A stretch of 64,000 nucleotides of DNA from Halobacteroides halobius DSM 5150 (GTDB lineage: Bacteria; Bacillota; Halanaerobiia; Halobacteroidales; Halobacteroidaceae), in NCBI RefSeq assembly GCF_000328625.1, contig NC_019978.1, positions 2,170,001 through 2,234,000 of the forward strand, written 5' to 3'. Below are positions 1-64,000 of the stretch, piece by piece. A program made the position numbers and the translations under genes. The notes beneath the pieces were generated by a model. That model was not told the origin of the DNA. It ran no database searches and saw only the letters and a program-made list of their open reading frames with translations. How positions within the stretch are numbered: position 1 is the stretch's first letter; each line of letters begins with the position of its first letter.

Positions 1-529
1 CCCCTTGAGACAATTTCTTAGTTTGCGGTTGTTCAACACCACTTTTTTTCTCTTTAAAAATTATATCCATCATAATACTAACTATTCGCTGAGAAGTTAA
101 ACCAAAATAAAATACTAAAAAAACCCATAAATCAGTAATATAATTAACGAGATCTAATTTAACTCCTGATATAATAAAATCATTTATTTCAGCTCTTATA
201 TACAAAAAACAAGAAATAACTACTATAGATATTCCTGAAATTAAAGCAGCTCTAAAATAATTTAAAAGCGTTTTCTTTTTCGTATGCTCAAAAATAACTT
301 TTATCAATTTAAGATCCCTTAAAGTAAATAGTATACCAAGTAACACACCTAAAAATCCTAATATTATCGAACTGAACATAATTGCACCATCTAATAATTT
401 ATTGAAATTAGTAAAGGAAGAACAAAATCCAAAAATATTTACAACTATAATTGTTATAATTAAAGCTCCTATAGGAGGATACCACTTTTGAAACAACTGA
501 CTTTCTAATAATTTTGATACCCATTTCAT
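1..529 (-). CDS. Multi-TM membrane protein of unknown function (C-terminus cut by window edge)
   Basis: An open frame starts at ATG 527-529 behind a GGAGGAGG ribosome site and runs off the left edge without a stop; about 176 residues are visible. Four hydrophobic stretches are seen at roughly residues 18-36, 46-68, 86-108 and 124-150, with short charged loops between them, followed by a Lys-rich cytoplasmic stretch. I recognise no family. It follows the two-part DUF6731-like gene by about 28 bases on the same strand and probably belongs to one transcript with it. Small multi-TM proteins at the end of accessory cassettes are often effectors of abortive infection or toxin systems, but nothing in this sequence proves that role. 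Confidence 0.7.
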   Translation of the reverse strand, partial: MKWVSKLLESQLFQKWYPPIGALIITIIVVNIFGFCSSFTNFNKLLDGAIMFSSIILGFLGVLLGILFTLRDLKLIKVIFEHTKKKTLLNYFRAALISGISIVVISCFLYIRAEINDFIISGVKLDLVNYITDLWVFLVFYFGLTSQRIVSIMMDIIFKEKKSGVEQPQTKKLSQG

Positions 530-557
530 TTATTACCTCCTCCTTTTGAAAACTAAA

Positions 558-896
558 TCAATTCTTTTCTAAAGACTCCATAATCTCTGCAATACTTTCT
601 TGAAACTTAGAATACATTAAAGAAGCCAATTCATAACAATCTACACCCTCTTTCTCTTCTAAATCCATATGAATTTTATCTCTTATTTTATCTTGAAATA
701 AATCTATTTTCTCAACTTTCGTGTCTTCAGTCTCTTTTATATGAAATTTAGCCTTTTTAACCATATGTTCATTTTTCTTTATTTCTTCTAAAGTATCATA
801 TACCGTTTCTGAATTTAAACCTTCCCCCCTTGTATATCCCATTGTCACAGCTACTTCAGCATTTATTGCTTCATATTTTCCAAATTCTTTAATCAT
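558..896 (-). CDS. C-terminal part of frameshifted DUF6731-like protein
   Basis: This reading frame has its only conventional start at ATG 896, with no good ribosome site. The open frame extends upstream to about position 1046 and that extension looks coding (KIYLRPIPPKDLPQ, RYRKIQIRFADLPD). It is the -1 frame relative to the upstream gene at 1022-1489, and the two join at a G4A6 run (minus strand; positions 1031-1040). Read together they give about 310 residues. The combined pattern reminds me of proteins annotated DUF6731, named from memory and not checked. Function unknown. It may be a gene broken by an indel, a programmed -1 frameshift product, or a sequencing error in the A6 run. Confidence 0.6.
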   Translation of the reverse strand: MIKEFGKYEAINAEVAVTMGYTRGEGLNSETVYDTLEEIKKNEHMVKKAKFHIKETEDTKVEKIDLFQDKIRDKIHMDLEEKEGVDCYELASLMYSKFQESIAEIMESLEKN

Positions 897-1021
897 CTTT
901 TTTAAACTAGCATTTCCTTCATCATATTCTTTATCAGGTAAATCAGCAAATCTAATTTGAATTTTTCTATATCGCTTAGCCGCTTTTATTTTTTGAGGTA
1001 AATCTTTAGGAGGAATAGGTC

Positions 1022-1489
1022 TTAAATAAATTTTTTCCCCTCTTTATTTCCCCATAATAAATTTAAATACTGTTCTATTCCTGTAGGACTCAAACTATGC
1101 TTATTTCTTTGTAACATTAAAATGTTTTCTTGAGCATTGTATATTCCCACAACTTCTTCTCCAATGTATTCATTATCTTCTAAACTTATAGGTTCCCCTT
1201 CATTTTTTTCAGTTGCTGTATGAGGTAAGTTTGTTTGTCTTAATCTAGCAAATTTAAGTGCATATACTCCTTCCTCTAATAACCATATATTATCTAATCT
1301 AGCTTCTTCTTGATAATAAGTATATGTTAAATCATCATATGTGTTCTCCTCTTCGCTGGGTAAAAATTGATTGGCTTTTTTAATCCATCTTCTAAAATCA
1401 AAAAAAGCATCTGGATTATCATCAGATTGATCATTTTTTCTGCAAGCAACTGCATAATATTCACAAATTATCTTTTTTCTATATGCCAT
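1022..1489 (-). CDS. N-terminal part of frameshifted DUF6731-like protein
   Basis: A 155-codon frame starts at ATG 1489 behind GTGGGGG. It has a basic start (MAYRKKIICEYYAV), an acidic middle, and the stretch MLQRNKHSLSPTGIEQYLN before it ends at TAA just past a G4A6 run. The -1 frame continues with coding-like sequence into the 558-896 gene, so this is probably the first half of one protein of about 310 residues. I see no catalytic motif or membrane segment. The gene lies between a 290-residue unknown protein and a membrane protein, all on one strand, at the far end of the phage early region. Resemblance to DUF6731 is from memory. Confidence 0.65.
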   Translation of the reverse strand: MAYRKKIICEYYAVACRKNDQSDDNPDAFFDFRRWIKKANQFLPSEEENTYDDLTYTYYQEEARLDNIWLLEEGVYALKFARLRQTNLPHTATEKNEGEPISLEDNEYIGEEVVGIYNAQENILMLQRNKHSLSPTGIEQYLNLLWGNKEGKKFI

Positions 1490-1542
1490 TGATTATCCCC
1501 CACTCATTTAATGATATTATAAGCAATAAAGTCTGATTTCAT

Positions 1543-2415
1543 TTAACGTACCCAATCCTTTAGTTTATTCCAAAAATCTTCTACTCTAATCATTTTTTTG
1601 ATAAAATTACTTTCACAAGGTCTTGATCTTTGCTCCATAGTAATAGATTCTGGAGCATCAATTGTTTCTTTTCTTATTGAAATTTGATTATCTTTATATG
1701 GTTTGTATAAATTTCTGTTATTTTTAAACTCTTTTGCATCCCACTTAAAATTTTGATTAGGAAATCTTACTTTTCCAAATGGACTTCTATTAACCACCCA
1801 TACTTCTTTTTCTGGATCCCTATAATTACATCTCCTGTTATGATATTTGAGATACTTACTATGAATTAATATATTCTTTACTTTTACTTCTCTTTCCAAA
1901 AATATTGGAGAGCCATATCCATATAATCCCCCATCTGTTGTATAAGAAGTAATTGTATTTGTTCTATATTCTATAGTAGATTTTTCATTTAATAACTGTT
2001 GCTTTATCTGATTCCGTTCAAAAGAGGAAAGTGATCTCCCTAATTTCAATTTATTATTTTTGTAATCAAAATCTTCTTTTAATTTCGCTTGAGTAAATTC
2101 ATATAATTTTTCTAATTCATTATAAGCTTTCTCTAATTCCTCAACTGAAAAATACGAAAAAAGCTTTTTCACTTCTTTATACTTATCCTCATAATCAGGC
2201 AACCAATATTTTTCTTTATATCCCGGAAACCTATATATATCCAAAACTCTTTTAGCACAATGAGACAAAAGTGTCCTAGCTACCATGTTATGATTATCAA
2301 TCCATCCTCCAATATTCATATCAATTTTTTCACATATATCCTTTTTTGTTCCAAATAGTGCCAACTTAATAATTTTATTTTCAATCTCAAACTTTTCATT
2401 ATTTGCCTTATGCAT
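1543..2415 (-). CDS. Hypothetical protein, first gene of an accessory cassette
   Basis: A 290-residue protein with ATG 2415 behind AAAGGAG. I do not recognise it. Residues 70-150 are charged and predicted helical (many Lys, Glu, Tyr). The C-terminal half contains YGSPIFLEREVKVKNIL and EVWVVNRSPFGKVRFP, which look like beta strands. There is no signal peptide or membrane segment. It stands first in a same-strand group with the frameshifted DUF6731-like gene and the multi-TM protein, separated from the phage genes by about 200 AT-rich bases that could hold a promoter. A weak EREV motif recalls ADP-ribosyltransferases, but the rest of that signature is missing, so I assign no function. Confidence 0.65.
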   Translation of the reverse strand: MHKANNEKFEIENKIIKLALFGTKKDICEKIDMNIGGWIDNHNMVARTLLSHCAKRVLDIYRFPGYKEKYWLPDYEDKYKEVKKLFSYFSVEELEKAYNELEKLYEFTQAKLKEDFDYKNNKLKLGRSLSSFERNQIKQQLLNEKSTIEYRTNTITSYTTDGGLYGYGSPIFLEREVKVKNILIHSKYLKYHNRRCNYRDPEKEVWVVNRSPFGKVRFPNQNFKWDAKEFKNNRNLYKPYKDNQISIRKETIDAPESITMEQRSRPCESNFIKKMIRVEDFWNKLKDWVR

Positions 2416-2615
2416 GAACTCACTCCTTTATATTAGGAGGGGCATATAACTTTTTATTTGTAAAACTACTACTCCTCCATACTATTATCATATTAACGAC
2501 ATTATATCTGTTTTCATATATAAATAAATTAAACAACCTGTTAATTCAATTTATTCATCACAAAAATTTATTTTCCTTGTAAGTTAAGTGTAAAATTTAC
2601 TTTTATAATCATTAA

Positions 2616-2963
2616 CTACAATAAATCACCAATATTCTCTTTTAATTTCTCTAAAACCTGCCTTTTCACTCGATAATACTGACTACTGGAATAAGGAAAT
2701 AATCTACTATCATAAATCAAATTATCTCGATTAATTTTACCTTGGAGATATTTAGCCCTAATCAAGGACAATTCCTGGTCCTGGTCTAAAGCATCCAATC
2801 CAGCTTCTATTAAACCGATCTTTCTTTCTAACTCTTCCTTCTCCCGGGCCAACTCCTCTTCTAGCTCCCCAGCATACTCTAATTGGATTTCAAGTGCCTC
2901 TAATCTACTTTTAAACTGTTTATAGTTAGATAAGTAGTTAATTAACTTATCATACTCTCCCAT
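2616..2963 (-). CDS. Phage ArpU/RinA-like regulatory protein
   Basis: A 115-residue, highly charged protein starting at ATG 2963 behind AAAGGGGG. Residues 15-60 form a coiled coil rich in Glu and Leu. The C-terminal part (YSSSQYYRVKRQVLEKLKENIG) looks like the recognition region of a sigma-like helix-turn-helix. Small proteins of this shape at the end of the early region in Firmicutes phages are often annotated as ArpU or RinA-type activators of late genes. That assignment rests on shape and position, not on a clear signature. It follows the terminator behind the Spo0E-like gene. Confidence 0.55.
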   Translation of the reverse strand: MGEYDKLINYLSNYKQFKSRLEALEIQLEYAGELEEELAREKEELERKIGLIEAGLDALDQDQELSLIRAKYLQGKINRDNLIYDSRLFPYSSSQYYRVKRQVLEKLKENIGDLL

Positions 2964-2987
2964 CTCTAAGCCCCCTTTAAAACAAAA

Positions 2988-3016
2988 AACACCCCTGTTG
3001 AGATAACAAGGGTGTT
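2988..3016 (-). terminator. Rho-independent terminator behind the Spo0E-like gene
   Basis: On the minus strand AACACCCTTGTT pairs with AACAGGGGTGTT around a short loop, followed by TTTTGTTTT. It sits 11 bases after the Spo0E-like stop codon and would end transcription of the replication module. Confidence 0.8.
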
Positions 3017-3026
3017 GTCCAAGTAT

Positions 3027-3182
3027 CTATCCTCTGATTTCCTCTTTATAGTAAGCTAAAATTTTCTCATCTAACTCTTGACTTAGATTATACACTTCAT
3101 CAGCTAATAGATCATCTGACTGGTCTACTCTTTCTTCCATATCTCTTTTCAATTGCTTGATTTCTTCCTTTAATTCTTCCAC
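3027..3182 (-). CDS. Spo0E-like aspartyl-phosphatase family small protein
   Basis: A 51-residue protein starting with GTG at 3182 behind GTGGGGATT. It contains NLSQELDEKILAYYK, matching the SQxLD core of Spo0E-like phosphatases, which in Bacillus dephosphorylate Spo0A~P and delay sporulation. The whole chain is predicted as a helical hairpin, as in that family, and the length fits. It lies inside the integrated element, between the DnaC-like gene and a terminator. Element-borne Spo0E-like proteins could affect host sporulation, but that effect is inference. Confidence 0.7.
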   Translation of the reverse strand: MEELKEEIKQLKRDMEERVDQSDDLLADEVYNLSQELDEKILAYYKEEIRG

Positions 3183-3299
3183 TATAATCCCCACTCCACT
3201 AAATTTTTATTTTGATTAACATAATATTCTATAAAATATTCATACACCAATAACATTTTGTGCTTATCTTTTGGCATTCCTGCCTAAGATTAAATTTTT

Positions 3300-4124
3300 T
3301 TACAATCTATCAACCAACTTGGACACGACCTGATCTCTTTTTTCTCCTGCTTTCCTTCTCCAGTTATATCCTTTCATCACTACTGATTGGCCACACATCT
3401 CCTGGATTCTATCTCTAACATCCTGGCCTAATTTATCCTGCAACCACTCGTAATTATACTTAGCTGTAATAATCATAGTCTTACTCTTCTCATAAACAGC
3501 ATCTACTAAGCGATAGATAATCCCTCGTTCAAACTCAGTAAAACTATCTGTGGGACGCTTACCCCCAGTTAAATCATTAAGTGCTATTATTTTATTCTCT
3601 CCAATTGCTCTTAACATCTCATTCAGTCTACCTTCCCCAATAGCATCTTTTAAATCACTCAATAGCTCTCGGACATTAACCATGACTCCTAGATAATCAT
3701 CATCCACACACAATTCATTGATTATACTAGCTTGTAATTTAGTCTTACCTTGACTAGGAGGACCTTGTAAATATAGCCCCCAATTATTCTGAATAAATCT
3801 ATCTATCCTGTTAACTAAGACTAAAGCATGTTGATAGGCCTGCTTATGAGATGTAGCTTTAAACTCAAAATTAGCTAATCTACTCTCTTTAAACCTAGCT
3901 GGAATCCTGGCCGATCTAAGTTTTTTCTTGAGCTGTTTATCTTTACTACACCTACACCTGACTACTTTCTGTTGGTCAGGTGGTTGATAGAAACCTTTAT
4001 CCTGGCAAATCTCACAGTCATATTCTTGCTTAGTAGCAGATCTATTAGTAGTCGGTATATTTCTCTTCCACTTCTTCCTGGCTTCCTCTACTTTTAGCTG
4101 GACTTCCTTCTTGACTCCTTCCAT
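3300..4124 (-). CDS. DnaC-like helicase loader ATPase (phage replication)
   Basis: A AAA+ ATPase of about 274 residues related to DnaC/IstB. After a basic N-terminus comes a cysteine cluster (CEICQDKG and CRC, residues 36-60) and then the Walker A motif GPPSQGKT near residue 123. IALNDLTGG has the position of Walker B. Such proteins load the replicative helicase at a phage or plasmid origin. The ATG at 4130 touches the ribosome site GGAGGG, so the second ATG (4124) with a 6-base gap is the better start. The first 80 bases overlap the 3' end of the DnaD-like gene in another frame, which suggests coupled translation. Confidence 0.85.
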   Translation of the reverse strand: MEGVKKEVQLKVEEARKKWKRNIPTTNRSATKQEYDCEICQDKGFYQPPDQQKVVRCRCSKDKQLKKKLRSARIPARFKESRLANFEFKATSHKQAYQHALVLVNRIDRFIQNNWGLYLQGPPSQGKTKLQASIINELCVDDDYLGVMVNVRELLSDLKDAIGEGRLNEMLRAIGENKIIALNDLTGGKRPTDSFTEFERGIIYRLVDAVYEKSKTMIITAKYNYEWLQDKLGQDVRDRIQEMCGQSVVMKGYNWRRKAGEKRDQVVSKLVDRL

Positions 4125-4956
4125 CTTCATCCCTCCGGAGCTGTTTCTCTTCCTGATGTTTCCGATCTAGTTTCTTTATATCCTCTAGTGAACTAACTCC
4201 AGCTTGCATCCACTTATTAATCAATCCCTTACCTTCCTCGGGATTCAACCCAAAACAGTACTGAAAGGGATCATTTTTGTATCTAGCTCTCTTCATCCCT
4301 TCAATTACTACTTCAGTACTTAATTCAGTAGCAGCTTCAGTCAACTTTAATAACTGGGACGGATTAGGAGTTGTAATTCTCCAATATCTCTCAAAAGCAT
4401 CTCGAATTGCAGTTGGTTCTCCAGAATTAATTTTCTCAACTGAAGCCCCCTTATCTATAGATAAATGATTATTACTCTTTGGGACTTCTTTGGTATTGGT
4501 TTGGCCACTTTGTCCACCCCCGGTGGTCATCTTGTCCTCCCCCGGCTGGTCATTCTGTCCACCACCCGACTGTCCATCTTGGCCAGGGGGCTTCTCTTCT
4601 TCCTCTGCCATATATCTATCAAGAGATTGATAATTAATAGTATACCACTTAGTCTGGTCATACTTCTTTTGATTAAATTGATCCGAGGAAATAAAAATAC
4701 CGTCTTCTTCTAACTCATTAAAAGTCCTTCTTACTGTCCGGATACTCCAAAAGTCAAAAAAGTTTTCTTTCCAGTCAGTATAAGTGTTATAAACCCACCA
4801 ATTCCCCTGATGGAAATACTTATTTCTATCCTTTTCTTTACGCTGTTTAAGCAAATAATGCACCTGTTGGACCACTATTGCTTTATTTAAACCTAACTTT
4901 TTGGCTAATCCTTGTTGAATAACTAACGGACTTTCATCTAATAATAAGTTTCCCAT
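4045..4956 (-). CDS. Replication initiator, winged-helix plus DnaD-like domain
   Basis: A 303-residue protein. Residues 1-115 look like the winged-helix domain of phage replication initiators (VRRTFNELEEDGIF). A Gly/Gln-rich linker covers about residues 122-155. Residues 185-245 carry a DnaD-type domain (YKNDPFQYCFGLN). The tail is highly charged. The family binds the origin and recruits the DnaC-type loader, whose gene follows and overlaps. The linker is encoded by tandem repeats that look like origin iterons. A GTAAC-N6-GTTAC operator 33 bases before the start suggests control by the element's repressor. Confidence 0.8.
   Translation of the reverse strand: MGNLLLDESPLVIQQGLAKKLGLNKAIVVQQVHYLLKQRKEKDRNKYFHQGNWWVYNTYTDWKENFFDFWSIRTVRRTFNELEEDGIFISSDQFNQKKYDQTKWYTINYQSLDRYMAEEEEKPPGQDGQSGGGQNDQPGEDKMTTGGGQSGQTNTKEVPKSNNHLSIDKGASVEKINSGEPTAIRDAFERYWRITTPNPSQLLKLTEAATELSTEVVIEGMKRARYKNDPFQYCFGLNPEEGKGLINKWMQAGVSSLEDIKKLDRKHQEEKQLRRDEDGRSQEGSPAKSRGSQEEVEEKYTDY
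4501..4590 (-). repeat. Four tandem ~23-bp iteron-like repeats, probable replication origin
   Basis: On the plus strand the units begin TTGGCCACTTTGTCCACCCC (4501), TGGTCATCTTGTCCTCCCCC (4524), TGGTCATTCTGTCCACCACC (4547) and TGTCCATCTTGGCCAGGGGG (4571). They are GC-rich in an AT-rich region and encode the Gly/Gln linker of the replication protein. Phage lambda has its origin iterons inside gene O in the same way. Origin function is inferred. Confidence 0.6.
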
Positions 4957-4988
4957 CTTACCACCTTTACTCTCTGAATTGTAATCAA

Positions 4989-5004
4989 GTAACTCCTATG
5001 TTAC
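4989..5004. promoter_or_regulatory. Repressor operator GTAAC-N6-GTTAC before the replication gene
   Basis: GTAAC, six bases, GTTAC, the same pattern as the three operators around 5.7-5.85 kb. It lies between the excisionase-like gene and the replication gene start at 4956, so the CI-like repressor probably also controls this promoter. Confidence 0.6.
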
Positions 5005-5033
5005 AATAAACTTAACAACAATATTTTTCCTAA

Positions 5034-5063
5034 GCCACTTGCTGCCCTAAAGCAAGTGGCTTT
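5034..5063. terminator. Stem-loop behind excisionase-like gene
   Basis: AGCCACTTGC pairs with GCAAGTGGCT around a 9-base loop, directly behind the stop of the 5066-5359 gene. The T-rich run follows on the plus strand, not on the minus strand that carries the gene, so it may be an attenuator or a terminator acting on plus-strand transcripts. Confidence 0.5.
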
Positions 5064-5065
5064 CT

Positions 5066-5359
5066 TTATCCTGTCTGATAAACATCTTGAACCTCACTTT
5101 GCTTATTACTATCAGCATTTTTATTAATCCATCCTACTAATCTACCCTTTGGAACTAACTTTCTTCTTCCCGCTTTAACAAAGGGAATCTCTTTTTGCTT
5201 CATTAACTCATACACCTTAGTAGTACTAATCTTTAAAAATTCAGCTGTCTCTTCTACATTTAACATAGTATCTTCTCTATTATCATCTGGAGTAGATAAC
5301 TGATCAAGCTTTTGATTCATCTCTTTAAGCTCTGCTAATACTTTCTCCATCACTCCCAT
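5066..5359 (-). CDS. Excisionase-like HTH DNA-binding protein
   Basis: About 97 residues. The ribosome site GGAGGG with a 6-base gap selects ATG 5359 rather than the upstream ATG at 5389. After a short coiled coil it has the helix-turn-helix seen in excisionase/MerR-like proteins (LNVEETAEFLKISTTKVYEL, then KAGRRKLVPKGRLVGWI). Proteins of this type direct excision or act as early regulators in phages and ICEs. It sits between the Cro-like gene and the replication gene and is transcribed away from the repressor gene. Excisionase or another regulator cannot be separated from sequence alone. Confidence 0.7.
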   Translation of the reverse strand: MGVMEKVLAELKEMNQKLDQLSTPDDNREDTMLNVEETAEFLKISTTKVYELMKQKEIPFVKAGRRKLVPKGRLVGWINKNADSNKQSEVQDVYQTG

Positions 5360-5418
5360 TTTACTCCCTCCTCTAATAATTAAACCCAACTTGGATATTA
5401 TAAAAATATCGGCTAATT

Positions 5419-5703
5419 TTAATTAACTTCACCTGTATCTTTTATGTTACGATGGTGTAAAAAAAATAGTTCATCTGAGTGCTGAGGAAATACTCTAGAG
5501 ATCTTTTCTAAAGCAGAAAGTCCTACATTACTACCATCTAGCAGTCTATACAAATGCATCCGGCTTAATTTTATCTCTTCTGCTAATTCAGTTTTAGAAT
5601 TGATCTCTTGCTGTTGGGCTAAGTCTAATAATAAGTCATCATTAAGTGTTACTTCAATATCTCCTTGAGCTATCTTTACTAATAACTTATTATCTAAGTC
5701 CAT
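5419..5703 (-). CDS. Cro-like HTH regulator
   Basis: A 94-residue protein with ATG 5703 behind GAGGAGGTG. Residues 33-75 form a helix-turn-helix of the XRE/antitoxin type (NSKTELAEEIKLSRMHLYRL, then LSALEKISRVF). It is divergent from the CI-like repressor gene and shares with it an intergenic region holding three GTAAC-N6-GTTAC operators, the classical arrangement of cro and cI. It probably is the first gene of the leftward early operon. Confidence 0.65.
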   Translation of the reverse strand: MDLDNKLLVKIAQGDIEVTLNDDLLLDLAQQQEINSKTELAEEIKLSRMHLYRLLDGSNVGLSALEKISRVFPQHSDELFFLHHRNIKDTGEVN

Positions 5704-5722
5704 TTTATCACCTCCTCAGTCC

Positions 5723-5769
5723 GTAACTATTATGTTACATCACTTATATTGTAACAGTTTGGTTACAAT
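5723..5769. promoter_or_regulatory. Two repressor operators (GTAAC-N6-GTTAC) before the cro-like gene
   Basis: GTAAC-TATTAT-GTTAC at 5723-5738 and ATTGTAAC-AGTTTG-GTTACAAT at 5748-5769. Their centres are 28 bases apart. They lie just upstream of the cro-like gene (start 5703) and match the operator next to the repressor gene. Confidence 0.7.
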
Positions 5770-5829
5770 TATGCAACTAAAATAATAAATTTCTTGATTT
5801 TTTCCTCTTCGCATATTATTATGTGTATA

Positions 5830-5851
5830 GTTGTAACATTGATGTTACAAC
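5830..5851. promoter_or_regulatory. Repressor operator, 22-bp inverted repeat
   Basis: GTTGTAACAT-TG-ATGTTACAAC, perfect arms of 10 bases. It overlaps the promoter region of the CI-like gene (TTG start 5871), consistent with autoregulation. An upstream ATG at 5823 would have to translate through this operator, another reason to prefer the TTG start. Confidence 0.75.
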
Positions 5852-5870
5852 ATATAAAGGAGGTATTACT

Positions 5871-6290
5871 TTGGATTTTGCTGACTTCATTAACGGTTAT
5901 ATGGATAAAAATAATCTGTCTTACAGAAAAATGGGCGAGTTATGTAGTATAAGTCATGCTGAAATAAGTCGATTGGCCAAAGGAAAAGAACCTTCTATCA
6001 AAACAATTGATAAAATTTCTCAGGGAACTGAAGTAGCTAGGAATAGATTACTAAAACTTGCTGGCTATTTAGAAGATGATACCGCAGATAAGAACTTAAA
6101 TCAACAGCTTCCTGAGGAAGTATTAAAGTTATTGGGGGAAGAAGAATTAGACTTTCTTATTGAATTATCTCAAGATGACCAACGACAGATATTATTAAAA
6201 GAAAGCAAGAAATTATCTGATGAAGACTTGGCCAAAATTATTAAGATTATTAAAACTTTCGCTACCGAAGATGATGTACCTCCTAAATAA
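5871..6290 (+). CDS. CI/ImmR-like phage repressor
   Basis: A 139-residue XRE-type repressor. AAAGGAGG with a 6-7 base gap selects TTG 5871 as the start. The N-terminal helix-turn-helix is clear (NLSYRKMGELCSISHAEISR, then KEPSIKTIDKIS). The rest is acidic and helical with no LexA-type self-cleavage domain. Because the next gene is an ImmA-type metallopeptidase, the repressor is probably inactivated by that protease, as ImmR is in ICEBs1. Four matching operators around it define its likely sites. Confidence 0.85.
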   Translation: MDFADFINGYMDKNNLSYRKMGELCSISHAEISRLAKGKEPSIKTIDKISQGTEVARNRLLKLAGYLEDDTADKNLNQQLPEEVLKLLGEEELDFLIELSQDDQRQILLKESKKLSDEDLAKIIKIIKTFATEDDVPPK

Positions 6291-6313
6291 TCTTCTTTAA
6301 AGGAGAGTGTTTA

Positions 6314-6784
6314 ATGAAATTTAAAGAGTCTGAATTGAAAGCAAATAACTTTTTACAAGCTAATAATCTTACCATCCCCACTAATCTAAATAAAGCAGCC
6401 GACATCTTAGGGGTAGAAATCAAATATTCAGATATTGATTCCAATTCAGCAATTTTATATCAAGGAGAGTATAAAGACTTAATAATTACAAGCTCACAGC
6501 ACCCCACGGGGCAACAAAGATTTAATATAGCTCACGAACTAGCTCATCTATTACTCAATCACAAGTATAAAACATCTTGTATAACCAATGAAAGTAATCA
6601 CCCTTACAAAGAATATCAGGCAGATATCTGTGCTAGTGAGCTATTGATTCCGACATCTATACTGCATAAAGAAGCTCAGAAATGTAATTATGACTTAGAT
6701 AAGCTAGCTAAATTATTCAAAGTAACTAACCAGGATTTAAGGACTAAATTAAAATTTAAAGAAATTACTGATTACTTTTTTTAA
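6314..6784 (+). CDS. ImmA/IrrE family metallopeptidase
   Basis: A 156-residue protein, ATG 6314 behind AAAGGAG, 23 bases after the repressor gene. It has the zinc motif HELAH (residues 75-79, in FNIAHELAHLLLNH) and a downstream acidic EYQAD that fits the third ligand, as in the Peptidase_M78 family. ImmA-type proteases cleave the neighbouring repressor and so trigger excision and transfer or lytic growth. The pair suggests induction by protease activation rather than by RecA-stimulated self-cleavage. Confidence 0.88.
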   Translation: MKFKESELKANNFLQANNLTIPTNLNKAADILGVEIKYSDIDSNSAILYQGEYKDLIITSSQHPTGQQRFNIAHELAHLLLNHKYKTSCITNESNHPYKEYQADICASELLIPTSILHKEAQKCNYDLDKLAKLFKVTNQDLRTKLKFKEITDYFF

Positions 6785-6953
6785 GCTTTATAGAAATTTT
6801 TAGAATTGATTGTATATAAAACCTTTAATATAAAATTAAGCAATAATAGTAATTTAGTTAAACCAAAGTAATAATTATTAAATTATCTTCTTTCCCTAAT
6901 AACCTATATAAAAGACAAAATTACAGACTACTAAACTAAAGGAGGAATTATCA

Positions 6954-8102
6954 ATGGCACATCTAAGAAAACGAGGCCAGAATAGTTGGCAAATCTGTAT
7001 TGAAAAAGGTCGTGATCCAATCACAGGTAAACGCAATAGGATTTATAAGACTGTTAATGGGACTAAGAAAGAAGCAGAAAAGGAAATGCATAAGTTGGCC
7101 CATGAAGTAGAAACTGGAGCTTATATAGAACCATCAGAAATGACAGTTAAAGAGTTTCTATTACAATGGTTTGAGGACTATTGTGAAAGTAACTTGGCCC
7201 CTTCTACTCTAGAAAGTTATGAGATAATTATCAAATCTCATCTAATCCCAGCTTTAGGTGATATCAAAGTCAGTGATCTAGAACCAATGCATATCAAAAG
7301 ATACCAGACTCATAAATTAAAGAATGGTCGTAGAGATGGTAAAGAAGGTGGCCTCTCCAAACGAACTGTTCAGTATCACCACCGAGTATTGTCTAAAGCT
7401 CTTAAACATGCTGTTAAATGGAGAATAATCGATAATAATCCCGCTGAAGTTATAGAAGCTCCATCACCAGATACTCCAGAGATTAAAGCACTAACTCATG
7501 ATCAAACTAAAAGGTTGCTTAATGTCGCTAAAGATTGGATTCATGATATAATTTATATTGCCTTATATACTGGAATGAGAAGAAGTGAAGTATTAGCCTT
7601 ACGGTGGCAAGATATAGATTTTAAAGAGCAGAAACTACAAGTCAAACAAGCAGTAACTAATCCTGTAGGCAAAGGATTAATCTTCAGAAAGCCAAAAACT
7701 GACTCAAGTATTCGACCAATTGATGTAGATGAAGATATAATTGAAATTTTAAAACGTAGAAAAAAAGAACAACAAGAAAATCAACTTAAATTTGGAGATA
7801 AATATAATAATGAATATAATCTTGTTTTCTGTAAACCAACTGGAGAACCTATGCGCCCCCAGACTGTTACTAGAAATTTTAATAGAGTAGCTAAAAAAGC
7901 TGAACTATCTCAATTTAGATTGCATGATTTAAGACACACTCACGCAACACTTATGCTCCAAGCAGGAGTTCATCCCAAAATAGTCCAGGAACGACTAGGC
8001 CATTCTACTATTAGCCAAACTTTAGACACCTACTCTCATGTAATCCCTTCTATGCAAAAAGAAGCAGTCCAAAAACTAAAAAATAGTCTTGAAAATAAGT
8101 AA
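6954..8102 (+). CDS. Tyrosine recombinase/phage integrase
   Basis: A 382-residue integrase, ATG 6954 behind AAAGGAGG. The N-terminal AP2-like arm-binding domain covers about residues 1-55, followed by a SAM-like core-binding domain (62-165). The catalytic domain shows TGMRRSE (first Arg), HDLRHTH (His-x-x-Arg) and the nucleophile in LDTYSHV. It catalyses integration at tRNA-Sec, whose 3' end lies 95 bases downstream. Two copies of AATGGCGAC right behind the gene (8101-8120) may be arm-binding sites. Confidence 0.93.
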   Translation: MAHLRKRGQNSWQICIEKGRDPITGKRNRIYKTVNGTKKEAEKEMHKLAHEVETGAYIEPSEMTVKEFLLQWFEDYCESNLAPSTLESYEIIIKSHLIPALGDIKVSDLEPMHIKRYQTHKLKNGRRDGKEGGLSKRTVQYHHRVLSKALKHAVKWRIIDNNPAEVIEAPSPDTPEIKALTHDQTKRLLNVAKDWIHDIIYIALYTGMRRSEVLALRWQDIDFKEQKLQVKQAVTNPVGKGLIFRKPKTDSSIRPIDVDEDIIEILKRRKKEQQENQLKFGDKYNNEYNLVFCKPTGEPMRPQTVTRNFNRVAKKAELSQFRLHDLRHTHATLMLQAGVHPKIVQERLGHSTISQTLDTYSHVIPSMQKEAVQKLKNSLENK

Positions 8103-8146
8103 TGGCGACAAAATGGCGACATTTTAAAAATTTCATTCAAAAAACT

Positions 8147-8174
8147 AAAAAAAGACTGTTCTTAGAAACAGTCC
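8147..8174 (-). terminator. Terminator of the sel operon
   Basis: On the minus strand GACTGTTT, a short loop and AACAGTC are followed by a run of seven T. It lies downstream of tRNA-Sec. A second small hairpin (CCCTT/AAGGG, 8179-8196) stands between it and the tRNA. Confidence 0.75.
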
Positions 8175-8196
8175 TGAACCCTTGATATAATAAGGG

Positions 8197-8292
8197 CGGG
8201 AATATGTGGGAATCGAACCCACCACAGACAACTAAAGCTGCCTGCCACTGGATTTGAAGTCCAGGGTATCCACCATGGATACAGCCATTCCC
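8197..8292 (-). tRNA. selC: tRNA-Sec (anticodon UCA)
   Basis: A 96-nt tRNA with acceptor stem GGGAAUG/UAUUCCC, anticodon loop CUUCAAA (anticodon UCA) in the stem CUGGA/UCCAG, a long variable arm and a T loop GGUUCGAUUCC. The unusual length and the UCA anticodon identify selenocysteine tRNA. CCA is not encoded; G is the discriminator base. It follows selB by 76 bases on the same strand, so selA-selB-selC form one operon. Its 3' end is the likely attachment site of the neighbouring integrated element. Confidence 0.95.
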
Positions 8293-8368
8293 TTAATTTT
8301 ATTTTTTATCATACTCTACTAATTATTGTAACATAATATTATTCACTTGTAAAGAGTAAGATCTATTA

Positions 8369-10282
8369 TTATTTGTCTTCTAAATGCCTTATATCTCCTT
8401 CTCTTTTAGTAACACCTTGTTTATCAAAATAATCTAATAAGGGCAAAGCATACTTGCGACTGCTATTTAATAGATCTCTAAATTGGGCCAAGCTTATCTG
8501 CCCTTCTTTAATCAAATATTCTCTTAGTAAACTTTTAGCCTTATCTAAAACTTGATGGTGAAGATATAAATTTTCTGCTACCTTGACTAATTTATTATTA
8601 GTAATTAAAAAATCAACAATCTCGGTAGCTAAATCTTCATTAGCAAAATCACTTATGACCTTCTCTAATCGAGGTGGTTGAAAACCTTGAGCATTAAATG
8701 AAGTTAAAATTTCTTCTTTTATCTTCTCTTCCTCAAGGTTAAATTCAACCTCAAAGTTCTCTAAACTCAGTTTAGCATCCTGTTCTTCAATCTTATTAGT
8801 CTGCTTTAAATCAGCTAATAACAAATCATACTGATTAGAATCTAATCTTAAACTTAACTTTGTCCTTAATTCTTCTTTATCAATCCCCCACCTAAGATGA
8901 TATTGTTGGTGATAATCTTGTAAATAGCTTATTATCTCTTCCCTTAATTGTTGAATGTGACTTTGGTGTAACCAGCTAGACTCTCGCCCAGTAGCTAATT
9001 CAACAACTCTACCATCTTCAACTAAGCTAGCTAATTTATTAGATAATTGTTTAGTTGATAAGCTTGTAATTTGAATTAATTCTTCAATTGATAAAGGCTT
9101 ACTAGTATTTCTTTTTAAAGCCAGCTCAATTCTTTCTTTACTACTTCCAACTTCCTTAATTTTTAAAGCTTTAATAGTATCTTCTTCAAACTTACGATGT
9201 CGAATTGGATTAGATTCTAAAATCTGTCCTCCTCCAATTGTAGTCATTGGAGAATACCGTCTTATAACATATCTTTCTTTAAAGTTGGCTACCACTTCTT
9301 CTTCCAATCTGAACTGGACCAATCCCTCTTCACCAGGATATAACTCTTCATTATCCAATAAATAAACTCTTCCTAGGACTTCTTCGGCCCCTAAGTGAAG
9401 TCTAATCCTATCTCCATGTTTTAAAATAAGAGGAGCAGATGATAACATTTCTAATCGTGCATCAAGATATTCTGTTTTAACTAAACTTTCCTTAGTAGCT
9501 AAAACATCTCCTCTATCTACCTCCTTAGTATCTACTCCAGACAAATTAATACCCACACGTTGCCCAGGATAAGCTGTTTCAACTCCTTTTTCATGAACTT
9601 GTAAACTACGGACTCGAACGTCAATTCCAGAAGGGTAAATTCTAAGTTTAGCCCCCTCTTTGATTTGGCCTTTAAGCAATGTTCCTGTTACAATAGTCCC
9701 ATGACCTGTCAGAGAAAAGACACGATCTATTGGAAAATAAGTATTGCCTGTTTTATCTTTAGTTGGAATATCTGCTATTACTTCTTCTATTTCTTCTTTT
9801 AATTTATCTATTCCGGTCTCCTCTACTGCTGAAACAGGAATAACAGAAGTTCCTTCTAAAAAAGTATCTTTTACAGCTTCTTTAATTTCGTATATTACTA
9901 AATTTAACCATTCATCATCAACTAAATCACTCTTGGTTACTGCTATTAGACCCTGCTTAACATTTAATAAATCTAAAATCTCCAAATGTTCTCTAGTTTG
10001 TTGCATAATAATTTCATCAGCAGCTACTACGAGTAATCCCAAGTCAACCCCACCAGCTCCAGCCAGCATATTCTTAATAAATTTCTCATGGCCTGGAACA
10101 TCAATAATTCCTACTTGTAAATCATCATTCAATTCTAAATGACTAAATCCTAACTCAATAGAAACACCACGTTCATTTTCTTCATCTAATCTATCAGTAT
10201 CTTGGCCAGTTAAAGCTTTAATTAAAGTTGTTTTTCCATGATCAACATGGCCAGCTGTTCCAATTATTAAATTTTTGCTCAT
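8369..10282 (-). CDS. selB: Selenocysteine-specific elongation factor
   Basis: A 637-residue translation factor that brings Sec-tRNA to UGA codons marked by a SECIS hairpin. GTPase motifs are at the N-terminus: GHVDHGKTT (residues 11-19), DVPGHEKF near 60, and TKSD near 118. EF-Tu-like beta barrels follow (about 175-340), then the long C-terminal winged-helix region (about 375-637) that in known SelB binds the mRNA hairpin. The ATG at 10282 lies two bases behind the selA stop, so translation is probably coupled. The substrates in this window are grdA and grdH. Confidence 0.96.
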   Translation of the reverse strand: MSKNLIIGTAGHVDHGKTTLIKALTGQDTDRLDEENERGVSIELGFSHLELNDDLQVGIIDVPGHEKFIKNMLAGAGGVDLGLLVVAADEIIMQQTREHLEILDLLNVKQGLIAVTKSDLVDDEWLNLVIYEIKEAVKDTFLEGTSVIPVSAVEETGIDKLKEEIEEVIADIPTKDKTGNTYFPIDRVFSLTGHGTIVTGTLLKGQIKEGAKLRIYPSGIDVRVRSLQVHEKGVETAYPGQRVGINLSGVDTKEVDRGDVLATKESLVKTEYLDARLEMLSSAPLILKHGDRIRLHLGAEEVLGRVYLLDNEELYPGEEGLVQFRLEEEVVANFKERYVIRRYSPMTTIGGGQILESNPIRHRKFEEDTIKALKIKEVGSSKERIELALKRNTSKPLSIEELIQITSLSTKQLSNKLASLVEDGRVVELATGRESSWLHQSHIQQLREEIISYLQDYHQQYHLRWGIDKEELRTKLSLRLDSNQYDLLLADLKQTNKIEEQDAKLSLENFEVEFNLEEEKIKEEILTSFNAQGFQPPRLEKVISDFANEDLATEIVDFLITNNKLVKVAENLYLHHQVLDKAKSLLREYLIKEGQISLAQFRDLLNSSRKYALPLLDYFDKQGVTKREGDIRHLEDK

Positions 10283-10284
10283 AA

Positions 10285-11697
10285 TTACCCCCTTATACTA
10301 TCTAGTGCTTCAACTATATAAGCAAAATCTTCATCTTGTAAAGTACGAAGATCTAATAAAACATTTCCTTTAGATATTCTAGTGAAAACAGGCGGATTAT
10401 TTAACCGTAATCTTTCTGCTATTTCTTCAGCACTTAATTCTTGATGGGCCAACTTAATTACATAAGTAGTTAACTCTTCTGTAGGAAATGCCCCTCCACC
10501 AGCTCGGGAAATATCTTGCTCAACTTTCAACTCAAATTGTAACGAAATTACTTTTTTAATCTTAGCAGCTAATTTTTCTGCTCGCTTCTTTAATTCATCT
10601 TCTGATACAGTTAACATTTGCAAAGTAGGAATTTCTCTTCTAGCATTTTCAATCTCTCTATACTCTTGTAAAGTAGCCTCTAAAGCCCCCAAAGTAAACT
10701 TATCAACTCGTAAAGCTCGATTTAATGAATGGGTTTTCATTTGATCAATATACTCCTTCTTACCTACAATTATTCCTGCTTGAGGACCTCCCAGCAATTT
10801 ATCACCACTAAAAGTTACTACATCAGCCCCAGCTTTGATACTATCTTGAACTGTCGGTTCATAACTTAGTCCCCATGGAGTTAAATCAACCAAAATCCCA
10901 CTACCAAGATCCTCTACTACAGGCACACCATGTTCACTACCTAATTCAACTAAACCCTTAAGAGAGACCTCTTTAGTAAATCCCACAACTTCATAATTAC
11001 TTGTATGTACCTTTAATAAAACCCCAGTTTTTTCATTAATAGCCCTCTTATAATCGGCCAAGTGGACCCGATTAGTAGTTCCTACCTCAGCTAATTTGAC
11101 TCCACTTTGTTTCATTACATCAGGTATCCGAAATGAACCTCCAATTTCAACCAATTGCCCTCTCGCAATAATAGCTTCTTTTCCTTGAGCCAAACTACTT
11201 AAAGCTAATAAAACAGCACTAGCATTATTATTAACTACTAAAGCTGCTTCAGCTCCAGTTAACTCTGTTAATAATTCTTCTACTATCTCATATCGAGACC
11301 CCCGCTCCCCACTTTCACGATTGATTTCTAAGGTGGAATACTTACTAGCTACTTGTTGTAATTTTTCCTTAGCTGCATCACATAATAAAGAACGCCCCAA
11401 ATTAGTATGGACTACAACTCCAGTAGCATTAACTACTGCCTTCAATTGATCACTTGTTTTATTAACTAAATATTCTTTTACCTGATCCAAAATTTCTTCT
11501 TTCTTTATCTTAAATTTATTTAATTTCTTTAACTCCATATCTAAAATTTGCTTCCTTAATTTATCAGTGACTTCTCTAATTCCTTCAACTACCAGTTGAC
11601 GAGGATAATCATTAATTAATTTCTGCCCTAAATCCATTGCTAATAAATCATTAACCGCTGGAATTTTTCTTAAATAACCTTGCTTTCTTTTATTCAT
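10285..11697 (-). CDS. selA: L-seryl-tRNA(Sec) selenium transferase
   Basis: A 470-residue PLP enzyme that converts Ser-tRNA(Sec) into Sec-tRNA(Sec) using selenophosphate. The PLP lysine is in TFSGDKLLGGPQAG; the N-terminal region typical of SelA (RKIPAVNDLL) and HTNLGRSLL are visible. The length is normal. ATG 11697 lies behind AAGGAG. It is the first gene of selA-selB-selC. A 38-bp palindrome 43 bases upstream may control it. No selD is present in this window. Confidence 0.96.
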   Translation of the reverse strand: MNKRKQGYLRKIPAVNDLLAMDLGQKLINDYPRQLVVEGIREVTDKLRKQILDMELKKLNKFKIKKEEILDQVKEYLVNKTSDQLKAVVNATGVVVHTNLGRSLLCDAAKEKLQQVASKYSTLEINRESGERGSRYEIVEELLTELTGAEAALVVNNNASAVLLALSSLAQGKEAIIARGQLVEIGGSFRIPDVMKQSGVKLAEVGTTNRVHLADYKRAINEKTGVLLKVHTSNYEVVGFTKEVSLKGLVELGSEHGVPVVEDLGSGILVDLTPWGLSYEPTVQDSIKAGADVVTFSGDKLLGGPQAGIIVGKKEYIDQMKTHSLNRALRVDKFTLGALEATLQEYREIENARREIPTLQMLTVSEDELKKRAEKLAAKIKKVISLQFELKVEQDISRAGGGAFPTEELTTYVIKLAHQELSAEEIAERLRLNNPPVFTRISKGNVLLDLRTLQDEDFAYIVEALDSIRG

Positions 11698-11739
11698 TAT
11701 TATTTAGTACTCCTTTGTGGTTAATTTACATTTAACTTA

Positions 11740-11777
11740 ATAACATACTAGGTAATCATGATTACCTAGTATGTTAT
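11740..11777. promoter_or_regulatory. 38-bp perfect palindrome between selA and the tetR-type gene
   Basis: Two 19-base arms (ATAACATACTAGGTAATCA and its complement) meet without a loop. It lies between divergent selA and the TetR gene. The core TAATCATGATTA also occurs before trxB (27563) and grdA (32726). No T run follows on either side, so an operator is more likely than a terminator. Confidence 0.7.
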
Positions 11778-11903
11778 AATAATATTATAAATTACCTGTT
11801 TTTTCAATAATTATAACTCATTAATTTCAACTTAAGTGCTTGACTTAATAGGGAAATCTATTATATACTTTAGAAAAGTTTAAACTATATAAAGGAGTCA
11901 ATA

Positions 11904-12575
11904 ATGATGGTTAATATTCAAAATTATGGTATTAAAAAGAAACGTACTTTAAAAGTATTTATTAACGCAGCTGCTCAAATTATTGAAAATAAAGATATTG
12001 AAGCAGTTACTATCAGAAAAGTAGCTGAAATTGCTGGATATAATAGTGCTACTATTTATAATTATTTTGATAATAGCAATCAACTAGTTTCCTTAGCAGC
12101 TATCAGATTCATTAATACACATTATTTAAAAACACTTCCAGACTACATAAGTCAAGCTAATAACTGTTTGGATAAATTTTTATTAACTTGGGAATGCTTC
12201 TGTGAATACTGCTTTAAACATCCTAAACTTTATTATGCAGTCTTCACGGAAAATATTGGTGAGCAACCTAACAATTTATTTGACAATTACTATACATTAT
12301 TTCCAGAAGAAATAAAAGGTTATCCCCAAGAATTAACTCCAATGATTAAAGAATCTAATTTTGATAAACGTTGTCAAATAGCTATTCAACCCTGTATTGA
12401 AAAAGGATACTTTACTAAACAAGAGGCTACCCAAATTAATGAAATGATTAGATTACTTTACCAGGGAATGCTTTCTTTATTTATTAACAACAGAGTCAAC
12501 TATTCAGCAGAAGAAGCAACTCAAAAAGTTATGAGTCATATCCGCCAGATTGTAAATTCAATACCTTCTCAATAA
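11904..12575 (+). CDS. TetR-family transcriptional regulator
   Basis: A 223-residue protein, ATG 11904 behind AAAGGAG. The N-terminal helix-turn-helix is of the TetR type (VTIRKVAEIAGYNSATIYNY followed by FDNSNQLVSLA). The C-terminal ligand or dimer region is not close to any family I know. It is divergent from selA and upstream of a selenium-type LysR gene with 23 bases between them, so it may regulate selenium genes through the palindrome at 11740, but the ligand is unknown. Confidence 0.85.
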   Translation: MMVNIQNYGIKKKRTLKVFINAAAQIIENKDIEAVTIRKVAEIAGYNSATIYNYFDNSNQLVSLAAIRFINTHYLKTLPDYISQANNCLDKFLLTWECFCEYCFKHPKLYYAVFTENIGEQPNNLFDNYYTLFPEEIKGYPQELTPMIKESNFDKRCQIAIQPCIEKGYFTKQEATQINEMIRLLYQGMLSLFINNRVNYSAEEATQKVMSHIRQIVNSIPSQ

Positions 12576-12598
12576 ATATTCAAAGAAAGGACTAAACA

Positions 12599-13480
12599 AT
12601 GAAATTACAGACTCTAAAAATGCTTGTTTGGTTAGCAGAATATAAGAGTTTTTCTATTGTTGCTAAACAACTAGATCTTACCCAACCAGCTGTTAGTATG
12701 CAAATAAAATCATTAGAAGAACAATTTGAGACCAACTTGATTACACGACAAAAAGGTAACATAGAATTAACTCCTGCTGGAAAAATAATTTACCACCAAG
12801 CTAAAAAAATACTAAATGATTGGGAAGAAGCAAAATTAAAAGTTAAACAAATTAAAGGAAAAACATATGATCATTTAACTATTGGTGCAAGCACCATCCC
12901 TTCTGAATATCTACTACCTAATTTATTAGCTAAGTTCTATAATAAACTACCTGAAGTAGAAACAACTGTGGAAGTTGGAGATAGCAAAGAAATAATAAAT
13001 CTACTAAAAAATAAAAAAATAGATCTAGCAATAGTCGGTTTAAAACCAGCTATTAATCAACTTCAAATTAAACCAATAGTTACCGATTCTTTAGTTTTAA
13101 TTGTTCCTCCTGACCACAGATTAGCTAATAAAAGACAAGTTAATAGCAAAGAATTAATAACAGAAAGAATTTTACTTCGAGAAAAAGGATCAGGCACTAG
13201 ACAAACTATGCTTACTGCTTTAGAAAACAATGGAATAAATAAAGAGAGTCTAAATATTAGAGCTTGCCTAGGCAGCAATGAAGCAATTATTTCAGCAGTA
13301 GCAGCTAAATTAGGAATTTCATTTATTTCCAATTTAGCTGCTAAAAATGCTACCCTCAATAATAGAATAGAAAAAATAGAAGTAACAGATATATCAACTA
13401 GTCGCAAATTTTATTTAGCTTATTATCACAACAGAGAAAAAGAACTACTAATTAAAGAGTTCAATAATCTTTGCTGTTAA
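12599..13480 (+). CDS. LysR-family regulator, selenium-metabolism type
   Basis: A 293-residue LysR protein. The N-terminal helix-turn-helix (FSIVAKQLDLTQPAVSMQIK) is followed by a periplasmic-binding-like effector domain (about 90-290). LysR proteins of this kind occur next to selA, yedF and cysteine desulfurase-like genes in selenium-using bacteria, and the same neighbours are here. The gene forms a short operon with the TetR gene. Its last 20 bases overlap the end of the convergent desulfurase gene. The effector molecule is not known from sequence. Confidence 0.85.
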   Translation: MKLQTLKMLVWLAEYKSFSIVAKQLDLTQPAVSMQIKSLEEQFETNLITRQKGNIELTPAGKIIYHQAKKILNDWEEAKLKVKQIKGKTYDHLTIGASTIPSEYLLPNLLAKFYNKLPEVETTVEVGDSKEIINLLKNKKIDLAIVGLKPAINQLQIKPIVTDSLVLIVPPDHRLANKRQVNSKELITERILLREKGSGTRQTMLTALENNGINKESLNIRACLGSNEAIISAVAAKLGISFISNLAAKNATLNNRIEKIEVTDISTSRKFYLAYYHNREKELLIKEFNNLCC

Positions 13481-14612
13481 TTATTTCTTGTAAGGCTTTT
13501 AAAAGCTGTTCTACTTCTTTTAAAGTATTAAAATAACTAAAACTAACTCTAACTGTTCCTGTATTATAAGTGCCGATACTTTGATGGGCCAAGGGAGCAC
13601 AATGAATTCCAGTCCGCACTGCAATATCATATTTGCTATTTAAGATATGTCCAATAGTAGCGGGCTCAACCCCCTTTACTCTAAAAGAAGTTACCCCCAC
13701 CTTATCTTGACCCATTTGAGAAGTAAGAATTTCTACTTCTTCTAATTTTTCTAAACCTATCATTAATTGCTCTACTAATTTCTCTTCTTGGGCTTTTATT
13801 TCTTCTAAAGTTGTCTTTTCAATAAATTCTATTCCTGCCTTAAGTCCTGCAACCCCTGGAGTATTTAACGTACCACTCTCATATTTATCAGGAAGCATAT
13901 CAGGGTTTAGTCTTTCTTTAGAACTACCACCAGTCCCTCCTTCTAATAATGGTTTAAATTTAATATCAGAAGTTAAATAAAGACCTCCTACACCTTGGGG
14001 GCCAAATAACCCTTTATGCCCCGTAAAAATAAGAAAATCCACCTTTAATTCTTGCACATCTAAAGGAACAATTCCTGCTGTCTGAGCTACATCAGTTAAA
14101 AAATATACTCCTTGTTGCTTAGCAATTTCTCCTACCTCTTTAATTGGCAAGATATTACCTGTTACATTAGAAGCATGGGTCATAGCAATTAACTTAGTTT
14201 GATCTGTAATAATACCTTCAATATTCTTTAAAAAAGCCTCTTTTCCCTCCTCAGTATCAACTACTGTTAAACTAATTATTCCTTCCTCTTCTAAACGGTG
14301 CAAAGGACGAGCTATAGCATTGTGCTCTAAACTACTAATTATCACATGATCTCCTTTTTCTAATAATCCTTTAAAAACAAGATTAGTTGCTTCAGTAGCA
14401 TTTTTAGTAAACACAATTTGTCTACTATCTGGAATATTAAAAAAGTTGGCCACTTTATTTCTAGCCTTAAAAATAACCCTACTAGCCTCTAAAGCAATCT
14501 GATGACTACCCCGACTAGGATTACCACTTTTATTACGTAAAACATCATCTACTGTCTGATAAACTATTTCCGGTTTCTGCCATGTAGTTGCAGCATTATC
14601 AAAATAGATCAT
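13461..14612 (-). CDS. Cysteine desulfurase/selenocysteine lyase-like PLP enzyme
   Basis: A 383-residue class V aminotransferase-fold protein. It begins IYFDNAATT, has the PLP lysine in FTGHKGLFGPQG (near residue 199) and the catalytic-loop cysteine in RTGIHCAPLAH (near 341). It would release sulfur or selenium from Cys or Sec to a carrier. With yedF, rhodaneses and a selenium-type LysR next to it, delivery of selenium toward selenophosphate is plausible but not proven. Its start overlaps the end of the membrane-protein gene by 4 bases. Confidence 0.88.
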   Translation of the reverse strand: MIYFDNAATTWQKPEIVYQTVDDVLRNKSGNPSRGSHQIALEASRVIFKARNKVANFFNIPDSRQIVFTKNATEATNLVFKGLLEKGDHVIISSLEHNAIARPLHRLEEEGIISLTVVDTEEGKEAFLKNIEGIITDQTKLIAMTHASNVTGNILPIKEVGEIAKQQGVYFLTDVAQTAGIVPLDVQELKVDFLIFTGHKGLFGPQGVGGLYLTSDIKFKPLLEGGTGGSSKERLNPDMLPDKYESGTLNTPGVAGLKAGIEFIEKTTLEEIKAQEEKLVEQLMIGLEKLEEVEILTSQMGQDKVGVTSFRVKGVEPATIGHILNSKYDIAVRTGIHCAPLAHQSIGTYNTGTVRVSFSYFNTLKEVEQLLKALQEIINSKDY

Positions 14613-15208
14613 ATTATCCTCCTCCTAATTAAGCTAACTAAAGAAATTATAAAAGCAATAGAAATTACTGCTTCTACTGAATCAGCAGTGACTATCTTGC
14701 CAGCAAATAAACTAGAACTAATCTTATTAAAACCTTTAATTCCATAACTTATTAAAACTGCTACAATCCCCAAATAAAAAATCTTTAAATTAAGTTCACT
14801 ACTAGCAAAATAAACTGACTTTTTATATAACTTATAAAATATAATAATAAAGGCTAAATAAAAAAATATAAATCCCACATTAGTACTAATACTTTGCAAG
14901 CTAAAATTTTGGTACTTAAAATCAAGTAGCAAATCAATAATATTACCCATACTTCCCATAATAGCCCCTATTAGTACTATAAAAATTGCTATTCTATCCT
15001 TCTGTTGAATAAATAATAAAATACTTAAATAAACAAAAATTGTAACTAAAAAAATTAAATTTGTACTTTGAGAAACTATACTTCCTAAATTAAAAATGGG
15101 TGTATAACGAAGATAATGGGTAAGATCAAAATAAAAATTAAATCCAGAAATCAAAATCATACTCATTGTAATTAGATATACAGAAGAAATTAACTTGCTA
15201 TCTTTCAT
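14609..15208 (-). CDS. Integral membrane protein of unknown function
   Basis: About 199 residues. GGTGGGAG selects ATG 15208; a GTG at 15220 falls within that ribosome site. Six hydrophobic segments cover most of the chain, with short polar loops (for example ATG MKDSKLISSVYLITM at the start and a final RRR after the last helix). I recognise no family. It overlaps the desulfurase gene by 4 bases and follows the exported rhodanese gene, so a part in moving or sensing sulfur or selenium compounds is possible, but this rests only on context. Confidence 0.7.
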   Translation of the reverse strand: MKDSKLISSVYLITMSMILISGFNFYFDLTHYLRYTPIFNLGSIVSQSTNLIFLVTIFVYLSILLFIQQKDRIAIFIVLIGAIMGSMGNIIDLLLDFKYQNFSLQSISTNVGFIFFYLAFIIIFYKLYKKSVYFASSELNLKIFYLGIVAVLISYGIKGFNKISSSLFAGKIVTADSVEAVISIAFIISLVSLIRRRII

Positions 15209-15275
15209 CTCTACTCCCACCTTCTATTGATACTAAGAGAAGATATGCGTATATCTTCTCTTAGATTTAAATTCT

Positions 15276-16967
15276 CTACTTTCTTGGGTCTCCATATTCT
15301 ATTGGATTATCAGGATTTTTACTCCACACATACCAACCACCATCATAAACACTAATATCTTTCCAGCCCATCAAATAAGCCATAAAGAAAGCTTCACTTG
15401 CTCTCCAACCAGTTCCACAGAAAAAGCTAACTTCTTTATTAGAAGTAATCCCCCATTCTTTCCACATCTCTTTAATCTGTGGATAACTTCTTAGCGTACC
15501 ATCTACATTTTCAAAATGCTCCATATGATAAGCATCAGAACCAGCATGTCCCCATACTGCTCCAGCAATCCGTCCTTTAGGCTCAATATAACTATAACCA
15601 CTTGTCTTACCAATATATTCAGCCCAACTTCTAATACTAACTAATTCAGCATTTGGATCCTTAAGAATTTCTTTAGCCTGACGAGTATTAATAATATAAT
15701 TTGGATTCACAGGAACATCAGCACCAAAATCAGCTACAGCAGTTGGCTGGTTAACTTTCTTTTCTAACCTATAGCCTGCTTCTTGCCAAGCTTTTAAATT
15801 ACCATTTAGTAACCGAACATCCTCTACTCCAGCATACATCATTGCTGATGCTGCTCGAGCAGCTGCCATAGTAGAATTACTCCCATATAAAACTACCGTA
15901 GTATCTGTTGTAATTCCTAATTTCTCTAAATAATCTTCTAATTTTTCATCTGCTACAATATTCCAGTCAGGCTTACCTTCAATCCCATTAGTATTTAAAT
16001 GAATAGCCCCAGGAATATGTCCCTGCTTATACTTTTTAGGCTCTCCATAACTTACTTCCACAATTTTATAGTCATTACGATCTTTGTTGTTAATTAATTT
16101 TTTAACCCAAGCTGGATAAACTAACTTTTGATAGTTGGCTAGTTTCTTCATTGGTAAATCATCATTTGCTGCCCAAGTACTAATTCCTGCCTTATAAACA
16201 ACTACATTATTATATCCTAGATTCATTAGCTTGTTAGCTACTGTAGTACTTTTAGCACTACCATAACCATATACTACAACTTTTTTATCTTTTGTAACAC
16301 CTTTCTTCTTTAAAACAGATTTTAATTTTTTAGCTTTCAATTTATTTGCTAAAGAATAAGGTAATTGAGCTGCACCTTTAATATGTCCCCCTCTAACTTC
16401 TCCTTTTAACTTCCAACCATTATATGCAACATCACTACGAACATCAACTACTGCTAAACTCTCTGCTCCTAATTTAGTTGCTAGTTCTTCTGTAGTAATA
16501 ATTTCTACCTTTTTATTAGCTAATAACTGTTCATAGGGCCAACCAGCCTGTCCACCTTCTAAAATATAAAGTCGCTGTTCTTTAATACCTTGCGAAGATA
16601 AATATTTATATGTTCTTTCGGCTCCTCCACCACCCCGTGGACAGACAATTACAATATCATTATTTGACTTCTTAAGTTGTGGTAAAATTTTATCTAACTT
16701 AGCTTGATCCTGTTTTGATTTTACTGGATAGGCAGATGTGCTAATTGCTCCTTGGATATGATGCTTCTTAAAATCTTCTTGTGGTTGAATATCTACTAAG
16801 AAGAAGTCTTTTTCCTGCTCTATGCTTTGCTTTAACTTCTTAGGAGCATAATATTTAAAATTACTTCCTCCTATTAACCAATCAAAAAACCCAGCCATTG
16901 TTACCGTACTTACTGCAAAAACCATTACTAAAGATAGTACTGTGATTAATCCATATTTCTTCTTCAT
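15276..16967 (-). CDS. Exported protein with four rhodanese domains
   Basis: A 563-residue sulfurtransferase-like protein with an N-terminal signal segment (LITVLSLVMVFAVSTVTMA). Four rhodanese domains follow, at about residues 38-150, 155-275, 280-410 and 425-560. Cysteine is kept in the active-site loops of domain 1 (CPRGGGGAER, C109) and domain 4 (CGTGWRAS, C517). Domains 2 and 3 lack it (YGYGSAKS, YGSNSTMA) and are probably structural. It acts outside the cytoplasm. The first 150 residues and the ribosome site are nearly identical to the rhodanese gene at 18097, so the two arose by duplication. Confidence 0.88.
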   Translation of the reverse strand: MKKKYGLITVLSLVMVFAVSTVTMAGFFDWLIGGSNFKYYAPKKLKQSIEQEKDFFLVDIQPQEDFKKHHIQGAISTSAYPVKSKQDQAKLDKILPQLKKSNNDIVIVCPRGGGGAERTYKYLSSQGIKEQRLYILEGGQAGWPYEQLLANKKVEIITTEELATKLGAESLAVVDVRSDVAYNGWKLKGEVRGGHIKGAAQLPYSLANKLKAKKLKSVLKKKGVTKDKKVVVYGYGSAKSTTVANKLMNLGYNNVVVYKAGISTWAANDDLPMKKLANYQKLVYPAWVKKLINNKDRNDYKIVEVSYGEPKKYKQGHIPGAIHLNTNGIEGKPDWNIVADEKLEDYLEKLGITTDTTVVLYGSNSTMAAARAASAMMYAGVEDVRLLNGNLKAWQEAGYRLEKKVNQPTAVADFGADVPVNPNYIINTRQAKEILKDPNAELVSIRSWAEYIGKTSGYSYIEPKGRIAGAVWGHAGSDAYHMEHFENVDGTLRSYPQIKEMWKEWGITSNKEVSFFCGTGWRASEAFFMAYLMGWKDISVYDGGWYVWSKNPDNPIEYGDPRK

Positions 16968-16991
16968 TATATAACCTCCTAATTTTTATAA

Positions 16992-17561
16992 TTATACTTT
17001 AACTACTCCATTAGAATTAAGCGAGTCCAATATTTCGTACATATTACTAATGTTACCAATCTCTAATTTCTCTTCTAATCCATAATAATCTAAACAAGTT
17101 CCACAAGACAAAATAGTTACTCCTTTAGCTTCTAATTCTTTTAAATGTTCTTTAGCTTCTTGATTTAAAGTTGGCACTTTAACCCCACTGTTGATAAAAA
17201 TAATCTTATTAGGCACAGGAGTTACATTTAACAAAGTACTGATAAATCCTTTCATCAAAACGTTCCCTAATTCTTCTGCTCCTTCTCCTAAAGTAGCGCT
17301 AGTAATAAAGTAAACCTTTCCTTGACTATCTTCTTTATCTTCTGTTGTTTCATCAGCTAACTTTTCAATTGTTAATTTATAATAATTCTCTTCCTCTAAA
17401 GTACTAACTTTACAGTTCATTTTCTTAGCTAACTTAGCCACATTCTCTGCTTGTACCTGATCATCAACAGTTACAATTACCTTATCTTCTTCTTCTAAAG
17501 CTTGTTTAGTCTTAACCACAGGTTTTGGACAATCAAGTCCTCTAGCATTTAATTCTTTCAT
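16992..17561 (-). CDS. yedF: Selenium metabolism protein YedF (TusA-like plus DsrE-like)
   Basis: About 189 residues. AGGAG with an 8-base gap selects ATG 17561; the GTG at 17570 touches that site. The N-terminal 75 residues are TusA-like with LNARGLDCPKPVV (Cys near 10). The second half is DsrE-like with TILSCGTCLDYYGL, two cysteines near residue 155. Proteins of this two-domain type accompany selenium-using pathways and are thought to handle sulfur or selenium as persulfide or perselenide. It stands upstream of the four-domain rhodanese gene. Confidence 0.9.
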   Translation of the reverse strand: MKELNARGLDCPKPVVKTKQALEEEDKVIVTVDDQVQAENVAKLAKKMNCKVSTLEEENYYKLTIEKLADETTEDKEDSQGKVYFITSATLGEGAEELGNVLMKGFISTLLNVTPVPNKIIFINSGVKVPTLNQEAKEHLKELEAKGVTILSCGTCLDYYGLEEKLEIGNISNMYEILDSLNSNGVVKV

Positions 17562-17638
17562 CACTACCACTCCTCTGTAAAATATTTAATTAAAACAAAT
17601 AAAACTAAAATTTTCTCTCTTCTTTACAAAATTTTAAT

Positions 17639-17971
17639 CTACCTTTCTTCTTCATCCTCAATAAATCTCTCCATTACCCAAACAGCTACTTCACCAGTGA
17701 TTTGAATACAGTGGTTGGCCCGTTGTTCCTGACTACCAAAATCATCAAAATCTTTAGTAAATACTCGACAACAAGTAGAACCATATTCTTCTTTGATATG
17801 TAAATCAGCATTAGCTGGAAAACATTCTTCTGACATAGCAGCTCCTGGTTAAGTTCGACCATAATTAAGTCCTAAAGCCATAACTCCACCACTAACTGCT
17901 CCACATAGACATTTTGATTTTCCAATTCCAATGGAGAAACCAGAAGCTAATTTAACCATCTCAGGCGGCAT
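17639..17971 (-). pseudogene. C_GCAxxG_C_C-type redox protein with in-frame TAA
   Basis: From ATG 17971 the frame reads 40 codons (LASGFSIGIGKSKCLCGAVS, then MALGLNYGRT), then TAA at 17849-17851, then 69 more codons in the same frame (PGAAMSEECF to the end, including YGSTCCRVF). The family usually has GRTKPG here, so AAA to TAA is the likely change. The N-terminal part with the first conserved cysteine also appears missing. The stop is TAA, not TGA, so selenocysteine is excluded. The downstream part could still be made from ATG 17836. Confidence 0.7.
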
Positions 17972-18096
17972 TTCCTCTACTATTAATTCATTATTATTAC
18001 CTTCTTTTTATAAATTAAACTTATACTCAGTATAAATAATTTATATCATTATAATGAATTCTATGTTTGAAATATTATTCCTTCTTTTACATAAAC

Positions 18097-19368
18097 TTAA
18101 TTTTCTAACTTTAGTTCTTTAAGATTGGCCCATCTATAAAATGACTGATCATAATTTTCAGCCTTATTATAACCCATTATTCTTAAAACAAGTGTTAAAT
18201 AAGCTGAGCGAATACCTCCTGTGCAATAACTAGCAATCTGGTCACCTTTTCTAAGACCAGCTTCTTTAAATATTTTTTCTAATTTTTGCGGACTCTTTAA
18301 ATTCCCGTTTTGGTCTAACAAATTTTTATAAGGAAGCGAAATAGCACCTGGAAGATGGCCTCCTCTGGCTTCACCAAAATTAGTTGCCCCTTGATATTCA
18401 TTTTCACTTCTACTATCTAAAATCTTAATCTGATTAGTATTAATTATCCAATCTTTATTAAGTTCTGTTATCTTTAAATCACTACTTTGTGTTTTAACAT
18501 TTTGTTTAGATACTGGATAATTATTCTTTTGCCAATAACTCCAGCCGCCATCTAAAATTTTGGTATTTTTTATTCCGGCCATTCTTAACATCCAAACAAT
18601 TCTACCTTCTTCTCCCCAACCTTGTGGAGAAATAGCATAAACAACTATATTTTTATTTTTTGCTACTCCAATGTTAGATAATTTTTCTGCTAATTTATCT
18701 GCACTCAGTACTGTACCCCACTTTTTATCTCCAGGCTTTCCATTCATATTACAAAATTGCTGCCAAGTTACTGCTACTGCTCCTGGAATATGTCCATTAT
18801 CATAAGCTTCTTTTCCTCTAGCATCTAACACTAATAGATTATCATTATTTAAGTTGTTAAGCAGCCAAGTTGGCCCTGTAATAAAACTACTATTTGGATA
18901 CTCACTATAATCTCTTTGTGCCAATAAATTATTATATGGCCAACCTTTCTGTCCATTTTCTAATATATATAATCTCTTTTCCTTTATTCCTTGAGAAGAT
19001 AAATATTTATATGTTCTTTCAGCTCCTCCACCACCTCGAGGACAAACAATTACAATATCATTATCTGACTTTTTAAGTTGTGGTAAAATCTTATCTAACT
19101 TAGCTTTATCTTGCTTTGATTTTACTGGATAAGCAGATGTACCAATAGCCCCTTGAATATGGTGCTTCTTAAAATCTTCTTGTGGTTGAATATCTACTAA
19201 TAAAAATTCCTTTTCCTTCTCTATACTTTGCTTTAACTTCTTAGGAAAATAATATTTAAAATTACTTTCTCCTATTAACCAATCAAAAAACCCGGCCATT
19301 GTTACCGTACTTACTGCAAAAACCATTACTAAAGATAGTACTGTGATTAATCCATATTTATTCTTCAT
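18097..19368 (-). CDS. Exported protein with three rhodanese domains
   Basis: About 423 residues, ATG 19368 behind AGGAGG. It has the same signal segment as the 15276 gene and then three rhodanese domains (about 38-150, 160-285, 295-420). Active-site cysteines are in domain 1 (CPRGGGGAER, C109) and domain 3 (CTGGIRSA, C382). Domain 2 has YAISPQGWG in place of a cysteine loop. Domains 2 and 3 resemble the common two-domain thiosulfate sulfurtransferases rather than the 15276 protein, so the N-terminal part was probably swapped or duplicated onto a different enzyme. Confidence 0.87.
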   Translation of the reverse strand: MKNKYGLITVLSLVMVFAVSTVTMAGFFDWLIGESNFKYYFPKKLKQSIEKEKEFLLVDIQPQEDFKKHHIQGAIGTSAYPVKSKQDKAKLDKILPQLKKSDNDIVIVCPRGGGGAERTYKYLSSQGIKEKRLYILENGQKGWPYNNLLAQRDYSEYPNSSFITGPTWLLNNLNNDNLLVLDARGKEAYDNGHIPGAVAVTWQQFCNMNGKPGDKKWGTVLSADKLAEKLSNIGVAKNKNIVVYAISPQGWGEEGRIVWMLRMAGIKNTKILDGGWSYWQKNNYPVSKQNVKTQSSDLKITELNKDWIINTNQIKILDSRSENEYQGATNFGEARGGHLPGAISLPYKNLLDQNGNLKSPQKLEKIFKEAGLRKGDQIASYCTGGIRSAYLTLVLRIMGYNKAENYDQSFYRWANLKELKLEN

Positions 19369-19393
19369 TATATAACCTCCTAATTTTTTATAA

Positions 19394-19516
19394 TTATATT
19401 TCAACTACTGCACTAAAAGTATCTAAACCTAATTCTTCTGCTCCACATAAACATTTAAACTTTCCAATTCGAATGGGAAAACCAGAAGCTAAATTAACCT
19501 TTTTGTTCTGTTGCAT
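19394..19516 (-). pseudogene. Remnant of C_GCAxxG_C_C-type gene
   Basis: A 40-codon frame contains VNLASGFPIRIGKFKCLCGA, nearly the same as a segment of the broken gene at 17639, then diverges and stops just before the rhodanese gene. It looks like the leftover of a duplicated unit of C_GCAxxG gene plus rhodanese. Confidence 0.6.
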
Positions 19517-19635
19517 AATTTTAGCTCTTTTTTGAGTTTTTATATAAGGGGATTTTATTATAAATATAATTTTTATTTATATAACTGCTAAAAAAAGATA
19601 CGTAATTATAACACAATAAATAATTTATAAATTAT

Positions 19636-21603
19636 TTATATCTCAAATTTTTCAACGACCTCATTTAATTCTTCAGCTCTAACAGTAAGTTCATCAGCTG
19701 AATTAGCTATCTCTTCTGACATATTCTTAATATCATCTGAAGCGTTCATTAGTTGATCGCTATTTTGCGCCAAGTCTTGGGCAGAAACAGATGTTTCTTC
19801 AACATAATCGACAGTATTTTCCATTGAAGTTTTAATCGTTCTAAATATCTCGCCTGTTTTTTTCACTGTCTTTTTACCTTGTTTAGCCTTATTTTTTACC
19901 TTGTTAACAGCTTCTAATCCAGCATTTGACTTAGACTGAATTTCCTCACTTAGTTCAGCAATATTCTCAGTTGCTTTAGTAGTTTCTTCTGCTAATTCTC
20001 TAATCTCATCAGCTACAACAGCGAATCCTTGACCTGCTTTACCCCTACGGGTTCTAGAACCCTCCGTAGTAGAACTTGCTCTAGCTGCTTCAATTGAAGC
20101 ATTTAATGCTAATAAATTAGTCTGTTCAGCAATATTCATAATTAACTCTACAATTTGATCAATTTCTTGCGAATGATTATCTAAATTCTTAATAACTCCT
20201 ACAGCTTCTTCAACCTCTTGATTTATTTCTTTCATATTAGAAGTTGTCTCAGCAATATTTTTGCTCCCTACTTCTATTTCTTGATTAGATTTTTGAGCAA
20301 AACTAGTTACTTCTTGACTAGAGGCAGAAATTTGTTGGATTCCAGAAGCCATATCTTCCAGAGCCTCATTATTAGTTTGAACAGTTGCACTCCCCTCTTC
20401 TGCTACAGCAGATAGTTCTTCACTAGAAGCGGATAAATTCTCTACTGTATCTATTATACTTTCTACCATGTCCCTTAGATTATTCCTCATATGGTTTAGC
20501 TGTTGAACTAAATTACCAACTTCATCTTGACTGTTTACATTTAATGAAGAAATATCTAATTTTCCATTAGCTATTTTTTTAGCAAATTTAGCAGCAGCAA
20601 CTAAAGGCTGACTAAACTTATTAGCAACAAATACAGCCACACCTATAATAACAACTGTAGAGATTGAAATAACTCCTAGTACTAATTTATAAGCTGAATT
20701 TAACTTACTAGCTAATTCTGACTTTTCAATTACAGATATAAACTTCCAACCTGTAATTGGAGAAGTATAAACATTCATCAAATAATCTTTTTGCTTCATA
20801 GTTACTGTAAAGTTATCTTGTTTTATTTGAGAGATGTTATTTAACTTCTTAACTCCTAATTTTTTTATATTTTTAAAATTCAACTTGGGATTCTTCGGAT
20901 GAGCTAAAATAGTTCCATCATTAGTAGTCATAATTACATATCCAGTTTCTCCAATTTTGATATCCTTAACCATCTTAGTTAATCCTTTTAAGCTAACATC
21001 TAGCCCTTGAACCCCAATAATCTTTCCTTTATTATTTCTAATAGTGGTCACTGTACTTACAATTACTGCATCATCAGCTGACCAATAGTAGGGACTTGTC
21101 CTAGTAACCTGTTGCTTATTTCTCATTGCTACTTTATAATAGGGCCTTTCTTTAGGATTATAATTTTTAGGAACTGAATTAGCAGGCCACTGAATATAAC
21201 CCCCATTGATAGTTGCCATATAAACATATGCTGAATTAGGATGTGATTGAGCAAATTTTTGATATAACTTATAAATTTCAGCTTCAATCCCACCATTTTC
21301 TAATGGAGTTAATTTTCTTTCCTCAGGTGTGGTTTTATCCATATAGGTAGTAATTGTTTCATTAGCTTGCTTTACTTGGGACATTGTTGACAATAATTCA
21401 CAGTTTTCTTTTACAGTTTTAAAGTATAAGCTAATAGATTTATCTACCTGCTTGACTTCTTTTGTAGTAGATTCAAGAAAATTATTAGTTATCATCTTCT
21501 TCATTTTATTAGTTCCCAATAGCCCCAAAACAATTATAGGCACTAGAGCTAAAACTAAAACTATCGCAATTAATTTAGATTTAATGGTAGAAAAAATAAT
21601 CAT
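19636..21603 (-). CDS. Methyl-accepting chemotaxis protein
   Basis: A 655-residue receptor, ATG 21603 behind AAGGAGGA. A membrane helix near residues 9-27, an extracellular dCache-type sensor (about 35-290, with YYSWADD-like and [16 protein letters not shown]), a second helix near 305-325, a HAMP linker and a long cytoplasmic signalling helix pair follow. The tip of the signalling hairpin, normally NxSIEAARAGExGxGFAVVA, carries an extra stretch ([14 protein letters not shown]) in this protein. The ligand is unknown. The extra stretch is encoded by a small palindrome and may impair contact with CheA/CheW. Confidence 0.92.
20045..20069. repeat. Palindromic in-frame insertion in the chemoreceptor gene
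   Basis: CTACGG, then the perfect palindrome GTTCTAGAAC, then CCT, then CCGTAG. It encodes part of the extra residues in the receptor's most conserved hairpin and looks like a small selfish palindromic element that kept the frame. Confidence 0.6.
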
Positions 21604-21655
21604 TTTCCTCCTTAAGTTTGCTGTACTTATTTTTTAAGTAAATTTAATCCTAAAA

Positions 21656-22846
21656 CTAATCTATTAACTTCTTAGCATCTCGAGCAATCACTAATTCTTC
21701 ATTAGTTGGAATAACATAGACCTTAACATTAGATTCATCAGCACTAATCTCTGTTGTTGCTCCTCTAACATCATTTTTAACTGAATCTAACTCAATCCCT
21801 AAATAATCTAAGTTAGAACAGATCTGCTCTCTTAATTCAATAGCATTTTCTCCAATACCAGCAGTAAAGACAATAGCATCTACACCATTCATTTCTGCAG
21901 TATAAGATCCAATATATTTTTTAACTCGCCCTACAAACATATCTAAAGCTAACTGAGCCCGTTCATTCCCTTCTGCAGCTGCCTCTCCTATATCCCTCAT
22001 ATCACTACTAATACCAGAAATACCTTTTAGACCACTTTCATTATTCATTAAATCATCCATCTCTTGCGGGTTTAAATCTTCCTTTTCCATAATAAATGGT
22101 ACAGCAGCTGGATCAAGATCACCACATCTAGTTCCCATTACTAAACCTTCTAAAGGAGTTAGTCCCATACTTGTATCATAAGATTTACCATTTTTGACTG
22201 CTGTTACACTAGCTCCATTACCTAAATGACAAGTAATAATTTTTAAATCTTCAATAGGTTGGCTCATTTCTTTAGCTACTTTCTTAGCTACAAATTTATG
22301 AGATGTTCCATGAGCACCATAACGTCTAATATCATGCTTTTCGTAAAGTTCATAAGGTAAAGCATACATATAAATTTCTTCAGGCATAGTTTGGTGAAAA
22401 GCAGAATCAAAAGTAGCTATTTGCTTAGCATGAGGCATTAATTCTTCACAAACTTCAATTCCCATTAAATTAGGAGGATTATGTAGTGGAGCTAAAGTAG
22501 CACATTCTTCAATCTTCTCTTTTACATCTTGGTCAATAATAACTGACTTATCAAAGTATTTACCACCTTGTACTACTCTATGCCCTACAGCATTAATTTC
22601 ATCTACACTAGAGATAACTCCAGTCTCTTTATTAGTTAAGGTATCAATCACTAACTCCATTCCTACACCATGGTCAGCAATTTCTTGTTCAATTTCAATT
22701 TCTTCTCCATTAACTTCTTGCTCTAATCGTGAGCCTTCAATACCAATTCGTTCTACTAATCCTTTAGCCAAAACTGATTCACTCTTCATATTAATTAATT
22801 GATACTTAATTGAAGAACTACCACTATTAATTACTAAAATTTTCAT
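21656..22846 (-). CDS. ackA: Acetate kinase
   Basis: A 396-residue enzyme that turns acetyl phosphate and ADP into acetate and ATP. It begins KILVINSGSSSIKYQL and has AFHQTMP, HLGNGAS and FTAGIGENA, all typical motifs. Length is normal. It is last in the trxB-trxA-grdC-grdD-ackA group and takes the acetyl phosphate made by GrdC/GrdD, giving one ATP per betaine or glycine. A stem-loop separates it from grdD. Confidence 0.97.
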   Translation of the reverse strand: MKILVINSGSSSIKYQLINMKSESVLAKGLVERIGIEGSRLEQEVNGEEIEIEQEIADHGVGMELVIDTLTNKETGVISSVDEINAVGHRVVQGGKYFDKSVIIDQDVKEKIEECATLAPLHNPPNLMGIEVCEELMPHAKQIATFDSAFHQTMPEEIYMYALPYELYEKHDIRRYGAHGTSHKFVAKKVAKEMSQPIEDLKIITCHLGNGASVTAVKNGKSYDTSMGLTPLEGLVMGTRCGDLDPAAVPFIMEKEDLNPQEMDDLMNNESGLKGISGISSDMRDIGEAAAEGNERAQLALDMFVGRVKKYIGSYTAEMNGVDAIVFTAGIGENAIELREQICSNLDYLGIELDSVKNDVRGATTEISADESNVKVYVIPTNEELVIARDAKKLID

Positions 22847-22880
22847 TTTACTGCCCCCTTATCCTGCCTGAAAATATAGT

Positions 22881-22913
22881 AAAGCCGCCCTAGAATTAAC
22901 CAAGAGCGACTTT
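22881..22913 (-). terminator. Stem-loop between grdD and ackA
   Basis: On the minus strand AAAGTCGCTCTTGG pairs imperfectly with CTAGGGCGGCTTT. It probably reduces, but does not end, readthrough into ackA. Confidence 0.5.
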
Positions 22914-22922
22914 ATTTTAAAA

Positions 22923-24083
22923 TTAACCAATAAACCCGTCTTCCTGTAAAATCTCCATAGCTTCTTCTTCATCTTCACTAGCAACCATTACTACAGGTCC
23001 TGTACAACCCATTCCACTTTCTGCATAAATATCTTCTTCCCATAAAGCATGCACAGCATCATCTAAAGTTAAGATATCAATACCAGAGATTTCTTCATCT
23101 ACTGTTTTAGATGGAGGAGCAGAAACTTCTTCACTAGAAGCTGCATTACTACTTTCAACATCAGCAATAATTTCTTCTAAACCTGCCTTATTAACTGATT
23201 TAAATTCATCTGTAGCTAACTTAGTAAGTTCACCTTGAGCTGCATCTGCTGCATATCTTATTGCTCCTGCAATTACTGGAGCGCCTGAAGCTCTAGAGAT
23301 AATATTAATAATTTGGTCATAATCTTCTCCAACTCCAGGACCATAACCAAACCCTAAGGATTCATAACTACCTCCAGTAGTAAAGGCACCAAATACTTTC
23401 ATTAATAAATTACCTGTTAAAGTATCAGTTACCATGACATCAGCTGAGCCTTGTAATAAGTCATTTCCCCGCATTACACAGCCACCATCAGCTCGAACTG
23501 TTTGAGCAAAGTTAATATCATAGCCGTTATCCTTTAATTCTTTAAGAGCCTGCTCTACTTGTCGAGCACCATCAACATTTAAGATACCTAGTGATGGATT
23601 TTGATTTCCTAGTGCCTTAGCAGCAATAATACCATAAATAGCATTCCTGACCATAGCAGTGATGCGGTTAGTAGCAGAAGTACCTGTAGAAGTAGCCAGT
23701 AACATTTCTTGACCTAAACCAGGAGTTATAATTCTTCCTACTGTAGAAACGCCGATAGGAAAGTTAAAGTGATTAGTAACACAAGCATCAATCTCTCCTG
23801 CTTGTAATAACTTTTCCATTTTGTCATGTGCTTCTTCTTCACAATCTGTCTCATAAATTATCTCTAAATCTGTATCAACTTGTGGCCCGATTAACTTTAC
23901 TTCAAGATCAGAATCTTTATTAGCTGCTAATTCTGCTCCTTTTATAACTTCCTCAATACCATGTTCACTTCCTAAAGTAGTAATTCCTACTTTAGTTTTT
24001 CCTCCGTATTCACCTGATTCAAGTGCATCAGCTAGTTGATTAAAAACTTGGGCCACTTGCTGTTTAGATTGATTGGTAGCCAT
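22923..24083 (-). CDS. grdD: Glycine/betaine reductase protein C, GrdD
   Basis: A 386-residue subunit of protein C, which takes the carboxymethyl group from the selenoprotein GrdA and releases it as acetyl phosphate. It has the phosphotransacetylase-like core (GYGPGVGEDYDQIINIISRA) and ends with GMGCTGPVVM. C360 in that motif corresponds to the published catalytic thiol Cys359 of Eubacterium acidaminophilum GrdD. It follows grdC by 28 bases. The protein is very acidic, as expected for a salt-adapted cell. Confidence 0.95.
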   Translation of the reverse strand: MATNQSKQQVAQVFNQLADALESGEYGGKTKVGITTLGSEHGIEEVIKGAELAANKDSDLEVKLIGPQVDTDLEIIYETDCEEEAHDKMEKLLQAGEIDACVTNHFNFPIGVSTVGRIITPGLGQEMLLATSTGTSATNRITAMVRNAIYGIIAAKALGNQNPSLGILNVDGARQVEQALKELKDNGYDINFAQTVRADGGCVMRGNDLLQGSADVMVTDTLTGNLLMKVFGAFTTGGSYESLGFGYGPGVGEDYDQIINIISRASGAPVIAGAIRYAADAAQGELTKLATDEFKSVNKAGLEEIIADVESSNAASSEEVSAPPSKTVDEEISGIDILTLDDAVHALWEEDIYAESGMGCTGPVVMVASEDEEEAMEILQEDGFIG

Positions 24084-24111
24084 TTTCTCACCTCCTATAG
24101 TTGTGTTTTAT

Positions 24112-25650
24112 TTACTCTTCTTCTAATAAAGAATCTGCTAGGTTACGCATAGCTTTAGCTACTATATTATTAATTTCATCTTCACTAACGCCTCCTTCTT
24201 TAGCACCCTGGCCAGTATTTTTCTCCATAATAAAGGAAACTCCATCAAATAAATTAGTCATTCTACCTAAGAATAGACTACCTTTACCAATAATCATTGC
24301 TCTTTCTAATTCATCATTTTTCATCATTTTTCGGGCGTGACCGATAAATGGAACTCCTGATGGAATATGACCTTGAGTCGGAGCAAATCCAGGCATGCCA
24401 TGTTCATTAACAAAGTTCATTAAATCTTTTTTCTCTAAATCTCCACGTTTAACACCTAAAGCAGCTATCATTTTATAATTTGATGCTGGTACATCTCCTG
24501 CTCCAGCGGGTTTAGTAATCTCTGGATTTTGCATCTCTACAGAATACTTATCAATATCAGTAATACTTAATCCTATTTCATCTAATGGATTAGTAACTAA
24601 AGACGAAATTACTGCTTGAGGAGCAGAACCTGTATCTACTGTATGACGACCTATAGCATCTGTTCTTAAAATAGGACTTTCTCCATCATCTTGACTAACT
24701 AACACAGCAAATCCACCTAAACAATCCTCTAAAATAGGCATTTCTTGGTCTACATGGTCCTTACCATTCATACCTAATTTAGCTGTAGATCCTCCTGCTA
24801 CTACTGCTACATTATCAAAGACACCTGATTTGACTAATCCAGCTGCATGGACTAAACCATGAGCCGGTCCAGCACAAAAGCTTCGGGTATCAGAACCAGT
24901 AGCATTTTTACAGCCTGCCATTTCAGCTATTGCTTTAGCAAAATTACCACCACCACGCTGGTTTACATCACCACAAGCTTCTTCTGATACTTCAATTACA
25001 TAATCTACTTCTTCTAAATCAATTCCTTGTTGTTTGCCTAGATGTAACATCGAAAGTACTCCTGAAGCTTTAACTACTGTATTCTCTAACATAGTATGAG
25101 CATTTAAGTTAACATCTGTATCGTGAGCTTGCTTGACACAACCAATTAACTCTCCATCTAAGTATAAAGGTTCAGCAGTGTGTTCATCTACTAACTGTTT
25201 AATAGAGTCAACTTCTGTGCCCTCAATTTGCTCTATATAATCTTCACCTAATAGATCATGTTCTGCTAATTTATCTTTTATATCCTTAGCAAATCCTTCA
25301 CTTAATTTTACTAAATCAAAGCTATCTGCCATCTTCATTAAACCATAAAATTCATCTTCAGGCATGATTTCGCCCCAGTCACTAAATCGTTTAGCATCTT
25401 TAACTGGATTATCATACCACTTTTGCTCTATCTCTTCTAATTCTTCTACTGATATATTCCCAATATAAGATTGGTTTGGCCCGTAATTTACTACTTCCTC
25501 ATAGCTTCTTAAGAATTTAGGTGCTTGCTCTAAATAATCACTATCAGGATTTTGTGCTCTCTCTGATGTTTGGGTAGATCCATGTTGTAATAAAGTATTA
25601 GCAGCATGAACTAATATATAACTACTTCCTTTTAAAACTGCTTCATTCAT
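24112..25650 (-). CDS. grdC: Glycine/betaine reductase protein C, GrdC
   Basis: About 512 residues, the larger protein C subunit with a ketoacyl-synthase-like fold. GGAGGTG selects ATG 25650 (MNEAVLKGSSYIL) rather than an ATG 33 bases upstream. Recognisable stretches are SDTRSFCAGPAHGLVHAAG and GRHTVDTGSAPQAV. With GrdD it forms acetyl phosphate. It follows trxA after about 265 bases that hold an inverted repeat, and precedes grdD. Confidence 0.95.
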   Translation of the reverse strand: MNEAVLKGSSYILVHAANTLLQHGSTQTSERAQNPDSDYLEQAPKFLRSYEEVVNYGPNQSYIGNISVEELEEIEQKWYDNPVKDAKRFSDWGEIMPEDEFYGLMKMADSFDLVKLSEGFAKDIKDKLAEHDLLGEDYIEQIEGTEVDSIKQLVDEHTAEPLYLDGELIGCVKQAHDTDVNLNAHTMLENTVVKASGVLSMLHLGKQQGIDLEEVDYVIEVSEEACGDVNQRGGGNFAKAIAEMAGCKNATGSDTRSFCAGPAHGLVHAAGLVKSGVFDNVAVVAGGSTAKLGMNGKDHVDQEMPILEDCLGGFAVLVSQDDGESPILRTDAIGRHTVDTGSAPQAVISSLVTNPLDEIGLSITDIDKYSVEMQNPEITKPAGAGDVPASNYKMIAALGVKRGDLEKKDLMNFVNEHGMPGFAPTQGHIPSGVPFIGHARKMMKNDELERAMIIGKGSLFLGRMTNLFDGVSFIMEKNTGQGAKEGGVSEDEINNIVAKAMRNLADSLLEEE

Positions 25651-25659
25651 CTTTGGCAC

Positions 25660-25910
25660 CTCCGCTGGTTTATTAATTAACAATTAACAATGTACAATTT
25701 ACAGTTGAAATCATTTACCCTGCAATTTGAATTTTCAAAATTAAATTCTAACTTAGTGTAAGTGTGAGGAATCAGTGTGAGTAAGATCAAAACATTTAAA
25801 TTCAAAACCAAAATCACTATAAGCCCTATCTTTTAAAGGTTTGAATTGATTTTACAATTTTGAATTTGACTTAACTCACGACTCACACTCATTACCCACA
25901 CTGATATTCA
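25660..25910. repeat. Intergenic imperfect long inverted repeat between trxA and grdC
   Basis: TTAACAATTAACAATGTACA-like bases lie next to grdC. Then GTGTAAGTGTGAGGAATCAG and AATTCAAAACC recur as complements (GGTTTGAATT, then ACTCACGACTCACACTCA and CCCACACTGAT), so that the block could fold into a long stem. A similar AATTTACAATTTATAATTAA block is at 44360-44480. It may be a miniature repeat element. I see no gene in it. Confidence 0.5.
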
Positions 25911-25914
25911 GTTA

Positions 25915-26232
25915 CTAAATGTATTTCTTAATTTCTTCTTCAATCTCTTCAGCTGTTAAGTCATCACCACTTAAGTGCTCTACTTTTTCTCCATCAACAT
26001 AAAATACCATAGATGGTAATCCCATAACTTGCTGGCTCATAGCTAAACGACGATTGCCTTTAATATTTAACTTACAAAACTTCATGTCATCTCCATACTC
26101 TTCAGCTAAATCTTCAACTTTAGGCAACAATTCCATACAACGGTCACAACCTTCACCCCAATAGTCTACCATTACTGGTCCTTCTACCTCTAATACTTCC
26201 TCTTCATAATTTTCCTTATTAACTTTAATCAT
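25915..26232 (-). CDS. trxA: Thioredoxin of the glycine reductase type
   Basis: About 105 residues. The ribosome site AAAGGGG touches an ATG at 26241, so the ATG at 26232 (MIKVNKENY) is the better start. The thioredoxin fold is clear, with the active site WGEGCDRCMELL instead of WCGPC and the cis-Pro loop GLPSMVFY. Grd-linked thioredoxins commonly depart from WCGPC. It re-reduces GrdA after each cycle, using electrons from the TrxB encoded just upstream. Confidence 0.93.
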   Translation of the reverse strand: MIKVNKENYEEEVLEVEGPVMVDYWGEGCDRCMELLPKVEDLAEEYGDDMKFCKLNIKGNRRLAMSQQVMGLPSMVFYVDGEKVEHLSGDDLTAEEIEEEIKKYI

Positions 26233-26303
26233 TACTTTCATCCCCTTTCAAGTTTATAAGTTTAAATTTAGTCTAAGTTTAACTTAGACTTATTTTTCTT
26301 AAA

Positions 26304-27509
26304 TTAAATAAGCTCCTCTATCTCAGTTTCTGTAGGTTGAGTAATCTTTTCTGCAACTTCTCCATCTTCAATTTTAAGCAAAGTTGGAACTTCAGTAACA
26401 TCATACCGATTAGAAATACGAGTATTCTTATAAGTATCTATCTTTACTAATTTAACACCTTTAGCTTCTAAATCCATATTTTCTAACTTACCTGTCATTT
26501 TTAAACTTTCCTCATTTGTTGGACTCCAAAAGGCTACTAATACATCTTCTTCAGCCTCTAATACATTTTCTTGCCAATACTCTTCTTCTTCAATATATCC
26601 TCCTGCAGCAGCTGCAGTTGTAGCTCCATCAGCAGCAGCTGTTACAACTTGACGTAAAAATTTATTCCTTACATCTCCTGCTGCATAAACTCCTGGAACA
26701 CTTGTTTCTAGTTTATCATTAGTCTTTATATATCCATTATCTGTTAGATCAACTATTCCTTCTAGAAAATCAGTTCGTGGTACTCGACCAATGAAGATAA
26801 AGATACCATCACAAGAAAAGTCTGTCTTTTCTCCTGTTTTAACATTTTTAAGTACTGCTGTATCTACTAGGCCCTCTCCTTTTACTTCTTCCAAAGTAGA
26901 GTTCCAAACAAATTCAATCTTATCATTTTGATAAGCTCTTTCTTGATAAATCTTATCTGCATCCATTGTTCCTTGATCATGAATTACTATAACAGTTACT
27001 TTACTAGCAAATTTAGTTAAATATAGTGCTTCTTCGATAGCTGAATTACCATTTCCAACAACTACTACTTCTAAATCAACAAAGAAGTCTGCATCACAAG
27101 TAGCACAATAAGATACTCCTTTACCTTTAAATTCTTCTTCTCCAGGAACGCCTAACCTTCTTGGTTCTGCTCCTGTAGCTACTATTACACTTTTAGCTTG
27201 ATATTTTATACCATCTTTAGTTTTAATAGTTTTAATAAAGTCTCCTGTTTCTACCTCTTGAACCTCAGCTTTCTCAATTTTAGTTCCAAAACTTTTAGCA
27301 TGTTCTTTAAAATTATCCATTAGCTCCGGAGCAGTAGTATCAAGAACTCCAGGATAATTCTCCATTTCATGATAGGTGGATACCTGCCCTCCTAACTGAC
27401 TATTTGTTTCTAACAAAATTGTATTAAGCTTAGAACGTGATGCATAAAGTCCTGCTGCTAACCCTGCTGGTCCTCCACCAATTATTAATACATCATATGC
27501 ATTGCTCAT
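26304..27509 (-). CDS. trxB: Thioredoxin reductase with C-terminal thioredoxin-like domain
   Basis: About 401 residues, ATG 27509 (MSNAYDVLIIGGGPAG) behind AAAGGGGG; an ATG 63 bases upstream lacks a ribosome site. Residues 1-310 are a normal thioredoxin reductase: FAD motif GGGPAGLAAG, redox pair CATC near 137, NAD(P) motif GNGNSAIEE and AAGDVRNK. Residues 315-401 form a thioredoxin fold without redox cysteines: FWSPTNEES stands where CxxC would be, and EVPTLL matches the cis-Pro loop. It supplies electrons to TrxA and GrdA. The extra domain may dock a partner. Confidence 0.93.
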   Translation of the reverse strand: MSNAYDVLIIGGGPAGLAAGLYASRSKLNTILLETNSQLGGQVSTYHEMENYPGVLDTTAPELMDNFKEHAKSFGTKIEKAEVQEVETGDFIKTIKTKDGIKYQAKSVIVATGAEPRRLGVPGEEEFKGKGVSYCATCDADFFVDLEVVVVGNGNSAIEEALYLTKFASKVTVIVIHDQGTMDADKIYQERAYQNDKIEFVWNSTLEEVKGEGLVDTAVLKNVKTGEKTDFSCDGIFIFIGRVPRTDFLEGIVDLTDNGYIKTNDKLETSVPGVYAAGDVRNKFLRQVVTAAADGATTAAAAGGYIEEEEYWQENVLEAEEDVLVAFWSPTNEESLKMTGKLENMDLEAKGVKLVKIDTYKNTRISNRYDVTEVPTLLKIEDGEVAEKITQPTETEIEELI

Positions 27510-27562
27510 TATGATTCCCCCTTTATTTTTTAATGAATATGAGTTATAATAATTATACAATG

Positions 27563-27595
27563 TTATAATCATGATTATAATATAATCGTGATTAT
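27563..27595 (-). promoter_or_regulatory. Tandem palindromic operators before trxB
   Basis: TTATAATCATGATTATAA (27563-27580) and ATAATCGTGATTAT (27582-27595), centres 17 bases apart. The near edge is 54 bases before the trxB start. A TATAAT -10 box lies just downstream on the minus strand. The same paired arrangement occurs before grdA. Confidence 0.7.
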
Positions 27596-27620
27596 TTAAA
27601 TAAGAAAAGAAAAATGAAAC

Positions 27621-27654
27621 TCAGTAGTAGGGAAATTGGGGTTCCTACTACTGA
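27621..27654. terminator. Terminator behind the BCCT transporter gene
   Basis: TCAGTAGTAGG and CCTACTACTGA form an 11-bp stem; T-rich bases follow on both strands. It separates grdA-grdI-grdH-BCCT from the trxB group, so the latter needs its own promoter. Confidence 0.8.
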
Positions 27655-27664
27655 AGTTTTTATT

Positions 27665-29194
27665 TTAATCAGTTAATTCCTTAGCCCCTCGTTTTTCTTC
27701 TTCTCGCAAAGCTTTTAGGATTGAAACCATAGCAAACAGCAGTACAATTGCAAATGGGAAAGCAGCTACAATGGAAGCTGTCTGTAACATTTCCAAACCG
27801 CCAGCTAACATTAATGTCAGTGCTAAACCAGCCTGGATAACCCCCCAAATAACTCGTCGTCTAGTTGTCGGATTAGGGTCTCCTTTAGAACTCATTATCC
27901 CCAGTACAAAGGTAGCAGAATCCGCTGAAGTAATAAAAAATGTAGATAATAATGTTAGCGCTACAAAGGAGAATATATCAGTGATTGGATAATGTTCCAT
28001 AACTGAAAATAACATTGTCGAAGCAGGTTGATTATTAACAATCTTACTTGCAGTATCAATTCCTAAACTAGTTCCTAAAGTACCGAAGATACCAAACCAG
28101 ACAAAACCAACTAAAGCTGGAGCTAATAATACACCAGTTACAAATTCTCTAATAGTTCGACCGCGAGAAATTCGCGCAATAAACGTACCTACAAATGGTG
28201 CCCAGGCAATCCACCAAGCCCAATAAAAGATTGTCCACCAGCCGTACCATTTATTACTTGTAACCCGCAGGCTGTCTTGTACAAACGAGCCCAAGTAGGC
28301 TCCAACTCCAGTACTAATATTATTCATAATCATTACTGTAGGCCCGATAACCAAACCTACAACCATCAAAATAGCTCCTAAAGTTATATTTGCGTTAGAT
28401 AATATTTTAATCCCTTTATCCAAACCGGAAATAGCAGAGATCATAAATAAGGCAGTAATTACTACCATAATAATAACTTTTACCATATCAGTCTGCGGAA
28501 CTCCAAAGAGAAAATTAAATCCACTGTTCATCTGCAAAGCCGCCATTCCAAGTGAAGTTGCTACACCGGCAACAGTAGCAAATAAAGCTAGAATATCAAC
28601 AAATTTGCCTATAGCTCCCGAAACTTTTTCTTCCCCAATTAATGGAATAAAAACACTACTCATTAAAACTGGTTTATCTTTACGGAATCGCATATAAGCC
28701 AGAGCTAGAGCAAAAACTGCATAAGCAGCCCACGGATGTAAACCCCAGTGAAAATAAGATTTTTTCAAGGCAAAATCAATTGCTGCTCGGCCGCCACCTT
28801 CCATTCCTAATGGTTTAACAAAATGAGTTAAAGGTTCAGCAACACCCCAAAAAACTAATCCAACACCCATTCCTGCACTAAAGAGCATCGCAAACCAGGA
28901 AATAGTACTGTACTCTGGATCTTCATCCGGTTTACCTAACTTCACATTTCCGTACTTGCTAATTCCTAAACCAATAGTATAAACTACAAACAAACTCATA
29001 GTAATTAGATAAAACCAGCCAAAGTTCCCTACTAAAAAATCAAATGCTGAATTAGCTACATTCTTGAAATTCTTTTGCGCTATAATCCCCCAGGCTACTA
29101 CAATAAAAGTTACTACTAAAGAAATATAGTAGACTGGATTACCTTCATTGTCTTGTTCCACAACTTTAGTTTCTTTTTCTGGTTCAGTTGACAT
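27665..29194 (-). CDS. BCCT-family betaine/carnitine/choline transporter
   Basis: A 509-residue carrier with about 12 membrane helices. It has the family's Trp-rich segments (SYFHWGLHPWAAYAVFALAL and WTIFYWAWWIAWAPFVG) and the glycine-rich MLFSAGMGVGLVFWGVAEP. It would import glycine betaine with sodium or protons across the cytoplasmic membrane. Its place behind grdH argues that the reductase substrate is betaine, and the solute also serves as osmoprotectant. ATG 29194 lies behind GGGAGG. Confidence 0.93.
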   Translation of the reverse strand: MSTEPEKETKVVEQDNEGNPVYYISLVVTFIVVAWGIIAQKNFKNVANSAFDFLVGNFGWFYLITMSLFVVYTIGLGISKYGNVKLGKPDEDPEYSTISWFAMLFSAGMGVGLVFWGVAEPLTHFVKPLGMEGGGRAAIDFALKKSYFHWGLHPWAAYAVFALALAYMRFRKDKPVLMSSVFIPLIGEEKVSGAIGKFVDILALFATVAGVATSLGMAALQMNSGFNFLFGVPQTDMVKVIIMVVITALFMISAISGLDKGIKILSNANITLGAILMVVGLVIGPTVMIMNNISTGVGAYLGSFVQDSLRVTSNKWYGWWTIFYWAWWIAWAPFVGTFIARISRGRTIREFVTGVLLAPALVGFVWFGIFGTLGTSLGIDTASKIVNNQPASTMLFSVMEHYPITDIFSFVALTLLSTFFITSADSATFVLGIMSSKGDPNPTTRRRVIWGVIQAGLALTLMLAGGLEMLQTASIVAAFPFAIVLLFAMVSILKALREEEKRGAKELTD

Positions 29195-29224
29195 ATTTCA
29201 GCCTCCCTATCTTTATTAAATGAA

Positions 29225-29266
29225 ATACACCTTACCCCACTATAAATAAAAATGGGGTAAGTGTAT
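29225..29266 (-). terminator. Stem-loop between grdH and the BCCT gene
   Basis: ATACACTTACCCCA and TGGGGTAAGGTGTAT form a strong stem around a T-rich loop on the minus strand. There is no long T run after it, so it may be an attenuator or an mRNA-stabilising hairpin. Confidence 0.6.
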
Positions 29267-29276
29267 TGGTCTGAAC

Positions 29277-30599
29277 TTAAATCTCTACATTAAATACTGT
29301 TTGTTCTTCAATATCTGTTTCAAGTGCATCTAAAGCAACTCCAACTCGATGATAACGTAACTTCCATTGGTCATCTTTAGAATCATCTGGATCTCCTAAT
29401 GGATAAGGAATAGAAATGGTTGGCACCATTTTATTAGAACCTACTGTTTCAGCAACTGGAATTAAGTTAGCCATTTGAACGACAGGAATACCGGCTCTTT
29501 CAATTTCTTTTACAATCGTTGCACCGCAACGAGTACAAGTTCCTCATGTAGAAGTTAAAATTACTGCCTGAACACCATCTTCTAGCATTTTTTCTACCAT
29601 TTCTTGGCCCATTCTAGAAGCTTCTGCTTCAGTTGTTCCAGTTCCTACAGTAGAATAAAAGTAGTTATCAAGCTCACCAATCCTACCTTCCTTTTCATAC
29701 TCACGCATAACATCAACAGGTACAACTCGATTAGGATTAGCATCAGCAGCTGCTGGGTCATATCCAGCATGAATAGTCTTAAAACCTTCAGCATCTCTAT
29801 TAGGCAGTTGATTCAAACCAGAGATATCATATCTACCCCATCGAGTAGCAGAAGCTGACTGAATATTATCAGGATTATCTACTGGTACAATACCACCAGA
29901 AGTAGCTAAAGCAACCTTAACTTCACTTAAGTCTTCAATTGGTTCAGCAATCTCAACTCGATCCATATCTGGCATAGGTAATTCAGATTTAAATTCTTCT
30001 CCATTAACCTTTTTAAGTAACATATCAATTGCTCTATCAGCTGCTGGGATTTCATCTTCTAACCAGACTTGATGTCTCTTGCCTCTAATAAAGTATCCCT
30101 CTTCTTCAGCTGACCCTAGTTCTTCATTATTTAAAATTTTATTACCATAGTCAGCCATATCTTTCATATTATCTCTCATTTTAGCTGCACTTTGACCACC
30201 TGGGAAGATAATCATGTCTTTTTTATACATATCAACTCCAGGATTTTCATTATTCATAGATGTAATGACAGGTACATCAAATTCTTCTTTAACTGCTTTA
30301 CAGATAGCACCACAAGCATTACCATATCTACCTGCCTGGAAAGCTGGACCAGCAAAAAAGATATCAAATTCTTTATCTTCTAAAAAACTTAAGATTCTTT
30401 CAATAGCTTCTTCTTCATTAGAACCCATATAGTTATCGCCACAAACAACAGTATTAGTTACTTCAGCATTGTCAAGTAACTGATCTAATAACATAGCCGG
30501 GCCAACTTTACCCTCTTCTAATGTTGGCTCATAATCAGCTTGATCCTCACCACCAATCTGTCCAAAAAATTGATTCAAGTATAAAATAGCCTTTTTCAT
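29277..30599 (-). CDS. grdH: Betaine reductase selenoprotein B subunit (Sec at codon 352)
   Basis: The gene reads through an in-frame TGA at 29544-29546 and encodes 440 residues with selenocysteine at position 352. The motif VILTSTUGTCTRCGATIVK is the conserved active site of GrdB/GrdF/GrdH. In the family the Sec attacks the substrate bound to the pyruvoyl subunit. A hairpin with a GGU loop begins 12 bases after the TGA. After the Sec come VQMANLIPVAETVGSNKMVP and the normal C-terminus. The BCCT gene next to it favours the betaine enzyme (GrdH) over glycine or sarcosine forms. Confidence 0.93.
29517..29531 (-). promoter_or_regulatory. SECIS-like hairpin in grdH
   Basis: On the minus strand CGTTGC-GGT-GCAACG forms a 6-bp stem with a GGU loop. 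The loop is 18 bases after the TGA, in the range of bacterial SECIS hairpins that bind SelB. Confidence 0.65.
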
Positions 30600-30618
30600 A
30601 TCTTTTGCACCCCCCTTA

Positions 30619-31953
30619 TTAAAATTCTTTCATTGTCTTAGGAGACCAACCAAGAACCTGGTCACCACAGAACATTGAGTTGTTTTCCATAATAATGGAA
30701 CCATCTTCCTTAACAGATGATCCTAATTCATCATCATCTTCCCATCCACCAGATAAACCGTCTCTAGCTAATGCTTCTAATTCACCTATTACTGTTTCCA
30801 TTGGTGGCAGCTCAATTAAAGCTGACACATTTCCGCAAGAAACAATAGCATCTGCTGCTTCATCTAATGTTACAAGTGGCTGAGAATTTCCATCTCTACC
30901 AGTACATTCGTTAGTCATTCCTACTGTCTTAACTCCAGCCTCTTCTAATGCTTTAAAACACTCAATAAAATCAGCATCTGGATTACCATAACCCTCTTCT
31001 GCTAAGATAGCTGCATCTGCACCTAAAGACTTAGCTATCTGTTGGACAAATAATGCTGACCTCTCTTTCTCTTCTAAATTAACATTTAAGTTAGACATAA
31101 TTACACCTAAGAAATTAATTGTTTCCCCATGCTCCTGATATAAATTCTTAATTGTAGGACAATTCTGAAAATCATAAGTTGACCATTTAGAAGAACATGG
31201 CATAAAGCTACCTGAAATCATAGCTCCATCTAAAATTTCATTAGGATGCATTAAAGTTGGTACTACATGATTCATATCCCAACCATAAACTAAATCATTA
31301 TAGCCCATCTCTTCCATCTGAGATTGAGCCTGCATAACATAAACAACTGACGGTAGATCATTTACTTTAGCAGGACGTTTAGTAATTGGTTCCAAATCAA
31401 ATTCCTCTATATCATCTTCAGCTGGTTCTTGGTCTTCTAAAGCTTCAGTAGCTAAATATTTAGCCAATCTATGTCCAGCCCATCTTAAAGCATGATTCTT
31501 CTTCTGTTGTTCATGACGCTCAAACTCTTCATCTGTATCTGCAACTAAACAGATATTATTTAGTTGAGAAAAATAAGTGTACTTAGCACCTTCACCACTC
31601 ATATCAATTAATCCATCACCGAAACTACCCCAATGTTTACCTACAGCTAACACACTACAACCTTTTAGAGCTAAAGTTTGTCCTTCACCAACAGCTTCTA
31701 CATTATCTGTTACTCCAGGAAAAACTGCTCCTCCATCCGCCTTACATCGTGGTTCAATTGCTTCTTTAACAGGGACAATTCGCTTATCTTCACCTGGTCT
31801 AGCAATTTTTATATCTGCTTCAGTAATATGTTCATCTTCTTTAACTACTTTTAGAGCTTCTTCTTTATTAATAATTAATGTTCCATCTTGATAAGAGGTT
31901 TCATCTCCAAAAGTAATATCTTCAACATTAAAATTAGCTATCTCTAAACGCAC
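30619..31953 (-). CDS. grdI: Betaine reductase protein B proprotein (pyruvoyl subunit precursor)
   Basis: About 444 residues. GAAAGGGGTG selects GTG 31953 (VRLEIANFNVEDI); an ATG 126 bases upstream has no ribosome site. The GrdE/GrdG/GrdI family is cut in two at a cysteine that becomes the N-terminal pyruvoyl group of the second piece, which binds the amine substrate. GSFMPCSSKWSTYDF (C253) has the place expected for this cysteine (Cys242 in GrdE); my alignment is from memory. It precedes grdH by 20 bases. Assignment to betaine rests on the BCCT neighbour. Confidence 0.9.
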   Translation of the reverse strand: MRLEIANFNVEDITFGDETSYQDGTLIINKEEALKVVKEDEHITEADIKIARPGEDKRIVPVKEAIEPRCKADGGAVFPGVTDNVEAVGEGQTLALKGCSVLAVGKHWGSFGDGLIDMSGEGAKYTYFSQLNNICLVADTDEEFERHEQQKKNHALRWAGHRLAKYLATEALEDQEPAEDDIEEFDLEPITKRPAKVNDLPSVVYVMQAQSQMEEMGYNDLVYGWDMNHVVPTLMHPNEILDGAMISGSFMPCSSKWSTYDFQNCPTIKNLYQEHGETINFLGVIMSNLNVNLEEKERSALFVQQIAKSLGADAAILAEEGYGNPDADFIECFKALEEAGVKTVGMTNECTGRDGNSQPLVTLDEAADAIVSCGNVSALIELPPMETVIGELEALARDGLSGGWEDDDELGSSVKEDGSIIMENNSMFCGDQVLGWSPKTMKEF

Positions 31954-32161
31954 TAATAACCACACCCCTTTCCTATTTAGCTCATAACCTTTTAAAACTT
32001 TACAACCATTTAAATTTTTCTGAATATTTATAATAGTGATAATATTCTTTTTAATAATATAAAAATAAATGGCTTCCACTAATCAGGTTAAATTCAATAC
32101 TAGAGCCAGGTTAGTATGACCCTATTATTGTGAATTTTAGCACAAGTTAAATAAATTTATT

Positions 32162-32205
32162 TTAGTCCTTAGGGTAGCAGACATAAGCCACCCCCCGTGG
32201 ACTAA
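32162..32205 (-). terminator. Long stem-loop directly behind the grdA stop
   Basis: On the minus strand TTAGTCC pairs with GGACTAA and inside it GGGTGGC pairs with GCTACCC. It abuts the grdA stop codon and has no long T run. It probably limits readthrough or protects the grdA message, which is needed in excess over protein B. Confidence 0.6.
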
Positions 32206-32673
32206 TTATTCAAATTGACAGTACTTACCTCTATATAAGGCAACCTCATCAACAATATCATCTACCTCTAATACCATTTCCATCATACTTATCTGTTCCT
32301 CATATACATCTTCATCAATTTCTTCCTTAACTTCAGGTTCTAAAATATGAAATACTCTGAGTCCTAACTGGACTCCTGCTAATGGACCTGCAAAAGTTGG
32401 ATCGCCATTAGTAACTGTTTCAGCAGCTAAGCCAGAAGCTTCTGCCTCTGCTCCACCTAAAACAACTACTACATTTTCTTCACCATGCTCCTCGGCAATC
32501 TCCTTAACTCTCTTTTGATTTTCCAGATCCATAGCGCCTGCAGCCGTTCACACAAAGCATTCTGTGGAACTAAATACTACTTCAGCGCTTGTTGTTTCAA
32601 TACACTCTTGAATGGCAGGACCTGGAATACCATCACGGTCACCAATAATCACTACCTTCTTATTTTCTAACAT
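32206..32673 (-). CDS. grdA: Glycine/betaine reductase selenoprotein A (Sec at codon 42)
   Basis: The gene starts at ATG 32673 behind GGAGGTG and reads through TGA at 32548-32550, giving 155 residues with selenocysteine at position 42. [15 protein letters not shown] is the invariant GrdA active site. GrdA receives the carboxymethyl group as a Se-ether from protein B and passes it to protein C; the Cys-Sec pair (C39-x-x-U42) is then re-reduced by thioredoxin. It is the first gene of the operon, preceded by paired palindromes. A start at ATG 32532 after the Sec codon would give a dead protein. Confidence 0.96.
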
Positions 32674-32725
32674 AATTGCACCTCCAGTTTGATTGTTTGT
32701 AATATCTTTCACTATTTATATTACC

Positions 32726-32755
32726 ATAATCATGATTATATTTCAACCATGATTA
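32726..32755 (-). promoter_or_regulatory. Tandem palindromic operators before grdA
   Basis: ATAATCATGATTAT (32726-32739) and AACCATGATTA (about 32745-32755), centres 17 bases apart. The near edge is 53 bases before the grdA start, the same geometry as before trxB. A TATAAA -10-like box lies five bases downstream on the minus strand. Confidence 0.7.
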
Positions 32756-32883
32756 ATAAAAAATACATTGTTATACCGTAGATGTAAAATTTTATGATTA
32801 ATATCAATTTTTATATAAGAATTAATTGCTGGTGCCAAAAATAAATCTGAAACTCCTACTTTCATTAAGTAACTTATATAAGT

Positions 32884-32913
32884 AAAGCCCTCAGGTTTAA
32901 ACCTGAGGGCTTT
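32884..32913. terminator. 30-bp perfect palindrome, terminator of the ferredoxin-like gene
   Basis: AAAGCCCTCAGGTTT meets its exact complement. It lies 15 bases after the stop of the 32928 gene. The T-rich tail is better on the plus strand, so it may act in both directions and also isolate the grdA promoter. Confidence 0.7.
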
Positions 32914-32927
32914 CTTTTATTTAATTA

Positions 32928-33701
32928 TTATTTAAGTTTACCATTAATTCCTACAGTTTCTACTTCTAACACTAATTCCGAATTAGCTCCTTGAATAGCT
33001 TGCTCAGCAATTCTAACTAATCCTCCACAACAAGGAACCTCCATCCGTGCTACAGTTATACTATTTAAATTATTCTCCCTAATAATTGCTGTTAATTTAT
33101 CAACATAAGCTTGGGCATCATCTAATTTAGGACAACCCATAGCTACTGCCTTTCCTTTAAGCATCTTTTGATGATAATTACCATACGCTGCTGGTACACA
33201 ATCTGCTGTTATTAATAAATCAGCATTCTTAAAGTAAGGGGCTGTAGGTGGTAGTAAGTGTATTTGAATTGGCCATTGCTCTAATTGAGATTCAACCTCT
33301 ACTTCCTCTCCAGATGATTTAGTATTATCTTTATTCATCATTCTCATTCTACTTCCTGGACAACCATCTGTATGTCCATGGCCATGACTCTCTTTCTTAT
33401 CTTCATCTGCATGTTCTGCTTGAGCTTTCATCATTTCTTCTACAGCCTCCTCACCTCTTACTTTCTCTACATGATCCTTAGTAGCTTCTAAATCAAATTC
33501 TTTAGCCTCTCGTTCTTCAATAGTTAAAGCTCCTGTAGGACATTCGCCAATACAATCACCAAAGCCATCACAAAACTCTTCATTCACTAATTTAGCTACT
33601 CCATCTACAATCTGTAGTGCTCCCTCGTGACATCCTACAATACATTCACCACATCCATTACACTTATCTTCATCAATCCTAATAATCTCTCGTTTAGCCA
33701 T
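32928..33701 (-). CDS. 4Fe-4S ferredoxin-like protein
   Basis: A 257-residue protein, ATG 33701 behind AGGAGGAG. The N-terminus has two ferredoxin sites: CNGCGECIVGCHEGA and CDGFGDCIGECPTGA (the second cysteine of the usual CxxCxxC is Phe-Gly here, so that site is altered). A His-rich linker (SHGHGHTDGC) follows near residue 105. The C-terminal part has ADCVPAAYG, MGCPKLDD and VPCCGGLV. Similar proteins are annotated only as 4Fe-4S binding proteins of anaerobes. It might carry electrons, but no partner is evident besides the nearby reductase operon. Confidence 0.85.
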   Translation of the reverse strand: MAKREIIRIDEDKCNGCGECIVGCHEGALQIVDGVAKLVNEEFCDGFGDCIGECPTGALTIEEREAKEFDLEATKDHVEKVRGEEAVEEMMKAQAEHADEDKKESHGHGHTDGCPGSRMRMMNKDNTKSSGEEVEVESQLEQWPIQIHLLPPTAPYFKNADLLITADCVPAAYGNYHQKMLKGKAVAMGCPKLDDAQAYVDKLTAIIRENNLNSITVARMEVPCCGGLVRIAEQAIQGANSELVLEVETVGINGKLK

Positions 33702-33830
33702 TCTAATCGCTCCTCCTAATTTATATTTGAATTTCTAATTAACTTCTCTCTTAGTCTACTAAAATAGTACCATCTTTTACTTGTAACTTCTGTGAGCTTT
33801 ATCACAGGGAGGATAATATCTAAATTAATT

Positions 33831-35804
33831 CTATTTCTTTAATTCTTCAATTTTATCTCGTAGTTCTGCAGCCTTTTCAAACTGTAACTCTTCTGCTGCT
33901 TCCTTCATTTCTATTTCTAATTCAGCAATTTTATCTTCTAGTTCTTCAGTTGACATCTGGTTGGTTTCTTCGTTAGATATATTATAATCAGCCGCTGATT
34001 CAGCTACCATATCAACTGGTCTTAAAACATCACGTACTTCTTTTCTAATTGTTTCTGGAGTAATATCATGCTCTTGATTAAATTCTACCTGTAGTTCCCT
34101 CCTCCTTTCTGTCTCATCAATTGCTTCTTTCATAGAATCAGTCATCTTATCAGCATACATAATTACCTTTCCATTCACATTTCGAGCAGCTCGTCCAACT
34201 GTCTGAATTAAAGAAGTCCTAGATCTTAAAAATCCTTCTTTATCAGCATCTAAAATAGCTACTAATGATACTTCTGGTATATCAAGTCCCTCTCGCAATA
34301 AATTAATTCCTACTAATACATCAAACTTTCCAAGTCTTAGGTCTCTAATAATCTCTAATCGTTCAATAGTATCTATATCTGAATGTAGATAGCTAACTTT
34401 AATTCCAGCATTAGCTAAGTAATCAGTTAAATCTTCAGCCATATTCTTAGTCAAAGTGGTAATTAATACACGTTCATCATTTGCAATTACATGCTGAATT
34501 TCAGATAATAAATCATCAATTTGAGCTTTAATTGGTCTAACAGCTATTTGAGGATCGACTAAACCTGTTGGGCGAACAATCTGCTCTACTACTTGTTGAC
34601 TCCGGTCTAATTCATAATCTCCAGGGGTCGCAGAAATATAAACAGCTTGCTTAACTAATTTTTCAAATTCAGCAAACTTTAACGGACGATTATCTAAAGC
34701 AGAAGGAAGTCTAAAACCATGCTCAACTAATCTCTCTTTTCTAGAACGATCACCAGCATACATTCCTCCAATTTGAGGAATAGTTTTATGGGATTCATCT
34801 ACTACCAATAAAAAATCATCAGGAAAGTAATCTAATAATGTTTGTGGTCTTGAACCAGCTGGTCTATTCTCTAAATGTCTTGAATAGTTCTCAATCCCTG
34901 AACAAGTACCCACTTCTTCCATCATCTCCATATCATATTTAGTTCTTTCTTTTAATCGTTGAGCTTCTACTAATTTACCTTCATCTTCAAGCTCTTTTAA
35001 CCTTACTTCTAACTCAGCTTTAATCTCTTTTAGAGCTCGATTAACTTTATCCTGCGGTTTAACAAAGTGACTAGCTGGATAAATGGTAATTTCATTTAAT
35101 TGTCCTAAAACTTCTCCTGTTACTGAATCAACCTGCCTAATACGCTCTATCTCATCTCCAAATAACTCTACCCTATAAACCTTATCTTGATAAGCAGGAA
35201 TGATCTCTATAGTATCTCCTCTGACTCTAAAACTACCTCTGTCAAAATCAATATCATTCCGTTCATACTGAATATTAACTAACTCTCTAATTATTTCATC
35301 TCTTTCCTTAATTAATCCCTCTTTTAAATAACAAGTTAAATCCAAGTAATCTGTTGGATTACCTAAGCCATAAATACAAGAAACACTAGCTACAATAATT
35401 ACATCATCTCGTTCAAATAAATCACTTGTAGCAGCCAATCTTAACTTGTCCACTTCATCATTAATAGAAGCATCTTTTTCTATATAAGTATCACTTTGTG
35501 GTACATAAGCCTCTGGTTGATAATAATCATAATAACTGACAAAATATCCTACTCTATTATTAGGAAAAAATTCTTTAAATTCACTACACAACTGAGCTGC
35601 TAAAGTTTTATTATGTGCAATAACTAATGTCGGCTTTTGTACCTTTTCAATTACATTAGCTATTGAAAAGGTCTTTCCTGAGCCTGTCACTCCTAATAGA
35701 GTCTGCTCTTTCAGGCCTTCTTGAATACCAGTTGCCAAGTCTTTAATAGCTTTAGGTTGGTCTCCTTGGGGGGTATATGGTGATACTAATTCAAACTGTG
35801 GCAT
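33831..35804 (-). CDS. uvrB: Excinuclease ABC subunit B
   Basis: A 657-residue nucleotide excision repair helicase that loads onto damaged DNA with UvrA and recruits UvrC. Walker A GVTGSGKT near residue 40, the beta-hairpin with [12 protein letters not shown], the DESH box (VVDESHKT) and helicase motif VI (QTVGRAARN) are all present. The C-terminal UVR motif ([20 protein letters not shown]) binds UvrC. The length is normal and ATG 35804 lies behind GAGGAGG. No uvrA is visible downstream in this window. Confidence 0.97.
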
Positions 35805-35874
35805 TCTTTTACCTCCTCTATCTACTAGTTTGTAATTAAACTACAAGTTTTATTTAAAAGTAAAATATAAAGAA

Positions 35875-35896
35875 AAAGCACCCACATAGGTGCTTT
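35875..35896 (-). terminator. Terminator behind the deacetylase-like gene
   Basis: AAAGCACC-TATGTG-GGTGCTTT followed by T-rich sequence on the minus strand. Confidence 0.85.
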
Positions 35897-35899
35897 AAA

Positions 35900-37048
35900 T
35901 CATTGTACTAACTGGGATGCAAATACTAGCTTAACTCCCATTTTCTCTAATTTAGGAATTACCTCTTTGATGGCCAAAGCAGTATTCTCCCTTACATGCC
36001 CAATTACTACCATTTCTTTTTCTTTCAATGCTATTTTACCTAAAGTTAATAACATCTCTTTAATTTCTTTCTTTTTATCAATATTATCAATAAATAAATA
36101 ATTAGCTGCCGTTGGTAAATTGTTTTTTTGGGCTACCTCAAAACCCACTGAATTATGAGCTGTACTACTATCTACATAGTACAATCCTTTTTTCTTTAGT
36201 ACTTCAATTATTGCTTTCATCACTCGGGGATTAGCCGTTGCCTTAGATCCCATATGGTTATTAATCCCTTGTAATTGAGGTAAATTAGCTAAATTACCCT
36301 TTAATACACTCTTTATTTCTTTATTCGTCATTGTACTATTTATTGCTCCTGCCCCTGGATTTACTTTAGGGTTTAAAGGTTCCAATGGTTGATGAAGAAT
36401 CAATTCTTGGCCCGCCTCCTTGACTAATTTAGCATCAACTTTAGAAAACGGACGATGTGGTAAAACAGCAAATGTCAACGGTCGTTTAATCTTTAATATT
36501 TCCTCTGTTCCCTTTCGATTAAAACCTAAATCATCAATAACAATAGCCATTTTAGCAGCAGGAGGTTGTTGCACAAATGTTACCTTGTGTGTCAGTAATT
36601 CTAAGTCACTCTGGGCCAAGAACCCCAGTTCAAGAGTTAAAATTCGTTCCTGCTCTTTAATTCTCCAGTTAGCCTTTACAATCGGAAAATCATCTTTGAA
36701 CTTAGCTATAATCTCTTCTTTATAATCAGATAGCAATTTACCATGAGGGCCAAACAAAGGAACTTCAAACTTATGATAGTTATAATCCCAAGTAAATAAA
36801 TAATCAGTTACCTGCTTCTTTTTAGCTTTTCTTTTGTGCTCTAAAGAATCTGCCCTAGCTAACCCTAATTGAGATAAACTCTTTTTTAACTGTTCTTCAA
36901 GATTAGCTACTACCCCTTTATAATTAACCTTAATTAATTTATGGTTATTCTTATTACTCATTGTTTCTTCACTTTCTTTACTACAAGAAAGTAAGACCAT
37001 ACTCAATAAGATACAGATTAATAAAATTCCTATTTTTTTAGACTTCAT
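35900..37048 (-). CDS. Divergent polysaccharide deacetylase family lipoprotein
   Basis: A 382-residue exported protein. The N-terminus has a lipobox (LLSMVLLSCSKE), so it should be a lipoprotein on the outer face of the membrane. The C-terminal 220 residues match the divergent polysaccharide deacetylase (YibQ-like) family, with MAIVIDDLGFN, LILHQPLEP, GINNHMGSKAT and YYVDSSTA. The conserved Asp and His residues suggest a metal-dependent hydrolase acting on cell-wall glycans; substrate unknown. It is 15 bases from the ctpA gene and these two are probably cotranscribed. Confidence 0.85.
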   Translation of the reverse strand: MKSKKIGILLICILLSMVLLSCSKESEETMSNKNNHKLIKVNYKGVVANLEEQLKKSLSQLGLARADSLEHKRKAKKKQVTDYLFTWDYNYHKFEVPLFGPHGKLLSDYKEEIIAKFKDDFPIVKANWRIKEQERILTLELGFLAQSDLELLTHKVTFVQQPPAAKMAIVIDDLGFNRKGTEEILKIKRPLTFAVLPHRPFSKVDAKLVKEAGQELILHQPLEPLNPKVNPGAGAINSTMTNKEIKSVLKGNLANLPQLQGINNHMGSKATANPRVMKAIIEVLKKKGLYYVDSSTAHNSVGFEVAQKNNLPTAANYLFIDNIDKKKEIKEMLLTLGKIALKEKEMVVIGHVRENTALAIKEVIPKLEKMGVKLVFASQLVQ

Positions 37049-37063
37049 CAGCCTAATTCCTCT

Positions 37064-38272
37064 CTATTTTAGTTTTTGCTGTAATACTTTAATTGCTCTT
37101 TGTAATTGCTCATCTACTTTAGTTTTTAGATTCTGTTCTATTGTAATATCTGGTTTAATCCCTTTATGATGAATATAGCGGCCATCTGGAGTATAATATC
37201 GAGCGGTAGTTAGTTTTATAGCCGATCCATCTGGTAATGGTACAACACTTTGCACAACCCCTTTACCAAATGTCTGTTCTCCAATTACTACTCCACGATT
37301 ATAATCCTGAACTGCTCCTGTTACAATCTCAGAAGCACTAGCACTTCCACCATTAACCAGTACTACTAATGGAGCATCTATATTATTAATCTGATCAGAT
37401 AATCCTATAGTTTGTTTTTGACCGTTACGCCCTTTAATTGTTACAACTGGTCCCTGATTAAGGAAATTACTAGATACGTTAGCTGCTTCCTGTAATAATC
37501 CCCCCGGATTATTTCTTAGATCCAGAATAAAAGCCTTAGCTCCTTGCTTATGTAGCTTATCTATTCTAGTAGCAACCTTTTGACCAGCACCTTGAATAAA
37601 TTGACTAATTCTAATATAACCTATGTGGTCTTTTTTTAGTTTAGAAGTTACAAATGGAACTTCTACTTCTGCTCTAGTAATATCTACCTTAAACTCCTTA
37701 AATTTAGGTTGTTTCTTATCTTTATCATTCTCTAATTTACGTTTAATTCCCAATTGTACTTTAGTTCCCGCAGGCCCTTTCATTAACTTTACAGCTTCTG
37801 TCATAGTCATTTCTTTAGTTGCCTTACCATTAACAGTCATTATCAGATCCCCAGCTTGCAAACCTGACTTATCTCCTGGGGTTCCTTTAATTGGAGATAT
37901 AATTGTTAACTGATTATTCTTCATTGTTATTACAATTCCAATTCCACTGTACTCACCAGAGAAACCCTGCTTCATTTCTTTATATTCTTGAGCTGATAAA
38001 TAAACTGTATAAGGGTCATCTAAAGATTTTAGCATACCATTAATAGCACCAGTTAATAACTTATCATTATCTGGTTTTTCTACATAACTTCTTTTAACTA
38101 CATCTAAAACTAAGAATAACTTTTGGATAGGATTTAATTGCTGAGTCTGACTTTGAGACAAACTCACATCTGCATTAGCTTGAGCTTTATGAAAGAAAAA
38201 GCCCACTGTTCCTGCAGCAAATAACATCACCAAAATCAAGCTAAGTCCTAAAAGCCTCTTTCTCTTAAACAT
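37064..38272 (-). CDS. C-terminal processing protease, S41 family
   Basis: A 402-residue protease with an N-terminal membrane anchor (LLGLSLILVMLFAAGTVGFF). A PDZ domain follows (about 95-185, YSGIGIVITMKNN). The catalytic domain holds the serine in NGGSASASEI and the general base lysine in GEQTFGKGVVQ. CtpA-type enzymes cleave exported or cell-wall-associated proteins near their C-termini. ATG 38272 is divergent from nrdD. Confidence 0.94.
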   Translation of the reverse strand: MFKRKRLLGLSLILVMLFAAGTVGFFFHKAQANADVSLSQSQTQQLNPIQKLFLVLDVVKRSYVEKPDNDKLLTGAINGMLKSLDDPYTVYLSAQEYKEMKQGFSGEYSGIGIVITMKNNQLTIISPIKGTPGDKSGLQAGDLIMTVNGKATKEMTMTEAVKLMKGPAGTKVQLGIKRKLENDKDKKQPKFKEFKVDITRAEVEVPFVTSKLKKDHIGYIRISQFIQGAGQKVATRIDKLHKQGAKAFILDLRNNPGGLLQEAANVSSNFLNQGPVVTIKGRNGQKQTIGLSDQINNIDAPLVVLVNGGSASASEIVTGAVQDYNRGVVIGEQTFGKGVVQSVVPLPDGSAIKLTTARYYTPDGRYIHHKGIKPDITIEQNLKTKVDEQLQRAIKVLQQKLK

Positions 38273-38455
38273 TAATTTAGCCTACCTTCCCTATTTTAAA
38301 ATTAATTTCTTAAAATTTTAGTTATTTAACAAATATATTATACAAGTTAATTGTATCACTCTTTTTTTTAATTCGCAAACAAAAGAAAATAGTAATAATT
38401 AAGTAATGATGAAAATAATAGCTTAACTTAGTATAAAAAACTATACACTTGCATA

Positions 38456-38504
38456 ACCACTATATATAGTATTGTTCATTTTTAACACATACCATATATA
38501 GTTG
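38456..38504 (+). promoter_or_regulatory. Two NrdR boxes before nrdD
   Basis: ACCACTATATATAGTA (38456-38471) and ACATACCATATATAGTTG (38487-38504) fit the NrdR consensus ACACTATATATAGTGT. Their centres are 32 bases apart, three helical turns, as in known NrdR promoters. The second box overlaps the -35 hexamer. This predicts ATP/dATP-dependent repression of nrdDG. Confidence 0.85.
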
Positions 38505-38530
38505 ACACTCGGGCATAACTAGTATACAAT
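38502..38530 (+). promoter_or_regulatory. nrdD promoter (-35 TTGACA, -10 TACAAT)
   Basis: TTGACA at 38502-38507 and TACAAT at 38525-38530 with a 17-base spacer. The ribosome site AAAGGAGG follows before ATG 38564. Confidence 0.8.
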
Positions 38531-38563
38531 ATTGAATGTCTGAATAATCAAAGGAGGTCTTCT

Positions 38564-41500
38564 ATGAAAATTAATTATATCAAAAAAAGAGATGATAGAA
38601 AAGTTCCATTTGAAAAGGAAAAAATTGAAACAGCAATTCTAAAAGCAATGAAAGCTGTAGATAGAGATAATAAACAAATTGCTCAAGAAGTAACTGAAGA
38701 AGTTTTATCTTATCTTAAAATAATCGCCAAAAGTAACAGCATCCCTACTGTAGAACAAATTCAAGACTTAGTAGAAAAAAGCTTGATTGAAAAAGGGGAA
38801 GCTGAAATAGCCAAATCATATATTCTTTATCGAGAACAACACGCTAGATTAAGACATACAGAAGAATTATTTAGTGATGCTATTAATGCAATTGATAGTT
38901 ATTTAGATCGTAGTGATTGGAAAGTTAATGAAAATAGTAACATGGGATATTCCCTACAAGGATTAAATAATCATATCTCCTCTGAAGTAACTGCTCAATA
39001 CTGGTTACAAGAAATTTATCCTCAAGAAATTAGAACAGAACATAAATCTGGTTCCTTACATATTCATGATTTAGGTAACTTAGCTGTTTATTGTTGTGGT
39101 TGGAATCTTAAAGATTTATTATTAAATGGTTTTGGAGGAGTTTCAACTAAAGTAGAAAGTAATCCTCCTAAACACTTTAGAACTGCTCTGTTACAGACTG
39201 TTAACTTCTTTTATACTTTACAAGGAGAAGCAGCAGGTGCACAAGCTCTATCTAACTTTGATACCTACTTAGCTCCTTTTATCCACTATGATGATTTAAG
39301 TTATGAAGAAGTTAAACAAGGCATGCAAGAATTTATTTATAATTTAAATGTACCTACTAGAGTTGGATTTCAAACTCCATTTACAAATATTACTATGGAT
39401 TTAAATGTACCACAGATGATGAAAGATGAACCAGTAATCATTGGTGGCGAATATCAAGATGAAACTTATGGTGAATTCGAAGTAGAGTTAGATATGTTCA
39501 ACAAAGCCTTTGCTGAAGTGATGCTAGAAGGGGATAAAAAAGGGAGAGTCTTCTCATTCCCAATTCCTACTTATAATATAACGGATGATTTTAATTGGGA
39601 TAATGAAGTGCTAGAGCCTGTTTGGGAAATGACAGCCAAGTATGGCATCCCGTATTTCTGTTTAGATGAAGATACTAATATAATTACAAATAATGGTATT
39701 AAGAAAGTTAAAGATTTAAATATAGATACAGATAAAGTTTTAGGAGAAGACAATAAATTTTATGAAGTTACTAATTACTTTAAAAATGAACATTCTGAAT
39801 ATATTAAGATAGAAACAAAAAATAATAATACAATAAAATCTTCTAAAAATCACAAATTTCCAACTAATAATGGTCTTAAAAAAGCTATTGACCTATCATT
39901 AAATGATAAGTTGTATGAACACAAAACAGAATTAGTATTTGAAAATGGTTTTAAGTTATCATATAAAAACCAATCATACTTTGATATTTATGATAAAAAT
40001 GATAATAAAATAACATTTGAGAATATAAACAAAGAAAATATACAAGAATTTTATTATTTAAAACCTACAGTTAGAGAAATGAAATCATTATCAGATTTTA
40101 ATTATCCAAAAAATAGATATCAAACAACCTTAAAAGAAATTGATATTCCTAAAGAATTAGATACGGATATTTTTGAAATAATAGGAGAATTATTAGGAGA
40201 TGGCTATTTACCTAAAAATAAAAATTCTATAAGATTAACTAGTAATGATGATGAAATTATAAATTTCTTTTCTGAAACTATAAAATATAAATTTGGACTT
40301 GATACAAAAATTTGTCAAGCTGGTAATAGCGACACATGCTTAGAGGCAAATGTTAATTCAGCAATGTTAAAATCATATTTACAACATCTTGGCTTAAAAT
40401 TTGGTATAGGTAGTGAAAAAGAAATACCTTCTATTGTATATCATAGAAGTGATGCTGAAATATCAGCTTTATTAAGAGGACTATTTGATACTGATGGGTC
40501 TATTACTATAAATAATAATGGAAATCCTAATATATCTTTAGTATTAAAAAATCACAAATTATTACAACAAGTATTAGAGTTATTAATGTTTTTAGGAATT
40601 GTAGCTTCTTACAAAGATACAGATGATAAATATGGAAAAATTAATATACATGGCTCTAAAAATATTAATTTATTCAAAGAAAAAATAGGATTTAGAATAA
40701 ATAGAAAAAATAATAGATTACAAAAGAATAAGAAAAAACAAACAGTTCTAGGTGATAAAATAATTACTAAAGAACAATCATTTGAAATGTTTGGAAATGA
40801 TCACAGACAATATTATGATAAGGAAATGTTTAGAATAAAAGAAAATGGTAACGGTATCTACCTATTCACTGCTGAATTTAATAAATATAAAAATAAAGTA
40901 GACATATCAAATTTAAAACTTATTAACAATACTCTTAAATCTGTAGATATAACTGTAAATAGTAATAGTCATTTATTTACTTTATCTAATGGAATTATAA
41001 CTCATAATTCTAATATGGTAAATTCTGATGTAAATCCCGAAGATGTAAGAAGTATGTGTTGCAGATTGCGGCTATCAAACAAAGAACTGCGTAAACGTGG
41101 TGGTGCTCTATTTGGCTCTAATCCTATGACCGGATCGATTGGGGTAGTAACAATTAATATGCCACGAATTGGTTACTTAGCAGAAGATAAAGAAGAATTT
41201 ATTAAGCGAGTTTATGAACTAATGGATATAGCGCAAGAAAGTCTAGAAATTAAACGTAAAGTACTAGAAAGATTAACTGACAATGGTCTGTATCCTTATA
41301 GTAAATTTTATCTACGAGGAATTAAAGAGCGCTTTGATGAATACTGGAAAAATCACTTTAATACAATTGGACTTAATGGGATGAATGAAGCTCTACTTAA
41401 CTTTATGGGCCAAGATATAGCTAGTGAAGAAGGTAGACAATTTGCCATAGAAGTCATGGAAGCAATGCGAGAAAGACTAGTCGATTACCAAGAAGAGACA

Positions 41501-43162
41501 GGTAATATCTATAACTTAGAAGCTACTCCAGCCGAAGGAACTTCTTATCGCTTTGCTAACTTAGATAAGCAAAAGTTTGGTGCTGATATTATCTGTGCTA
41601 ATCAAGAACGAGTTAGAAATGAGGATGCTGATCCATACTATACTAACTCTACTCAGCTTCCTGTTGGTCATACAACTGATATCTTCGAGGCTTTCCAATT
41701 ACAGGATCCATTACAGAAACGTTATAATGGGGGCTGTATTGAAAAAGGAAATAAAGTTTTAACTGATAAAGGTTCAATGAAAATTGAAAATATCGTTAAT
41801 AACTATGAAGATCTAAAACCAATTAAGGCATTAAGCTATAACCCTGATAAAAAAGAAGCGGAATGGGATCTAATTACAGATGCAATGTCAATTGATGTGA
41901 CACATAATGATAAAATTAGAGTTAAAGGGGAAAAAGGATTAGATATAACTACTAGTGATTGGCATCCATTCTTTGTTTTAGAAAAAATTCCTGTTGATAA
42001 AAAATGTCCTATTTGTGATAAGGAAGTAGCCGGAGTAAGAGGTTTTGCAGGACATATGAAATATTCATCAAAATGCAGAGAAAAATACAATAAGTTGAAT
42101 AAATATCAGGTAGTAGAAAAAAGAGCTGATGAATTAAAAGAAGGGGATTATATCTTACAAAATAGTGATAATTTATATCCTGAGCAAGAAACTAACTTAG
42201 ACCAAGATTTAATGTGGTTAATTGGTTACTTTATCGGTGATGGATGCATCAGTCAGTTTAAAGATAATCGAGGCGGAAATAATTTAACCAAATATAAACT
42301 TAGATTATTTGATGCTAATAAACAAAATCTTGTTAAAGCTAAAAAAATTATTAATGAAAACTTTAATGCTGATATTAATGTAATCCAGAATGATAAACGA
42401 AGTAATAAATTGTATCATCTAATAACTTCTAAACAAGATGTAATAGACTTCTTCTTTAATTATGGTTTTTCAGCTGGAGAAAAAACTTATGATGTCAAAA
42501 TAACTTCTGAAGTTAAATCAGAACTTAATGCTCAAAATATTTATAGTTTATTATCAGGTTTATTAGATAGCGATGGTCATATTAATAAACGATATGGTAA
42601 TGGTGAGTATTATACAGTTTCCGAGAATCTAGCAAATGATCTAGTAGAAATCTGTAGTCAAGCCGGAATCATGGTAGCCCAAGAAGATAAACCAACTAAC
42701 AGAGAAAATGAAGTAGATGGTTTTAGAATTACAATTCCTGCTTATCAAATGACAATGTTAAAAGATAAATTAACAATTGTGAATGATAAAAAATATATCA
42801 AAGATGATTTATCAAACAGAAAATTAAGACAGTTACCTGTAGTAAGAGTAACTGCAACAACTAAAGTAGATATTGAAGACAATCAATTTTATGATTTAAC
42901 TACTAAAAATAATCATAATTATTTAGCTGGAAACAACACTATGGTATTTATTCATAATACTGTACTCCACGGCTTCTTAGGAGAAAGAATGCCATCAGTA
43001 GCCAGTACTAAAAAGTTAGTTAAAAGATTAGCTGATAACTTTGAACTACCTTATTACTCTATCACACCTACTTTCAGTATTTGTCCAAAACATGGCTATT
43101 TAGCTGGAGAACATGAATACTGCCCTAAGTGTGATGCTGAAATAGGTTATCAGGAAGAATAA
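38564..43162 (+). CDS. nrdD: Anaerobic ribonucleotide reductase large chain with two inteins, lacking the glycyl-radical loop
   Basis: A 1532-residue precursor of class III ribonucleotide reductase. Residues 1-90 are an ATP-cone. Inteins occupy 366-815 and 1058-1465, so the spliced protein has about 674 residues. Extein motifs include AVYCCGWNLKDLL, DVRSMCCRLRL (active-site Cys pair) and, after joining, YNGG-TVLHGFLGE. The chain ends with a zinc-type CPKHGYLAGEHEYCPKCD region where other NrdD proteins continue into RVxGY, the glycyl-radical loop. That loop is absent here and is found in a separate small gene at 43893. The enzyme makes deoxynucleotides without oxygen and is activated by NrdG. 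Confidence 0.95.
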   Translation: MKINYIKKRDDRKVPFEKEKIETAILKAMKAVDRDNKQIAQEVTEEVLSYLKIIAKSNSIPTVEQIQDLVEKSLIEKGEAEIAKSYILYREQHARLRHTEELFSDAINAIDSYLDRSDWKVNENSNMGYSLQGLNNHISSEVTAQYWLQEIYPQEIRTEHKSGSLHIHDLGNLAVYCCGWNLKDLLLNGFGGVSTKVESNPPKHFRTALLQTVNFFYTLQGEAAGAQALSNFDTYLAPFIHYDDLSYEEVKQGMQEFIYNLNVPTRVGFQTPFTNITMDLNVPQMMKDEPVIIGGEYQDETYGEFEVELDMFNKAFAEVMLEGDKKGRVFSFPIPTYNITDDFNWDNEVLEPVWEMTAKYGIPYFCLDEDTNIITNNGIKKVKDLNIDTDKVLGEDNKFYEVTNYFKNEHSEYIKIETKNNNTIKSSKNHKFPTNNGLKKAIDLSLNDKLYEHKTELVFENGFKLSYKNQSYFDIYDKNDNKITFENINKENIQEFYYLKPTVREMKSLSDFNYPKNRYQTTLKEIDIPKELDTDIFEIIGELLGDGYLPKNKNSIRLTSNDDEIINFFSETIKYKFGLDTKICQAGNSDTCLEANVNSAMLKSYLQHLGLKFGIGSEKEIPSIVYHRSDAEISALLRGLFDTDGSITINNNGNPNISLVLKNHKLLQQVLELLMFLGIVASYKDTDDKYGKINIHGSKNINLFKEKIGFRINRKNNRLQKNKKKQTVLGDKIITKEQSFEMFGNDHRQYYDKEMFRIKENGNGIYLFTAEFNKYKNKVDISNLKLINNTLKSVDITVNSNSHLFTLSNGIITHNSNMVNSDVNPEDVRSMCCRLRLSNKELRKRGGALFGSNPMTGSIGVVTINMPRIGYLAEDKEEFIKRVYELMDIAQESLEIKRKVLERLTDNGLYPYSKFYLRGIKERFDEYWKNHFNTIGLNGMNEALLNFMGQDIASEEGRQFAIEVMEAMRERLVDYQEETGNIYNLEATPAEGTSYRFANLDKQKFGADIICANQERVRNEDADPYYTNSTQLPVGHTTDIFEAFQLQDPLQKRYNGGCIEKGNKVLTDKGSMKIENIVNNYEDLKPIKALSYNPDKKEAEWDLITDAMSIDVTHNDKIRVKGEKGLDITTSDWHPFFVLEKIPVDKKCPICDKEVAGVRGFAGHMKYSSKCREKYNKLNKYQVVEKRADELKEGDYILQNSDNLYPEQETNLDQDLMWLIGYFIGDGCISQFKDNRGGNNLTKYKLRLFDANKQNLVKAKKIINENFNADINVIQNDKRSNKLYHLITSKQDVIDFFFNYGFSAGEKTYDVKITSEVKSELNAQNIYSLLSGLLDSDGHINKRYGNGEYYTVSENLANDLVEICSQAGIMVAQEDKPTNRENEVDGFRITIPAYQMTMLKDKLTIVNDKKYIKDDLSNRKLRQLPVVRVTATTKVDIEDNQFYDLTTKNNHNYLAGNNTMVFIHNTVLHGFLGERMPSVASTKKLVKRLADNFELPYYSITPTFSICPKHGYLAGEHEYCPKCDAEIGYQEE
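39659..41008 (+). mobile_element. Intein 1 in NrdD, LAGLIDADG homing endonuclease type
   Basis: 450 residues, beginning with Cys (CLDEDTNIITN) and ending GIITHN before Ser+1 (SNMVNSD). Block B is at SSKNHKFPT. Two dodecapeptide motifs are IIGELLGDGY and LLRGLFDTDGS, with their Asp residues intact, so the endonuclease may be active. It interrupts GIPYF-SNMVNSDV next to the conserved Cys pair. The intein is more AT-rich than the extein. Confidence 0.93.
41735..42958 (+). mobile_element. Intein 2 in NrdD, LAGLIDADG type with zinc-finger-like insert
   Basis: 408 residues, beginning with Cys (CIEKGNKVLTD) and ending MVFIHN before Thr+1 (TVLHGFLGE). Block B is at TTSDWHPFF. Dodecapeptide motifs are LIGYFIGDGC and LLSGLLDSDGH. 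Between the splicing domain and the endonuclease a CPICDKEV...GHMKYSSKC segment has the CxxC-x12-H-x6-C spacing of a zinc finger. The insertion site is the conserved catalytic YNGG-T region of NrdD. Confidence 0.93.
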
Positions 43163-43174
43163 AGGACTGATAAT

Positions 43175-43870
43175 ATGAAAGTAGCAGGTCTACAAAAGAC
43201 AACTTTAATTGATTATCCAGAAAAAATTGCTAGTATTATCTTTACCCAAGGCTGTAATATGAAGTGTCCTTATTGCCATAATCCTAGTTTAATTCCTTCT
43301 GCTAAAGATGAGCAAGACTTTATACCCTTAGATCAATTATGGCACTTTATAGACCATAGAAAAGAGTTAATTGATGGGATTGTCATTACAGGGGGAGAAC
43401 CAACCTTACAACAAGGATTAATCGATTTTATAAAAAAGATTAACAGTAATGATTTAAAAGTTAAGTTAGATACCAATGGGAGTAATCCTAACTTGCTTGC
43501 TAAATTAATTAACCAAGAGTTACTTGATTATATTGCTATGGATATTAAAGCTCCTTTTGCTAAAAATGAACCAATTATAGGTAAATCAGGATTTGAAAAA
43601 TCTATATCTAAAAGCATCGAATTAATAAAAAAATCAACTATAAACTATGAATTCCGTACTACTGTTGTTCCTACACTTCATGATGCTAAAACTATTGATA
43701 AAATTGGAAAGTTAATCAATGGTAGTAAACGCCATTATATCCAGAATTTTAGACCTAAAAATACTCTAGATTCTGAATTGCTTAAAATAAAAGAGTTTCC
43801 TCCTGCAAAACTAAAGGAGTTTAAAAGTATACTATCTAAATATGTTGAAAGAGTATTTATTAGAAATTAA
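43175..43870 (+). CDS. nrdG: Anaerobic ribonucleotide reductase activating protein
   Basis: A 231-residue radical SAM enzyme. The cluster motif is CNMKCPYC near residues 27-34 (CxxxCxxC), with the SAM-binding ITGGEPTLQQ downstream. It generates the glycyl radical of the reductase, here presumably on the separate peptide encoded 22 bases downstream. It is 12 bases after nrdD. The length and motif fit the NrdG-like PflA-related type found in Firmicutes. Confidence 0.93.
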   Translation: MKVAGLQKTTLIDYPEKIASIIFTQGCNMKCPYCHNPSLIPSAKDEQDFIPLDQLWHFIDHRKELIDGIVITGGEPTLQQGLIDFIKKINSNDLKVKLDTNGSNPNLLAKLINQELLDYIAMDIKAPFAKNEPIIGKSGFEKSISKSIELIKKSTINYEFRTTVVPTLHDAKTIDKIGKLINGSKRHYIQNFRPKNTLDSELLKIKEFPPAKLKEFKSILSKYVERVFIRN

Positions 43871-43892
43871 TCTTTGAAAGGAGGTGTTTTGA

Positions 43893-44045
43893 GTGAGTAG
43901 TAATAATGAAGAAAGAACTAGATGCCAGACATACTCCCGCGTCGTCGGGTTCATTACTCCTACAGAGAACTGGAATAAAGGCAAGTTAGAAGAATTTGAG
44001 GATAGAGTTACTTATGACCAGGCATTAGAAACTGCATCCGAATAA
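43893..44045 (+). CDS. Stand-alone glycyl-radical domain of NrdD
   Basis: A 50-residue protein starting with GTG 43893, eight bases after AAAGGAGG. It reads RCQTYSRVVGFITPTENWNK and then GKLEEFEDRVTYD, which matches the extreme C-terminus of NrdD from other bacteria; G19 in RVVGF is the expected radical site. NrdD encoded upstream stops just before this segment. Therefore the radical loop is a separate subunit that must dock into NrdD, as GrcA/YfiD does for damaged pyruvate formate-lyase. Gene order nrdD-nrdG-this gene supports joint expression. Confidence 0.85.
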   Translation: MSSNNEERTRCQTYSRVVGFITPTENWNKGKLEEFEDRVTYDQALETASE

Positions 44046-44078
44046 CTAGATTTAAATCACTTAATAAAGAAACTAATT

Positions 44079-44106
44079 AAAGGAGGGGCCAACCTCCCTC
44101 CTTTTT
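44079..44106 (+). terminator. Terminator of the nrdDG operon
   Basis: AAGGAGG-GGCCAACCT-CCCTCCTT followed by TTTT. It lies 34 bases after the small glycyl-radical gene and faces the convergent thioredoxin-like gene. Confidence 0.75.
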
Positions 44107-44110
44107 AAAC

Positions 44111-44341
44111 TTACTTAAGTAATTTCTTAATCTCATCCTTACTAGGTACTCTACCCTTAATCTTAACCTTACCATCAATAGCTAATCCCGGAGTACTCAT
44201 TACCCCAGCCTTAGCAATTTCAGCCATGTCCTCAACCTTCTCTACCTTAGCATCAATTCCTAACTCCTCCACAGCCTCTTTTGCATTATCAGCTAAACTA
44301 ACACAATTTTTGCATCCTGGCCCATAAACAGTAATTTTCAT
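44111..44341 (-). CDS. Small thioredoxin-like protein (redox-active disulfide protein type)
   Basis: About 76 residues. AAGGAGAG selects ATG 44341 (MKITVYGPGCKNC) over one 45 bases upstream. It has the thioredoxin/glutaredoxin fold of the family with GPGCKNCVSLAD and the cis-Pro loop STPGLAID. Such proteins are often next to the permease family encoded at 44483 and may deliver or accept electrons or metalloid for it. The 140 bases between the two contain only a TTAACAATTGACAATT-type repeat. Confidence 0.85.
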   Translation of the reverse strand: MKITVYGPGCKNCVSLADNAKEAVEELGIDAKVEKVEDMAEIAKAGVMSTPGLAIDGKVKIKGRVPSKDEIKKLLK

Positions 44342-44482
44342 GATTAACACTCTCCTTTTTACTAATTTACAATTTATAATTAACAATTGACAATTAGAAC
44401 CCCTAAAAACCTTTATGAATTAAATGATTATAGGTTTTTAATCTTTAATTGTAACTTGTTCATTGGCCATTGTCAATTGCTT

Positions 44483-45451
44483 TTAAAGCGCTATATTAAA
44501 GTATAGACTTACAAAATCAAATAAATAACCAACACCTATAATAGCTGTTCCCACCACAGCAATAAAAATACCAATCAACTTAGGCTTAATCACCTTTCTT
44601 AAAATAACCATCTCAGGAAAAGACAATGCTACAGTAGCCATCATAAAACTTAAAGCAGTTCCTAGACCTACTCCTTTATTAATTAAAGCTTGAGCAATAG
44701 GAATAGTTCCTACCGCATTTGAATAAAGCGGGATACCTAATAAAACTGCAACAATAACCGAAAGCGGATTCCCTTCTCCTGCATATTTAGCTAACAAACT
44801 TGCTGGTGCATAACCATGAATTAAAGCTCCAATTGCAATTCCAATTATTACATACTTCCAGACACGACCAACAATCTCCTTTACTTCTCCCTTAGCATAC
44901 TTAATTCTATCCTGCCAAGTCTTCTCCTCTACTTCATCTTCATCCATCTGAATTTGGTAAACATATTCTTCAACCTCATCCTCTAAGCCTAGACTACCAA
45001 TTATTATCCCACCTACGATACCAACTACTAAACCACTAATTAAATATAAGGTTCCAATCTTCCAGCCAAATAATGAATATAACATAACTAGTGCTACTTC
45101 GTTTACAATAGGTGACGTAATTAAAAAAGAAAAAGTAATGCCTAATGGAACACCTGATTCAATAAAACCAATAAAAATTGGCACTGAAGAACAAGAACAA
45201 AACGGTGTTACTATTCCTAATAATGCAGCTAAAGTATTACCAACATACTTTCTTCTGTGACTTAACAATTTTTTAGTCTTCTCAGGAGGAAAGAAACTCC
45301 GAATAATTGAAATAAAGAAGATCATTACAGTTAATAAAAGTAAAATCTTAATAGTATCATAAACAAAGAAATGAACTGACTCTCCCCATCGTGTTACTTT
45401 ACTAAGACCAAACCAGTTATAAACTACTAAATCAGCAAACCAATCAATCAT
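44483..45451 (-). CDS. Permease of the SoxW/ArsP-like family (PF03773)
   Basis: A 322-residue membrane protein with eight or nine helices. It has TPFCSCSSVPIFIGF (the Cys-rich motif of the family), ITSPIVNEVAL and VLLGIPLYSNAVGTIPIAQAL in two repeated halves. A cytoplasmic acidic loop covers about residues 150-190. Some relatives export organoarsenicals; the substrate here is unknown, but the arsenic genes just upstream make metalloid transport plausible. It starts 7 bases after the arsR remnant, so both were probably one operon. Confidence 0.85.
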   Translation of the reverse strand: MIDWFADLVVYNWFGLSKVTRWGESVHFFVYDTIKILLLLTVMIFFISIIRSFFPPEKTKKLLSHRRKYVGNTLAALLGIVTPFCSCSSVPIFIGFIESGVPLGITFSFLITSPIVNEVALVMLYSLFGWKIGTLYLISGLVVGIVGGIIIGSLGLEDEVEEYVYQIQMDEDEVEEKTWQDRIKYAKGEVKEIVGRVWKYVIIGIAIGALIHGYAPASLLAKYAGEGNPLSVIVAVLLGIPLYSNAVGTIPIAQALINKGVGLGTALSFMMATVALSFPEMVILRKVIKPKLIGIFIAVVGTAIIGVGYLFDFVSLYFNIAL

Positions 45452-45457
45452 TTAAGA

Positions 45458-45615
45458 TCACTCCCTCTCTTTAACCAATGCTTCTTGAGTTTGATTTATC
45501 TGGGCCAATAAAATATTCTTAGCCAATTCTAAAACTTCTATAATTTGTTCATTTTCTAAACTATAATAAACTTTTAAACCATCTTTTCTACTTGTAACTT
45601 AGCTAGCAAAGACAT
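45458..45615 (-). pseudogene. arsR-type gene with large internal deletion
   Basis: A ribosome site AAGGAGG and ATG 45615 start MSLLA, then the frame is lost. In another frame the C-terminal end of an ArsR repressor follows (VTSRKDGLKVYYSLENEQII) up to TGA 45458. The middle with the helix-turn-helix is gone. The 158-base length is not a multiple of three. The intact operator upstream (45635) now probably lacks its local repressor. Confidence 0.75.
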
Positions 45616-45634
45616 TACTGTCCTCCTTTGTTAA

Positions 45635-45658
45635 TTAGTATATTAGAATATACTAATA
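45635..45658. promoter_or_regulatory. ArsR-type operator
   Basis: ATTAGTATATT-AG-AATATACTAAT, 11-base perfect arms. It precedes the arsR remnant by 20 bases. Confidence 0.7.
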
Positions 45659-45697
45659 TGTCTGCGAAAAAATCAAACTAGCCTGTAATCGAAATGA

Positions 45698-46783
45698 CTA
45701 ATGACCCTTATTAAACCAGTTTCGAGTCCGATTAGCAATTGCTACTAAAGTTAACATAACTGGCACTTCTACTAGCACTCCCACTACTGTTGCTAAAGCA
45801 GCACCAGAAGTTAAACCAAAGATAGAAATAGCTGTTGCCACTGCTAATTCAAAGAAGTTACTAGCTCCAATCATACTAGCTGGTGCAGCCACAGAATGAT
45901 CTAAGTTAAGTAACTTAGATCCTCCATAGCCTAAGATAAAGATAAAGAAGGTCTGAATCGTTAACGGAATAGCAATTAATAAGATATCAAGTGGGTTATT
46001 TAAAATAATATCACCTTGGAAAGCAAATAAAATAATCAACGTTAATAATAATCCTATAATTGTGAAGTTATCTAAACTCTTTAGATAGACATTCTCAAAC
46101 CACTCTAGACCTTTATTTTTAATTAAATACTTACGAGAAAGATAACCAGCTACTAAGGGCACAACAATATATAATACTACAGATAATAGTACTGTATCAT
46201 AAGGTACACTGAAGTTAGTTACCCCTAATAAAAACATTACTAAAGGAGCATACGCAAAAACTAAGACCAAATCATTTACAGCTACCTGAACTAAAGTATA
46301 ATTTGCATCTCCATCTGTTAAATAACTCCAAACGAAAACCATTGCTGTACAAGGAGCTGCTCCTAATAAAATCATCCCTGCTACATATTGATTTGCTAAT
46401 TCTGGACTAATAAAGACTCTAAAAATATTCTCTAAAAATAACCAACCAAAGAAAACCATGGTAAAGGGTTTAATCAACCAATTTACTACTAATGTTAAAC
46501 CCAAACCCTTAGGCTTCTTCCCAGCTCCTATAATACTACTAAAATCAATTTCTACCATCATTGGATAAATCATAAACCAGATTAAAACTGCTACAGGAAT
46601 ATTAACTTGAGCATATTCAAACTGACTTAATATCTCTGGAATTATTGGTAAAAATCGTCCAACCCCGATTCCTAATACAATACAAACTGCTACCCAGATC
46701 GTTAAGTACCTCTCAAAAAAACCTAATCCTCCATCTACTACCTCTTCCTTCACCTGCTCTTCATTTTGTATTTGTTGACTCAT
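45698..46783 (-). CDS. acr3: Arsenite efflux carrier, ACR3 family
   Basis: About 361 residues with ten predicted membrane helices. Family motifs include [31 protein letters not shown] (the conserved cysteine for arsenite) and [19 protein letters not shown]. It exports arsenite by proton antiport. A GTG directly before ATG 46783 could also be used. It is third in arsR-phosphoesterase-acr3, with 50 bases to the gene before it. Confidence 0.95.
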
Positions 46784-46833
46784 CACCTAATCCCCCTTAT
46801 TTAATTTATTAATCTAACTTTACTTTAGGATAT

Positions 46834-47547
46834 TTATCCAATTCCTTGTTCTAATAACTCAATCGATTCATCTGCCAAATCAGTCTCTTTTATTTTAGCT
46901 GTTACTTTATCTACTGGATAAGGTACTTCAATAAATTCAGTCTTGACCTGCTTATTTTTAATCTCCAAAATAGTATAGACTGCATTAGGATTACCATGCT
47001 TAGGTTTGCCAATACTTCCTACATTAATCACGTGTTTATCATTAATTATTTTATGATAAGGCTGATGAGTATGACCACACAGTAAAATATCCGCTTCTAA
47101 CTCTACTGTTACTTCTTTCACCTGTTCACTATCAGCATAAAGGTATTCATTTAATCTACGTGGACTACCATGAACTAATAACACTTCATAATCTGCTAGC
47201 TCTAACTTCAACTCTTGCGATAGATTACTCAGAAATTCTTTATTCTCCTCTGTAGTCTCCGTGCTACTAAATTGAATAGAGTTTAAGCCTATCTTCTTAG
47301 CTTTTTCTGTTTTATAATCACAACCACAAGCAATTCGATTATTTCCAATAGCATCATCATAATTACCTTGGACTGTTTTAATCTCTTCTTCTTGTATCCT
47401 CTCAATTACTTGATTAGGAAAAGGATTATAACCTACTAAATCACCTGCACAAACAATCTGGGTTACCTTCCTACCCTTAATATCCTCTAAAACTTCTTCT
47501 AAAGCATAAATATTACTATGAATATCAGAAATTATAGCTAACCTCAT
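46834..47547 (-). CDS. Metallophosphoesterase, YfcE/MJ0936-like
   Basis: A 237-residue calcineurin-like phosphoesterase. Metal ligands are visible in ISDIHSNIYAL, GDLVGYNP, QGNYDDAIG and the final LLCGHTHQPY/NVGSIGKP. It would hydrolyse phosphodiesters. The gene is between arsR and acr3 and 11 bases after arsR; a role in arsenic resistance is not evident and may be only co-transcription. Confidence 0.9.
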   Translation of the reverse strand: MRLAIISDIHSNIYALEEVLEDIKGRKVTQIVCAGDLVGYNPFPNQVIERIQEEEIKTVQGNYDDAIGNNRIACGCDYKTEKAKKIGLNSIQFSSTETTEENKEFLSNLSQELKLELADYEVLLVHGSPRRLNEYLYADSEQVKEVTVELEADILLCGHTHQPYHKIINDKHVINVGSIGKPKHGNPNAVYTILEIKNKQVKTEFIEVPYPVDKVTAKIKETDLADESIELLEQGIG

Positions 47548-47558
47548 TTTATCCTCCT

Positions 47559-47873
47559 TTAACAGTTTGATTTTTCAAGATCAGGTTGGTGTGGTTGTTT
47601 AGTAACCATAAAATCTAAATTTTTTTGCAACTCTTTTATTCTTTCATTATCTAATTCATAATCAACCCATTTTCCTCGTTTAGTAGCCTTAATTAATCCA
47701 GCATTCTTTAAAACTTTAAGATGATGCGACATATTAGGCTGACTTATCTCTAAATTATCTGTTAAATCACAAACACACATCTTACCACAAGATAATAAAT
47801 TAATAATCTGTAGCCTTCGTTCATCTGCTAGAGCCTTTAGTAGAGGGACAGTATCTTCTATTTTTTCTTTCAT
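47559..47873 (-). CDS. arsR: ArsR-family repressor
   Basis: A 104-residue SmtB/ArsR protein. The metal-binding motif is CGKMCVCDL (ELCVCDL type) in the DNA-binding helix region, followed by ISQPNMSHHLKVLKNAGLI. It binds arsenite and leaves the DNA. It is first in arsR-phosphoesterase-acr3. With the second arsR broken, this may be the only local metalloid regulator. Confidence 0.93.
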   Translation of the reverse strand: MKEKIEDTVPLLKALADERRLQIINLLSCGKMCVCDLTDNLEISQPNMSHHLKVLKNAGLIKATKRGKWVDYELDNERIKELQKNLDFMVTKQPHQPDLEKSNC

Positions 47874-47976
47874 GATTATCTCTCCTTATATAAACATATT
47901 TATACCTATTTATATGTTAACTAAATTTAAAACTATTGTCAAGAATCTACTACAAAAACTTCAAGTGAAGAAAATA

Positions 47977-48252
47977 TTACTTTTCTTCACTTTGCTTAAA
48001 GTCATCATAAGCTGCCATTGATTCTTTTATTACCTCTCTACTCTCGGGATATTTTAAAAATTGAGCATGTATCTTAGCAAAAGCTGCCCGAAATTCTTGA
48101 CTTTCATTTAAAAAATGAGTTGCTATTTCAGTCATTAAAACTATCATTTCAAGGGTCTTATCATACTTTTCTGGATCTGAAGCCTCCATTTCCTTTAGTT
48201 CTTCATTTGCCATTCCAATAGATAATTCAGTTAATTTATCACTAAAAAGCAT
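47977..48252 (-). CDS. Small hypothetical helical protein
   Basis: 91 residues, ATG 48252 behind AGGAGAG. It is acidic and almost wholly helical (LKEMEASDPEKYDKTLEMIV and LKYPESREVIKESM), with no cysteine, signal peptide or membrane segment. I recognise no family. It stands alone between the arsenic and trehalose operons. Confidence 0.6.
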   Translation of the reverse strand: MLFSDKLTELSIGMANEELKEMEASDPEKYDKTLEMIVLMTEIATHFLNESQEFRAAFAKIHAQFLKYPESREVIKESMAAYDDFKQSEEK

Positions 48253-48326
48253 ATTATCTCTCCTAACTATTTTTTATTAGTATAAGAGGATAATACTTTT
48301 ATTATTCTCTACCTAACTAAAGAAAA

Positions 48327-48359
48327 AAGAGTTTTAGTAGACAACCTACTAAAACTCTT
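48327..48359 (-). terminator. Terminator of the trehalose operon
   Basis: AAGAGTTTTAGTAG and CTACTAAAACTCTT form a 14-bp stem; TTTTTTCTTT follows on the minus strand. The stem begins inside the treR stop codon. Confidence 0.9.
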
Positions 48360-49071
48360 AAACACCACGTCTAGAAAAATCTATAAACCTAAATTTATCC
48401 GGTCTATGTCTAGACTCTGTATATTGAAATAAACTAGCATCATTTAGATGAACATAATTCTTTACAACAGCTACAACATTATAACCATTTAGATCTAAAT
48501 ACTCTTTATCTTCTCTGGTAGCTTCCTCTACGGAGATTACTTTTTTAGCGAAGCTAATTTCAAGTCCTAGTTCATCCTCAAGATACTCATAAATTGATCC
48601 TTCACAAATCTCTTTGGTTAAAGAAGGAACAAATTCTTGATTAAAAAAGTCTTTATCTAAGATTATTTTGTCTTGGCCTATTTCTCTAGCTCTTACGACC
48701 TTCCAAATTTGATCATCCTCTGTTACACTTAATTGATTCTTTAGAAAATTATCTGGTTTCATTAAATCTAACTGATGAACAGTAGTATCTGATGCTTGGC
48801 CCATTTTTTTGGAAAGTTCTTTAAAGGTTACTATACCCGAAATAGGAAAATCAAACTTCTTTACATCTAAAACAATCGAACCTTTGCCCTTTATCTTTTG
48901 GATATAACCATTTTGTGATAATAAATTTAGTGCCTTTCTAATTGTACCCCTAGATGCACCATATTTATCAGCCAAATTATTCTCAGAAGGTAGTTTTACA
49001 TTAGGCTCTAGTTCACCATTTTCTATTTGTTTGACAATCTCATTATAAATTTTCAAATACTTATTCTTCAT
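48358..49071 (-). CDS. treR: GntR-family trehalose operon repressor
   Basis: A 237-residue GntR/HutC regulator. The winged helix (LPSENNLADKYGASRGTIRK) is followed by a UTRA effector domain (about 85-230, ending ESRHRPDKFRFIDFSRR). TreR binds trehalose-6-phosphate. It is last in treP-treC-treR and should repress the operon from the two TTGTATATACA operators before treP. Confidence 0.93.
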   Translation of the reverse strand: MKNKYLKIYNEIVKQIENGELEPNVKLPSENNLADKYGASRGTIRKALNLLSQNGYIQKIKGKGSIVLDVKKFDFPISGIVTFKELSKKMGQASDTTVHQLDLMKPDNFLKNQLSVTEDDQIWKVVRAREIGQDKIILDKDFFNQEFVPSLTKEICEGSIYEYLEDELGLEISFAKKVISVEEATREDKEYLDLNGYNVVAVVKNYVHLNDASLFQYTESRHRPDKFRFIDFSRRGV

Positions 49072-49106
49072 TATTTATCACCCTAAACATTTTATCACCT
49101 AAAAAG

Positions 49107-50792
49107 TTATTTTTCAAGATGATAAACAATTGACTCATATGGTCTTAGTTTAATCCTTGCAAAATCTTTTGGATAATCACTATAATTAGAAATTAAAACT
49201 TCACTTTGATAATCAACTAAATCCTGTAATTTAGCTGGTAATTCAAAAATAGTTTCTTCACCATAGAAGTTATTAATCACTAATAATTTTTCGTCTTCAT
49301 AACTTCTTAGATAAGCAAAAATATCTTGGTGCTCATCTAAAATTAATTGGTAATCACCATAGACAATAATATCTAGTTCTTTTCTTAATTTAATTAATTC
49401 TTGGTAATGATAAAAGATAGAATCTTGCTCTTTTAATGCCTGCTCGGCATTAATTTCTTTATAATTTGATGCTTCCTTAATCCAAGGTGTTCCACTAGTA
49501 AAACCAGCATGTTCACTAGCATCCCATTGCATTGGAGTTCGGGAGTTGTCTCTGGACTTGGCCCTAATAGCAGCCATAATTTCTTCTTCTGTCTTACCTT
49601 CTTCTTTCATAATTTGATAAGCATTTAGCGACTCAACATCACGATAGTCATCAATACTATCAAATTTAGGATCTGTCATACCAATTTCCTCTCCTTGATA
49701 AATATAAGGAGTACCTTGCATCATGTGCATTGTTGTAGCAAGCATTTTGGCTGATTCTTTATGATACTCTTGATCATCACCAAATCTAGTTACAACTCGT
49801 GGTTGGTCATGGTTACACCAAAATAGAGCATTCCAGCCCCCACCTTGATTCATTCCTACCTGCCAGTTGGATAAAATTTCTTTTAATTGAATAAAATCAA
49901 AGTCTTCATTACTCCATTTCTTCCCATTTGGATAATCAACTTTTAGATGATAGAAGCTAAAGACCATATCTAATTCATTTCTATCAGGATTAGTATATTT
50001 AACACAATCTGCAATATTAGTTGAAGACATCTCTCCTACTGTCATCATATCATAATTGGAGAATACCTCTTGATTCATTTCCTGCATAAACTCATGAACC
50101 CTTGGCCCGTCAGTATAGAATCTCCTGCCATCACCTTGATAATCATCTGGGAAATCTTGTCTTTTAGAGACTAAATTAATTACATCTAACCTAAATCCAT
50201 CTACTCCTTTTTCCTCTAACCAAAAGTTCATCATCTCATATAATTTATCTCGTACTTCTTCATTCTCCCAATTTAAATCAGCCTGTGTTACATCAAATAA
50301 GTGTAAATAATATTGCCCCGTCTGCTCATCATACTGCCAAGCAGAACCACCAAATTTTGATTCCCAGTTATTTGGTACTTCGCCTTCAGTACCATCCTTC
50401 CAAATATAAAAATCTCTATATTGATTATCTTTAGACTTTCTTGCTTCCTTAAACCATTGGTGCTCAGTAGAAGTATGATTAATAACTATATCCATAATAA
50501 CTTTAATCCCACGTTGATGAGCCTCTTCTAATAATCTCTCAAAATCATCCATTGTTCCATACTCTTTGTAAATACTATAATAATCACTTATATCATATCC
50601 GTTATCATTCTGAGGTGATTCGTAAATTGGAGTTAACCAGATTACATCAACCCCTAATTTATTTAAATAATCAAGTTTCTCTATAATTCCTTGTAAGTCA
50701 CCTTCACCATTTCCTGTAGTATCATTAAAGCTTTTAGGGTAAATTTGATAGACAACGGAATCTCTCCACCATTTATCACTTAATTTTTCCAT
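49107..50792 (-). CDS. treC: Trehalose-6-phosphate hydrolase (phosphotrehalase)
   Basis: A 561-residue glycosyl hydrolase family 13 enzyme that splits trehalose-6-phosphate into glucose and glucose-6-phosphate. Motifs are DIVINHTS, GFRLDVINLVS (nucleophile Asp), MTVGEMSS (acid Glu) and WCNHDQPRVV (transition-state Asp). The length fits TreC rather than oligo-1,6-glucosidase, though those are close; the PTS gene and treR next to it decide in favour of trehalose. Confidence 0.95.
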   Translation of the reverse strand: MEKLSDKWWRDSVVYQIYPKSFNDTTGNGEGDLQGIIEKLDYLNKLGVDVIWLTPIYESPQNDNGYDISDYYSIYKEYGTMDDFERLLEEAHQRGIKVIMDIVINHTSTEHQWFKEARKSKDNQYRDFYIWKDGTEGEVPNNWESKFGGSAWQYDEQTGQYYLHLFDVTQADLNWENEEVRDKLYEMMNFWLEEKGVDGFRLDVINLVSKRQDFPDDYQGDGRRFYTDGPRVHEFMQEMNQEVFSNYDMMTVGEMSSTNIADCVKYTNPDRNELDMVFSFYHLKVDYPNGKKWSNEDFDFIQLKEILSNWQVGMNQGGGWNALFWCNHDQPRVVTRFGDDQEYHKESAKMLATTMHMMQGTPYIYQGEEIGMTDPKFDSIDDYRDVESLNAYQIMKEEGKTEEEIMAAIRAKSRDNSRTPMQWDASEHAGFTSGTPWIKEASNYKEINAEQALKEQDSIFYHYQELIKLRKELDIIVYGDYQLILDEHQDIFAYLRSYEDEKLLVINNFYGEETIFELPAKLQDLVDYQSEVLISNYSDYPKDFARIKLRPYESIVYHLEK

Positions 50793-50830
50793 ATTAATTG
50801 ACCCACCTCCATAAAGTCTTATATAAAGTT

Positions 50831-50852
50831 AAAAGGCCTTTTCAGGCCTTTT
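50831..50852 (-). terminator. Stem-loop between treP and treC
   Basis: AAAAGGCC-TGAA-AAGGCCTTTT on the minus strand followed by AACTTTATAT. It probably reduces downstream expression, as treC and treR follow on the same strand. Confidence 0.7.
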
Positions 50853-50862
50853 AGTGATTAAT

Positions 50863-52275
50863 CTATTTTGCAAATCTCTTGGCGTAAATTACTGTTAAAA
50901 CAAATGGAATAACTAAACTAATTGCCATTCCAACTAAAAATGCTGGAATATACTTAGGAATAATTGAGATAAAGCCTGGTAATCCACCAATTCCAATTGA
51001 TGAAGCCAAAACACCATTTGTTGTAACATATAAGCCTGCTAACGCAGAACCAATAATTCCTGCAAAGAATGGATATTTCTTTCTTAATGTCACACCAAAT
51101 AAAGCTGGTTCAGTAATTCCAAAGTAAGCAGAAATAGCAGAAGTTGATGCTAGACTCTCTTCATCCGGATCATTTGATAACCAAGCTATTGCTAAAGAAG
51201 CACTCCCTTGAGCTATATTAGATAAAGCTAACATAGGCCATAAGAATGTTCCACCGTGTTGAGCTATAAGTTGAATATCAACCCCAAGGAACATATGATG
51301 CATTCCTGTAGCAACCATTGGAGCATAAAGTGCACCATATAATAGACCACCTAACCATGGTACAGCTTGGTAAGCATTAACAATTCCACTAGTTAATACA
51401 TTACCCATAGTACGAGTCAACGGGCCAATAAGTCCTAATGATAAGAATCCAGTTACTAAAATAGTTGTAATTGGCACTACTAATAACTGAATAGCATTTG
51501 GAACCCAGTCTCTTAACCACTTTTCTACTATACTTAGAATATATGCTGCAGCTAAAACTGGTAATACCTGTCCTTGATATCCTACCTTTTCAATCTGGAA
51601 TAATCCTAAGATATTAAAATGCGGAACTGTTCCTTCAAGTGCTGCTTCTCCATAAGTCCAAGCATTCATCAGACTAGGATGTACTAACATAAGCCCCATA
51701 ACAATACCTAAGATTGGACTACCACCAAACTTTTTAGTTGCAGACCAACCAACTAGTGCAGGTAAGAATACAAAGGATGTATTAGCCATCATATTAATTA
51801 AATTCCATAATCCTTTTAAATCAGGATATACCTGTAATAAAGTCTTACCTTCTACAAATAATCCTTTAGCTCCTAATAAATTGTTAAGTCCCATCAATAC
51901 ACCAGCAACTATAATAGCCGGAATAATAGGCATGAAAATATCAGATAATGTCTTTACTAATCTTTGTAATGGATTTAAGTTTTTAGCACCAGAACTCTTT
52001 ACTTCTGATACCGAAGCTTCTTCCAATCCAGTAAGAGCTGTAAATTCTGCGTACACTTTTTCAACATCACCAGACCCAATAACAATTTGGTAGATTCCTG
52101 ATGAACTAAAAGCACCTTTTACTAACTCTACATCTTCTACTTTTTCCTTATCTACTTTAGATTCATCTTTTAAAGATAAACGAAGTCTTGTTACACAGTG
52201 TGCTGCATTTTCAATATTTTCTTTACCGCCAATAAATTTAATTATTTGTTCGGCATTCTTCTTATAATTTGCCAT
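50863..52275 (-). CDS. treP: Trehalose-specific PTS enzyme IIBC
   Basis: A 470-residue sugar transporter. The IIB domain (1-85) has the phospho-cysteine in AAHCVTRLRLSLKD (C27). The IIC domain (about 110-470) has about ten helices and GITEPALFGVTLR. It imports and phosphorylates trehalose. No IIA domain is fused or encoded nearby, so a IIA from another system must serve. First gene of the operon. Confidence 0.95.
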   Translation of the reverse strand: MANYKKNAEQIIKFIGGKENIENAAHCVTRLRLSLKDESKVDKEKVEDVELVKGAFSSSGIYQIVIGSGDVEKVYAEFTALTGLEEASVSEVKSSGAKNLNPLQRLVKTLSDIFMPIIPAIIVAGVLMGLNNLLGAKGLFVEGKTLLQVYPDLKGLWNLINMMANTSFVFLPALVGWSATKKFGGSPILGIVMGLMLVHPSLMNAWTYGEAALEGTVPHFNILGLFQIEKVGYQGQVLPVLAAAYILSIVEKWLRDWVPNAIQLLVVPITTILVTGFLSLGLIGPLTRTMGNVLTSGIVNAYQAVPWLGGLLYGALYAPMVATGMHHMFLGVDIQLIAQHGGTFLWPMLALSNIAQGSASLAIAWLSNDPDEESLASTSAISAYFGITEPALFGVTLRKKYPFFAGIIGSALAGLYVTTNGVLASSIGIGGLPGFISIIPKYIPAFLVGMAISLVIPFVLTVIYAKRFAK

Positions 52276-52362
52276 TAATTTCCCTCCCTATAGGAAACAA
52301 ATTTACTTTTTCAATTATATACACAAGCTCTTATATGAATTCTTATAGGGTTATAATCTTAT

Positions 52363-52380
52363 AACTTGTATATACAGGTT
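52363..52380. promoter_or_regulatory. TreR operator 1
   Basis: AACTTGTATATACAGGTT, nearly palindromic, like the TreR operator of Bacillus. An exact copy follows 36 bases farther from treP. Confidence 0.85.
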
Positions 52381-52398
52381 ATTTAGCAATTATATTAT

Positions 52399-52416
52399 AA
52401 CTTGTATATACAGGTT
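52399..52416. promoter_or_regulatory. TreR operator 2
   Basis: Exact second copy of AACTTGTATATACAGGTT. The spacing of 36 bases would suit two repressor dimers flanking the promoter. Confidence 0.85.
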
Positions 52417-52469
52417 TGTCAATAAATTATTTGTCATCTTTTGTCTTAATCTGTCGTTAAAAGCTAAAA

Positions 52470-54574
52470 TAAAGTAGGACCAGCCTCACGGCTGGGACCT
52501 CTTGTCAAACTGCACGTACGGTTCTCCCGTATACAGCTTTCGGTCATTGTTGCTCCTTAACAGAGAGTAAGTTATCGTCTTTGTGTTGCCACAAATGTAT
52601 ATTTTACTCTTGTCTAAAGCACATCGGTAAGCAGTGATTCTAGTCCTAAATCTCTTAATATTTTATTAGGAAGGCGATAATTCTGTCCTTTCGCCTTCTT
52701 TCCTTCTATAAAACAACGTACTCTCATTCTTATCCAACCATCTAACTTTTTATATAGTCCTTTAACATTTCCTAGTAGAAAGCTATTACCCCAACCTCTA
52801 ATAATTAAATTAAGTTCATCAATCATTACAGCTACTCCTATTGATCTATTCCTTTTGGTTTTCTTTCTTACTTTATCCTTGAAACTTTTAATAGAGCTCT
52901 CTTTTGGCTTTTTATAATCACAATTATAAAATTTAAATTCTAGAAATTTAAATCCATCATTAAAATTCGTAATTACTGTTTTCCGAGGATGTAGTCTTAA
53001 GTTTAATTCATTTTCTATAATCTGGCGAGTTACTTCCAAAGCACGTTCTGCTTTAGCTTTACTCTTAGCCATAATTATAAAGTCATCGGCAAATCTAACT
53101 ATCTTATATCCTCGACGCGTCATTTTCTTATCAAAGTGATGTAGGTAGATATTTGCTAAAAGTGGAGAAATTACGCCTCCTTGTGGAGTTCCCTCCGTTG
53201 TTTCTTCTCTTCCTTGCTCAGTCATGACACCTATAGTAAGCCACGACCTAATAATATCTAATATCCAACCATCACTTACTTCCTCTGCTATCAGCTCCAT
53301 TAAAATTTCATGGTCTATTGTATCAAAGTAAGATTTGACATCTGCGTCTAATACCCAATTATAACCTTGTTCTTTATATTCTTCTACTTTCTTAATTGCA
53401 TCTTCGGTTGACCTATTAGGTCTAAAACCATAAGAACAGTCGCAGAATATTTCTTCAAAGTGTATCTCTAGAATCTGTTTCACTGCTTGTTGGGCAATTC
53501 GGTCTTTAATTACTGGAATACCTAGTGGTCTTTGTTCTCCATTTCCTTTTGAGATATACGTTCTTAGAACTGGTTGTGGCTCATATCTATCTTCTGTTAA
53601 CTGGCGATATAAAGCACTCATATTCTTAGTGTAATTTTCTCTAAATTCTTCAACTTCTACACCGTCAATCCCTCCACAACCACCATTATTCAAAACTTTC
53701 TGAGCTGCACAATGTAAATGTCTTTTCTTAGTCACTAAATCTTTTATACTATATAGCGAACTAATTTTTTTTTTCACCTATCCTACCTCACGACTTACCA
53801 GTTCTTCCTATCCTGTCTTAATATCTAAACCCCTATATTCGTAGCATTCCTAAGCACGTCTTCTAAGCTCTCGCCAATCGCACCTCTTAGTTTACTACTA
53901 CTTAGGTCATGGTTTTTCTTAAATTCATCACGCTTCCAGTTATGATTTTCTGTCCGCTATTTCTTTTAAGACTTATTGTCTTTAACAATGTTTAAACCAT
54001 TTTGATTTAAATACCATCAACACTCAATTCTAAACTTCAATAACCTGGCTATCCTTCACTGTAATCAACTTTCATTGATTTTTTTTTTTCACTACTATGA
54101 TAGCTTCTGAACTCTAATATTTCATCGCTTTGACTTTCCCTATTCAGGTTATATCATCACTTATCTTTATAAATTTCTATAAAGACCATATTAGAGCATC
54201 CTCTGGTCACCTATGCTATATTCCAATCATTCCGACCATAATCACACTCATTAGCCTAACATATTCCTATGGTCTATAAGTTAGCCTTGGACTTCCCCAT
54301 TATTTTGGTGAGTCGTCACTAATGAATGCCACCTTCGGTTCACATATTGTTCCGGACTGATTTTTCGCCTCAAACTCTTCAGATTACATCTCACGATGAA
54401 CACCCTGTTACTGTTGGCTTCATATCCTGTTCTTTATTAACTTAGGTTGACGTTTGTTTTCTCCGTTTGCTCACCCATTTCGTCTGTGAGTGCCACAATA
54501 TCTCAACCATATTATCCATTCTTCCAGAATAGGCAGGACTTACACCTACTATCATCATAGACTACAGAGCACAC
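52470..54574 (-). mobile_element. Group II intron inserted behind the deoC terminator (class C-like)
   Basis: The intron starts GTGTGCTC at 54574 on the minus strand and encodes a reverse transcriptase. Domain V is AGCTGTATACGG-GAGA-ACCGTACGTGCAG at 52509-52538, domain VI follows (GGTCCCAGCCGTGAGGCTGG), and the 3' end is near 52470-52475. It sits exactly after the T tract of the deoC terminator hairpin, the target habit of class C introns. The bases 53778-54574 hold the 5' RNA domains and no other gene. The exact 3' boundary is uncertain. Confidence 0.85.
52614..53777 (-). CDS. ltrA: Group II intron reverse transcriptase/maturase
   Basis: A 387-residue protein with GTG start at 53777. Reverse transcriptase motifs are FCDCSYGFRPNRSTEDAI, VLDADVKSYFDTIDH, TPQGGVISPLLANIYLH and the catalytic RFADDFIIM. 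A maturase X region follows (about 300-370). No HNH endonuclease domain is present, as in class C and some other groups. It promotes splicing and retrohoming of the intron that holds it. Confidence 0.93.
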   Translation of the reverse strand: MKKKISSLYSIKDLVTKKRHLHCAAQKVLNNGGCGGIDGVEVEEFRENYTKNMSALYRQLTEDRYEPQPVLRTYISKGNGEQRPLGIPVIKDRIAQQAVKQILEIHFEEIFCDCSYGFRPNRSTEDAIKKVEEYKEQGYNWVLDADVKSYFDTIDHEILMELIAEEVSDGWILDIIRSWLTIGVMTEQGREETTEGTPQGGVISPLLANIYLHHFDKKMTRRGYKIVRFADDFIIMAKSKAKAERALEVTRQIIENELNLRLHPRKTVITNFNDGFKFLEFKFYNCDYKKPKESSIKSFKDKVRKKTKRNRSIGVAVMIDELNLIIRGWGNSFLLGNVKGLYKKLDGWIRMRVRCFIEGKKAKGQNYRLPNKILRDLGLESLLTDVL

Positions 54575-54580
54575 AAAATA

Positions 54581-54602
54581 ACCTCCTCTAAATAGAGGAG
54601 GT
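54581..54602 (-). terminator. Terminator of deoC and target site of the group II intron
   Basis: ACCTCCTCT-ATTT-AGAGGAGGT followed by TATTTT on the minus strand; intron GTGTGC begins at the next base. Confidence 0.9.
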
Positions 54603-54609
54603 ATCATTA

Positions 54610-55281
54610 TTAATAATCTGTATTAGCTTCTTCTCCTGTGACAATTTTAACTCCAGAACTCGCTCCAATCCTAGTAGCTCCAGCTTCAATCATATCTTGA
54701 GCATCAGCCATACTTCTAACCCCACCAGAAGCTTTAACTTCTAAGTCATCTCCTACAACTTCTTTCATTAATTTTACATCTTCTACTGTAGCACCAGCAG
54801 TTCCAAAACCAGTGGAAGTCTTAACAAAATCAGCTCCTGCTTCTTTAGCTACCTGGCAAGCTTTCTTTTTTTCTTCTTCTGTTAAATAGCATGTTTCAAT
54901 AATCACCTTGACTATTTTATCTCCTGCAGCCTGAACAACAGCAGCAATATCATCTTGGACAATCTCCCATGCTTTAGACTTAATTGCTCCTAAATTAATT
55001 ACCATATCAATTTCATCAGCTCCTGCATCAACTGCATCCCTAGTAGCAAAAGACTTTGTTTCCGTAGTATTGGCCCCTAAAGGAAAACCTATCACTGTAC
55101 ATACCTTAACTGGACTTCCACTTAATTCTTGCTTAACTAACTTAACAAAACTAGGATTAACACAGACAGAAGCAAACTTATACTCTATAGCTTCTTGACA
55201 CTTTTTGACTATATCTTCTTTAGTAGCATCTGGGCCTAAAATCGTATGATCAATCATTCCTGCTACTTTTTCTGCATCCAT
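54610..55281 (-). CDS. deoC: Deoxyribose-phosphate aldolase
   Basis: A 223-residue class I aldolase that splits 2-deoxyribose-5-phosphate into glyceraldehyde-3-phosphate and acetaldehyde. Motifs are [27 protein letters not shown], the Schiff-base lysine in [12 protein letters not shown] and [10 protein letters not shown]. It starts 14 bases after the transketolase gene, so deoxyribose breakdown and the pentose pathway are linked. Confidence 0.96.
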
Positions 55282-55294
55282 ACTAATGCCTCCT

Positions 55295-56236
55295 TTACTT
55301 TTTCTTAATTACTTCTTTTACATTCTTAACAATTTCTTCAGCTGTTAAATCAAACTCTTCAATTAACTCTTTAGGAGCACCAGACTTACCAAACGTATCT
55401 TTAACTCCCACTCTTTTTACAGGAACAGGATAATTTTCTGCTACAGCTTCAGCAATAGCACTACCTAATCCTCCATAAATATTATGTTCTTCTGCTGTTA
55501 CTACAGCACCAGTTTTCTTAGCAGAAGCAACAACTCCTTCTACATCTAAAGGCTTAATTGTATGGACATTAACTACTTCAGCTGAAATATCTTCTTGAGC
55601 TAACTCTTCCTTAGCTTCAAGGGCTTTAGCTAACATCATACCAGCAGCAAAGATTGTTACATCACTACCTTCTTCTACAACATTAACTTTACCCCACTCA
55701 AACTTATAATCTTCTTCAGCAAAAACAACTGGCGTTCCTACTCTTCCAAAGCGAAGATATACTGGCCCATCATATTCAGCCGCAGCTTTAGTTGCTGCCT
55801 TAGCTTCTGTATAATCAGCAGGAACAATCACTGTCATATTTGGAATAGCTCGTAGAATACTTAAATCTTCAACAGATTGATGTGTAGCACCATCCGGGCC
55901 AACCGTTATCCCAGCGTGAGTAACAGCAATCTTAACATTTAAATTAGGATAGGCAATTGAATTTCTAATCTGATCTGCTACCCGAGCACTACCAAAGACA
56001 GCAAAAGTACTAGCAAAAGCAACTTTACCGCAAGTGGCTAAACCAGCTGCCATCCCCATCATATTTTGTTCAGCAATTCCTACCTGAAAAAATCTATCCT
56101 CATACTCTTCAGCAAAATAAGTTGTTCTTGTAGAACCTGCTAAATCCGCATCTAATACTACAACATCTTCATTTTTTGCACCTAATTCAACTAATGCTTC
56201 ACCATAAGCGTTACGTGTTGGAATTTCTTCTGTCAT
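55295..56236 (-). CDS. Transketolase, C-terminal subunit
   Basis: A 313-residue half transketolase holding the pyrimidine-binding and C-terminal domains. It contains [39 protein letters not shown] and [13 protein letters not shown]. With the N-terminal subunit encoded just upstream it forms the two-gene transketolase known from many anaerobes and archaea. It interconverts pentose and hexose phosphates. Confidence 0.95.
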
Positions 56237-56284
56237 TTTTTACCCTCCCCAAGTAATTCAATGCTTCTAATCTTTAATTGTTTT

Positions 56285-57100
56285 TTACTCCAGTTCACTT
56301 AAAGCTTGTTCTGCTTTATCTTCTCCAGGTGTCTTACCATGCCAAGCAGGATTATCCTCCATATAAGAAACACCTTTACCTTTAACTGTATTAGCAACAA
56401 TCATTACTGGTTTACCAGTTACCTCTTTTGCTTTAGCAAAGGCATCTAAAATTTCTTCCATATCATGCCCATTAATCTCTATTACATGCCAACCAAATGA
56501 CTCAAACTTCTCTACAACTGGCATTGTAGAAGACATAACTTCTTCTGTTCTGCCCACTAACTGAATTCTATTATTATCCACAATTCCTACTAAATTATCC
56601 AGTCCAAATTTAACTGCTGCTAAAGCAGCTTCCCAGACTTGGCCTTCCTGTAACTCGCCATCACCTAATATAGAATAAACATTATAATCCTTTTCATCTA
56701 ACTGTCCAGCTAGTGCCATACCAACAGCAGCAGAGATCCCTTGGCCTAAAGAACCAGTGGTCATATCTACCCCAGGTGTCTTCTTCATATCAGGATGGCC
56801 TTGTAAATGACTACCTAACTGTCTTAAAGTTCCTAAATCTTCCTTAGGGAAATATCCTTTTTCAGCTAAAGTAGCATATAATACAGGTGCAGCATGTCCT
56901 TTAGATAATACAAAACGATCCCTATCCTCCCAATCTGGGTTCTGAGGATCTAGATTCATCTCCTCAAAATAAAGTGCAGTTACAATATCAGTCGCTGATA
57001 GAGAACCCCCTGGATGTCCAGAACCTGATCCAACTAACATATCCAAAATCTCATACCTAATAGTCTTTGCTTTCTCTTGCAATTGTTCAATATTTGCCAT
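56285..57100 (-). CDS. Transketolase, N-terminal subunit
   Basis: A 271-residue half transketolase with the thiamine-diphosphate site: GSGHPGGSLSATDI, LSKGHAAPVLYA, TTGSLGQGISAAVG and the TPP motif GDGELQEGQVWEA ... IVDNNRIQ. It starts two bases after the YitT-type gene and precedes the C-terminal subunit by 48 bases. Confidence 0.95.
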   Translation of the reverse strand: MANIEQLQEKAKTIRYEILDMLVGSGSGHPGGSLSATDIVTALYFEEMNLDPQNPDWEDRDRFVLSKGHAAPVLYATLAEKGYFPKEDLGTLRQLGSHLQGHPDMKKTPGVDMTTGSLGQGISAAVGMALAGQLDEKDYNVYSILGDGELQEGQVWEAALAAVKFGLDNLVGIVDNNRIQLVGRTEEVMSSTMPVVEKFESFGWHVIEINGHDMEEILDAFAKAKEVTGKPVMIVANTVKGKGVSYMEDNPAWHGKTPGEDKAEQALSELE

Positions 57101-57102
57101 TA

Positions 57103-57957
57103 TTAAACCCCCTTAATCTTATGTTCATTAAAGCCTTCTCCTAATACTTCATGTGCTTCAGTAATTATTACAAAGGCATCCTCATCTATAGTATGTACCA
57201 AACGCTTAAGGTCTGATACTTCTGAGCGGCTAATACTACATAATAATATCTCTTTACTATTGCTAGAGAAGCCACCTTCACCTTTTAAGATAGTTACTCC
57301 CCGGTCCATCTCTTCTAGTATTTCTTGTCTTATTTGAGGGGCACAATCAGAAATAATAAAGGTTGCTTTAGCAATATCTAAACCTTCTTGGACTAAGTCA
57401 ATAGCATAACTGGTTACATACAAAGCAATAAAAGCATACAAGGCTTGTTCAGCATCAAAAGTTAAACCAGCTAAAGTAATTACACAAAAGTCTATTATTA
57501 ATAAACTTTTACCAGGACTAAAGTGAGTATACTTACTAATTATTTGAGCTACTAAATCAGTTCCTCCAGTAGTTCCCTTGGCCCTAAAGACCAATCCTAA
57601 GCCTAACCCTGCCAATCCTCCTCCATAAAGAGAGGCTAATAAAGGATCATGAGTTATAACTGCTAATTTCCCAGTCAATAAATCTGTGGCTAAAGATAAA
57701 GCTACAATTCCATATAAAGTTCTAATCCCAAATTTAGTCCCTAACTCTTTAACCCCAGCAATAAAAAGAGGAATATTTAAAGCTAACATAACCTTACCAA
57801 CAGGTAGATTAAATATATAATAAATTATTGTGGCTAAACCACTTACCCCTCCAGCAGCTATTTTATTGGGTATTAAAAATATAACTAAACCCATTGCTGT
57901 TAGTAATGAGCCTATTGTAATCATAAAGTAATCATAAAATAATTCCTTCTTTAACAT
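57103..57957 (-). CDS. YitT family membrane protein
   Basis: A 284-residue protein. About five helices in residues 10-175 contain IPNKIAAGGVSGLATIIYY, FRAKGTTGGTDLVAQI. The C-terminal DUF2179 domain (about 195-275) ends in FVIITEAHEVLGEGF. Function in transport is suspected for the family but unproven. It lies between cell-wall genes and transketolase. Confidence 0.9.
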   Translation of the reverse strand: MLKKELFYDYFMITIGSLLTAMGLVIFLIPNKIAAGGVSGLATIIYYIFNLPVGKVMLALNIPLFIAGVKELGTKFGIRTLYGIVALSLATDLLTGKLAVITHDPLLASLYGGGLAGLGLGLVFRAKGTTGGTDLVAQIISKYTHFSPGKSLLIIDFCVITLAGLTFDAEQALYAFIALYVTSYAIDLVQEGLDIAKATFIISDCAPQIRQEILEEMDRGVTILKGEGGFSSNSKEILLCSISRSEVSDLKRLVHTIDEDAFVIITEAHEVLGEGFNEHKIKGV

Positions 57958-57972
57958 AACACATCACCTTAT

Positions 57973-58698
57973 CTATTTTAATCGTTGGTGTAAGACTTTA
58001 TAAATAAACTCTGGTAAGGCCGTCATCCTACCTAGACGTTTAGGCTCTTGTAACAGTCTATATAACCACTCCAGATTAAGACCTTGTATAACCTCTGGAG
58101 CCCGTTTTTTATTACCAGCTAAGATATCAAATGTACCTCCTACACCAATTCCAACTGGTATATCTAATTGATCTAAATAAGTAGCTAACCATTTTTCTTG
58201 TAAAGGAACCCCCATACCTACTAATAGTATATCAATCTCCTCTTTTTTAATCTCATCTATTACCTGTTCTTCTAATTCACGATCTAAGTAGCCATGGTGA
58301 GCTATAATAGTTAGCTTAGGCCATTTCTTTAACACTTTTTCTTTTGCCTTATTAGCTACCCCTGGAGCAGATCCTAAAAAATAAAAACTATAATCTTTTT
58401 GATTAGCCTGTGCTAATAACTCCTTTACTAAATCAATCCCAGCTACTCGTTCACTAAGTGGTTGACCCAATAAATTAGCAGCTAATATAACTCCGGCTCC
58501 ATCAGGAACTATTAGTTGAGCAGAATTAATAATTTCTCGTAACTTAGGATCTTTAGTAGCTCTAATAATCATTTCAGCATTTGGAGTTACTACTAGATTA
58601 CTAGTATCCAATTTAATAAATTCTTCAATCCTATCTAAAGCTTGGCCCATATCCACCCGATCAATTAAAATACCTAAGATATCTACTTTATCAATCAT
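57973..58698 (-). CDS. WecG/TagA/CpsF family glycosyltransferase
   Basis: About 241 residues. ATG 58698 overlaps the csaB stop (ATGATTGA), which suggests coupled translation; an alternative GTG is at 58707. Family motifs are VVTPNAEMIIRA, VPDGAGVILAANLL, FLGSAPGVANKA and GVGGTFDILAGNKKRAPEV. TagA-like enzymes add N-acetylmannosamine to lipid-linked GlcNAc in making wall polymers. Next to csaB this fits the synthesis of a pyruvylated wall polymer that anchors S-layer proteins. Confidence 0.92.
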   Translation of the reverse strand: MIDKVDILGILIDRVDMGQALDRIEEFIKLDTSNLVVTPNAEMIIRATKDPKLREIINSAQLIVPDGAGVILAANLLGQPLSERVAGIDLVKELLAQANQKDYSFYFLGSAPGVANKAKEKVLKKWPKLTIIAHHGYLDRELEEQVIDEIKKEEIDILLVGMGVPLQEKWLATYLDQLDIPVGIGVGGTFDILAGNKKRAPEVIQGLNLEWLYRLLQEPKRLGRMTALPEFIYKVLHQRLK

Positions 58699-59785
58699 TA
58701 AAATCACTTAATAGCCTTAAAGTTATTTCTAGGTTTTGTCTAGCTAGTCCTGCTAAATTATCAGATTTTTTCTCTAAAGTTGATTTAAATGATTCTTTTT
58801 CTTCGTATAAGGATACTATCCTGTTATAAGTTTTAGTTACCTCTAGTGAATCAACTTTAGCTACCGGGGCCAAGCTTAAACGCTCCAAGAAATTATCTAC
58901 TTTCGGATCATAGGAAATACCAGCAGGCAAAACCCCCATTACAGTAGCAAAAATCAAGGAATGGAGTCTAACCCCCACCATTAAATCTACTCTCTCAGTT
59001 AGCGCTAAAACCTCCTGAGGGGTGTAGTTGGCCCTAATAACCATTGCCTCTTCACTCATCATTTCTCGCACCTGTAAGCTAACCTCTCGATCATCTGGAT
59101 AATCAAGGGGTAAGAATAAAATTTGAGCTTGTAACTTATCTTTAAGCAAGTCCAATAACTTAGCTAACTCTTTTAAGTATGAATTATCCCCCCAGGCTCG
59201 AGGGGCAACACCAATTGTTGGTTTATTAATCTCAATTTCTTCCTGCTTTAAGATTTGATTAACTCGGTCTGTTTTAGCAGGCCTTAATAAAAAGACTGGA
59301 TCAGAAGTTAATTTAACCTCTTGTTTAACTCCTATTTCTTGTAATAATTTTTGAGAAGCCCGATCTCTAACAGTAATTGCAGCTACAGAATTTAAAACTT
59401 GCTTGACTAACTTACGATTAAGTGGATTATTAAGGGGCCCAATCCCTTGTCCACAACAAAAGACTGGGGTCTTAAATAGTTGGGCCAACTTCATCACCCC
59501 TAAATAATAAGGAATTGTCTTATAGCCTGTTACATCCTGTAACAAACTACCACCACCACTAATCAATAAATCAGCTGATCTAAAGTAACTACTTAACTTC
59601 TTAATATTATATCTTCCAATTGCCTTAACTTGATGCACTTCTTTCGTCCAAGTAGGATTAGAAGATAATACAGTTAACTCAACATCATCTATCCTATCTT
59701 GTAACCCTGTAATTAAGGCAGCTAAGATGGCTTCATCTCCTGCATTATTAAATCCATAGTATCCAGAAAGTATTATATGGGGCAT
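58691..59785 (-). CDS. csaB: Polysaccharide pyruvyl transferase CsaB
   Basis: About 364 residues, ATG 59785 behind GGTGATT. It has LSGYYGFNNAGDEAILAAL at the start, CGQGIGPL, and VGVRLHSLIFA near residue 270, as in the CsaB family. It transfers pyruvate to a wall polysaccharide so that S-layer proteins with SLH domains can bind. The last bases overlap the glycosyltransferase gene. Confidence 0.93.
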   Translation of the reverse strand: MPHIILSGYYGFNNAGDEAILAALITGLQDRIDDVELTVLSSNPTWTKEVHQVKAIGRYNIKKLSSYFRSADLLISGGGSLLQDVTGYKTIPYYLGVMKLAQLFKTPVFCCGQGIGPLNNPLNRKLVKQVLNSVAAITVRDRASQKLLQEIGVKQEVKLTSDPVFLLRPAKTDRVNQILKQEEIEINKPTIGVAPRAWGDNSYLKELAKLLDLLKDKLQAQILFLPLDYPDDREVSLQVREMMSEEAMVIRANYTPQEVLALTERVDLMVGVRLHSLIFATVMGVLPAGISYDPKVDNFLERLSLAPVAKVDSLEVTKTYNRIVSLYEEKESFKSTLEKKSDNLAGLARQNLEITLRLLSDFND

Positions 59786-59797
59786 CACAATCACCTA

Positions 59798-61387
59798 TTA
59801 ATTATTATTATTAAACTTTGCTTTTATTAGTGACAACTTACCAATTACAACCACCAATCCCATCCCAATTATCCCACCTAAGATAAATCCTTCTGCAATT
59901 CTAACTAGTGATATTAAAACTGGAGTATGCAGATGAGATAAAGTATTAATCATATTAATAGGGCCAATTAAACCAAAGGTCACTAACCAACTAAGCTGGT
60001 TTTCTCTGATAGAATAATCAATTCCTAATACTAAGAGAGGGTATCCAATTAAAAAAGACTTAAAGCGAGGTCTAACAGATAATATTCTCTCTAGTATTTC
60101 TCTAACTTGCATCTCTAAAGTACTCACCCCAAATAAAGATGTATTCCCTGTCCTACCTAAATAAATAATCCCCCCTAATAAAACTATAATTATGACTATT
60201 ATATCCTTCCAGAGGACTGGACGATCTAATAATTTAAATATTTGGCCCCAACTATCATATCTAGTAGCTAAATAATAAACCCCCGCTAATAACAATGGAA
60301 CTACAAAAGCTAGTTTAACACCACGAAAAACTCTTATTTGTAATATGTAACTAATATCTGATAATAAACCAGTAATCATCAATCCTCCACACAAAGCTAT
60401 TACACCACTTTGCATCAAGATAATCATAGTACTAACTAATCCTTGACTATTACTTACTTGTCGCTTAATTATAACTAAAATAAACACCGGCGTAATAATT
60501 GCTATCCCTAATGCTACTAGTTGTAAAGTTAACTGCCAATTAAAAAGGGAACATAAGCTTAGGAATATAATTCCTCCTACAAACCCCACTAATCCCAAAT
60601 TAGGTCTAATCAAATCAACTACTAAGCTTGCTCCAGCTATTGCTCCTACTAAAACTAAATAGCGCAAATAAGGATTTACCTCTACTTTTTGGTAAGAATT
60701 AGCTGCTGCTAATTGATACCCATACTTCTTTAATTGGTGACTTAAACCAGCTACTAACTTTATAGTCTGCTTAGCTGTAAGAAATGGTTTTAAGTATAAA
60801 GTTCTGACCCCGCGTTCTCTAACTGCTTTTAAATAACGATTAATTACATCTTCTACAGTAGAATCTAACATAGCTTCATGTTGGATACTATGAACCCTTA
60901 CAGCCTGATAACCCATTAACCTAGCTAACTTTTTAACTCCTTTTTGAGCTGCAATAAAAGGTTCAATAATCCCTAAAATAATTCCTTCTTCTTGTAAAAT
61001 CTTAGCTGTCTTAGCTAATTGGTCAGGGTAACCGACCACTTGAGCTCCTTTAAAAATAATCTGTTTGGTCTGAGGAAATCGATCTAAAATCAGGGCCAAT
61101 TTCTGGGGGCTAATAGTCCCCGCAATCCTAGGAATTAAACTTAGATTAGCCAGTTTATCTAACCTAGGATTAAAAAAAGATAAATTAGTTCCAGTAACGG
61201 CTATTGTTCTTAATCCATTCTGCTTTAATTTAGGTAGTAAAGCTACTTGATCAGTAGTAATTAACAAACTATAATCCATCACTAACTCTACACTGCTATT
61301 TTTAGTCTCTACTCTAGACTTATTGATTGCTAAAATCCCCGCACTTACCACAGCAATAATCAAAACTACAATCAATAGGTTCCGCAT
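59798..61387 (-). CDS. DUF5693 family membrane protein
   Basis: A 529-residue protein. One helix at the N-terminus, an extracellular domain of about 210 residues (SRVETKNSSVELVMDYSLL, then VYLKPFL-like repeats), and 8-9 helices in the C-terminal half. It matches proteins annotated DUF5693, found beside csaB in Halanaerobiales and Clostridia. The role is unknown; context suggests wall polymer assembly or export. Confidence 0.85.
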   Translation of the reverse strand: MRNLLIVVLIIAVVSAGILAINKSRVETKNSSVELVMDYSLLITTDQVALLPKLKQNGLRTIAVTGTNLSFFNPRLDKLANLSLIPRIAGTISPQKLALILDRFPQTKQIIFKGAQVVGYPDQLAKTAKILQEEGIILGIIEPFIAAQKGVKKLARLMGYQAVRVHSIQHEAMLDSTVEDVINRYLKAVRERGVRTLYLKPFLTAKQTIKLVAGLSHQLKKYGYQLAAANSYQKVEVNPYLRYLVLVGAIAGASLVVDLIRPNLGLVGFVGGIIFLSLCSLFNWQLTLQLVALGIAIITPVFILVIIKRQVSNSQGLVSTMIILMQSGVIALCGGLMITGLLSDISYILQIRVFRGVKLAFVVPLLLAGVYYLATRYDSWGQIFKLLDRPVLWKDIIVIIIVLLGGIIYLGRTGNTSLFGVSTLEMQVREILERILSVRPRFKSFLIGYPLLVLGIDYSIRENQLSWLVTFGLIGPINMINTLSHLHTPVLISLVRIAEGFILGGIIGMGLVVVIGKLSLIKAKFNNNN

Positions 61388-61399
61388 TGTAATAAAAAA

Positions 61400-61428
61400 G
61401 CTCCTTTCACCCTTAGGATGAGGAGCTG
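61400..61428 (-). terminator. Terminator behind the DUF2993 gene
   Basis: AGCTCCTCATCC and GGGTGAAAGGAGCT form a stem followed by TTTTTTATT on the minus strand, two bases after the gene. It lies just before the DUF5693 start, whose ribosome site GGAG lies in the stem. Confidence 0.8.
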
Positions 61429-61429
61429 A

Positions 61430-62119
61430 TTAATTATTTATTCCTAATATCTCTAAACCATCCTGTTTTAGCTTGACCTGTTTAACTATAACTGGTATAG
61501 GTAACTTAGTTAAATCAATTTTAAACTGTAACTGATTCTTTAACTCTTTAATTACTCCACTAGGAATTACAATATTTTCTACCGCTAATTTATCAGACCT
61601 AAAGACTATCTGTTGACTGTTAATAACCTTGAAATTTCCTGCTAACTGCAAATTTACTTGCGCATCAAAGAATACAATTACCCCTGTAATCAAGACTTGA
61701 TTAGAGGTTATATCAACCTTAAAATCCTCAAAGACCCTTAACTCAGATCTCGTAAGTAAATAATCATTTAAATTCTGCTCAGTTAACTCTAAATCAAGAT
61801 AAGTATTCTTCCCTTTTACCATTTGCCAACCTTGGTTAGTCTCTTTAACCTTTAAGTCCTTATATTTAGCTTCTATGCTACTAATTTTAATCCTATTTAA
61901 GACTAATTCTTTACCTTCTAACTCTAGCTCATCAGCTTGGCCCAATAAAAGTTTTAGAGCAGGAACAGCATCTATCTCAACCTCTAGCTGCTGCCAGCTA
62001 TTTAATTCTTGCTTTAAACTAGTGGCAATTCTTTCAGCAAATAAATTAGGTAATACTAATTGCAAACCAACCGTTACTATCAAGACTATCACTATTAACC
62101 ATAACTTAATCGATTTCAT
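61430..62119 (-). CDS. DUF2993 (LmeA-like) exported protein
   Basis: A 229-residue protein with one N-terminal helix (LWLIVIVLIVTVGLQLVLP). The rest is beta-rich with alternating hydrophobic residues, and IEVDAVPALKLLLGQADELE matches the DUF2993 family. The family binds lipids or wall intermediates; function here unknown. ATG 62119 follows AAGGTGGTG. Confidence 0.82.
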   Translation of the reverse strand: MKSIKLWLIVIVLIVTVGLQLVLPNLFAERIATSLKQELNSWQQLEVEIDAVPALKLLLGQADELELEGKELVLNRIKISSIEAKYKDLKVKETNQGWQMVKGKNTYLDLELTEQNLNDYLLTRSELRVFEDFKVDITSNQVLITGVIVFFDAQVNLQLAGNFKVINSQQIVFRSDKLAVENIVIPSGVIKELKNQLQFKIDLTKLPIPVIVKQVKLKQDGLEILGINN

Positions 62120-62134
62120 TATTTTTTCACCACC

Positions 62135-62857
62135 TTAAAATAAAACGGCCAATAATATCCCAGCTACTGAACCAACTAACACCCCTACTGTAGCATATAA
62201 ACCATACTTTGAGCCATAAGCTTGGGGCACTAATTCATAGATAATAATATATAACATACCTCCACCAGCAAATCCTAAATTAAGGGTTAAAAAAACAGGA
62301 GATGCAAAACCTAACAAGGCACCAACGAAAGCCCCTAATCCCATTGGGATTCCTGGTAACATAGAAGCAACCACAACCTTAACAGGACTCCAACCACCTA
62401 TATTCATCGGAGTTGCTAGGGCCAATCCCTCTGGTAGATTATGCAAAGCAATCACTACAGCCAAACTAATACCAAGTTTAGCCTGGGCTACACAACCGGC
62501 CCCAATAGCTAACCCTTCAGGAAAATTGTGTAAAGCAATCCCTAAACCCAATAAGATTCCTGTTTCAATATAGTCACCCTCAGCTTCCTCTGTTTTAATA
62601 TAACCAGCTAACAGCCTTAATACTAATAAACCTAATATTGCTCCAATAATGGTATAAAGCTCATTACTATGTTCAATAGCCTCGGGAAATAAATCAAATA
62701 ATACTACAGATAACATAACCCCACTAGCTAAACCTAACATTAAACTAATTGAATTATTCTTAGGTTTACGCCACAATAAAGTAATTGCACCACCTAATCC
62801 CGTGCCCACTATCCCAGCTAATAATCCAATTAAGGTAATTACAAGAATTAAGCTCAT
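62135..62857 (-). CDS. ZIP family metal transporter
   Basis: A 240-residue carrier with eight helices. The metal-binding helices 4 and 5 have ALHNFPEGLAIG and ALHNLPEGLALA, diagnostic for ZIP. It would import zinc or another divalent ion. The usual His-rich loop between helices 3 and 4 is replaced by an acidic one (TEEAEGDYIE). Confidence 0.93.
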   Translation of the reverse strand: MSLILVITLIGLLAGIVGTGLGGAITLLWRKPKNNSISLMLGLASGVMLSVVLFDLFPEAIEHSNELYTIIGAILGLLVLRLLAGYIKTEEAEGDYIETGILLGLGIALHNFPEGLAIGAGCVAQAKLGISLAVVIALHNLPEGLALATPMNIGGWSPVKVVVASMLPGIPMGLGAFVGALLGFASPVFLTLNLGFAGGGMLYIIIYELVPQAYGSKYGLYATVGVLVGSVAGILLAVLF

Positions 62858-62887
62858 TACCCCTCACCTCACACATAAGTAAAAGTT

Positions 62888-62908
62888 CCTCGCCTATAAT
62901 AGACGAGG
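62888..62908 (-). terminator. Terminator behind prfB
   Basis: CCTCG-TCTATTATAGG-CGAGG followed by AACTTTTACTT on the minus strand. Confidence 0.75.
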
Positions 62909-62946
62909 ATTTTCATCTATCCTAACTTATGTTCAGAGTAAACAAG

Positions 62947-64000
62947 TTATTCCTGCTTAAGATAAGCTTCAATTAATTGGTCTAGATCACCATCCATCAC
63001 TTGCTCAGTCTTACCAGTCTCAAAATCAGTTCTATGATCTTTAATCATTTGGTAAGGATGAAAAACATAAGAGCGAATTTGATTACCCCAGGCTATTTCT
63101 TTGTGTTCACCACGAATCTCATCTAATTTTTCAGCTTGTTTCTCCTGTAGATACTCAAATAATTTAGCTTGTAATACCTTCATCGCTCCTTGGCGATTCT
63201 TATGCTGGGAGCGCTCATTTTGACACTGAGCTACTATCCCAGTTGGTAGATGAGTAATTCTTACTGCTGAATCAGTAGTATTAACATGCTGACCACCAGC
63301 ACCACTGGCCCGATAAGTCTCAATCTTTAAATCACTCTTATCAATATCAACTTCAATATCTTCATCAAGCTCAGGCATGACATCAACAGACGCAAAAGAA
63401 GTATGACGACGACTAGAAGAATCAAATGGAGAGATTCTAACTAATCTGTGCACCCCTTTTTCTGATTTTAGATAACCATAAGCATAATCACCACTAACCT
63501 GAATAGTTACACTCTTGACTCCTGCTTCTTCTCCTGGTATAAACTCTAGAGTTTCTAAATCATAGTTATGCTGCTCAGCCCACCGGGTATACATTCTTAA
63601 AAGCATCTCAGCCCAATCTTGAGATTCAGTTCCCCCAGCTCCAGGATTAATAGCTAACAAGGCATTATTACTATCATATTCTCCAGATAATAAGACCTTA
63701 AGTTCCAGCTCTTCTCTAGCTTTAACTAATTTTTGACTTCGCTCTTTAACCTCTGCTATTACTGCTTGATCATCCTCTGCTATAGCTAACTCCAATAAGA
63801 CTTCTAACTCTTCTCTTTCTTCAACTAAACTATCAAATCCTGTTATTTTATCCTGTAGAGCACTAGCTTGTTTACTAATCTGTTGTGCTTTAGAGCTATC
63901 ATCCCAAAAGTCTGGCTGGGACATCTTCTCCTTTAACTTTTCGTGCTTAGCTACTAACTTATCATAGTCAAAGAGACCTCCTTAATTCTTTTAGTTGTTC
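62947..64000 (-). CDS. prfB: Peptide chain release factor 2, programmed +1 frameshift (start beyond window)
   Basis: RF2 ends translation at UGA and UAA. The main frame carries the GGQ motif (SGAGGQHVNTTDSAV) and the specificity motif SPFDSS (RF2 SPF). The frame continues upstream to DYDKLVAKHEKL at 63969. There the classical site lies: AGGAGGT, CT, then CTTTGA on the minus strand (63968-63982), so ribosomes shift +1 at CTT-TGA. The first frame (EQLKELRRSL) runs off the window edge. RF2 autoregulation by this shift is well known, and matters here because UGA also encodes selenocysteine. Confidence 0.95.
63968..63982 (-). promoter_or_regulatory. prfB programmed +1 frameshift site
   Basis: On the minus strand AGGAGGT-CT-CTTTGA, the internal Shine-Dalgarno sequence plus slippery CTT and stop UGA. 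It matches the RF2 site of most bacteria. Confidence 0.95.

Follow-up and report, generated by a model that had tools for sequence, protein, structure and literature searches.

Two neighbouring genes of Halobacteroides halobius DSM 5150, here named rhodA and rhodB, encode rhodanese proteins that begin in nearly the same way, carry a putative N-terminal export signal (read by eye), and lie among genes for selenium use. What kind of rhodanese are they, and does their setting reflect a function in selenium metabolism? The window, that is, the whole 64,000-nt stretch of DNA analyzed, contains the following features around them:

8195..8292 (-), selC, tRNA-Sec (anticodon tca)
8369..10282 (-), selB, assigned by eye and resembling the selB-like start in genome G011
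10285..11697 (-), selA
12599..13480 (+), LysR_Sec_metab, a selenium metabolism-associated LysR regulator (NF040786)
13461..14612 (-), cysteine desulfurase family TIGR01977, overlapping the membrane protein gene by 4 nt
14609..15220 (-), membrane protein of 203 aa, with no Pfam family
15276..16967 (-), rhodA, four-rhodanese protein of 563 aa, putatively exported (read by eye)
16992..17570 (-), yedF (TIGR03527), 24 nt upstream of rhodA
17639..17992 (-), large remnant of a C_GCAxxG_C_C gene, now a pseudogene, matching residues 36-149 of the 153 in intact relatives, its frame broken by a TAA and by indels
18097..19368 (-), rhodB, with the same leader and first domain (D1) as rhodA, then an unrelated two-domain sulfurtransferase
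19394..19498 (-), second C_GCAxxG remnant, a 20-residue core just upstream of rhodB

Family assignment of the rhodA product

Pfam searches found four rhodanese domains in the rhodA product, whose only cysteines are C109 and C517, in agreement with what an earlier note on this DNA had described. The first domain (D1, residues ~36-150) is a single-domain rhodanese with C109 in a CPRGGGG motif, and domains D2-D4 (residues ~153-563) form a YnjE-type three-domain sulfurtransferase with C517 in a CGTGWR loop. D2-D4 fall in the E. coli YnjE/EanB family with E-values of ~1e-106 or better (phmmer; 360 bits to YnjE, 367-374 bits to EanB structures). The AlphaFold model of the protein (mean pLDDT 84.1) superposes over D2-D4 on both YnjE (3ipo) and EanB (6ktv) with a target-normalised TM of 0.90 each, the placement of D1 relative to D2-D4 being unreliable (pLDDT <50 at residues 139-151).

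The protein shares with E. coli YnjE (2wlr, 3ipo; b1757) the three rhodanese domains and the single catalytic Cys in CGTGWR, and its N-terminus has a putative export signal (by eye) as YnjE has; it differs from YnjE in the extra N-terminal rhodanese domain and in the adjoining yedF and selenium genes, whereas E. coli ynjE sits behind ydjXYZ-ynjABCD. In a quick tree of 88 rows, built without bootstrap and with its root unknown, one side of a split (SH-aLRT 99) was occupied by rhodA and YnjE with 26 further proteins that are either exported or halanaerobial, and the opposite side by EanB and 59 cytosolic-looking proteins; members of the YnjE branch carry signal peptides or lipoboxes by eye. The rhodA product is thus a member of the YnjE sulfurtransferase family with a single-domain rhodanese fused in front, and not an undescribed rhodanese. 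That no system of this composition had been described is not supported, given this family membership and an E. coli module of ynjE, yedEF and yjiLM that is already published: these operons, together with one printed as ynjXYZABCD, are co-expressed in an uncharacterized iModulon (PMC7888660). There YnjE, YedF and YjiLM are joined by the co-expression of four operons, and here by physical clustering.

A further multi-rhodanese protein tied to selenite is ExtH (NF040901), from a selenite/tellurite cluster of Geobacter (PMC5877670), but rhodA scores 63.2 bits against a cut-off of 200, and an ExtH-type selenite reduction operon was rejected as an identification of the locus.

Duplication of the unit and its decayed genes

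The earlier note held that the two rhodanese proteins share some 150 nearly identical N-terminal residues and differ in their later domains, and both observations were borne out. Residues 1-152 are 89.5% identical, the corresponding DNA repeat spans 300 nt at 86% identity, about 45 nt 5' of both genes are near-identical with the ribosome site included, and identity drops sharply at about codon 150. The rhodB product is 435 aa long if translated from the listed TTG (19404) and 423 aa long if begun at the ATG (19368); the latter comes after the AGGAGG common to both genes, and the TTG lies upstream of that ribosome site. Its three Pfam rhodanese domains carry C109, C206 and C382 (numbered in the 423-aa form), the last of them in CTGGIR. 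The C-terminal part is a two-domain sulfurtransferase of the thiosulfate/mercaptopyruvate type, residues ~153-423 aligning with 8k55, 3aax and 3hwi at ~90 bits; unlike those SseA-like enzymes it is fused to D1, and both rhodB (96.1 bits) and rhodA (107.3 bits) fall short of the NCBIfam SseA cut-off (NF008557, 250).

Each rhodanese gene had been said to follow a C_GCAxxG-type fragment, which is true of rhodB directly, whereas rhodA follows yedF and the remnant precedes yedF. The large remnant scores above the cut-off for PF09719 (74.6 bits), of which it is the only match in the genome, but its frame is not intact (one in-frame TAA) and, compared with intact relatives, its N-terminus is missing. 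Recoding of the in-frame stop was considered and rejected, as the codon is a TAA and the remnant has lost its N-terminus and carries indels. In the second remnant the C_GCAxxG core passes into sequence that looks like the final codons of a yedF copy. A family model search for the double-cubane reductase gave no match in the window's own genome; as an intact C_GCAxxG gene is absent from it too, part of the gene set is gone here.

This layout fits a tandem duplication of a C_GCAxxG-yedF-rhodanese unit, an internal deletion and a changed rhodB C-terminus, a succession of steps whose order we infer. Both reading frames are intact, and dN/dS in the common part is 0.17 (0.14 for codons 41-152), indicating purifying selection since rhodA and rhodB split. 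The two-copy arrangement was found in this genome only among 61 searched, and the 60 others contained no rhodB-like fusion.

Linkage and co-occurrence with selenium genes

The duplicated unit is flanked on one side by selC-selB-selA-LysR_Sec and on the other by a selenocysteine-dependent betaine reductase operon, the nearby GrdA and GrdB both having an in-frame TGA at selenocysteine positions. The neighbours named in the earlier note are confirmed by curated models: YedF scores 202.0 bits (TIGR03527, selenium_YedF; cut-off 110), the LysR regulator 288.1 (NF040786; cut-off 250) and the desulfurase 485.9 (TIGR01977; cut-off 377), although the desulfurase is below the cut-off for selenocysteine lyase SclA (NF040779; 376.9 vs 525). 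The selenium-trait clusters of Lin et al. 2015 comprise selA/selB, LysR_Se, YedF, DUF3343, a Sec lyase family, a 2-hydroxyglutaryl-CoA dehydratase-like subunit and its activase; these components match, and an exported rhodanese goes unmentioned in the text of that paper, where the word rhodanese occurs once, in the title of a reference (PMC5322559).

The linkage extends beyond this strain. In two other Halanaerobia (G032 and G037) a double-cubane reductase, an activase, DUF3343, a YnjE-type gene, C_GCAxxG and yedF stand in one run, to which G032 adds a LysR gene and a desulfurase, and in Photobacterium chitinilyticum (L115) one run contains a YnjE-type gene, a desulfurase, reductase, activase, a DUF3343-like gene (by eye) and yedF. 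In all three the genes adjoining the YnjE-type gene include a reductase and activase like E. coli YjiM and YjiL (annotation from PMC9068703). G011 has selA, selB and two reductases near its rhodA relative, and in G034 the YnjE-type gene is away from its yedF. Within ~10 kb, a clear selenium marker was found at 3/21 YnjE-type loci of the named collection and 0/59 EanB-type loci (Fisher 0.016), the YnjE-type rows not being independent, as 7 of the 21 are Photobacterium. Selenium markers lie ~8 kb from the YnjE-type gene in a Caloramator (L122), and selA ~6 kb from it on the other strand at L126.

SelD scored above its cut-off in 20/20 genomes with a YnjE-type gene as against 17/29 with an EanB-type gene (Fisher 5.6e-4), counts that cover genomes other than the window's own. 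In a sample of Clostridia it was present in 7/7 YnjE-type genomes, centre included, and in 66/291 overall; with the centre set aside, the figure is 6/6 (hypergeometric 1.1e-4). The class of Thermosyntropha, with 1/63 genomes, namely the centre itself, is uninformative for co-occurrence. Of the reading in the earlier note, a conserved tie between the exported rhodanese and selenium-trait genes is supported, the novelty of the system is not, and the handling of thiosulfate, sulfide or selenium outside the membrane is a candidate function. The neighbourhood survey that the note called for recovers the linkage in other genomes but not the two-copy layout.

A small membrane protein is encoded directly downstream of the YnjE-type gene at 10/21 loci, and nearby on the other strand at L100; the membrane protein at L102 belongs to another membrane family. 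This family of small membrane proteins is found behind lipoprotein YnjEs. In Tepidibacter formicigenes the protein encoded behind the YnjE-type gene aligns with the 203-aa protein of the window at 29% identity over 194 aa.

Possible role and competing explanations

Given this setting, we favor, at roughly even confidence, the reading that the rhodA product is an exported YnjE-family enzyme with a fused rhodanese that belongs to the cell's selenium-utilization set and carries a zero-valent chalcogen. The same set would include YedF, the desulfurase and the LysR regulator. C517 in the CGTGWR loop would hold the chalcogen outside the membrane, either selenium as perselenide or sulfane sulfur, and C109 in the front domain may be the site through which it is loaded or to which it is released. 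The adjoining membrane protein may help to move it inwards; in the cytoplasm, YedF and the desulfurase would pass it on for the making of selenophosphate and of the selenocysteine that the nearby betaine reductase needs. The rhodB product would be a second exported sulfurtransferase, which arose when the unit was duplicated in tandem, an internal segment was lost and a two-domain sulfurtransferase took the place of the YnjE part. The analysis shows the family membership, the duplication with its remnants, and the conserved linkage and co-occurrence with selenium genes, whereas export, selenium as the cargo, the direction of transfer and the part of the membrane protein are inferred.

Both proteins might instead be general extracytoplasmic sulfane-sulfur enzymes, acting on thiosulfate or polysulfide, with the selenium genes as mere neighbours. 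This explanation, possible though somewhat unlikely in our judgment, draws on the resemblance of rhodB to thiosulfate/mercaptopyruvate sulfurtransferases, on the 18/21 YnjE-type loci with no selenium genes nearby, and on E. coli, whose periplasmic rhodaneses PspE and YnjE have been assayed with thiosulfate: PspE converted it to cellular sulfane sulfur, YnjE only weakly (PMC10215317). A general sulfur enzyme, however, would not predict SelD in every YnjE-type genome of both samples, nor does it account for selenium linkage recurring in Photobacterium and Halanaerobia. The SelD association could also run through molybdenum enzymes if YnjE-type proteins served the sulfuration of molybdenum cofactor, as selenocysteine formate dehydrogenase needs both. 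RefSeq gives the E. coli ynjE product the name molybdopterin synthase sulfurtransferase, and molybdenum and selenium usage is what the authors of the E. coli module propose for it (PMC7888660). A formate dehydrogenase with an in-frame TGA lies near rhodA in G011. Molybdopterin synthase is cytoplasmic, whereas the YnjE branch carries export signals as read by eye, and we regard this alternative as unlikely.

The two other explanations are far less probable. EanB, the anaerobic ergothioneine synthase of Chlorobium limicola (6ktv, 6h98), is the best solved match to rhodA (~370 bits), and its catalytic residues Tyr353, Cys412 and Arg417 (PMC10903977) align with Y458, C517 and R522, which suggested EanB-like ergothioneine synthesis outside the cell. 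The same three residues are kept in YnjE, EanB cysteines 339 and 370 are absent from rhodA, which also differs from EanB in its putative export (by eye), and this reading, hardly credible in our view, was set aside because the histidine methyltransferase family PF10017 had 0 matches in the genome and rhodA lies outside the EanB branch. That the locus is decaying, with rhodB a junk chimera and the unit no longer functional since the loss of its C_GCAxxG and double-cubane reductase genes, would agree with the two remnants, the missing reductase and the uniqueness of the rhodB fusion among the genomes searched, but is very improbable in view of the intact frames and the purifying selection on the common part.

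How SelD is supplied without free selenide is an old question, and a function of rhodanese as selenium delivery protein is debated, with unclear physiological relevance (PMC8538045). As a doubtful generalization, we suggest that the YnjE branch and its small membrane partner in Firmicutes constitute a conserved extracytoplasmic selenium-acquisition system, in which the exported rhodanese would take up selenium in the form of a protein perselenide and the membrane protein would deliver it towards SelD. The gene context would then provide the physiological setting that the long-proposed delivery function of rhodanese has lacked, and rhodA and rhodB would represent a version elaborated in a halophile by fusion of a second carrier domain. 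The structure of YnjE is solved and its purpose unclear; SelD co-occurrence, clustering and the E. coli module turn "YnjE is a selenium gene" into a testable claim, for which the small membrane-protein family offers a second handle.

As to regulation, yjiM, yjiL, ynjE and ydjY fall in an E. coli mutant of the LysR protein YgfI along with many genes for fermentation and hydrogenases, and YgfI was rejected as an unspecific candidate for regulator of the set (PMC9068703). A scan of the DNA returned 30 promoter-like sites (28.3 expected) and 2 terminator-like sites (2.4 expected). DedA is reportedly linked with selenite in one paper, which PMC10127716 cites, a link given no weight here. A 14-pair hairpin, scored on the + strand, lies between rhodA and the membrane protein gene.

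Gene order around the two rhodaneses

The window covers positions 2170001-2234000 of a single-contig genome of 2,649,255 bases and encodes two rhodanese proteins that look exported by eye, RhodA (a front single domain, D1, followed by YnjE-type domains D2-D4) and RhodB (the same leader and D1, followed by a two-domain sulfurtransferase).

Genes of the rhodanese unit and its left flank, from right to left
rightmost, directly upstream of rhodB, minus strand: first C_GCAxxG remnant
18097-19368, minus strand: rhodB
between rhodB and yedF, minus strand: second, larger C_GCAxxG remnant
16992-17570, minus strand: yedF
15276-16967, minus strand: rhodA
14609-15220, minus strand: 203-aa membrane protein
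13461-14612, minus strand: desulfurase (TIGR01977)
beyond the desulfurase, plus strand: LysR_Sec_metab
past LysR_Sec_metab, in order: TetR regulator, selA, selB, tRNA-Sec gene

Judging from the gaps (24 nt between yedF and rhodA, 55 nt between rhodA and the membrane protein gene, -4 nt between that gene and the desulfurase), yedF through the desulfurase look like a single transcription unit. On the opposite flank, past a methyl-accepting chemotaxis gene and ackA, lies an operon named by eye as betaine/glycine reductase, whose GrdA and GrdB have in-frame TGA at selenocysteine positions; with sel genes on one side and this operon on the other, the rhodanese unit is located within a selenocysteine island. 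By eye, the tRNA-Sec gene (8195-8292) is adjoined by a tyrosine-type integrase and phage-like genes (6954-8102), an arrangement that would fit insertion of an element at selC. Also by eye, the window holds a 1532-aa anaerobic ribonucleotide reductase-like protein with two apparent intein-like insertions (38564-43162), and a reverse transcriptase akin to those of group II introns (52614-53777).

Domains, family and candidate membrane partner

A family scan of one genome per species (84,980 species) confirmed at least 553 relatives, the best 80 of which were analyzed and sorted by eye according to whether a signal peptide or lipobox is present (21) or absent (59, among them L146, a locus with no rhodanese ORF listed). 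In a quick tree of these 80, E. coli YnjE, the ergothioneine synthase EanB and six halanaerobial proteins, the two sets with their references fell on opposite sides of one branch (SH-aLRT 99), and the signal-bearing and signal-less sets are accordingly named YnjE-type and EanB-type.

RhodA D2-D4 aligned over all three domains with both YnjE (360 bits) and EanB (367-375 bits), and in a structure search with a RhodA model built on an alignment of 30 sequences (mean pLDDT 84.1; mostly >90 in D2-D4, about 50-80 in D1) EanB structures ranked first and YnjE next (target-normalised TM 0.90-0.92). The C-terminal part of RhodB scored about 90 bits against two-domain thiosulfate/mercaptopyruvate sulfurtransferases. 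Rhodaneses carry sulfur on a loop cysteine, and the last domain is the only one to retain it in all six halanaerobial proteins; the D1 cysteine is retained in both window copies, in genomes G009 and G011, and in a D1-only lipoprotein of G010. In G010, D1 stands alone, followed by two CGGC genes and one of the VTT/DedA type; G034 has a three-domain YnjE-type gene and its membrane gene in the position of that D1, and the four-domain gene of G011 overlaps a CGGC pair; fused and separate D1 forms thus occur in a common context. By eye, locus L079 (7917-15579) holds a second exported two-domain sulfurtransferase of its genome, with YedE-like halves, TusA and a pair of CGGC-like genes a few kb away.

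D2-D4 of RhodA (15276-16967 compared with L073 and L074) is 80% identical to its G009 counterpart, whereas the figure is 56% between G009 and G011, two members of one genus, a conflict with kinship which suggests that this part may have been transferred horizontally. A leader ending in TMAGFFDWL is common to RhodA, RhodB (16848-16967, 19249-19368) and the G011 rhodanese; a neighbor of the latter, an unrelated ABC substrate-binding protein, also has a leader of this type (60%; L074 7507-8328, 8473-10269), and a YnjE-type protein of a Desulfohalobiaceae MAG (L099 1815-) begins with the similar AMAGLLDWITG.

Counted with a profile seeded with such neighbors, and therefore descriptively rather than as a blind test, a gene of a small membrane-protein family immediately follows the YnjE-type gene at 10 of the 21 named loci and at none of the 59 EanB-type loci (best 80 of at least 553), near it on the other strand at L100, at 3/6 halanaerobial loci (G032, G034, G037) and at 7/8 non-center loci of the Clostridia sample. 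Three members scanned gave no Pfam match. The window instead carries the 203-aa protein, 29% identical (E 6e-23) to a protein of Tepidibacter formicigenes (L102) whose gene follows the YnjE-type gene there.

Duplication and remnants

Residues 1-152 of RhodA and RhodB are 89.5% identical (dN/dS 0.17). In codons 1-40, 1 of 24 synonymous sites has changed (dS 0.04), compared to 27.5 of 67.5 (dS 0.59) in codons 41-152 (Fisher 6e-4, rounded counts), so the leader would be either constrained or homogenised after duplication. The frame just upstream of rhodB holds a 20-residue C_GCAxxG core (80% to G011) continuing into a stretch that resembles the end of yedF in its DNA. The DNA past this core matches the yedF end and the yedF-rhodA spacer (matches D7, 84% over 37 nt, and D3, 87% over 62 nt); compared with YedF itself at the protein level, the frame gave no significant match. 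The simplest reading is a tandem duplication of C_GCAxxG-yedF-rhodanese, a deletion in the upstream copy from C_GCAxxG into yedF, and a swap in rhodB of the three YnjE domains for a two-domain sulfurtransferase. No donor of the latter was found in 60 other genomes, where the top match by E-value (G025) is 33% identical over that part. The genome has no match to the family other than the larger C_GCAxxG remnant, which lacks its N-terminus and is disrupted by indels and an in-frame TAA; the gene is intact at the G009, G011 and G032 loci.

Linkage to selenium genes and candidate roles

In G032 and G037, from a different family of the same class, the order is double-cubane reductase, activase, Se/S-carrier DUF3343, YnjE-type gene, small membrane protein, C_GCAxxG and yedF, with LysR and desulfurase genes additionally in G032 and selD (by eye) in G037; family models were run on the G011 and G032 members, and yedF was assigned by its own model. 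Within about 10 kb, G011 carries selA, the beginning of selB and two double-cubane reductases, and in G009 a contig of 10 kb holds C_GCAxxG together with a double-cubane reductase; no selenium-set genes lie near the G034 gene. The YnjE-type gene of Photobacterium chitinilyticum (L115) shares one run with a desulfurase, a reductase, an activase, yedF (129.3 bits, cut-off 110) and, by eye, a DUF3343-like gene, a run absent from the other six Photobacterium loci. Among the best 80 of at least 553 relatives, a yedF-like, DUF3343 or sel gene lies within about 10 kb at 3/21 YnjE-type loci (L115, L122, L126) and 0/59 EanB-type loci (Fisher 0.016), both counts being depressed by short flanks at many loci and exclusive of generic desulfurase matches (eight EanB-type loci).

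SelD exceeded its curated cut-off in 20/20 YnjE-type versus 17/29 EanB-type genomes (Fisher 5.6e-4, ignoring phylogeny and molybdenum cofactor, Moco), a comparison covering all YnjE-type genomes but L115 and 29 of the 59 EanB-type ones. Among 291 Clostridia-class genomes, YnjE-type matches (E up to 1e-60) occur in 7, search center included, three of the six others being shortened and without the first domain; SelD is present in 7/7 compared to 66/291 overall, again ignoring phylogeny and Moco.

The best single reading is that the YnjE-type protein is exported and carries a chalcogen in the service of selenium utilisation; a sulfur-only role and a role in Moco are live rivals, and the SelD correlation does not discriminate a selenium role from a molybdenum-plus-selenium formate dehydrogenase. 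Delivery of selenium by selenium-substituted rhodanese has been put forward (work cited by PMC8538045 and PMC5877670). In an E. coli independent-component study (PMC7888660), ynjE groups with genes printed as ynjXYZABCD (ydjXYZ-ynjABCD in the genome annotation), yedEF and yjiLM, for which a molybdenum and selenium role is proposed. Apart from this co-expression module, no exported rhodanese named as a selenium-set member was found in the accessible open-licence literature, subscription journals being largely outside its scope. Thermosyntropha (L100 9890-19005) and E. coli K-12 (L194 402-8404) have a similar gene set around the YnjE-type gene, with genes for two DedA/VTT proteins, a 4Fe-4S protein, components of an ABC transporter and a protein resembling CDP-alcohol phosphatidyltransferases, some of these assigned by eye.

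Follow-up and report, generated by a model that had tools for sequence, protein, structure and literature searches.

A palindromic motif at predicted glycine betaine-use promoters of Halobacteroides halobius and its association with a TetR-family protein

Within a 64,000-nucleotide stretch of the Halobacteroides halobius DSM 5150 chromosome (NC_019978.1, positions 2,170,001 to 2,234,000; hereafter the window), a common palindromic core precedes genes of betaine reduction, thioredoxin reduction, and selenocysteine synthesis. The initial annotation proposed that one regulator joins these three functions, and we asked whether the palindrome supports this and which protein might bind it. The genes concerned form three units on the reverse strand. 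The first starts with grdA (32206–32673), encoding reductase selenoprotein A (PF04723, E 3e-79, one in-frame TGA), and continues with grdI, grdH, and a BCCT betaine carrier (27665–31962), open reading frames presumably in the grdA operon. The grdH and grdI names were taken from the betaine reductase layout, and the carrier was named through the Pfam BCCT match of a homologue; grdH has a UGA at ∼29541–29543 and a SECIS element at 29506–29543 (SECIS_4, RF01990). The second unit, trxB, trxA, grdC, grdD, and ackA (21656–27509), was named from recognizable sequence in its ORFs and translations and is presumably one operon. The third comprises selA and selB, seen as ORFs, and tRNA-Sec (8198–11697 in all; tRNA-Sec at 8198–8292, RF01852).

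The palindrome in the Halobacteroides halobius genome

The core TAATCATGATTA has three exact copies in the 2.65-Mb genome, all inside the window: upstream of selA and tetR (11753–11764), of trxB (27566–27577), and of grdA (32727–32738). All three are promoter regions of one pathway. Markov models of order 1–3 predict 0.02–0.04 exact copies in the window and ∼0.8–1.8 in a genome of this size, compared with three seen in each; a chance origin was rejected on this expectation.

At trxB and grdA the palindrome is doubled. The proximal operators, the perfect TTATAATCATGATTATAA at trxB (27563–27580) and ATAATCATGATTAT at grdA (32726–32739), lie ∼53 bp 5′ of the start codons (27509 and 32673), and at both genes the second copy starts exactly 17 bp past the first, in agreement with the twin arrangement initially described. 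The distal copies are imperfect: TAATCGTGATTA at trxB (27583–27594) has one mismatch, and the grdA copy (32744–32755; CAACCATGATTA on the forward strand) has two and is clearly so. A whole-genome scan found 17-bp-spaced pairs of copies only in these two upstream regions, which were also the sole matches to the paired pattern with up to three mismatches (control pattern, 0). The selA copy is unpaired and central in a perfect 38-bp palindrome (11740–11777), as had been noted, with its core 56 bp from selA on one side and 140 bp from tetR on the other. An Rfam search returned no element at the palindromes. When one mismatch was allowed, 39 places matched genome-wide vs. 82 for the reversed control pattern. 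One-mismatch copies are background and were rejected on this count as regulon members in this genome; specificity is limited to the exact or paired form, in which the motif is not scattered through the genome.

Association with a TetR-family protein

Beyond the selA palindrome lies tetR (11904–12575, forward strand), adjoined by a LysR gene (12599–13480). In a Pfam scan at E 0.001, the sole domain of the 223-residue tetR product was TetR_N (PF00440, E 9e-9, 35.4 bits against a cut-off of 24). Its AlphaFold model (pLDDT 90.5) has 11 helices in an all-helical TetR fold, and the best Foldseek matches in the PDB were TetR-type regulators (TM 0.42–0.61 over the query); profile matches to solved structures covered mostly the first half of the protein. 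The domain, the fold, and the nearby palindromes, operators by sequence only, fit membership of the TetR family, to which we assign the protein on these features. No named TetR subfamily was found for it, its NCBIfam matches being far under their cut-offs. Orthologues of 57–62% identity occur in the other six of the seven order genomes having the gene (13 searched), and the putative DNA-reading helix, GYNSATIYNYF, is invariant in 8 order orthologues and nearly so in 50.

Searching outward from the window gene with the pattern GYNSATIY, which favors proteins with the same DNA-reading helix, we collected 80 loci of tetR relatives (36–59% protein identity) from Halanaerobiia, Bacilli, and Clostridia. 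We found that TAATCATGATTA is the top 12-mer in the 350 bp 5′ of these genes, with an exact copy at 32 of the 80. The relaxed motif (at most one mismatch) was present upstream of 50 of the 80, vs. a mean of 1.8 and a maximum of 5 in control windows from the same loci, although the relatives share ancestry and the 80 loci are, therefore, not 80 independent events. The other 30 had no relaxed motif within 350 bp, and the tetR genes of three genomes (G001, G002, and G005) had no motif directly upstream. Among five distant-TetR control loci (four distinct genes), one had a relaxed copy and none an exact one. Motif pairs at most 60 bp apart upstream of tetR relatives were spaced by exactly 17 bp in 53 of 72 cases (0 of 8 in shuffled sequence), and arrays of three and four copies kept the same step. 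Across 174 distinct copies, the four-base center CATG is conserved (L182, L185, L058, and L101 were excluded from these base counts, comprising pairs that resemble chance matches, a duplicate, and a locus where one copy falls within a gene). A PerR box is TTATAAT-N-ATTATAA, with one central base; the resemblance to it suggested initially is not supported by a motif that has four central bases and tracks tetR, and a PerR/Fur reading was rejected on the wrong center.

The association extends to whole genomes. In a class survey of 59 genomes, an orthologue cut-off of E < 1e-80 gave 29 genomes with the regulator and 30 without. The double motif with at most two mismatches occurred in 18 of the 29 and 0 of the 30 (Fisher p ∼5e-8), and with at most three mismatches in 22 of the 29 and 2 of the 30 (Fisher p ∼3e-8); 7 of the 29 had the orthologue and lacked the double motif. 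In the order, the 7 of 13 genomes that encode the orthologue are precisely those with grdA or with a double motif of no more than one mismatch. What the genomes show directly is where the sites lie, how they are spaced, that they are conserved, and that they accompany this TetR subfamily. The association of motif and tetR across genomes supports the proposal of a single regulator.

It is very improbable that another protein (the LysR, an AraC, a Fur/PerR, or a CRP/FNR protein) binds the motif and that tetR is merely a target. A close LysR orthologue (55–60% identity, or the window's own) is present in 8 of the 13 order genomes, nearly the same set, but these include G004, which has no double motif, and none of four LysR genes had the motif upstream; LysR was rejected. 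AraC was rejected too: the motif precedes an AraC gene in G003 and G005, but a search of the window's own genome with the encoded protein found nothing at E 1e-20. The spacing of the core, which we take to be CRP/FNR-like, would also suit this alternative. Against it, the motif follows tetR through Bacilli and Clostridia, where no other 12-mer is as common ahead of that gene, which favors the TetR protein beside selA among the candidates suggested at first.

Targets, promoter layout, and proposed regulation

We tallied motif-bearing upstream regions over 91 loci, omitting L071 and L072, whose genomes duplicate those of L051 and L052, and skipping starts with <200 bp upstream. The motif was found before 57 of 84 TetR genes, 10 of 19 GrdA, 10 of 22 GrdI, 10 of 25 TrxB, 22 of 51 BCCT carrier, and 3 of 3 dimethylglycine-dehydrogenase-like genes. 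The motif, mostly at 17-bp repeats, is kept in relatives at grdA, grdI, trxB, betaine carriers, and tetR. These predicted target genes point to betaine use, and the motif appears to mark glycine betaine-use promoters in this salt-loving anaerobe and in many relatives.

The predicted grdA promoter, TTGAAA-N17-TAATAT with TG ahead of the −10 box (32718–32746, reverse strand), places the proximal operator inside the −35/−10 spacer and has the distal one overlapping the upstream edge of the −35 box. The promoter scan of the grdA region was by itself not above shuffles; the prediction is supported by the layout in relatives, where the paired sites listed from Halanaerobiia and Clostridia at grdA or grdI read operator, TTGACA, operator in a 17-bp spacer, TATTAT. 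With operators on either side of a TTGACA-like −35 box, one of them occupying the 17-bp spacer, this layout is as expected for repression. For the window's trxB, the scan found no acceptable promoter in the expected position, and repression is, therefore, less clear there than at grdA. Near selA, the scan gave no more matches than shuffles.

The palindromes are very probably operators for the product of the window's tetR (11904–12575), which would be released by a betaine and would switch the three units together. We infer that the protein physically binds these sites, that it acts as a repressor and not as an activator, and which compound is the inducer. TetR dimers would probably bind ATAATCATGATTAT, one alone on the longer palindrome at selA and two side by side, 17 bp apart, at trxB and grdA. 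In the grdA promoter, this pair of dimers would lie over both the −35 box and the −35/−10 spacer, thereby blocking RNA polymerase. A betaine, most likely glycine betaine imported by the BCCT carrier, would bind the regulator and cause its release from DNA, turning on grdA-grdI-grdH-carrier, trxB-trxA-grdC-grdD-ackA, and selA-selB-tRNA-Sec together. An activator, or a dual regulator whose upstream-bound dimers assist RNA polymerase, is quite unlikely. Some TetR-family proteins activate (Vibrio LuxR, of this family, is reportedly both activator and repressor), and the trxB sites of the window are not over a scan-positive trxB promoter, but at grdA and grdI one operator lies between −35 and −10 and the other touches the −35 box, positions that should block polymerase.

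The selenocysteine branch and known systems

The link to selenocysteine synthesis held in part: in the window the exact core stands before selA, but as a general rule the link fails, with the motif in the 350 bp upstream of 2 of 14 selA genes. The selA link is lineage-specific, not general. One alternative is that the 38-bp palindrome is an RNA hairpin or leader element sharing 12 bases by chance. It is single, long, and unpaired, the transcript from a predicted selA promoter would begin with it, and 12 of the 14 selA genes lack the motif. We nevertheless regard this alternative as unlikely, because the 12-bp core is exact where the expectation for the window is near 0.02–0.04, and long single palindromes of the same core also occur upstream of trxB in relatives and ahead of the tRNA-Sec and selA genes of Ammoniphilus, where the motif recurs. 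An operator remains our preferred reading of the selA palindrome. More broadly, the odds seem about even that this TetR subfamily, which spans Bacilli, Clostridia, and Halanaerobiia, is dedicated to sensing glycine betaine or a closely related compound, binds as two to four dimers lined up at a fixed 17-bp interval, and in some lineages has taken control of the selenocysteine machinery. If so, the 21st amino acid would be made on demand for one substrate (through selA-selB-tRNA-Sec here and tRNA-Sec-selA in Ammoniphilus), a case of selenocysteine synthesis tied to that substrate.

With TetR-family repressors in general, the system shares the TetR_N helix-turn-helix, the all-helical fold, and a palindromic promoter operator, often beside the regulator's own gene; it differs in that its operators recur in arrays with a constant 17-bp spacing. 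BetI, the choline-responsive TetR repressor of choline-to-betaine synthesis, gave the best NCBIfam match, which came from the DNA-binding half, and belongs to a betaine-related pathway. However, the window protein scored 33.5 bits on TIGR03384, far below the equivalog cut-off of 201.3, and the targets here would serve betaine use rather than choline-to-betaine synthesis. In excerpts of one paper, GbsR and OpuAR of Bacillus repress glycine betaine uptake or synthesis genes, with betaine or choline as effector and a predicted aromatic cage (PMC6207618). They resemble the system proposed here in controlling glycine betaine-related genes (the same excerpts, PMC6207618) but belong to another protein family, the window protein having TetR_N and no GbsR-type domain in Pfam at E 0.001. 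The betaine reductase cluster of Candidatus Betaina sedimentti has a gene set like that of the window, with grdHI, trxA, trxB, a carrier, and selA, and the figure legend also lists tetR, lysR, and gntR; excerpts of that paper mention no operator, motif, or regulatory role (PMC6716910). Among open-license PMC papers searched by title and abstract start, we found no description of a betaine reductase regulator or such an operator, and the titles listed by a literature text search for the motif look unrelated to regulation of the betaine pathway. Betaine reduction supplies trimethylamine to methanogens in saline sediments, and because of this, a switch for the pathway would be useful for flux prediction. 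The arrays also offer a ready promoter set for testing TetR dimer cooperation at fixed spacing.

Operator copies in the genome and at grd promoters

A whole-genome search placed exact copies of the 12-bp palindromic core TAATCATGATTA, the proposed operator, at window positions 11753, 27566, and 32727; the organism's own genome (a single contig of 2,649,255 bases, of which the window spans 2170001–2234000) holds only these three, standing before selA, trxB, and grdA. Because about 0.8–1.8 exact copies are expected per genome (0.02–0.04 per window), finding a few of them somewhere would be unremarkable; that there are three, all before these genes, is strange. The initial annotation had proposed tandem palindromes 17 bp apart, tying the three genes to one regulator, and the tandem arrangement was borne out: a second copy starts exactly 17 bp on at both trxB (one mismatch) and grdA (two mismatches), and a genome scan for such pairs, allowing up to three mismatches, matched only these two places.

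The pair recurs in relatives. Among the 13 genomes searched from the order, 6 encode GRDA (PF04723) in nine gene copies, of which five are preceded by the 17-bp pair or a recognizable relic of it (the window and loci L019, L020, L024, and L027), one by a single motif copy (L021), and three by no motif copy (L023, L025, and L026). At L027, upstream of a second grdA copy of genome G001, a duplicated segment beside the -35 box alters one half of the pair. More widely in the class Halanaerobiia, Halanaerobium and others have this pair upstream of grdA, and Clostridia have it upstream of grdI.

At the grdA and grdI promoters that we examined, the left operator reaches into TTGACA or TTGAAA and the right operator occupies the 17-bp spacer, followed by TATTAT-like -10 boxes, most with TG in front. 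A protein on both operators would cover the -35 and -10 boxes. Promoter scans, which alone give no more matches than in shuffled sequence, found the same layout at the window grdA promoter (TTGAAA-N17-TAATAT), a weak predicted promoter at selA that would set the palindrome at the transcription start, and no promoter of grdA grade on the trxB strand near the trxB operator sites.

Across 80 loci from relatives, 72 copy pairs lie within 60 bp (one copy with at most one mismatch, its partner with at most two), 53 of them at 17 bp; the others are spread in spacing, with three at 34 bp and two at 35 bp. Five shuffled sets gave eight pairs, none at 17 bp. Several genomes have three-copy arrays with a 17-bp step, and G005 has a four-copy array of the same step before a BCCT carrier gene. 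A 17-bp step corresponds to roughly 1.6 turns of the helix, and neighboring dimers therefore sit on different faces of the DNA; we infer that they touch side by side. Copies that stand alone tend to form longer palindromes than paired ones: the perfect arm averages 7.8 bases in 46 exact copies of the single kind (a number that counts one duplicate locus) vs. 6.5 in 39 exact paired copies. The longest arms among single copies are 19 bases (window selA), 15 (a G001 trxB), and 14 (the tRNA-Sec gene of Ammoniphilus).

The TetR protein as candidate regulator

The regulator is very probably the TetR-family protein encoded beside selA (window 11904–12575, + strand). Its alignment, scanned against 84,980 species, gave 152 stretches encoding a relative, of which 80 loci were kept. 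When the 12-mers in the 350 bp before these tetR genes were ranked without using the motif, TAATCATGATTA was the commonest (32 of 80 loci); the relaxed motif TAAWCATGWTTA, one mismatch allowed, occurs there in 50 of 80, whereas 50 sets of control windows averaged 1.76 and never exceeded 5. In a set of 59 genomes from the class, the double motif with at most two mismatches is present in 18 of 29 genomes with a TetR orthologue vs. 0 of 30 without; at three mismatches, the counts are 22 of 29 and 2 of 30. In the order, exactly 7 of 13 genomes have a close orthologue (the organism's own and six at 57–62% identity), and these are the genomes that carry grdA or a double motif with no more than one mismatch. 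The remaining six hold distant TetR matches at most, and two of them (G006 and G011) have looser pair matches with three mismatches. Two relatives have the motif between tetR and an MttB-superfamily methyltransferase gene. The enrichment of the motif before tetR genes and its co-occurrence with the orthologue in the class make the TetR protein by a wide margin the best candidate for binding. The idea of a single regulator stands. At L079, L081, and L082, arrays of a core variant, TAAACATGTTTA, lie between two face-to-face tetR paralogues.

The predicted structure is a confident TetR fold. Its top Foldseek matches are TetR-type regulators with TM scores of 0.42–0.61, and in a profile search, solved structures align mostly through the first half of the protein, so the ligand cannot be read from any solved protein. 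BetI was the best NCBIfam match, yet far below the cut-off.

Betaine targets and the selenium branch

Across 91 loci, we counted the relaxed motif before genes whose upstream sequence was long enough. It precedes tetR (57/84), grdA (10/19), grdI (10/22), trxB (10/25), selA (2/14), and genes for the BCCT carrier (22/51), a peptidase-S15-like protein (15/32), an MttB-like protein (3/10), a corrinoid protein (5/12), and a dimethylglycine-dehydrogenase-like protein (3/3). It was absent upstream of selB (0/13), grdH (0/23), grdC (0/16), grdD (0/11), and trxA (0/17), many of which are internal operon genes. Some loci carry Rieske oxygenase, OpuAC, and formaldehyde-dehydrogenase-like genes (the last named by eye from sequence) close to tetR; the motif lies directly upstream of neither Rieske (0/6) nor OpuAC (0/10) genes in the 91 loci. 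The shared theme of the targets is glycine betaine uptake and breakdown, and the inducer is therefore likely a betaine. A peptidase-S15-like hydrolase gene lies close to tetR in 31 of the 80 loci (e.g., L126:6190–8238). In two genomes, an operator pair precedes an AraC-family gene (L047:4131–4895 and L049:5795–6574), which suggests a second regulator under TetR control.

The proposed branch to selenocysteine synthesis held in part. In the window, the palindrome stands before selA-selB-tRNA-Sec, and in Ammoniphilus sp. YIM 78166, of a lineage far from that of the window, the core recurs in a 28-bp palindrome that ends immediately upstream of tRNA-Sec (L089:17603–17723; tRNA at 17631–17723), with selA next. 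The selenium link is not a general rule, because 12 of the 14 selA genes examined have no operator site upstream; either it arose in two or more distant lineages or most lineages lost it. At L070 (G005:C37:10052–10174), a short TetR remnant lies between grdD and selA (59% identity over residues 178–218), as if the regulator once adjoined selA there too.

Published context and other window features

Among the open-licence PMC papers that the literature searches listed, none has a title or abstract opening that describes this operator or a betaine reductase regulator; subscription papers could add to this. A legend to a betaine reductase cluster names tetR, lysR, and gntR (PMC6716910), and GbsR-type repressors control betaine uptake (PMC6207618). 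Betaine reduction by Halobacteroides lacunaris has been shown (PMC5023251), in a text whose searched portion has no word starting with "regulat"; that of PMC8163858 has no TetR regulator, its matches being tetrahydrofolate and similar words. This new regulon belongs to a known kind, is well conserved, and can readily be tested. Elsewhere in the window, a large ORF at 38564–43162 reads in translation as an anaerobic ribonucleotide reductase split by two intein-like inserts, and at 52469–53777 a group II intron end (Rfam RF00029) adjoins a reverse-transcriptase-like ORF.

What the first reader, a model, noticed from the sequence alone, without database searches (positions are those of the whole stretch)
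43893..44045. Glycyl-radical loop of class III ribonucleotide reductase encoded as a separate 50-residue protein
NrdD ends right after its CPKC zinc region and lacks the RVxGY radical loop. A 50-codon gene after nrdG holds exactly that loop (RVVGF, then ENWNKGKLEEF). The reductase thus seems to be a two-chain enzyme whose radical sits on a small subunit. Free-standing glycyl-radical domains are known for pyruvate formate-lyase (GrcA/YfiD), but there as a repair part, not as the only copy. The split point coincides with a domain boundary, and the order nrdD-nrdG-small gene is tidy. The gene is short and easily missed by gene callers.
Basis: partly seen in the sequence, partly recalled or inferred. 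Interest (0 to 1): 0.8.

Follow-up and report, generated by a model that had tools for sequence, protein, structure and literature searches.

The report
Anaerobic ribonucleotide reductase split in two
In this salt-loving anaerobe, the enzyme that makes DNA building blocks without oxygen appears to be two proteins, with the glycine that should carry its essential radical on a separate 50-residue protein; the arrangement recurs in many bacteria, archaea and phages, but I found no paper describing it.

Summary
The 50-codon ORF at 43893-44045 is a real, strongly constrained gene (median dN/dS 0.045). It matches the last 31 positions of Pfam NRDD (532-562 of 562), the part missing from the upstream NrdD. 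That NrdD carries two inteins, ends just after its zinc ribbon, and has no fused counterpart in the complete genome. nrdG lies between the two genes, so a missed frameshift is excluded.

It is not unique. Forty-four of 60 relatives have the small gene, nearly always beside a loop-less nrdD. The split recurs in Synergistota, Patescibacteria, DPANN archaea, Thermoplasmatota and about 10 of 34 NrdD-bearing Pseudomonadota sampled. The tree needs at least 5 changes between split and fused.

Seventy-four of 80 IMG/VR loci carry the radical domain as a stand-alone ORF; 47 of 50 viral records searched hold no NrdD core. NCBI already names some of these small ORFs 'nrdD', as if they were the whole enzyme. 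A read-through AlphaFold model places the loop where known NrdDs hold their radical glycine.

Best reading: an obligate two-chain class III reductase with the glycyl radical on the small chain. Assembly, activation by NrdG and activity are inferred. New variant of a known kind.

The parts
38564..43162 (+). nrdD: class III ribonucleotide reductase large chain (ATP cone, ten-stranded barrel, zinc ribbon) with two inteins; spliced length 674 aa; lacks the glycyl-radical loop
   Evidence: Pfam NRDD 4.5e-177, ATP-cone 5.2e-21, intein splicing and homing-endonuclease domains; NF006126 982.7 bits; covers PF13597 1-529 only; splice junctions located
39659..41008 (+). intein 1 in NrdD (residues 366-815)
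   Evidence: junctions CLDEDTNII...HN|SNMVNSDV; intein and LAGLIDADG models
41057..41062 (+). double-cysteine finger-loop motif (MCC) of NrdD, expected thiyl-radical site
   Evidence: RSMCCRLRL in the translation; invariant among 15 and among 36 NrdDs; motif class as described in PMC9669993
41735..42958 (+). intein 2 in NrdD (residues 1058-1465)
   Evidence: junctions GG|CIEKGNKV...HN|TVLHGF; intein models
43082..43132 (+). zinc ribbon CPKHGYLAGEHEYCPKC at the end of NrdD; the chain stops 9 residues later
   Evidence: translation; corresponds to the Zn site that precedes the glycyl loop in T. maritima NrdD, PMC4493059
43175..43870 (+). nrdG: radical-SAM activating enzyme, NrdG2 type
   Evidence: TIGR02495 1.2e-63, 213.9 bits, cut-off 131.15; Radical_SAM PF04055
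43878..43886 (+). Shine-Dalgarno-like AAGGAGGTG before the small gene
   Evidence: sequence
43893..44045 (+). small gene: free-standing glycyl-radical domain of class III reductase, 50 aa, GTG start
   Evidence: PF13597 positions 532-562, above the gathering score; 44 of 60 relatives; dN/dS 0.045
43947..43949 (+). codon of Gly19 in RVVGF, predicted radical glycine
   Evidence: invariant in alignment A1; aligned with T4 Gly580 to within about a residue in model searches
44082..44105 (+). terminator-like hairpin and T run just after the small gene, consistent with an nrdD-nrdG-small operon
   Evidence: consensus scan only

Best explanation
The locus encodes a class III (anaerobic, glycyl-radical) ribonucleotide reductase made of two separately translated chains. 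The large chain, NrdD after excision of two inteins, carries the ATP cone, the catalytic barrel, the finger-loop cysteines and the zinc ribbon. The 50-residue chain carries the glycyl-radical loop (RVVG19F) and the C-terminal tail (WNKGKLEEFEDR). The small chain docks on the large one with its loop inside the barrel next to the finger-loop cysteines. The neighbouring NrdG uses S-adenosylmethionine to take a hydrogen from Gly19, and the glycyl radical then starts each catalytic cycle through a cysteine. Shown by computation: both chains exist, they complement each other exactly, they co-occur, they are under constraint, and no fused copy is present. Inferred: physical assembly, activation by NrdG, the radical on Gly19, and catalysis. 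A plausible benefit, also inferred, is that a chain cleaved by oxygen at the glycine can be replaced cheaply.
For: Profile complementarity: NrdD covers PF13597 1-529 and the small ORF 532-562. In the class, NrdD core matches end at profile positions 528-538 and separate ORFs of mostly 43-78 aa cover 530-562; fused chains occur only in three genomes that hold a different NrdD type (G002, G004, G006) and in the two outgroups. Synteny nrdD-nrdG-small in most relatives, and nrdD-small-nrdG in G014 and G017 and in most other phyla. In complete genome G011, which lacks NrdD, the small gene is only a 23-residue remnant. Purifying selection. Invariant Y14, R16, V18, G19, W27, N28, G30, K31. AlphaFold model of the naturally adjacent G017 pair read through its stops: pLDDT 81, pTM 0.77, small-domain blocks 701-740 at 74-79; best matches are class III reductases, with T4 NrdD 1h7b Z 32.6, rmsd 2.7 over 485 residues, model 724 on T4 587, which puts model Gly717 on T4 Gly580 if that stretch is ungapped.
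Against: No biochemical evidence exists. The model was made from a read-through single chain and its alignment included fused homologues, so it does not test binding between separate chains. The 50-residue chain has no obvious anchoring domain of its own. A class II NrdJ is present, so NrdD need not be essential here.
Confidence: 0.87

Rival explanations
1. The small protein is a repair part only, as GrcA/YfiD is for pyruvate formate-lyase: it rescues NrdD chains that were damaged by oxygen, and another intact loop does the normal work.
For: Free-standing radical domains that repair a glycyl radical enzyme are known for PFL (PMC8683613). Extra orphan copies of this domain exist in some host genomes and in many phages.
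Against: In this genome and across the class the NrdD chain is encoded without a loop, so there is no intact enzyme to repair. The small protein does not match the PFL-type domain in Pfam.
Confidence: 0.04
2. The class III system is decaying: NrdD lost its loop, the small gene is a fragment, and the class II NrdJ supplies deoxynucleotides.
For: A class II NrdJ is present. Some members of the order lack NrdD, and one has only a remnant of the small gene.
Against: Median dN/dS of 0.045, conservation of both genes and of gene order over the class and several phyla, intact finger-loop and zinc motifs, and a ribosome-binding site.
Confidence: 0.04
3. The two chains are joined after or during translation (protein trans-splicing, frameshifting or read-through), so the mature enzyme is one ordinary chain.
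For: NrdD contains inteins, so protein splicing takes place at this locus. In a few archaea the two genes overlap by 4 bases or are separated by one in-frame stop.
Against: In this genome nrdG lies between the genes, which rules out frameshifting and read-through. The small ORF has no intein motif. In other loci the gap varies from overlap to 339 bases in all three phases.
Confidence: 0.02
4. The small protein serves another glycyl radical enzyme, for example the YjjI-family enzyme elsewhere in this genome.
For: A YjjI enzyme is encoded at genome position about 809 kb.
Against: YjjI has its own loop (VRITGYL). The small gene sits with nrdD and nrdG and matches the NRDD profile, and its presence tracks loop-less NrdD.
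Confidence: 0.01

Closest known systems
Single-chain class III ribonucleotide reductase, double-cysteine (T. maritima-like) type, NrdD
   Same: ATP cone, barrel, MCC finger loop, zinc ribbon, glycyl-radical loop sequence and an adjacent nrdG (PMC4493059; PMC9669993)
   Different: The glycyl-radical loop and C-terminal tail are a separate gene product; known structures have them at the C-terminus of NrdD
GrcA/YfiD and phage T4 Y06I, spare parts of pyruvate formate-lyase
   Same: Small free-standing glycyl-radical domain expected to insert into the barrel of a larger enzyme (PMC8683613)
   Different: Those are repair copies beside a full-length PFL and are of the PFL type; here the domain is NrdD-type and the only copy
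Split class II reductase NrdJa/NrdJb of Pseudomonas aeruginosa
   Same: A ribonucleotide reductase divided into two polypeptides (PMC4520616, seen as title and start of abstract only)
   Different: A different class with no glycyl radical
Fragmented nrdD genes of phages (for example Aeromonas phage phiAS4)
   Same: nrdD divided into more than one reading frame (PMC3653736)
   Different: Those are isolated breaks, mostly linked to introns, inteins or homing endonucleases; here the same cut between zinc ribbon and loop is conserved over whole lineages
Plasmid 'nrdD' ORFs of 58-63 aa in NCBI annotation (Azospira, Aquabacterium, Bradyrhizobium, Sulfuricurvum)
   Same: Same arrangement, ordered large chain, small ORF, NrdG
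   Different: Small ORF lies before nrdG and has RVMGY; the name wrongly suggests the whole enzyme

Membership tests
Class III ribonucleotide reductase (NrdD/NrdG) | NRDD catalytic barrel | tested here: met
   PF13597 590.6 bits and NF006126 982.7 bits
Class III ribonucleotide reductase (NrdD/NrdG) | Finger-loop cysteine at the active site | tested here: met
   MCC motif, invariant in 36 aligned NrdDs
Class III ribonucleotide reductase (NrdD/NrdG) | Zinc ribbon before the glycyl loop | tested here: met
   CPKHGYLAGEHEYCPKC; T. maritima counterpart. Metal binding itself not tested
Class III ribonucleotide reductase (NrdD/NrdG) | Glycyl-radical loop RVxGY/F in the same polypeptide | tested here: not met
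   NrdD stops before the loop; the loop is on the separate ORF 43893-44045
Class III ribonucleotide reductase (NrdD/NrdG) | Dedicated radical-SAM activase | tested here: met
   NrdG2 at 43175-43870, TIGR02495 over cut-off
Class III ribonucleotide reductase (NrdD/NrdG) | Glycyl radical by EPR and NTP reduction | not testable with these tools
   needs biochemistry
GrcA/YfiD autonomous glycyl radical cofactor | PFL-type Gly_radical domain | tested here: not met
   The only Pfam match of the small protein up to E = 1 is NRDD
GrcA/YfiD autonomous glycyl radical cofactor | Coexists with an intact full-length target enzyme | tested here: not met
   No fused NrdD in the complete genome
GrcA/YfiD autonomous glycyl radical cofactor | Restores activity of an oxygen-cleaved enzyme | not testable with these tools
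   needs biochemistry

The most novel reading that the evidence does not exclude
NrdD-type glycyl-radical domains are interchangeable radical cartridges. In split enzymes the oxygen-labile glycine chain can be replaced without discarding the 75-kDa catalytic chain, and phages and prophages that carry the domain without any NrdD supply a fresh radical chain to the host's reductase during infection, as T4 Y06I can for pyruvate formate-lyase.
Probability: 0.35. Interest if true: 0.87.

Novelty: new variant of a known kind. Interest (0 to 1): 0.68.

Why it matters
Class III reductases are described as a single catalytic chain plus an activase. A natural two-chain form would allow a glycyl radical to be installed on, exchanged from and measured in a 50-residue protein, which makes questions of loop movement, NrdG recognition, half-site activity and oxygen repair directly testable. 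It would give ribonucleotide reductases the free-standing glycyl-radical domain so far validated only for pyruvate formate-lyase (PMC8683613). It also shows that database names mislead: some of the small ORFs are called 'nrdD', and NrdD counts in surveys may miss that the large chain cannot work alone. The phage-borne orphan copies suggest that viruses may manipulate anaerobic deoxynucleotide supply with a very small gene.

Tried and rejected
Missed frameshift or sequencing error: rejected, nrdG lies between and the split is conserved. Second NrdD elsewhere in the genome: rejected. Trans-splicing: no intein motif in the small ORF. Conserved Cys11 as a split-specific feature: rejected, fused relatives of the subfamily often carry it too. 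Solved-structure search with the small sequence alone gave only a weak class III hit (8p23, E 0.028). First alignment for AlphaFold (A2) scattered the small sequences over the large chain and was discarded; A3 gave a moderate model (pLDDT 71.8), A4 a better one. G002, G004 and G006 looked like re-fusions but hold a different NrdD type. Paper searches and the papers read found no description of a separate NrdD radical domain; subscription papers, RNRdb2 notes and Wei et al. 2014 could not be read, so prior notice is not excluded. In genome search output the frame length of some split pairs is printed as one joined frame; I relied on the sequences for the loci and quote the Pseudomonadota count as approximate.

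Full report
What was checked. The ORF at 43893-44045 is present as described, 22 bases after nrdG and behind a good ribosome-binding site. Pfam NRDD (PF13597) matches its residues 8-41 at positions 532-562 of 562, above the gathering score. The upstream NrdD matches the same profile in three pieces that end at position 529; the pieces are separated by two inteins at residues 366-815 and 1058-1465. Removing the inteins leaves 674 residues ending CPKHGYLAGEHEYCPKCDAEIGYQEE, just past the zinc ribbon. In T. maritima NrdD the glycyl loop follows this zinc ribbon in the same chain (PMC4493059).

Is there another copy? The genome is complete in one contig of 2.65 Mb. Apart from this locus PF13597 finds only a 502-aa YjjI glycyl radical enzyme with its own RITGY loop and a 755-aa class II NrdJ. 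So this is the only class III reductase and its only radical loop. The nearest relatives by NrdD are Halanaerobacter jeridensis and Orenia metallireducens, so the organism is a halanaerobial bacterium; the exact species was not established.

Relatives. Of 60 relatives, 44 have a match to the small protein, all but two of them as an intact small ORF: the exceptions are outgroup G059, which is fused, and G011, which has a remnant. In the class, the partner NrdD ends at profile positions 528-538. Fused NrdDs within the same family (G002, G004, G006) belong to a very different NrdD type, joined with outgroup G060 on a long branch, so they look like replacements rather than re-fusions. A 398-genome sample of the phylum shows the domain inside long frames outside the class; the two short exceptions seen, G340 and G210, were not examined and G210 lies at a contig end. 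G011 lacks NrdD altogether and keeps only a 23-residue stretch of the small gene without a full frame: the two are lost together. Between relatives the small gene shows median dN/dS 0.045 over 40 usable pairs.

Gene order. Most halanaerobial and synergistote loci read nrdD-nrdG-small. G014 and G017, and the Patescibacteria, DPANN and Thermoplasmatota loci, read nrdD-small-nrdG. Gaps between nrdD and the small gene run from an overlap of 4 bases to 339 bases, in all three phases, which argues against a common frameshift or read-through mechanism.

Wider distribution. A scan of 84,980 species genomes kept 80 best loci: 74 have the domain in its own ORF and 6 archaeal loci have it fused. The stand-alone form occurs beside a loop-less NrdD in Halanaerobiia, Synergistota, several Patescibacteria, Diapherotrites, Micrarchaeota, Pace-, Woese- and Nanoarchaeota, Thermoplasmatota, an Armatimonadota MAG and an Alphaproteobacteria MAG. 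Taxon names are those of the records, and many are metagenome bins. In a sample of 299 Pseudomonadota, 34 have NrdD and about 10 of these are split. Plasmids of Azospira, Aquabacterium, Bradyrhizobium, Paracoccus and Sulfuricurvum carry the same arrangement; NCBI calls the large chain 'ribonucleoside triphosphate reductase' and the 58-63-aa ORF 'nrdD, anaerobic ribonucleoside-triphosphate reductase' where it annotates them. A tree of 94 NrdD cores needs 7 changes between split and fused, at least 5 of them forced by well-supported branches; the window lies in a supported clade (97) of 28 split rows that unites Halanaerobiia, Synergistota and two viral contigs. The tree was a quick one, so the count is approximate and the direction of change is not known.

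Orphans. Seventy-four of 80 best loci in viral contigs have the domain as a stand-alone ORF. Of 50 such records searched whole, 47 hold no NrdD core; many are fragments, so absence from the virus is not proven. In cellular genomes a second copy lies between tail-collar and holin-amidase genes (G030), next to a DnaB-type helicase and fused to a further domain (G044), and near a terminase-like gene (L041). Other extra copies, in Patescibacteria, lie beside ordinary genes.

Structure. In G017 the two genes are adjacent and in frame, with three stops between them. The stops were read as serine to give a single 759-residue chain. With 36 sequences AlphaFold gave pLDDT 81 and pTM 0.77; blocks 701-740 of the small domain scored 74-79. 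The best structural matches are class III reductases (T4 1h7b Z 32.6, rmsd 2.7, 485 residues; T. maritima 4u3e Z 32.5; P. copri 8p2s Z 32.5). Model residue 724 ends on T4 residue 587, which places model Gly717 on T4 Gly580; the other T4, T. maritima and P. copri rows agree to within a few residues. This shows the loop can sit in the right place. It does not test binding of separate chains, because the chain was continuous and fused homologues were in the alignment.

Interpretation. The simplest account is an obligate two-chain class III reductase. Assembly, activation of Gly19 by NrdG and catalysis are inferred. Why the split is maintained is unknown; cheap replacement of the oxygen-labile chain is a reasonable guess, by analogy with YfiD (PMC8683613).

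Novelty. None of the papers found in the open library describes a separate NrdD radical domain, including RNR reviews and phylogenies, and the PFL paper states that only PFL spare parts have been validated. Most subscription papers were not available, and the annotation of the small ORFs shows that databases have met them. I therefore rate it a new variant of a known kind.

Noticed in passing
window 39659-41008 and 41735-42958: Two inteins with homing-endonuclease domains in the one nrdD gene; several Halanaerobium relatives also have interrupted nrdD genes.
   Followed up: partly
IMG/VR loci L117-L196: Viral contigs commonly carry a stand-alone NrdD-type glycyl-radical domain and, in 47 of 50 records searched, no NrdD core; some versions have extra zinc-ribbon-like cysteines.
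   Followed up: partly
L219:4305-4454 (genome G030): A second copy of the small gene lies in a prophage between tail-collar and holin-amidase genes.
   Followed up: partly
L220:3105-3641 (genome G044): A second copy is fused to a further domain of about 130 residues (it looks DprA/SLOG-like, not tested) next to a DnaB-type helicase.
   Followed up: partly
L058, L060, L067: Patescibacteria carry extra copies of the small gene away from nrdD, beside mraW, a SpoIID-domain gene and a flavodoxin-fold reductase gene.
   Followed up: partly
L199:4686-5120 (ANMV-1 virus, AJP62049.1): A 144-aa archaeal virus protein ending in the radical domain is annotated as the whole anaerobic ribonucleoside triphosphate reductase.
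   Followed up: partly
L112:2334-2336: In a Diapherotrites MAG, NrdD and the radical domain are in frame and separated by one TAG; the genome also has a fused NrdD. Whether TAG is read through there was not examined.
   Followed up: no
phrog_4132, phrog_29963, phrog_30176: PHROG families of unknown function weakly match the radical domain and may be free-standing NrdD-type glycyl-radical proteins.
   Followed up: no
window 44114-44386, 44483-45451 (minus strand): A small thioredoxin-like protein with a CxxC motif and a permease-like membrane protein lie just downstream on the other strand; by recall they resemble a redox-active disulfide protein and its usual permease partner.
   Followed up: no
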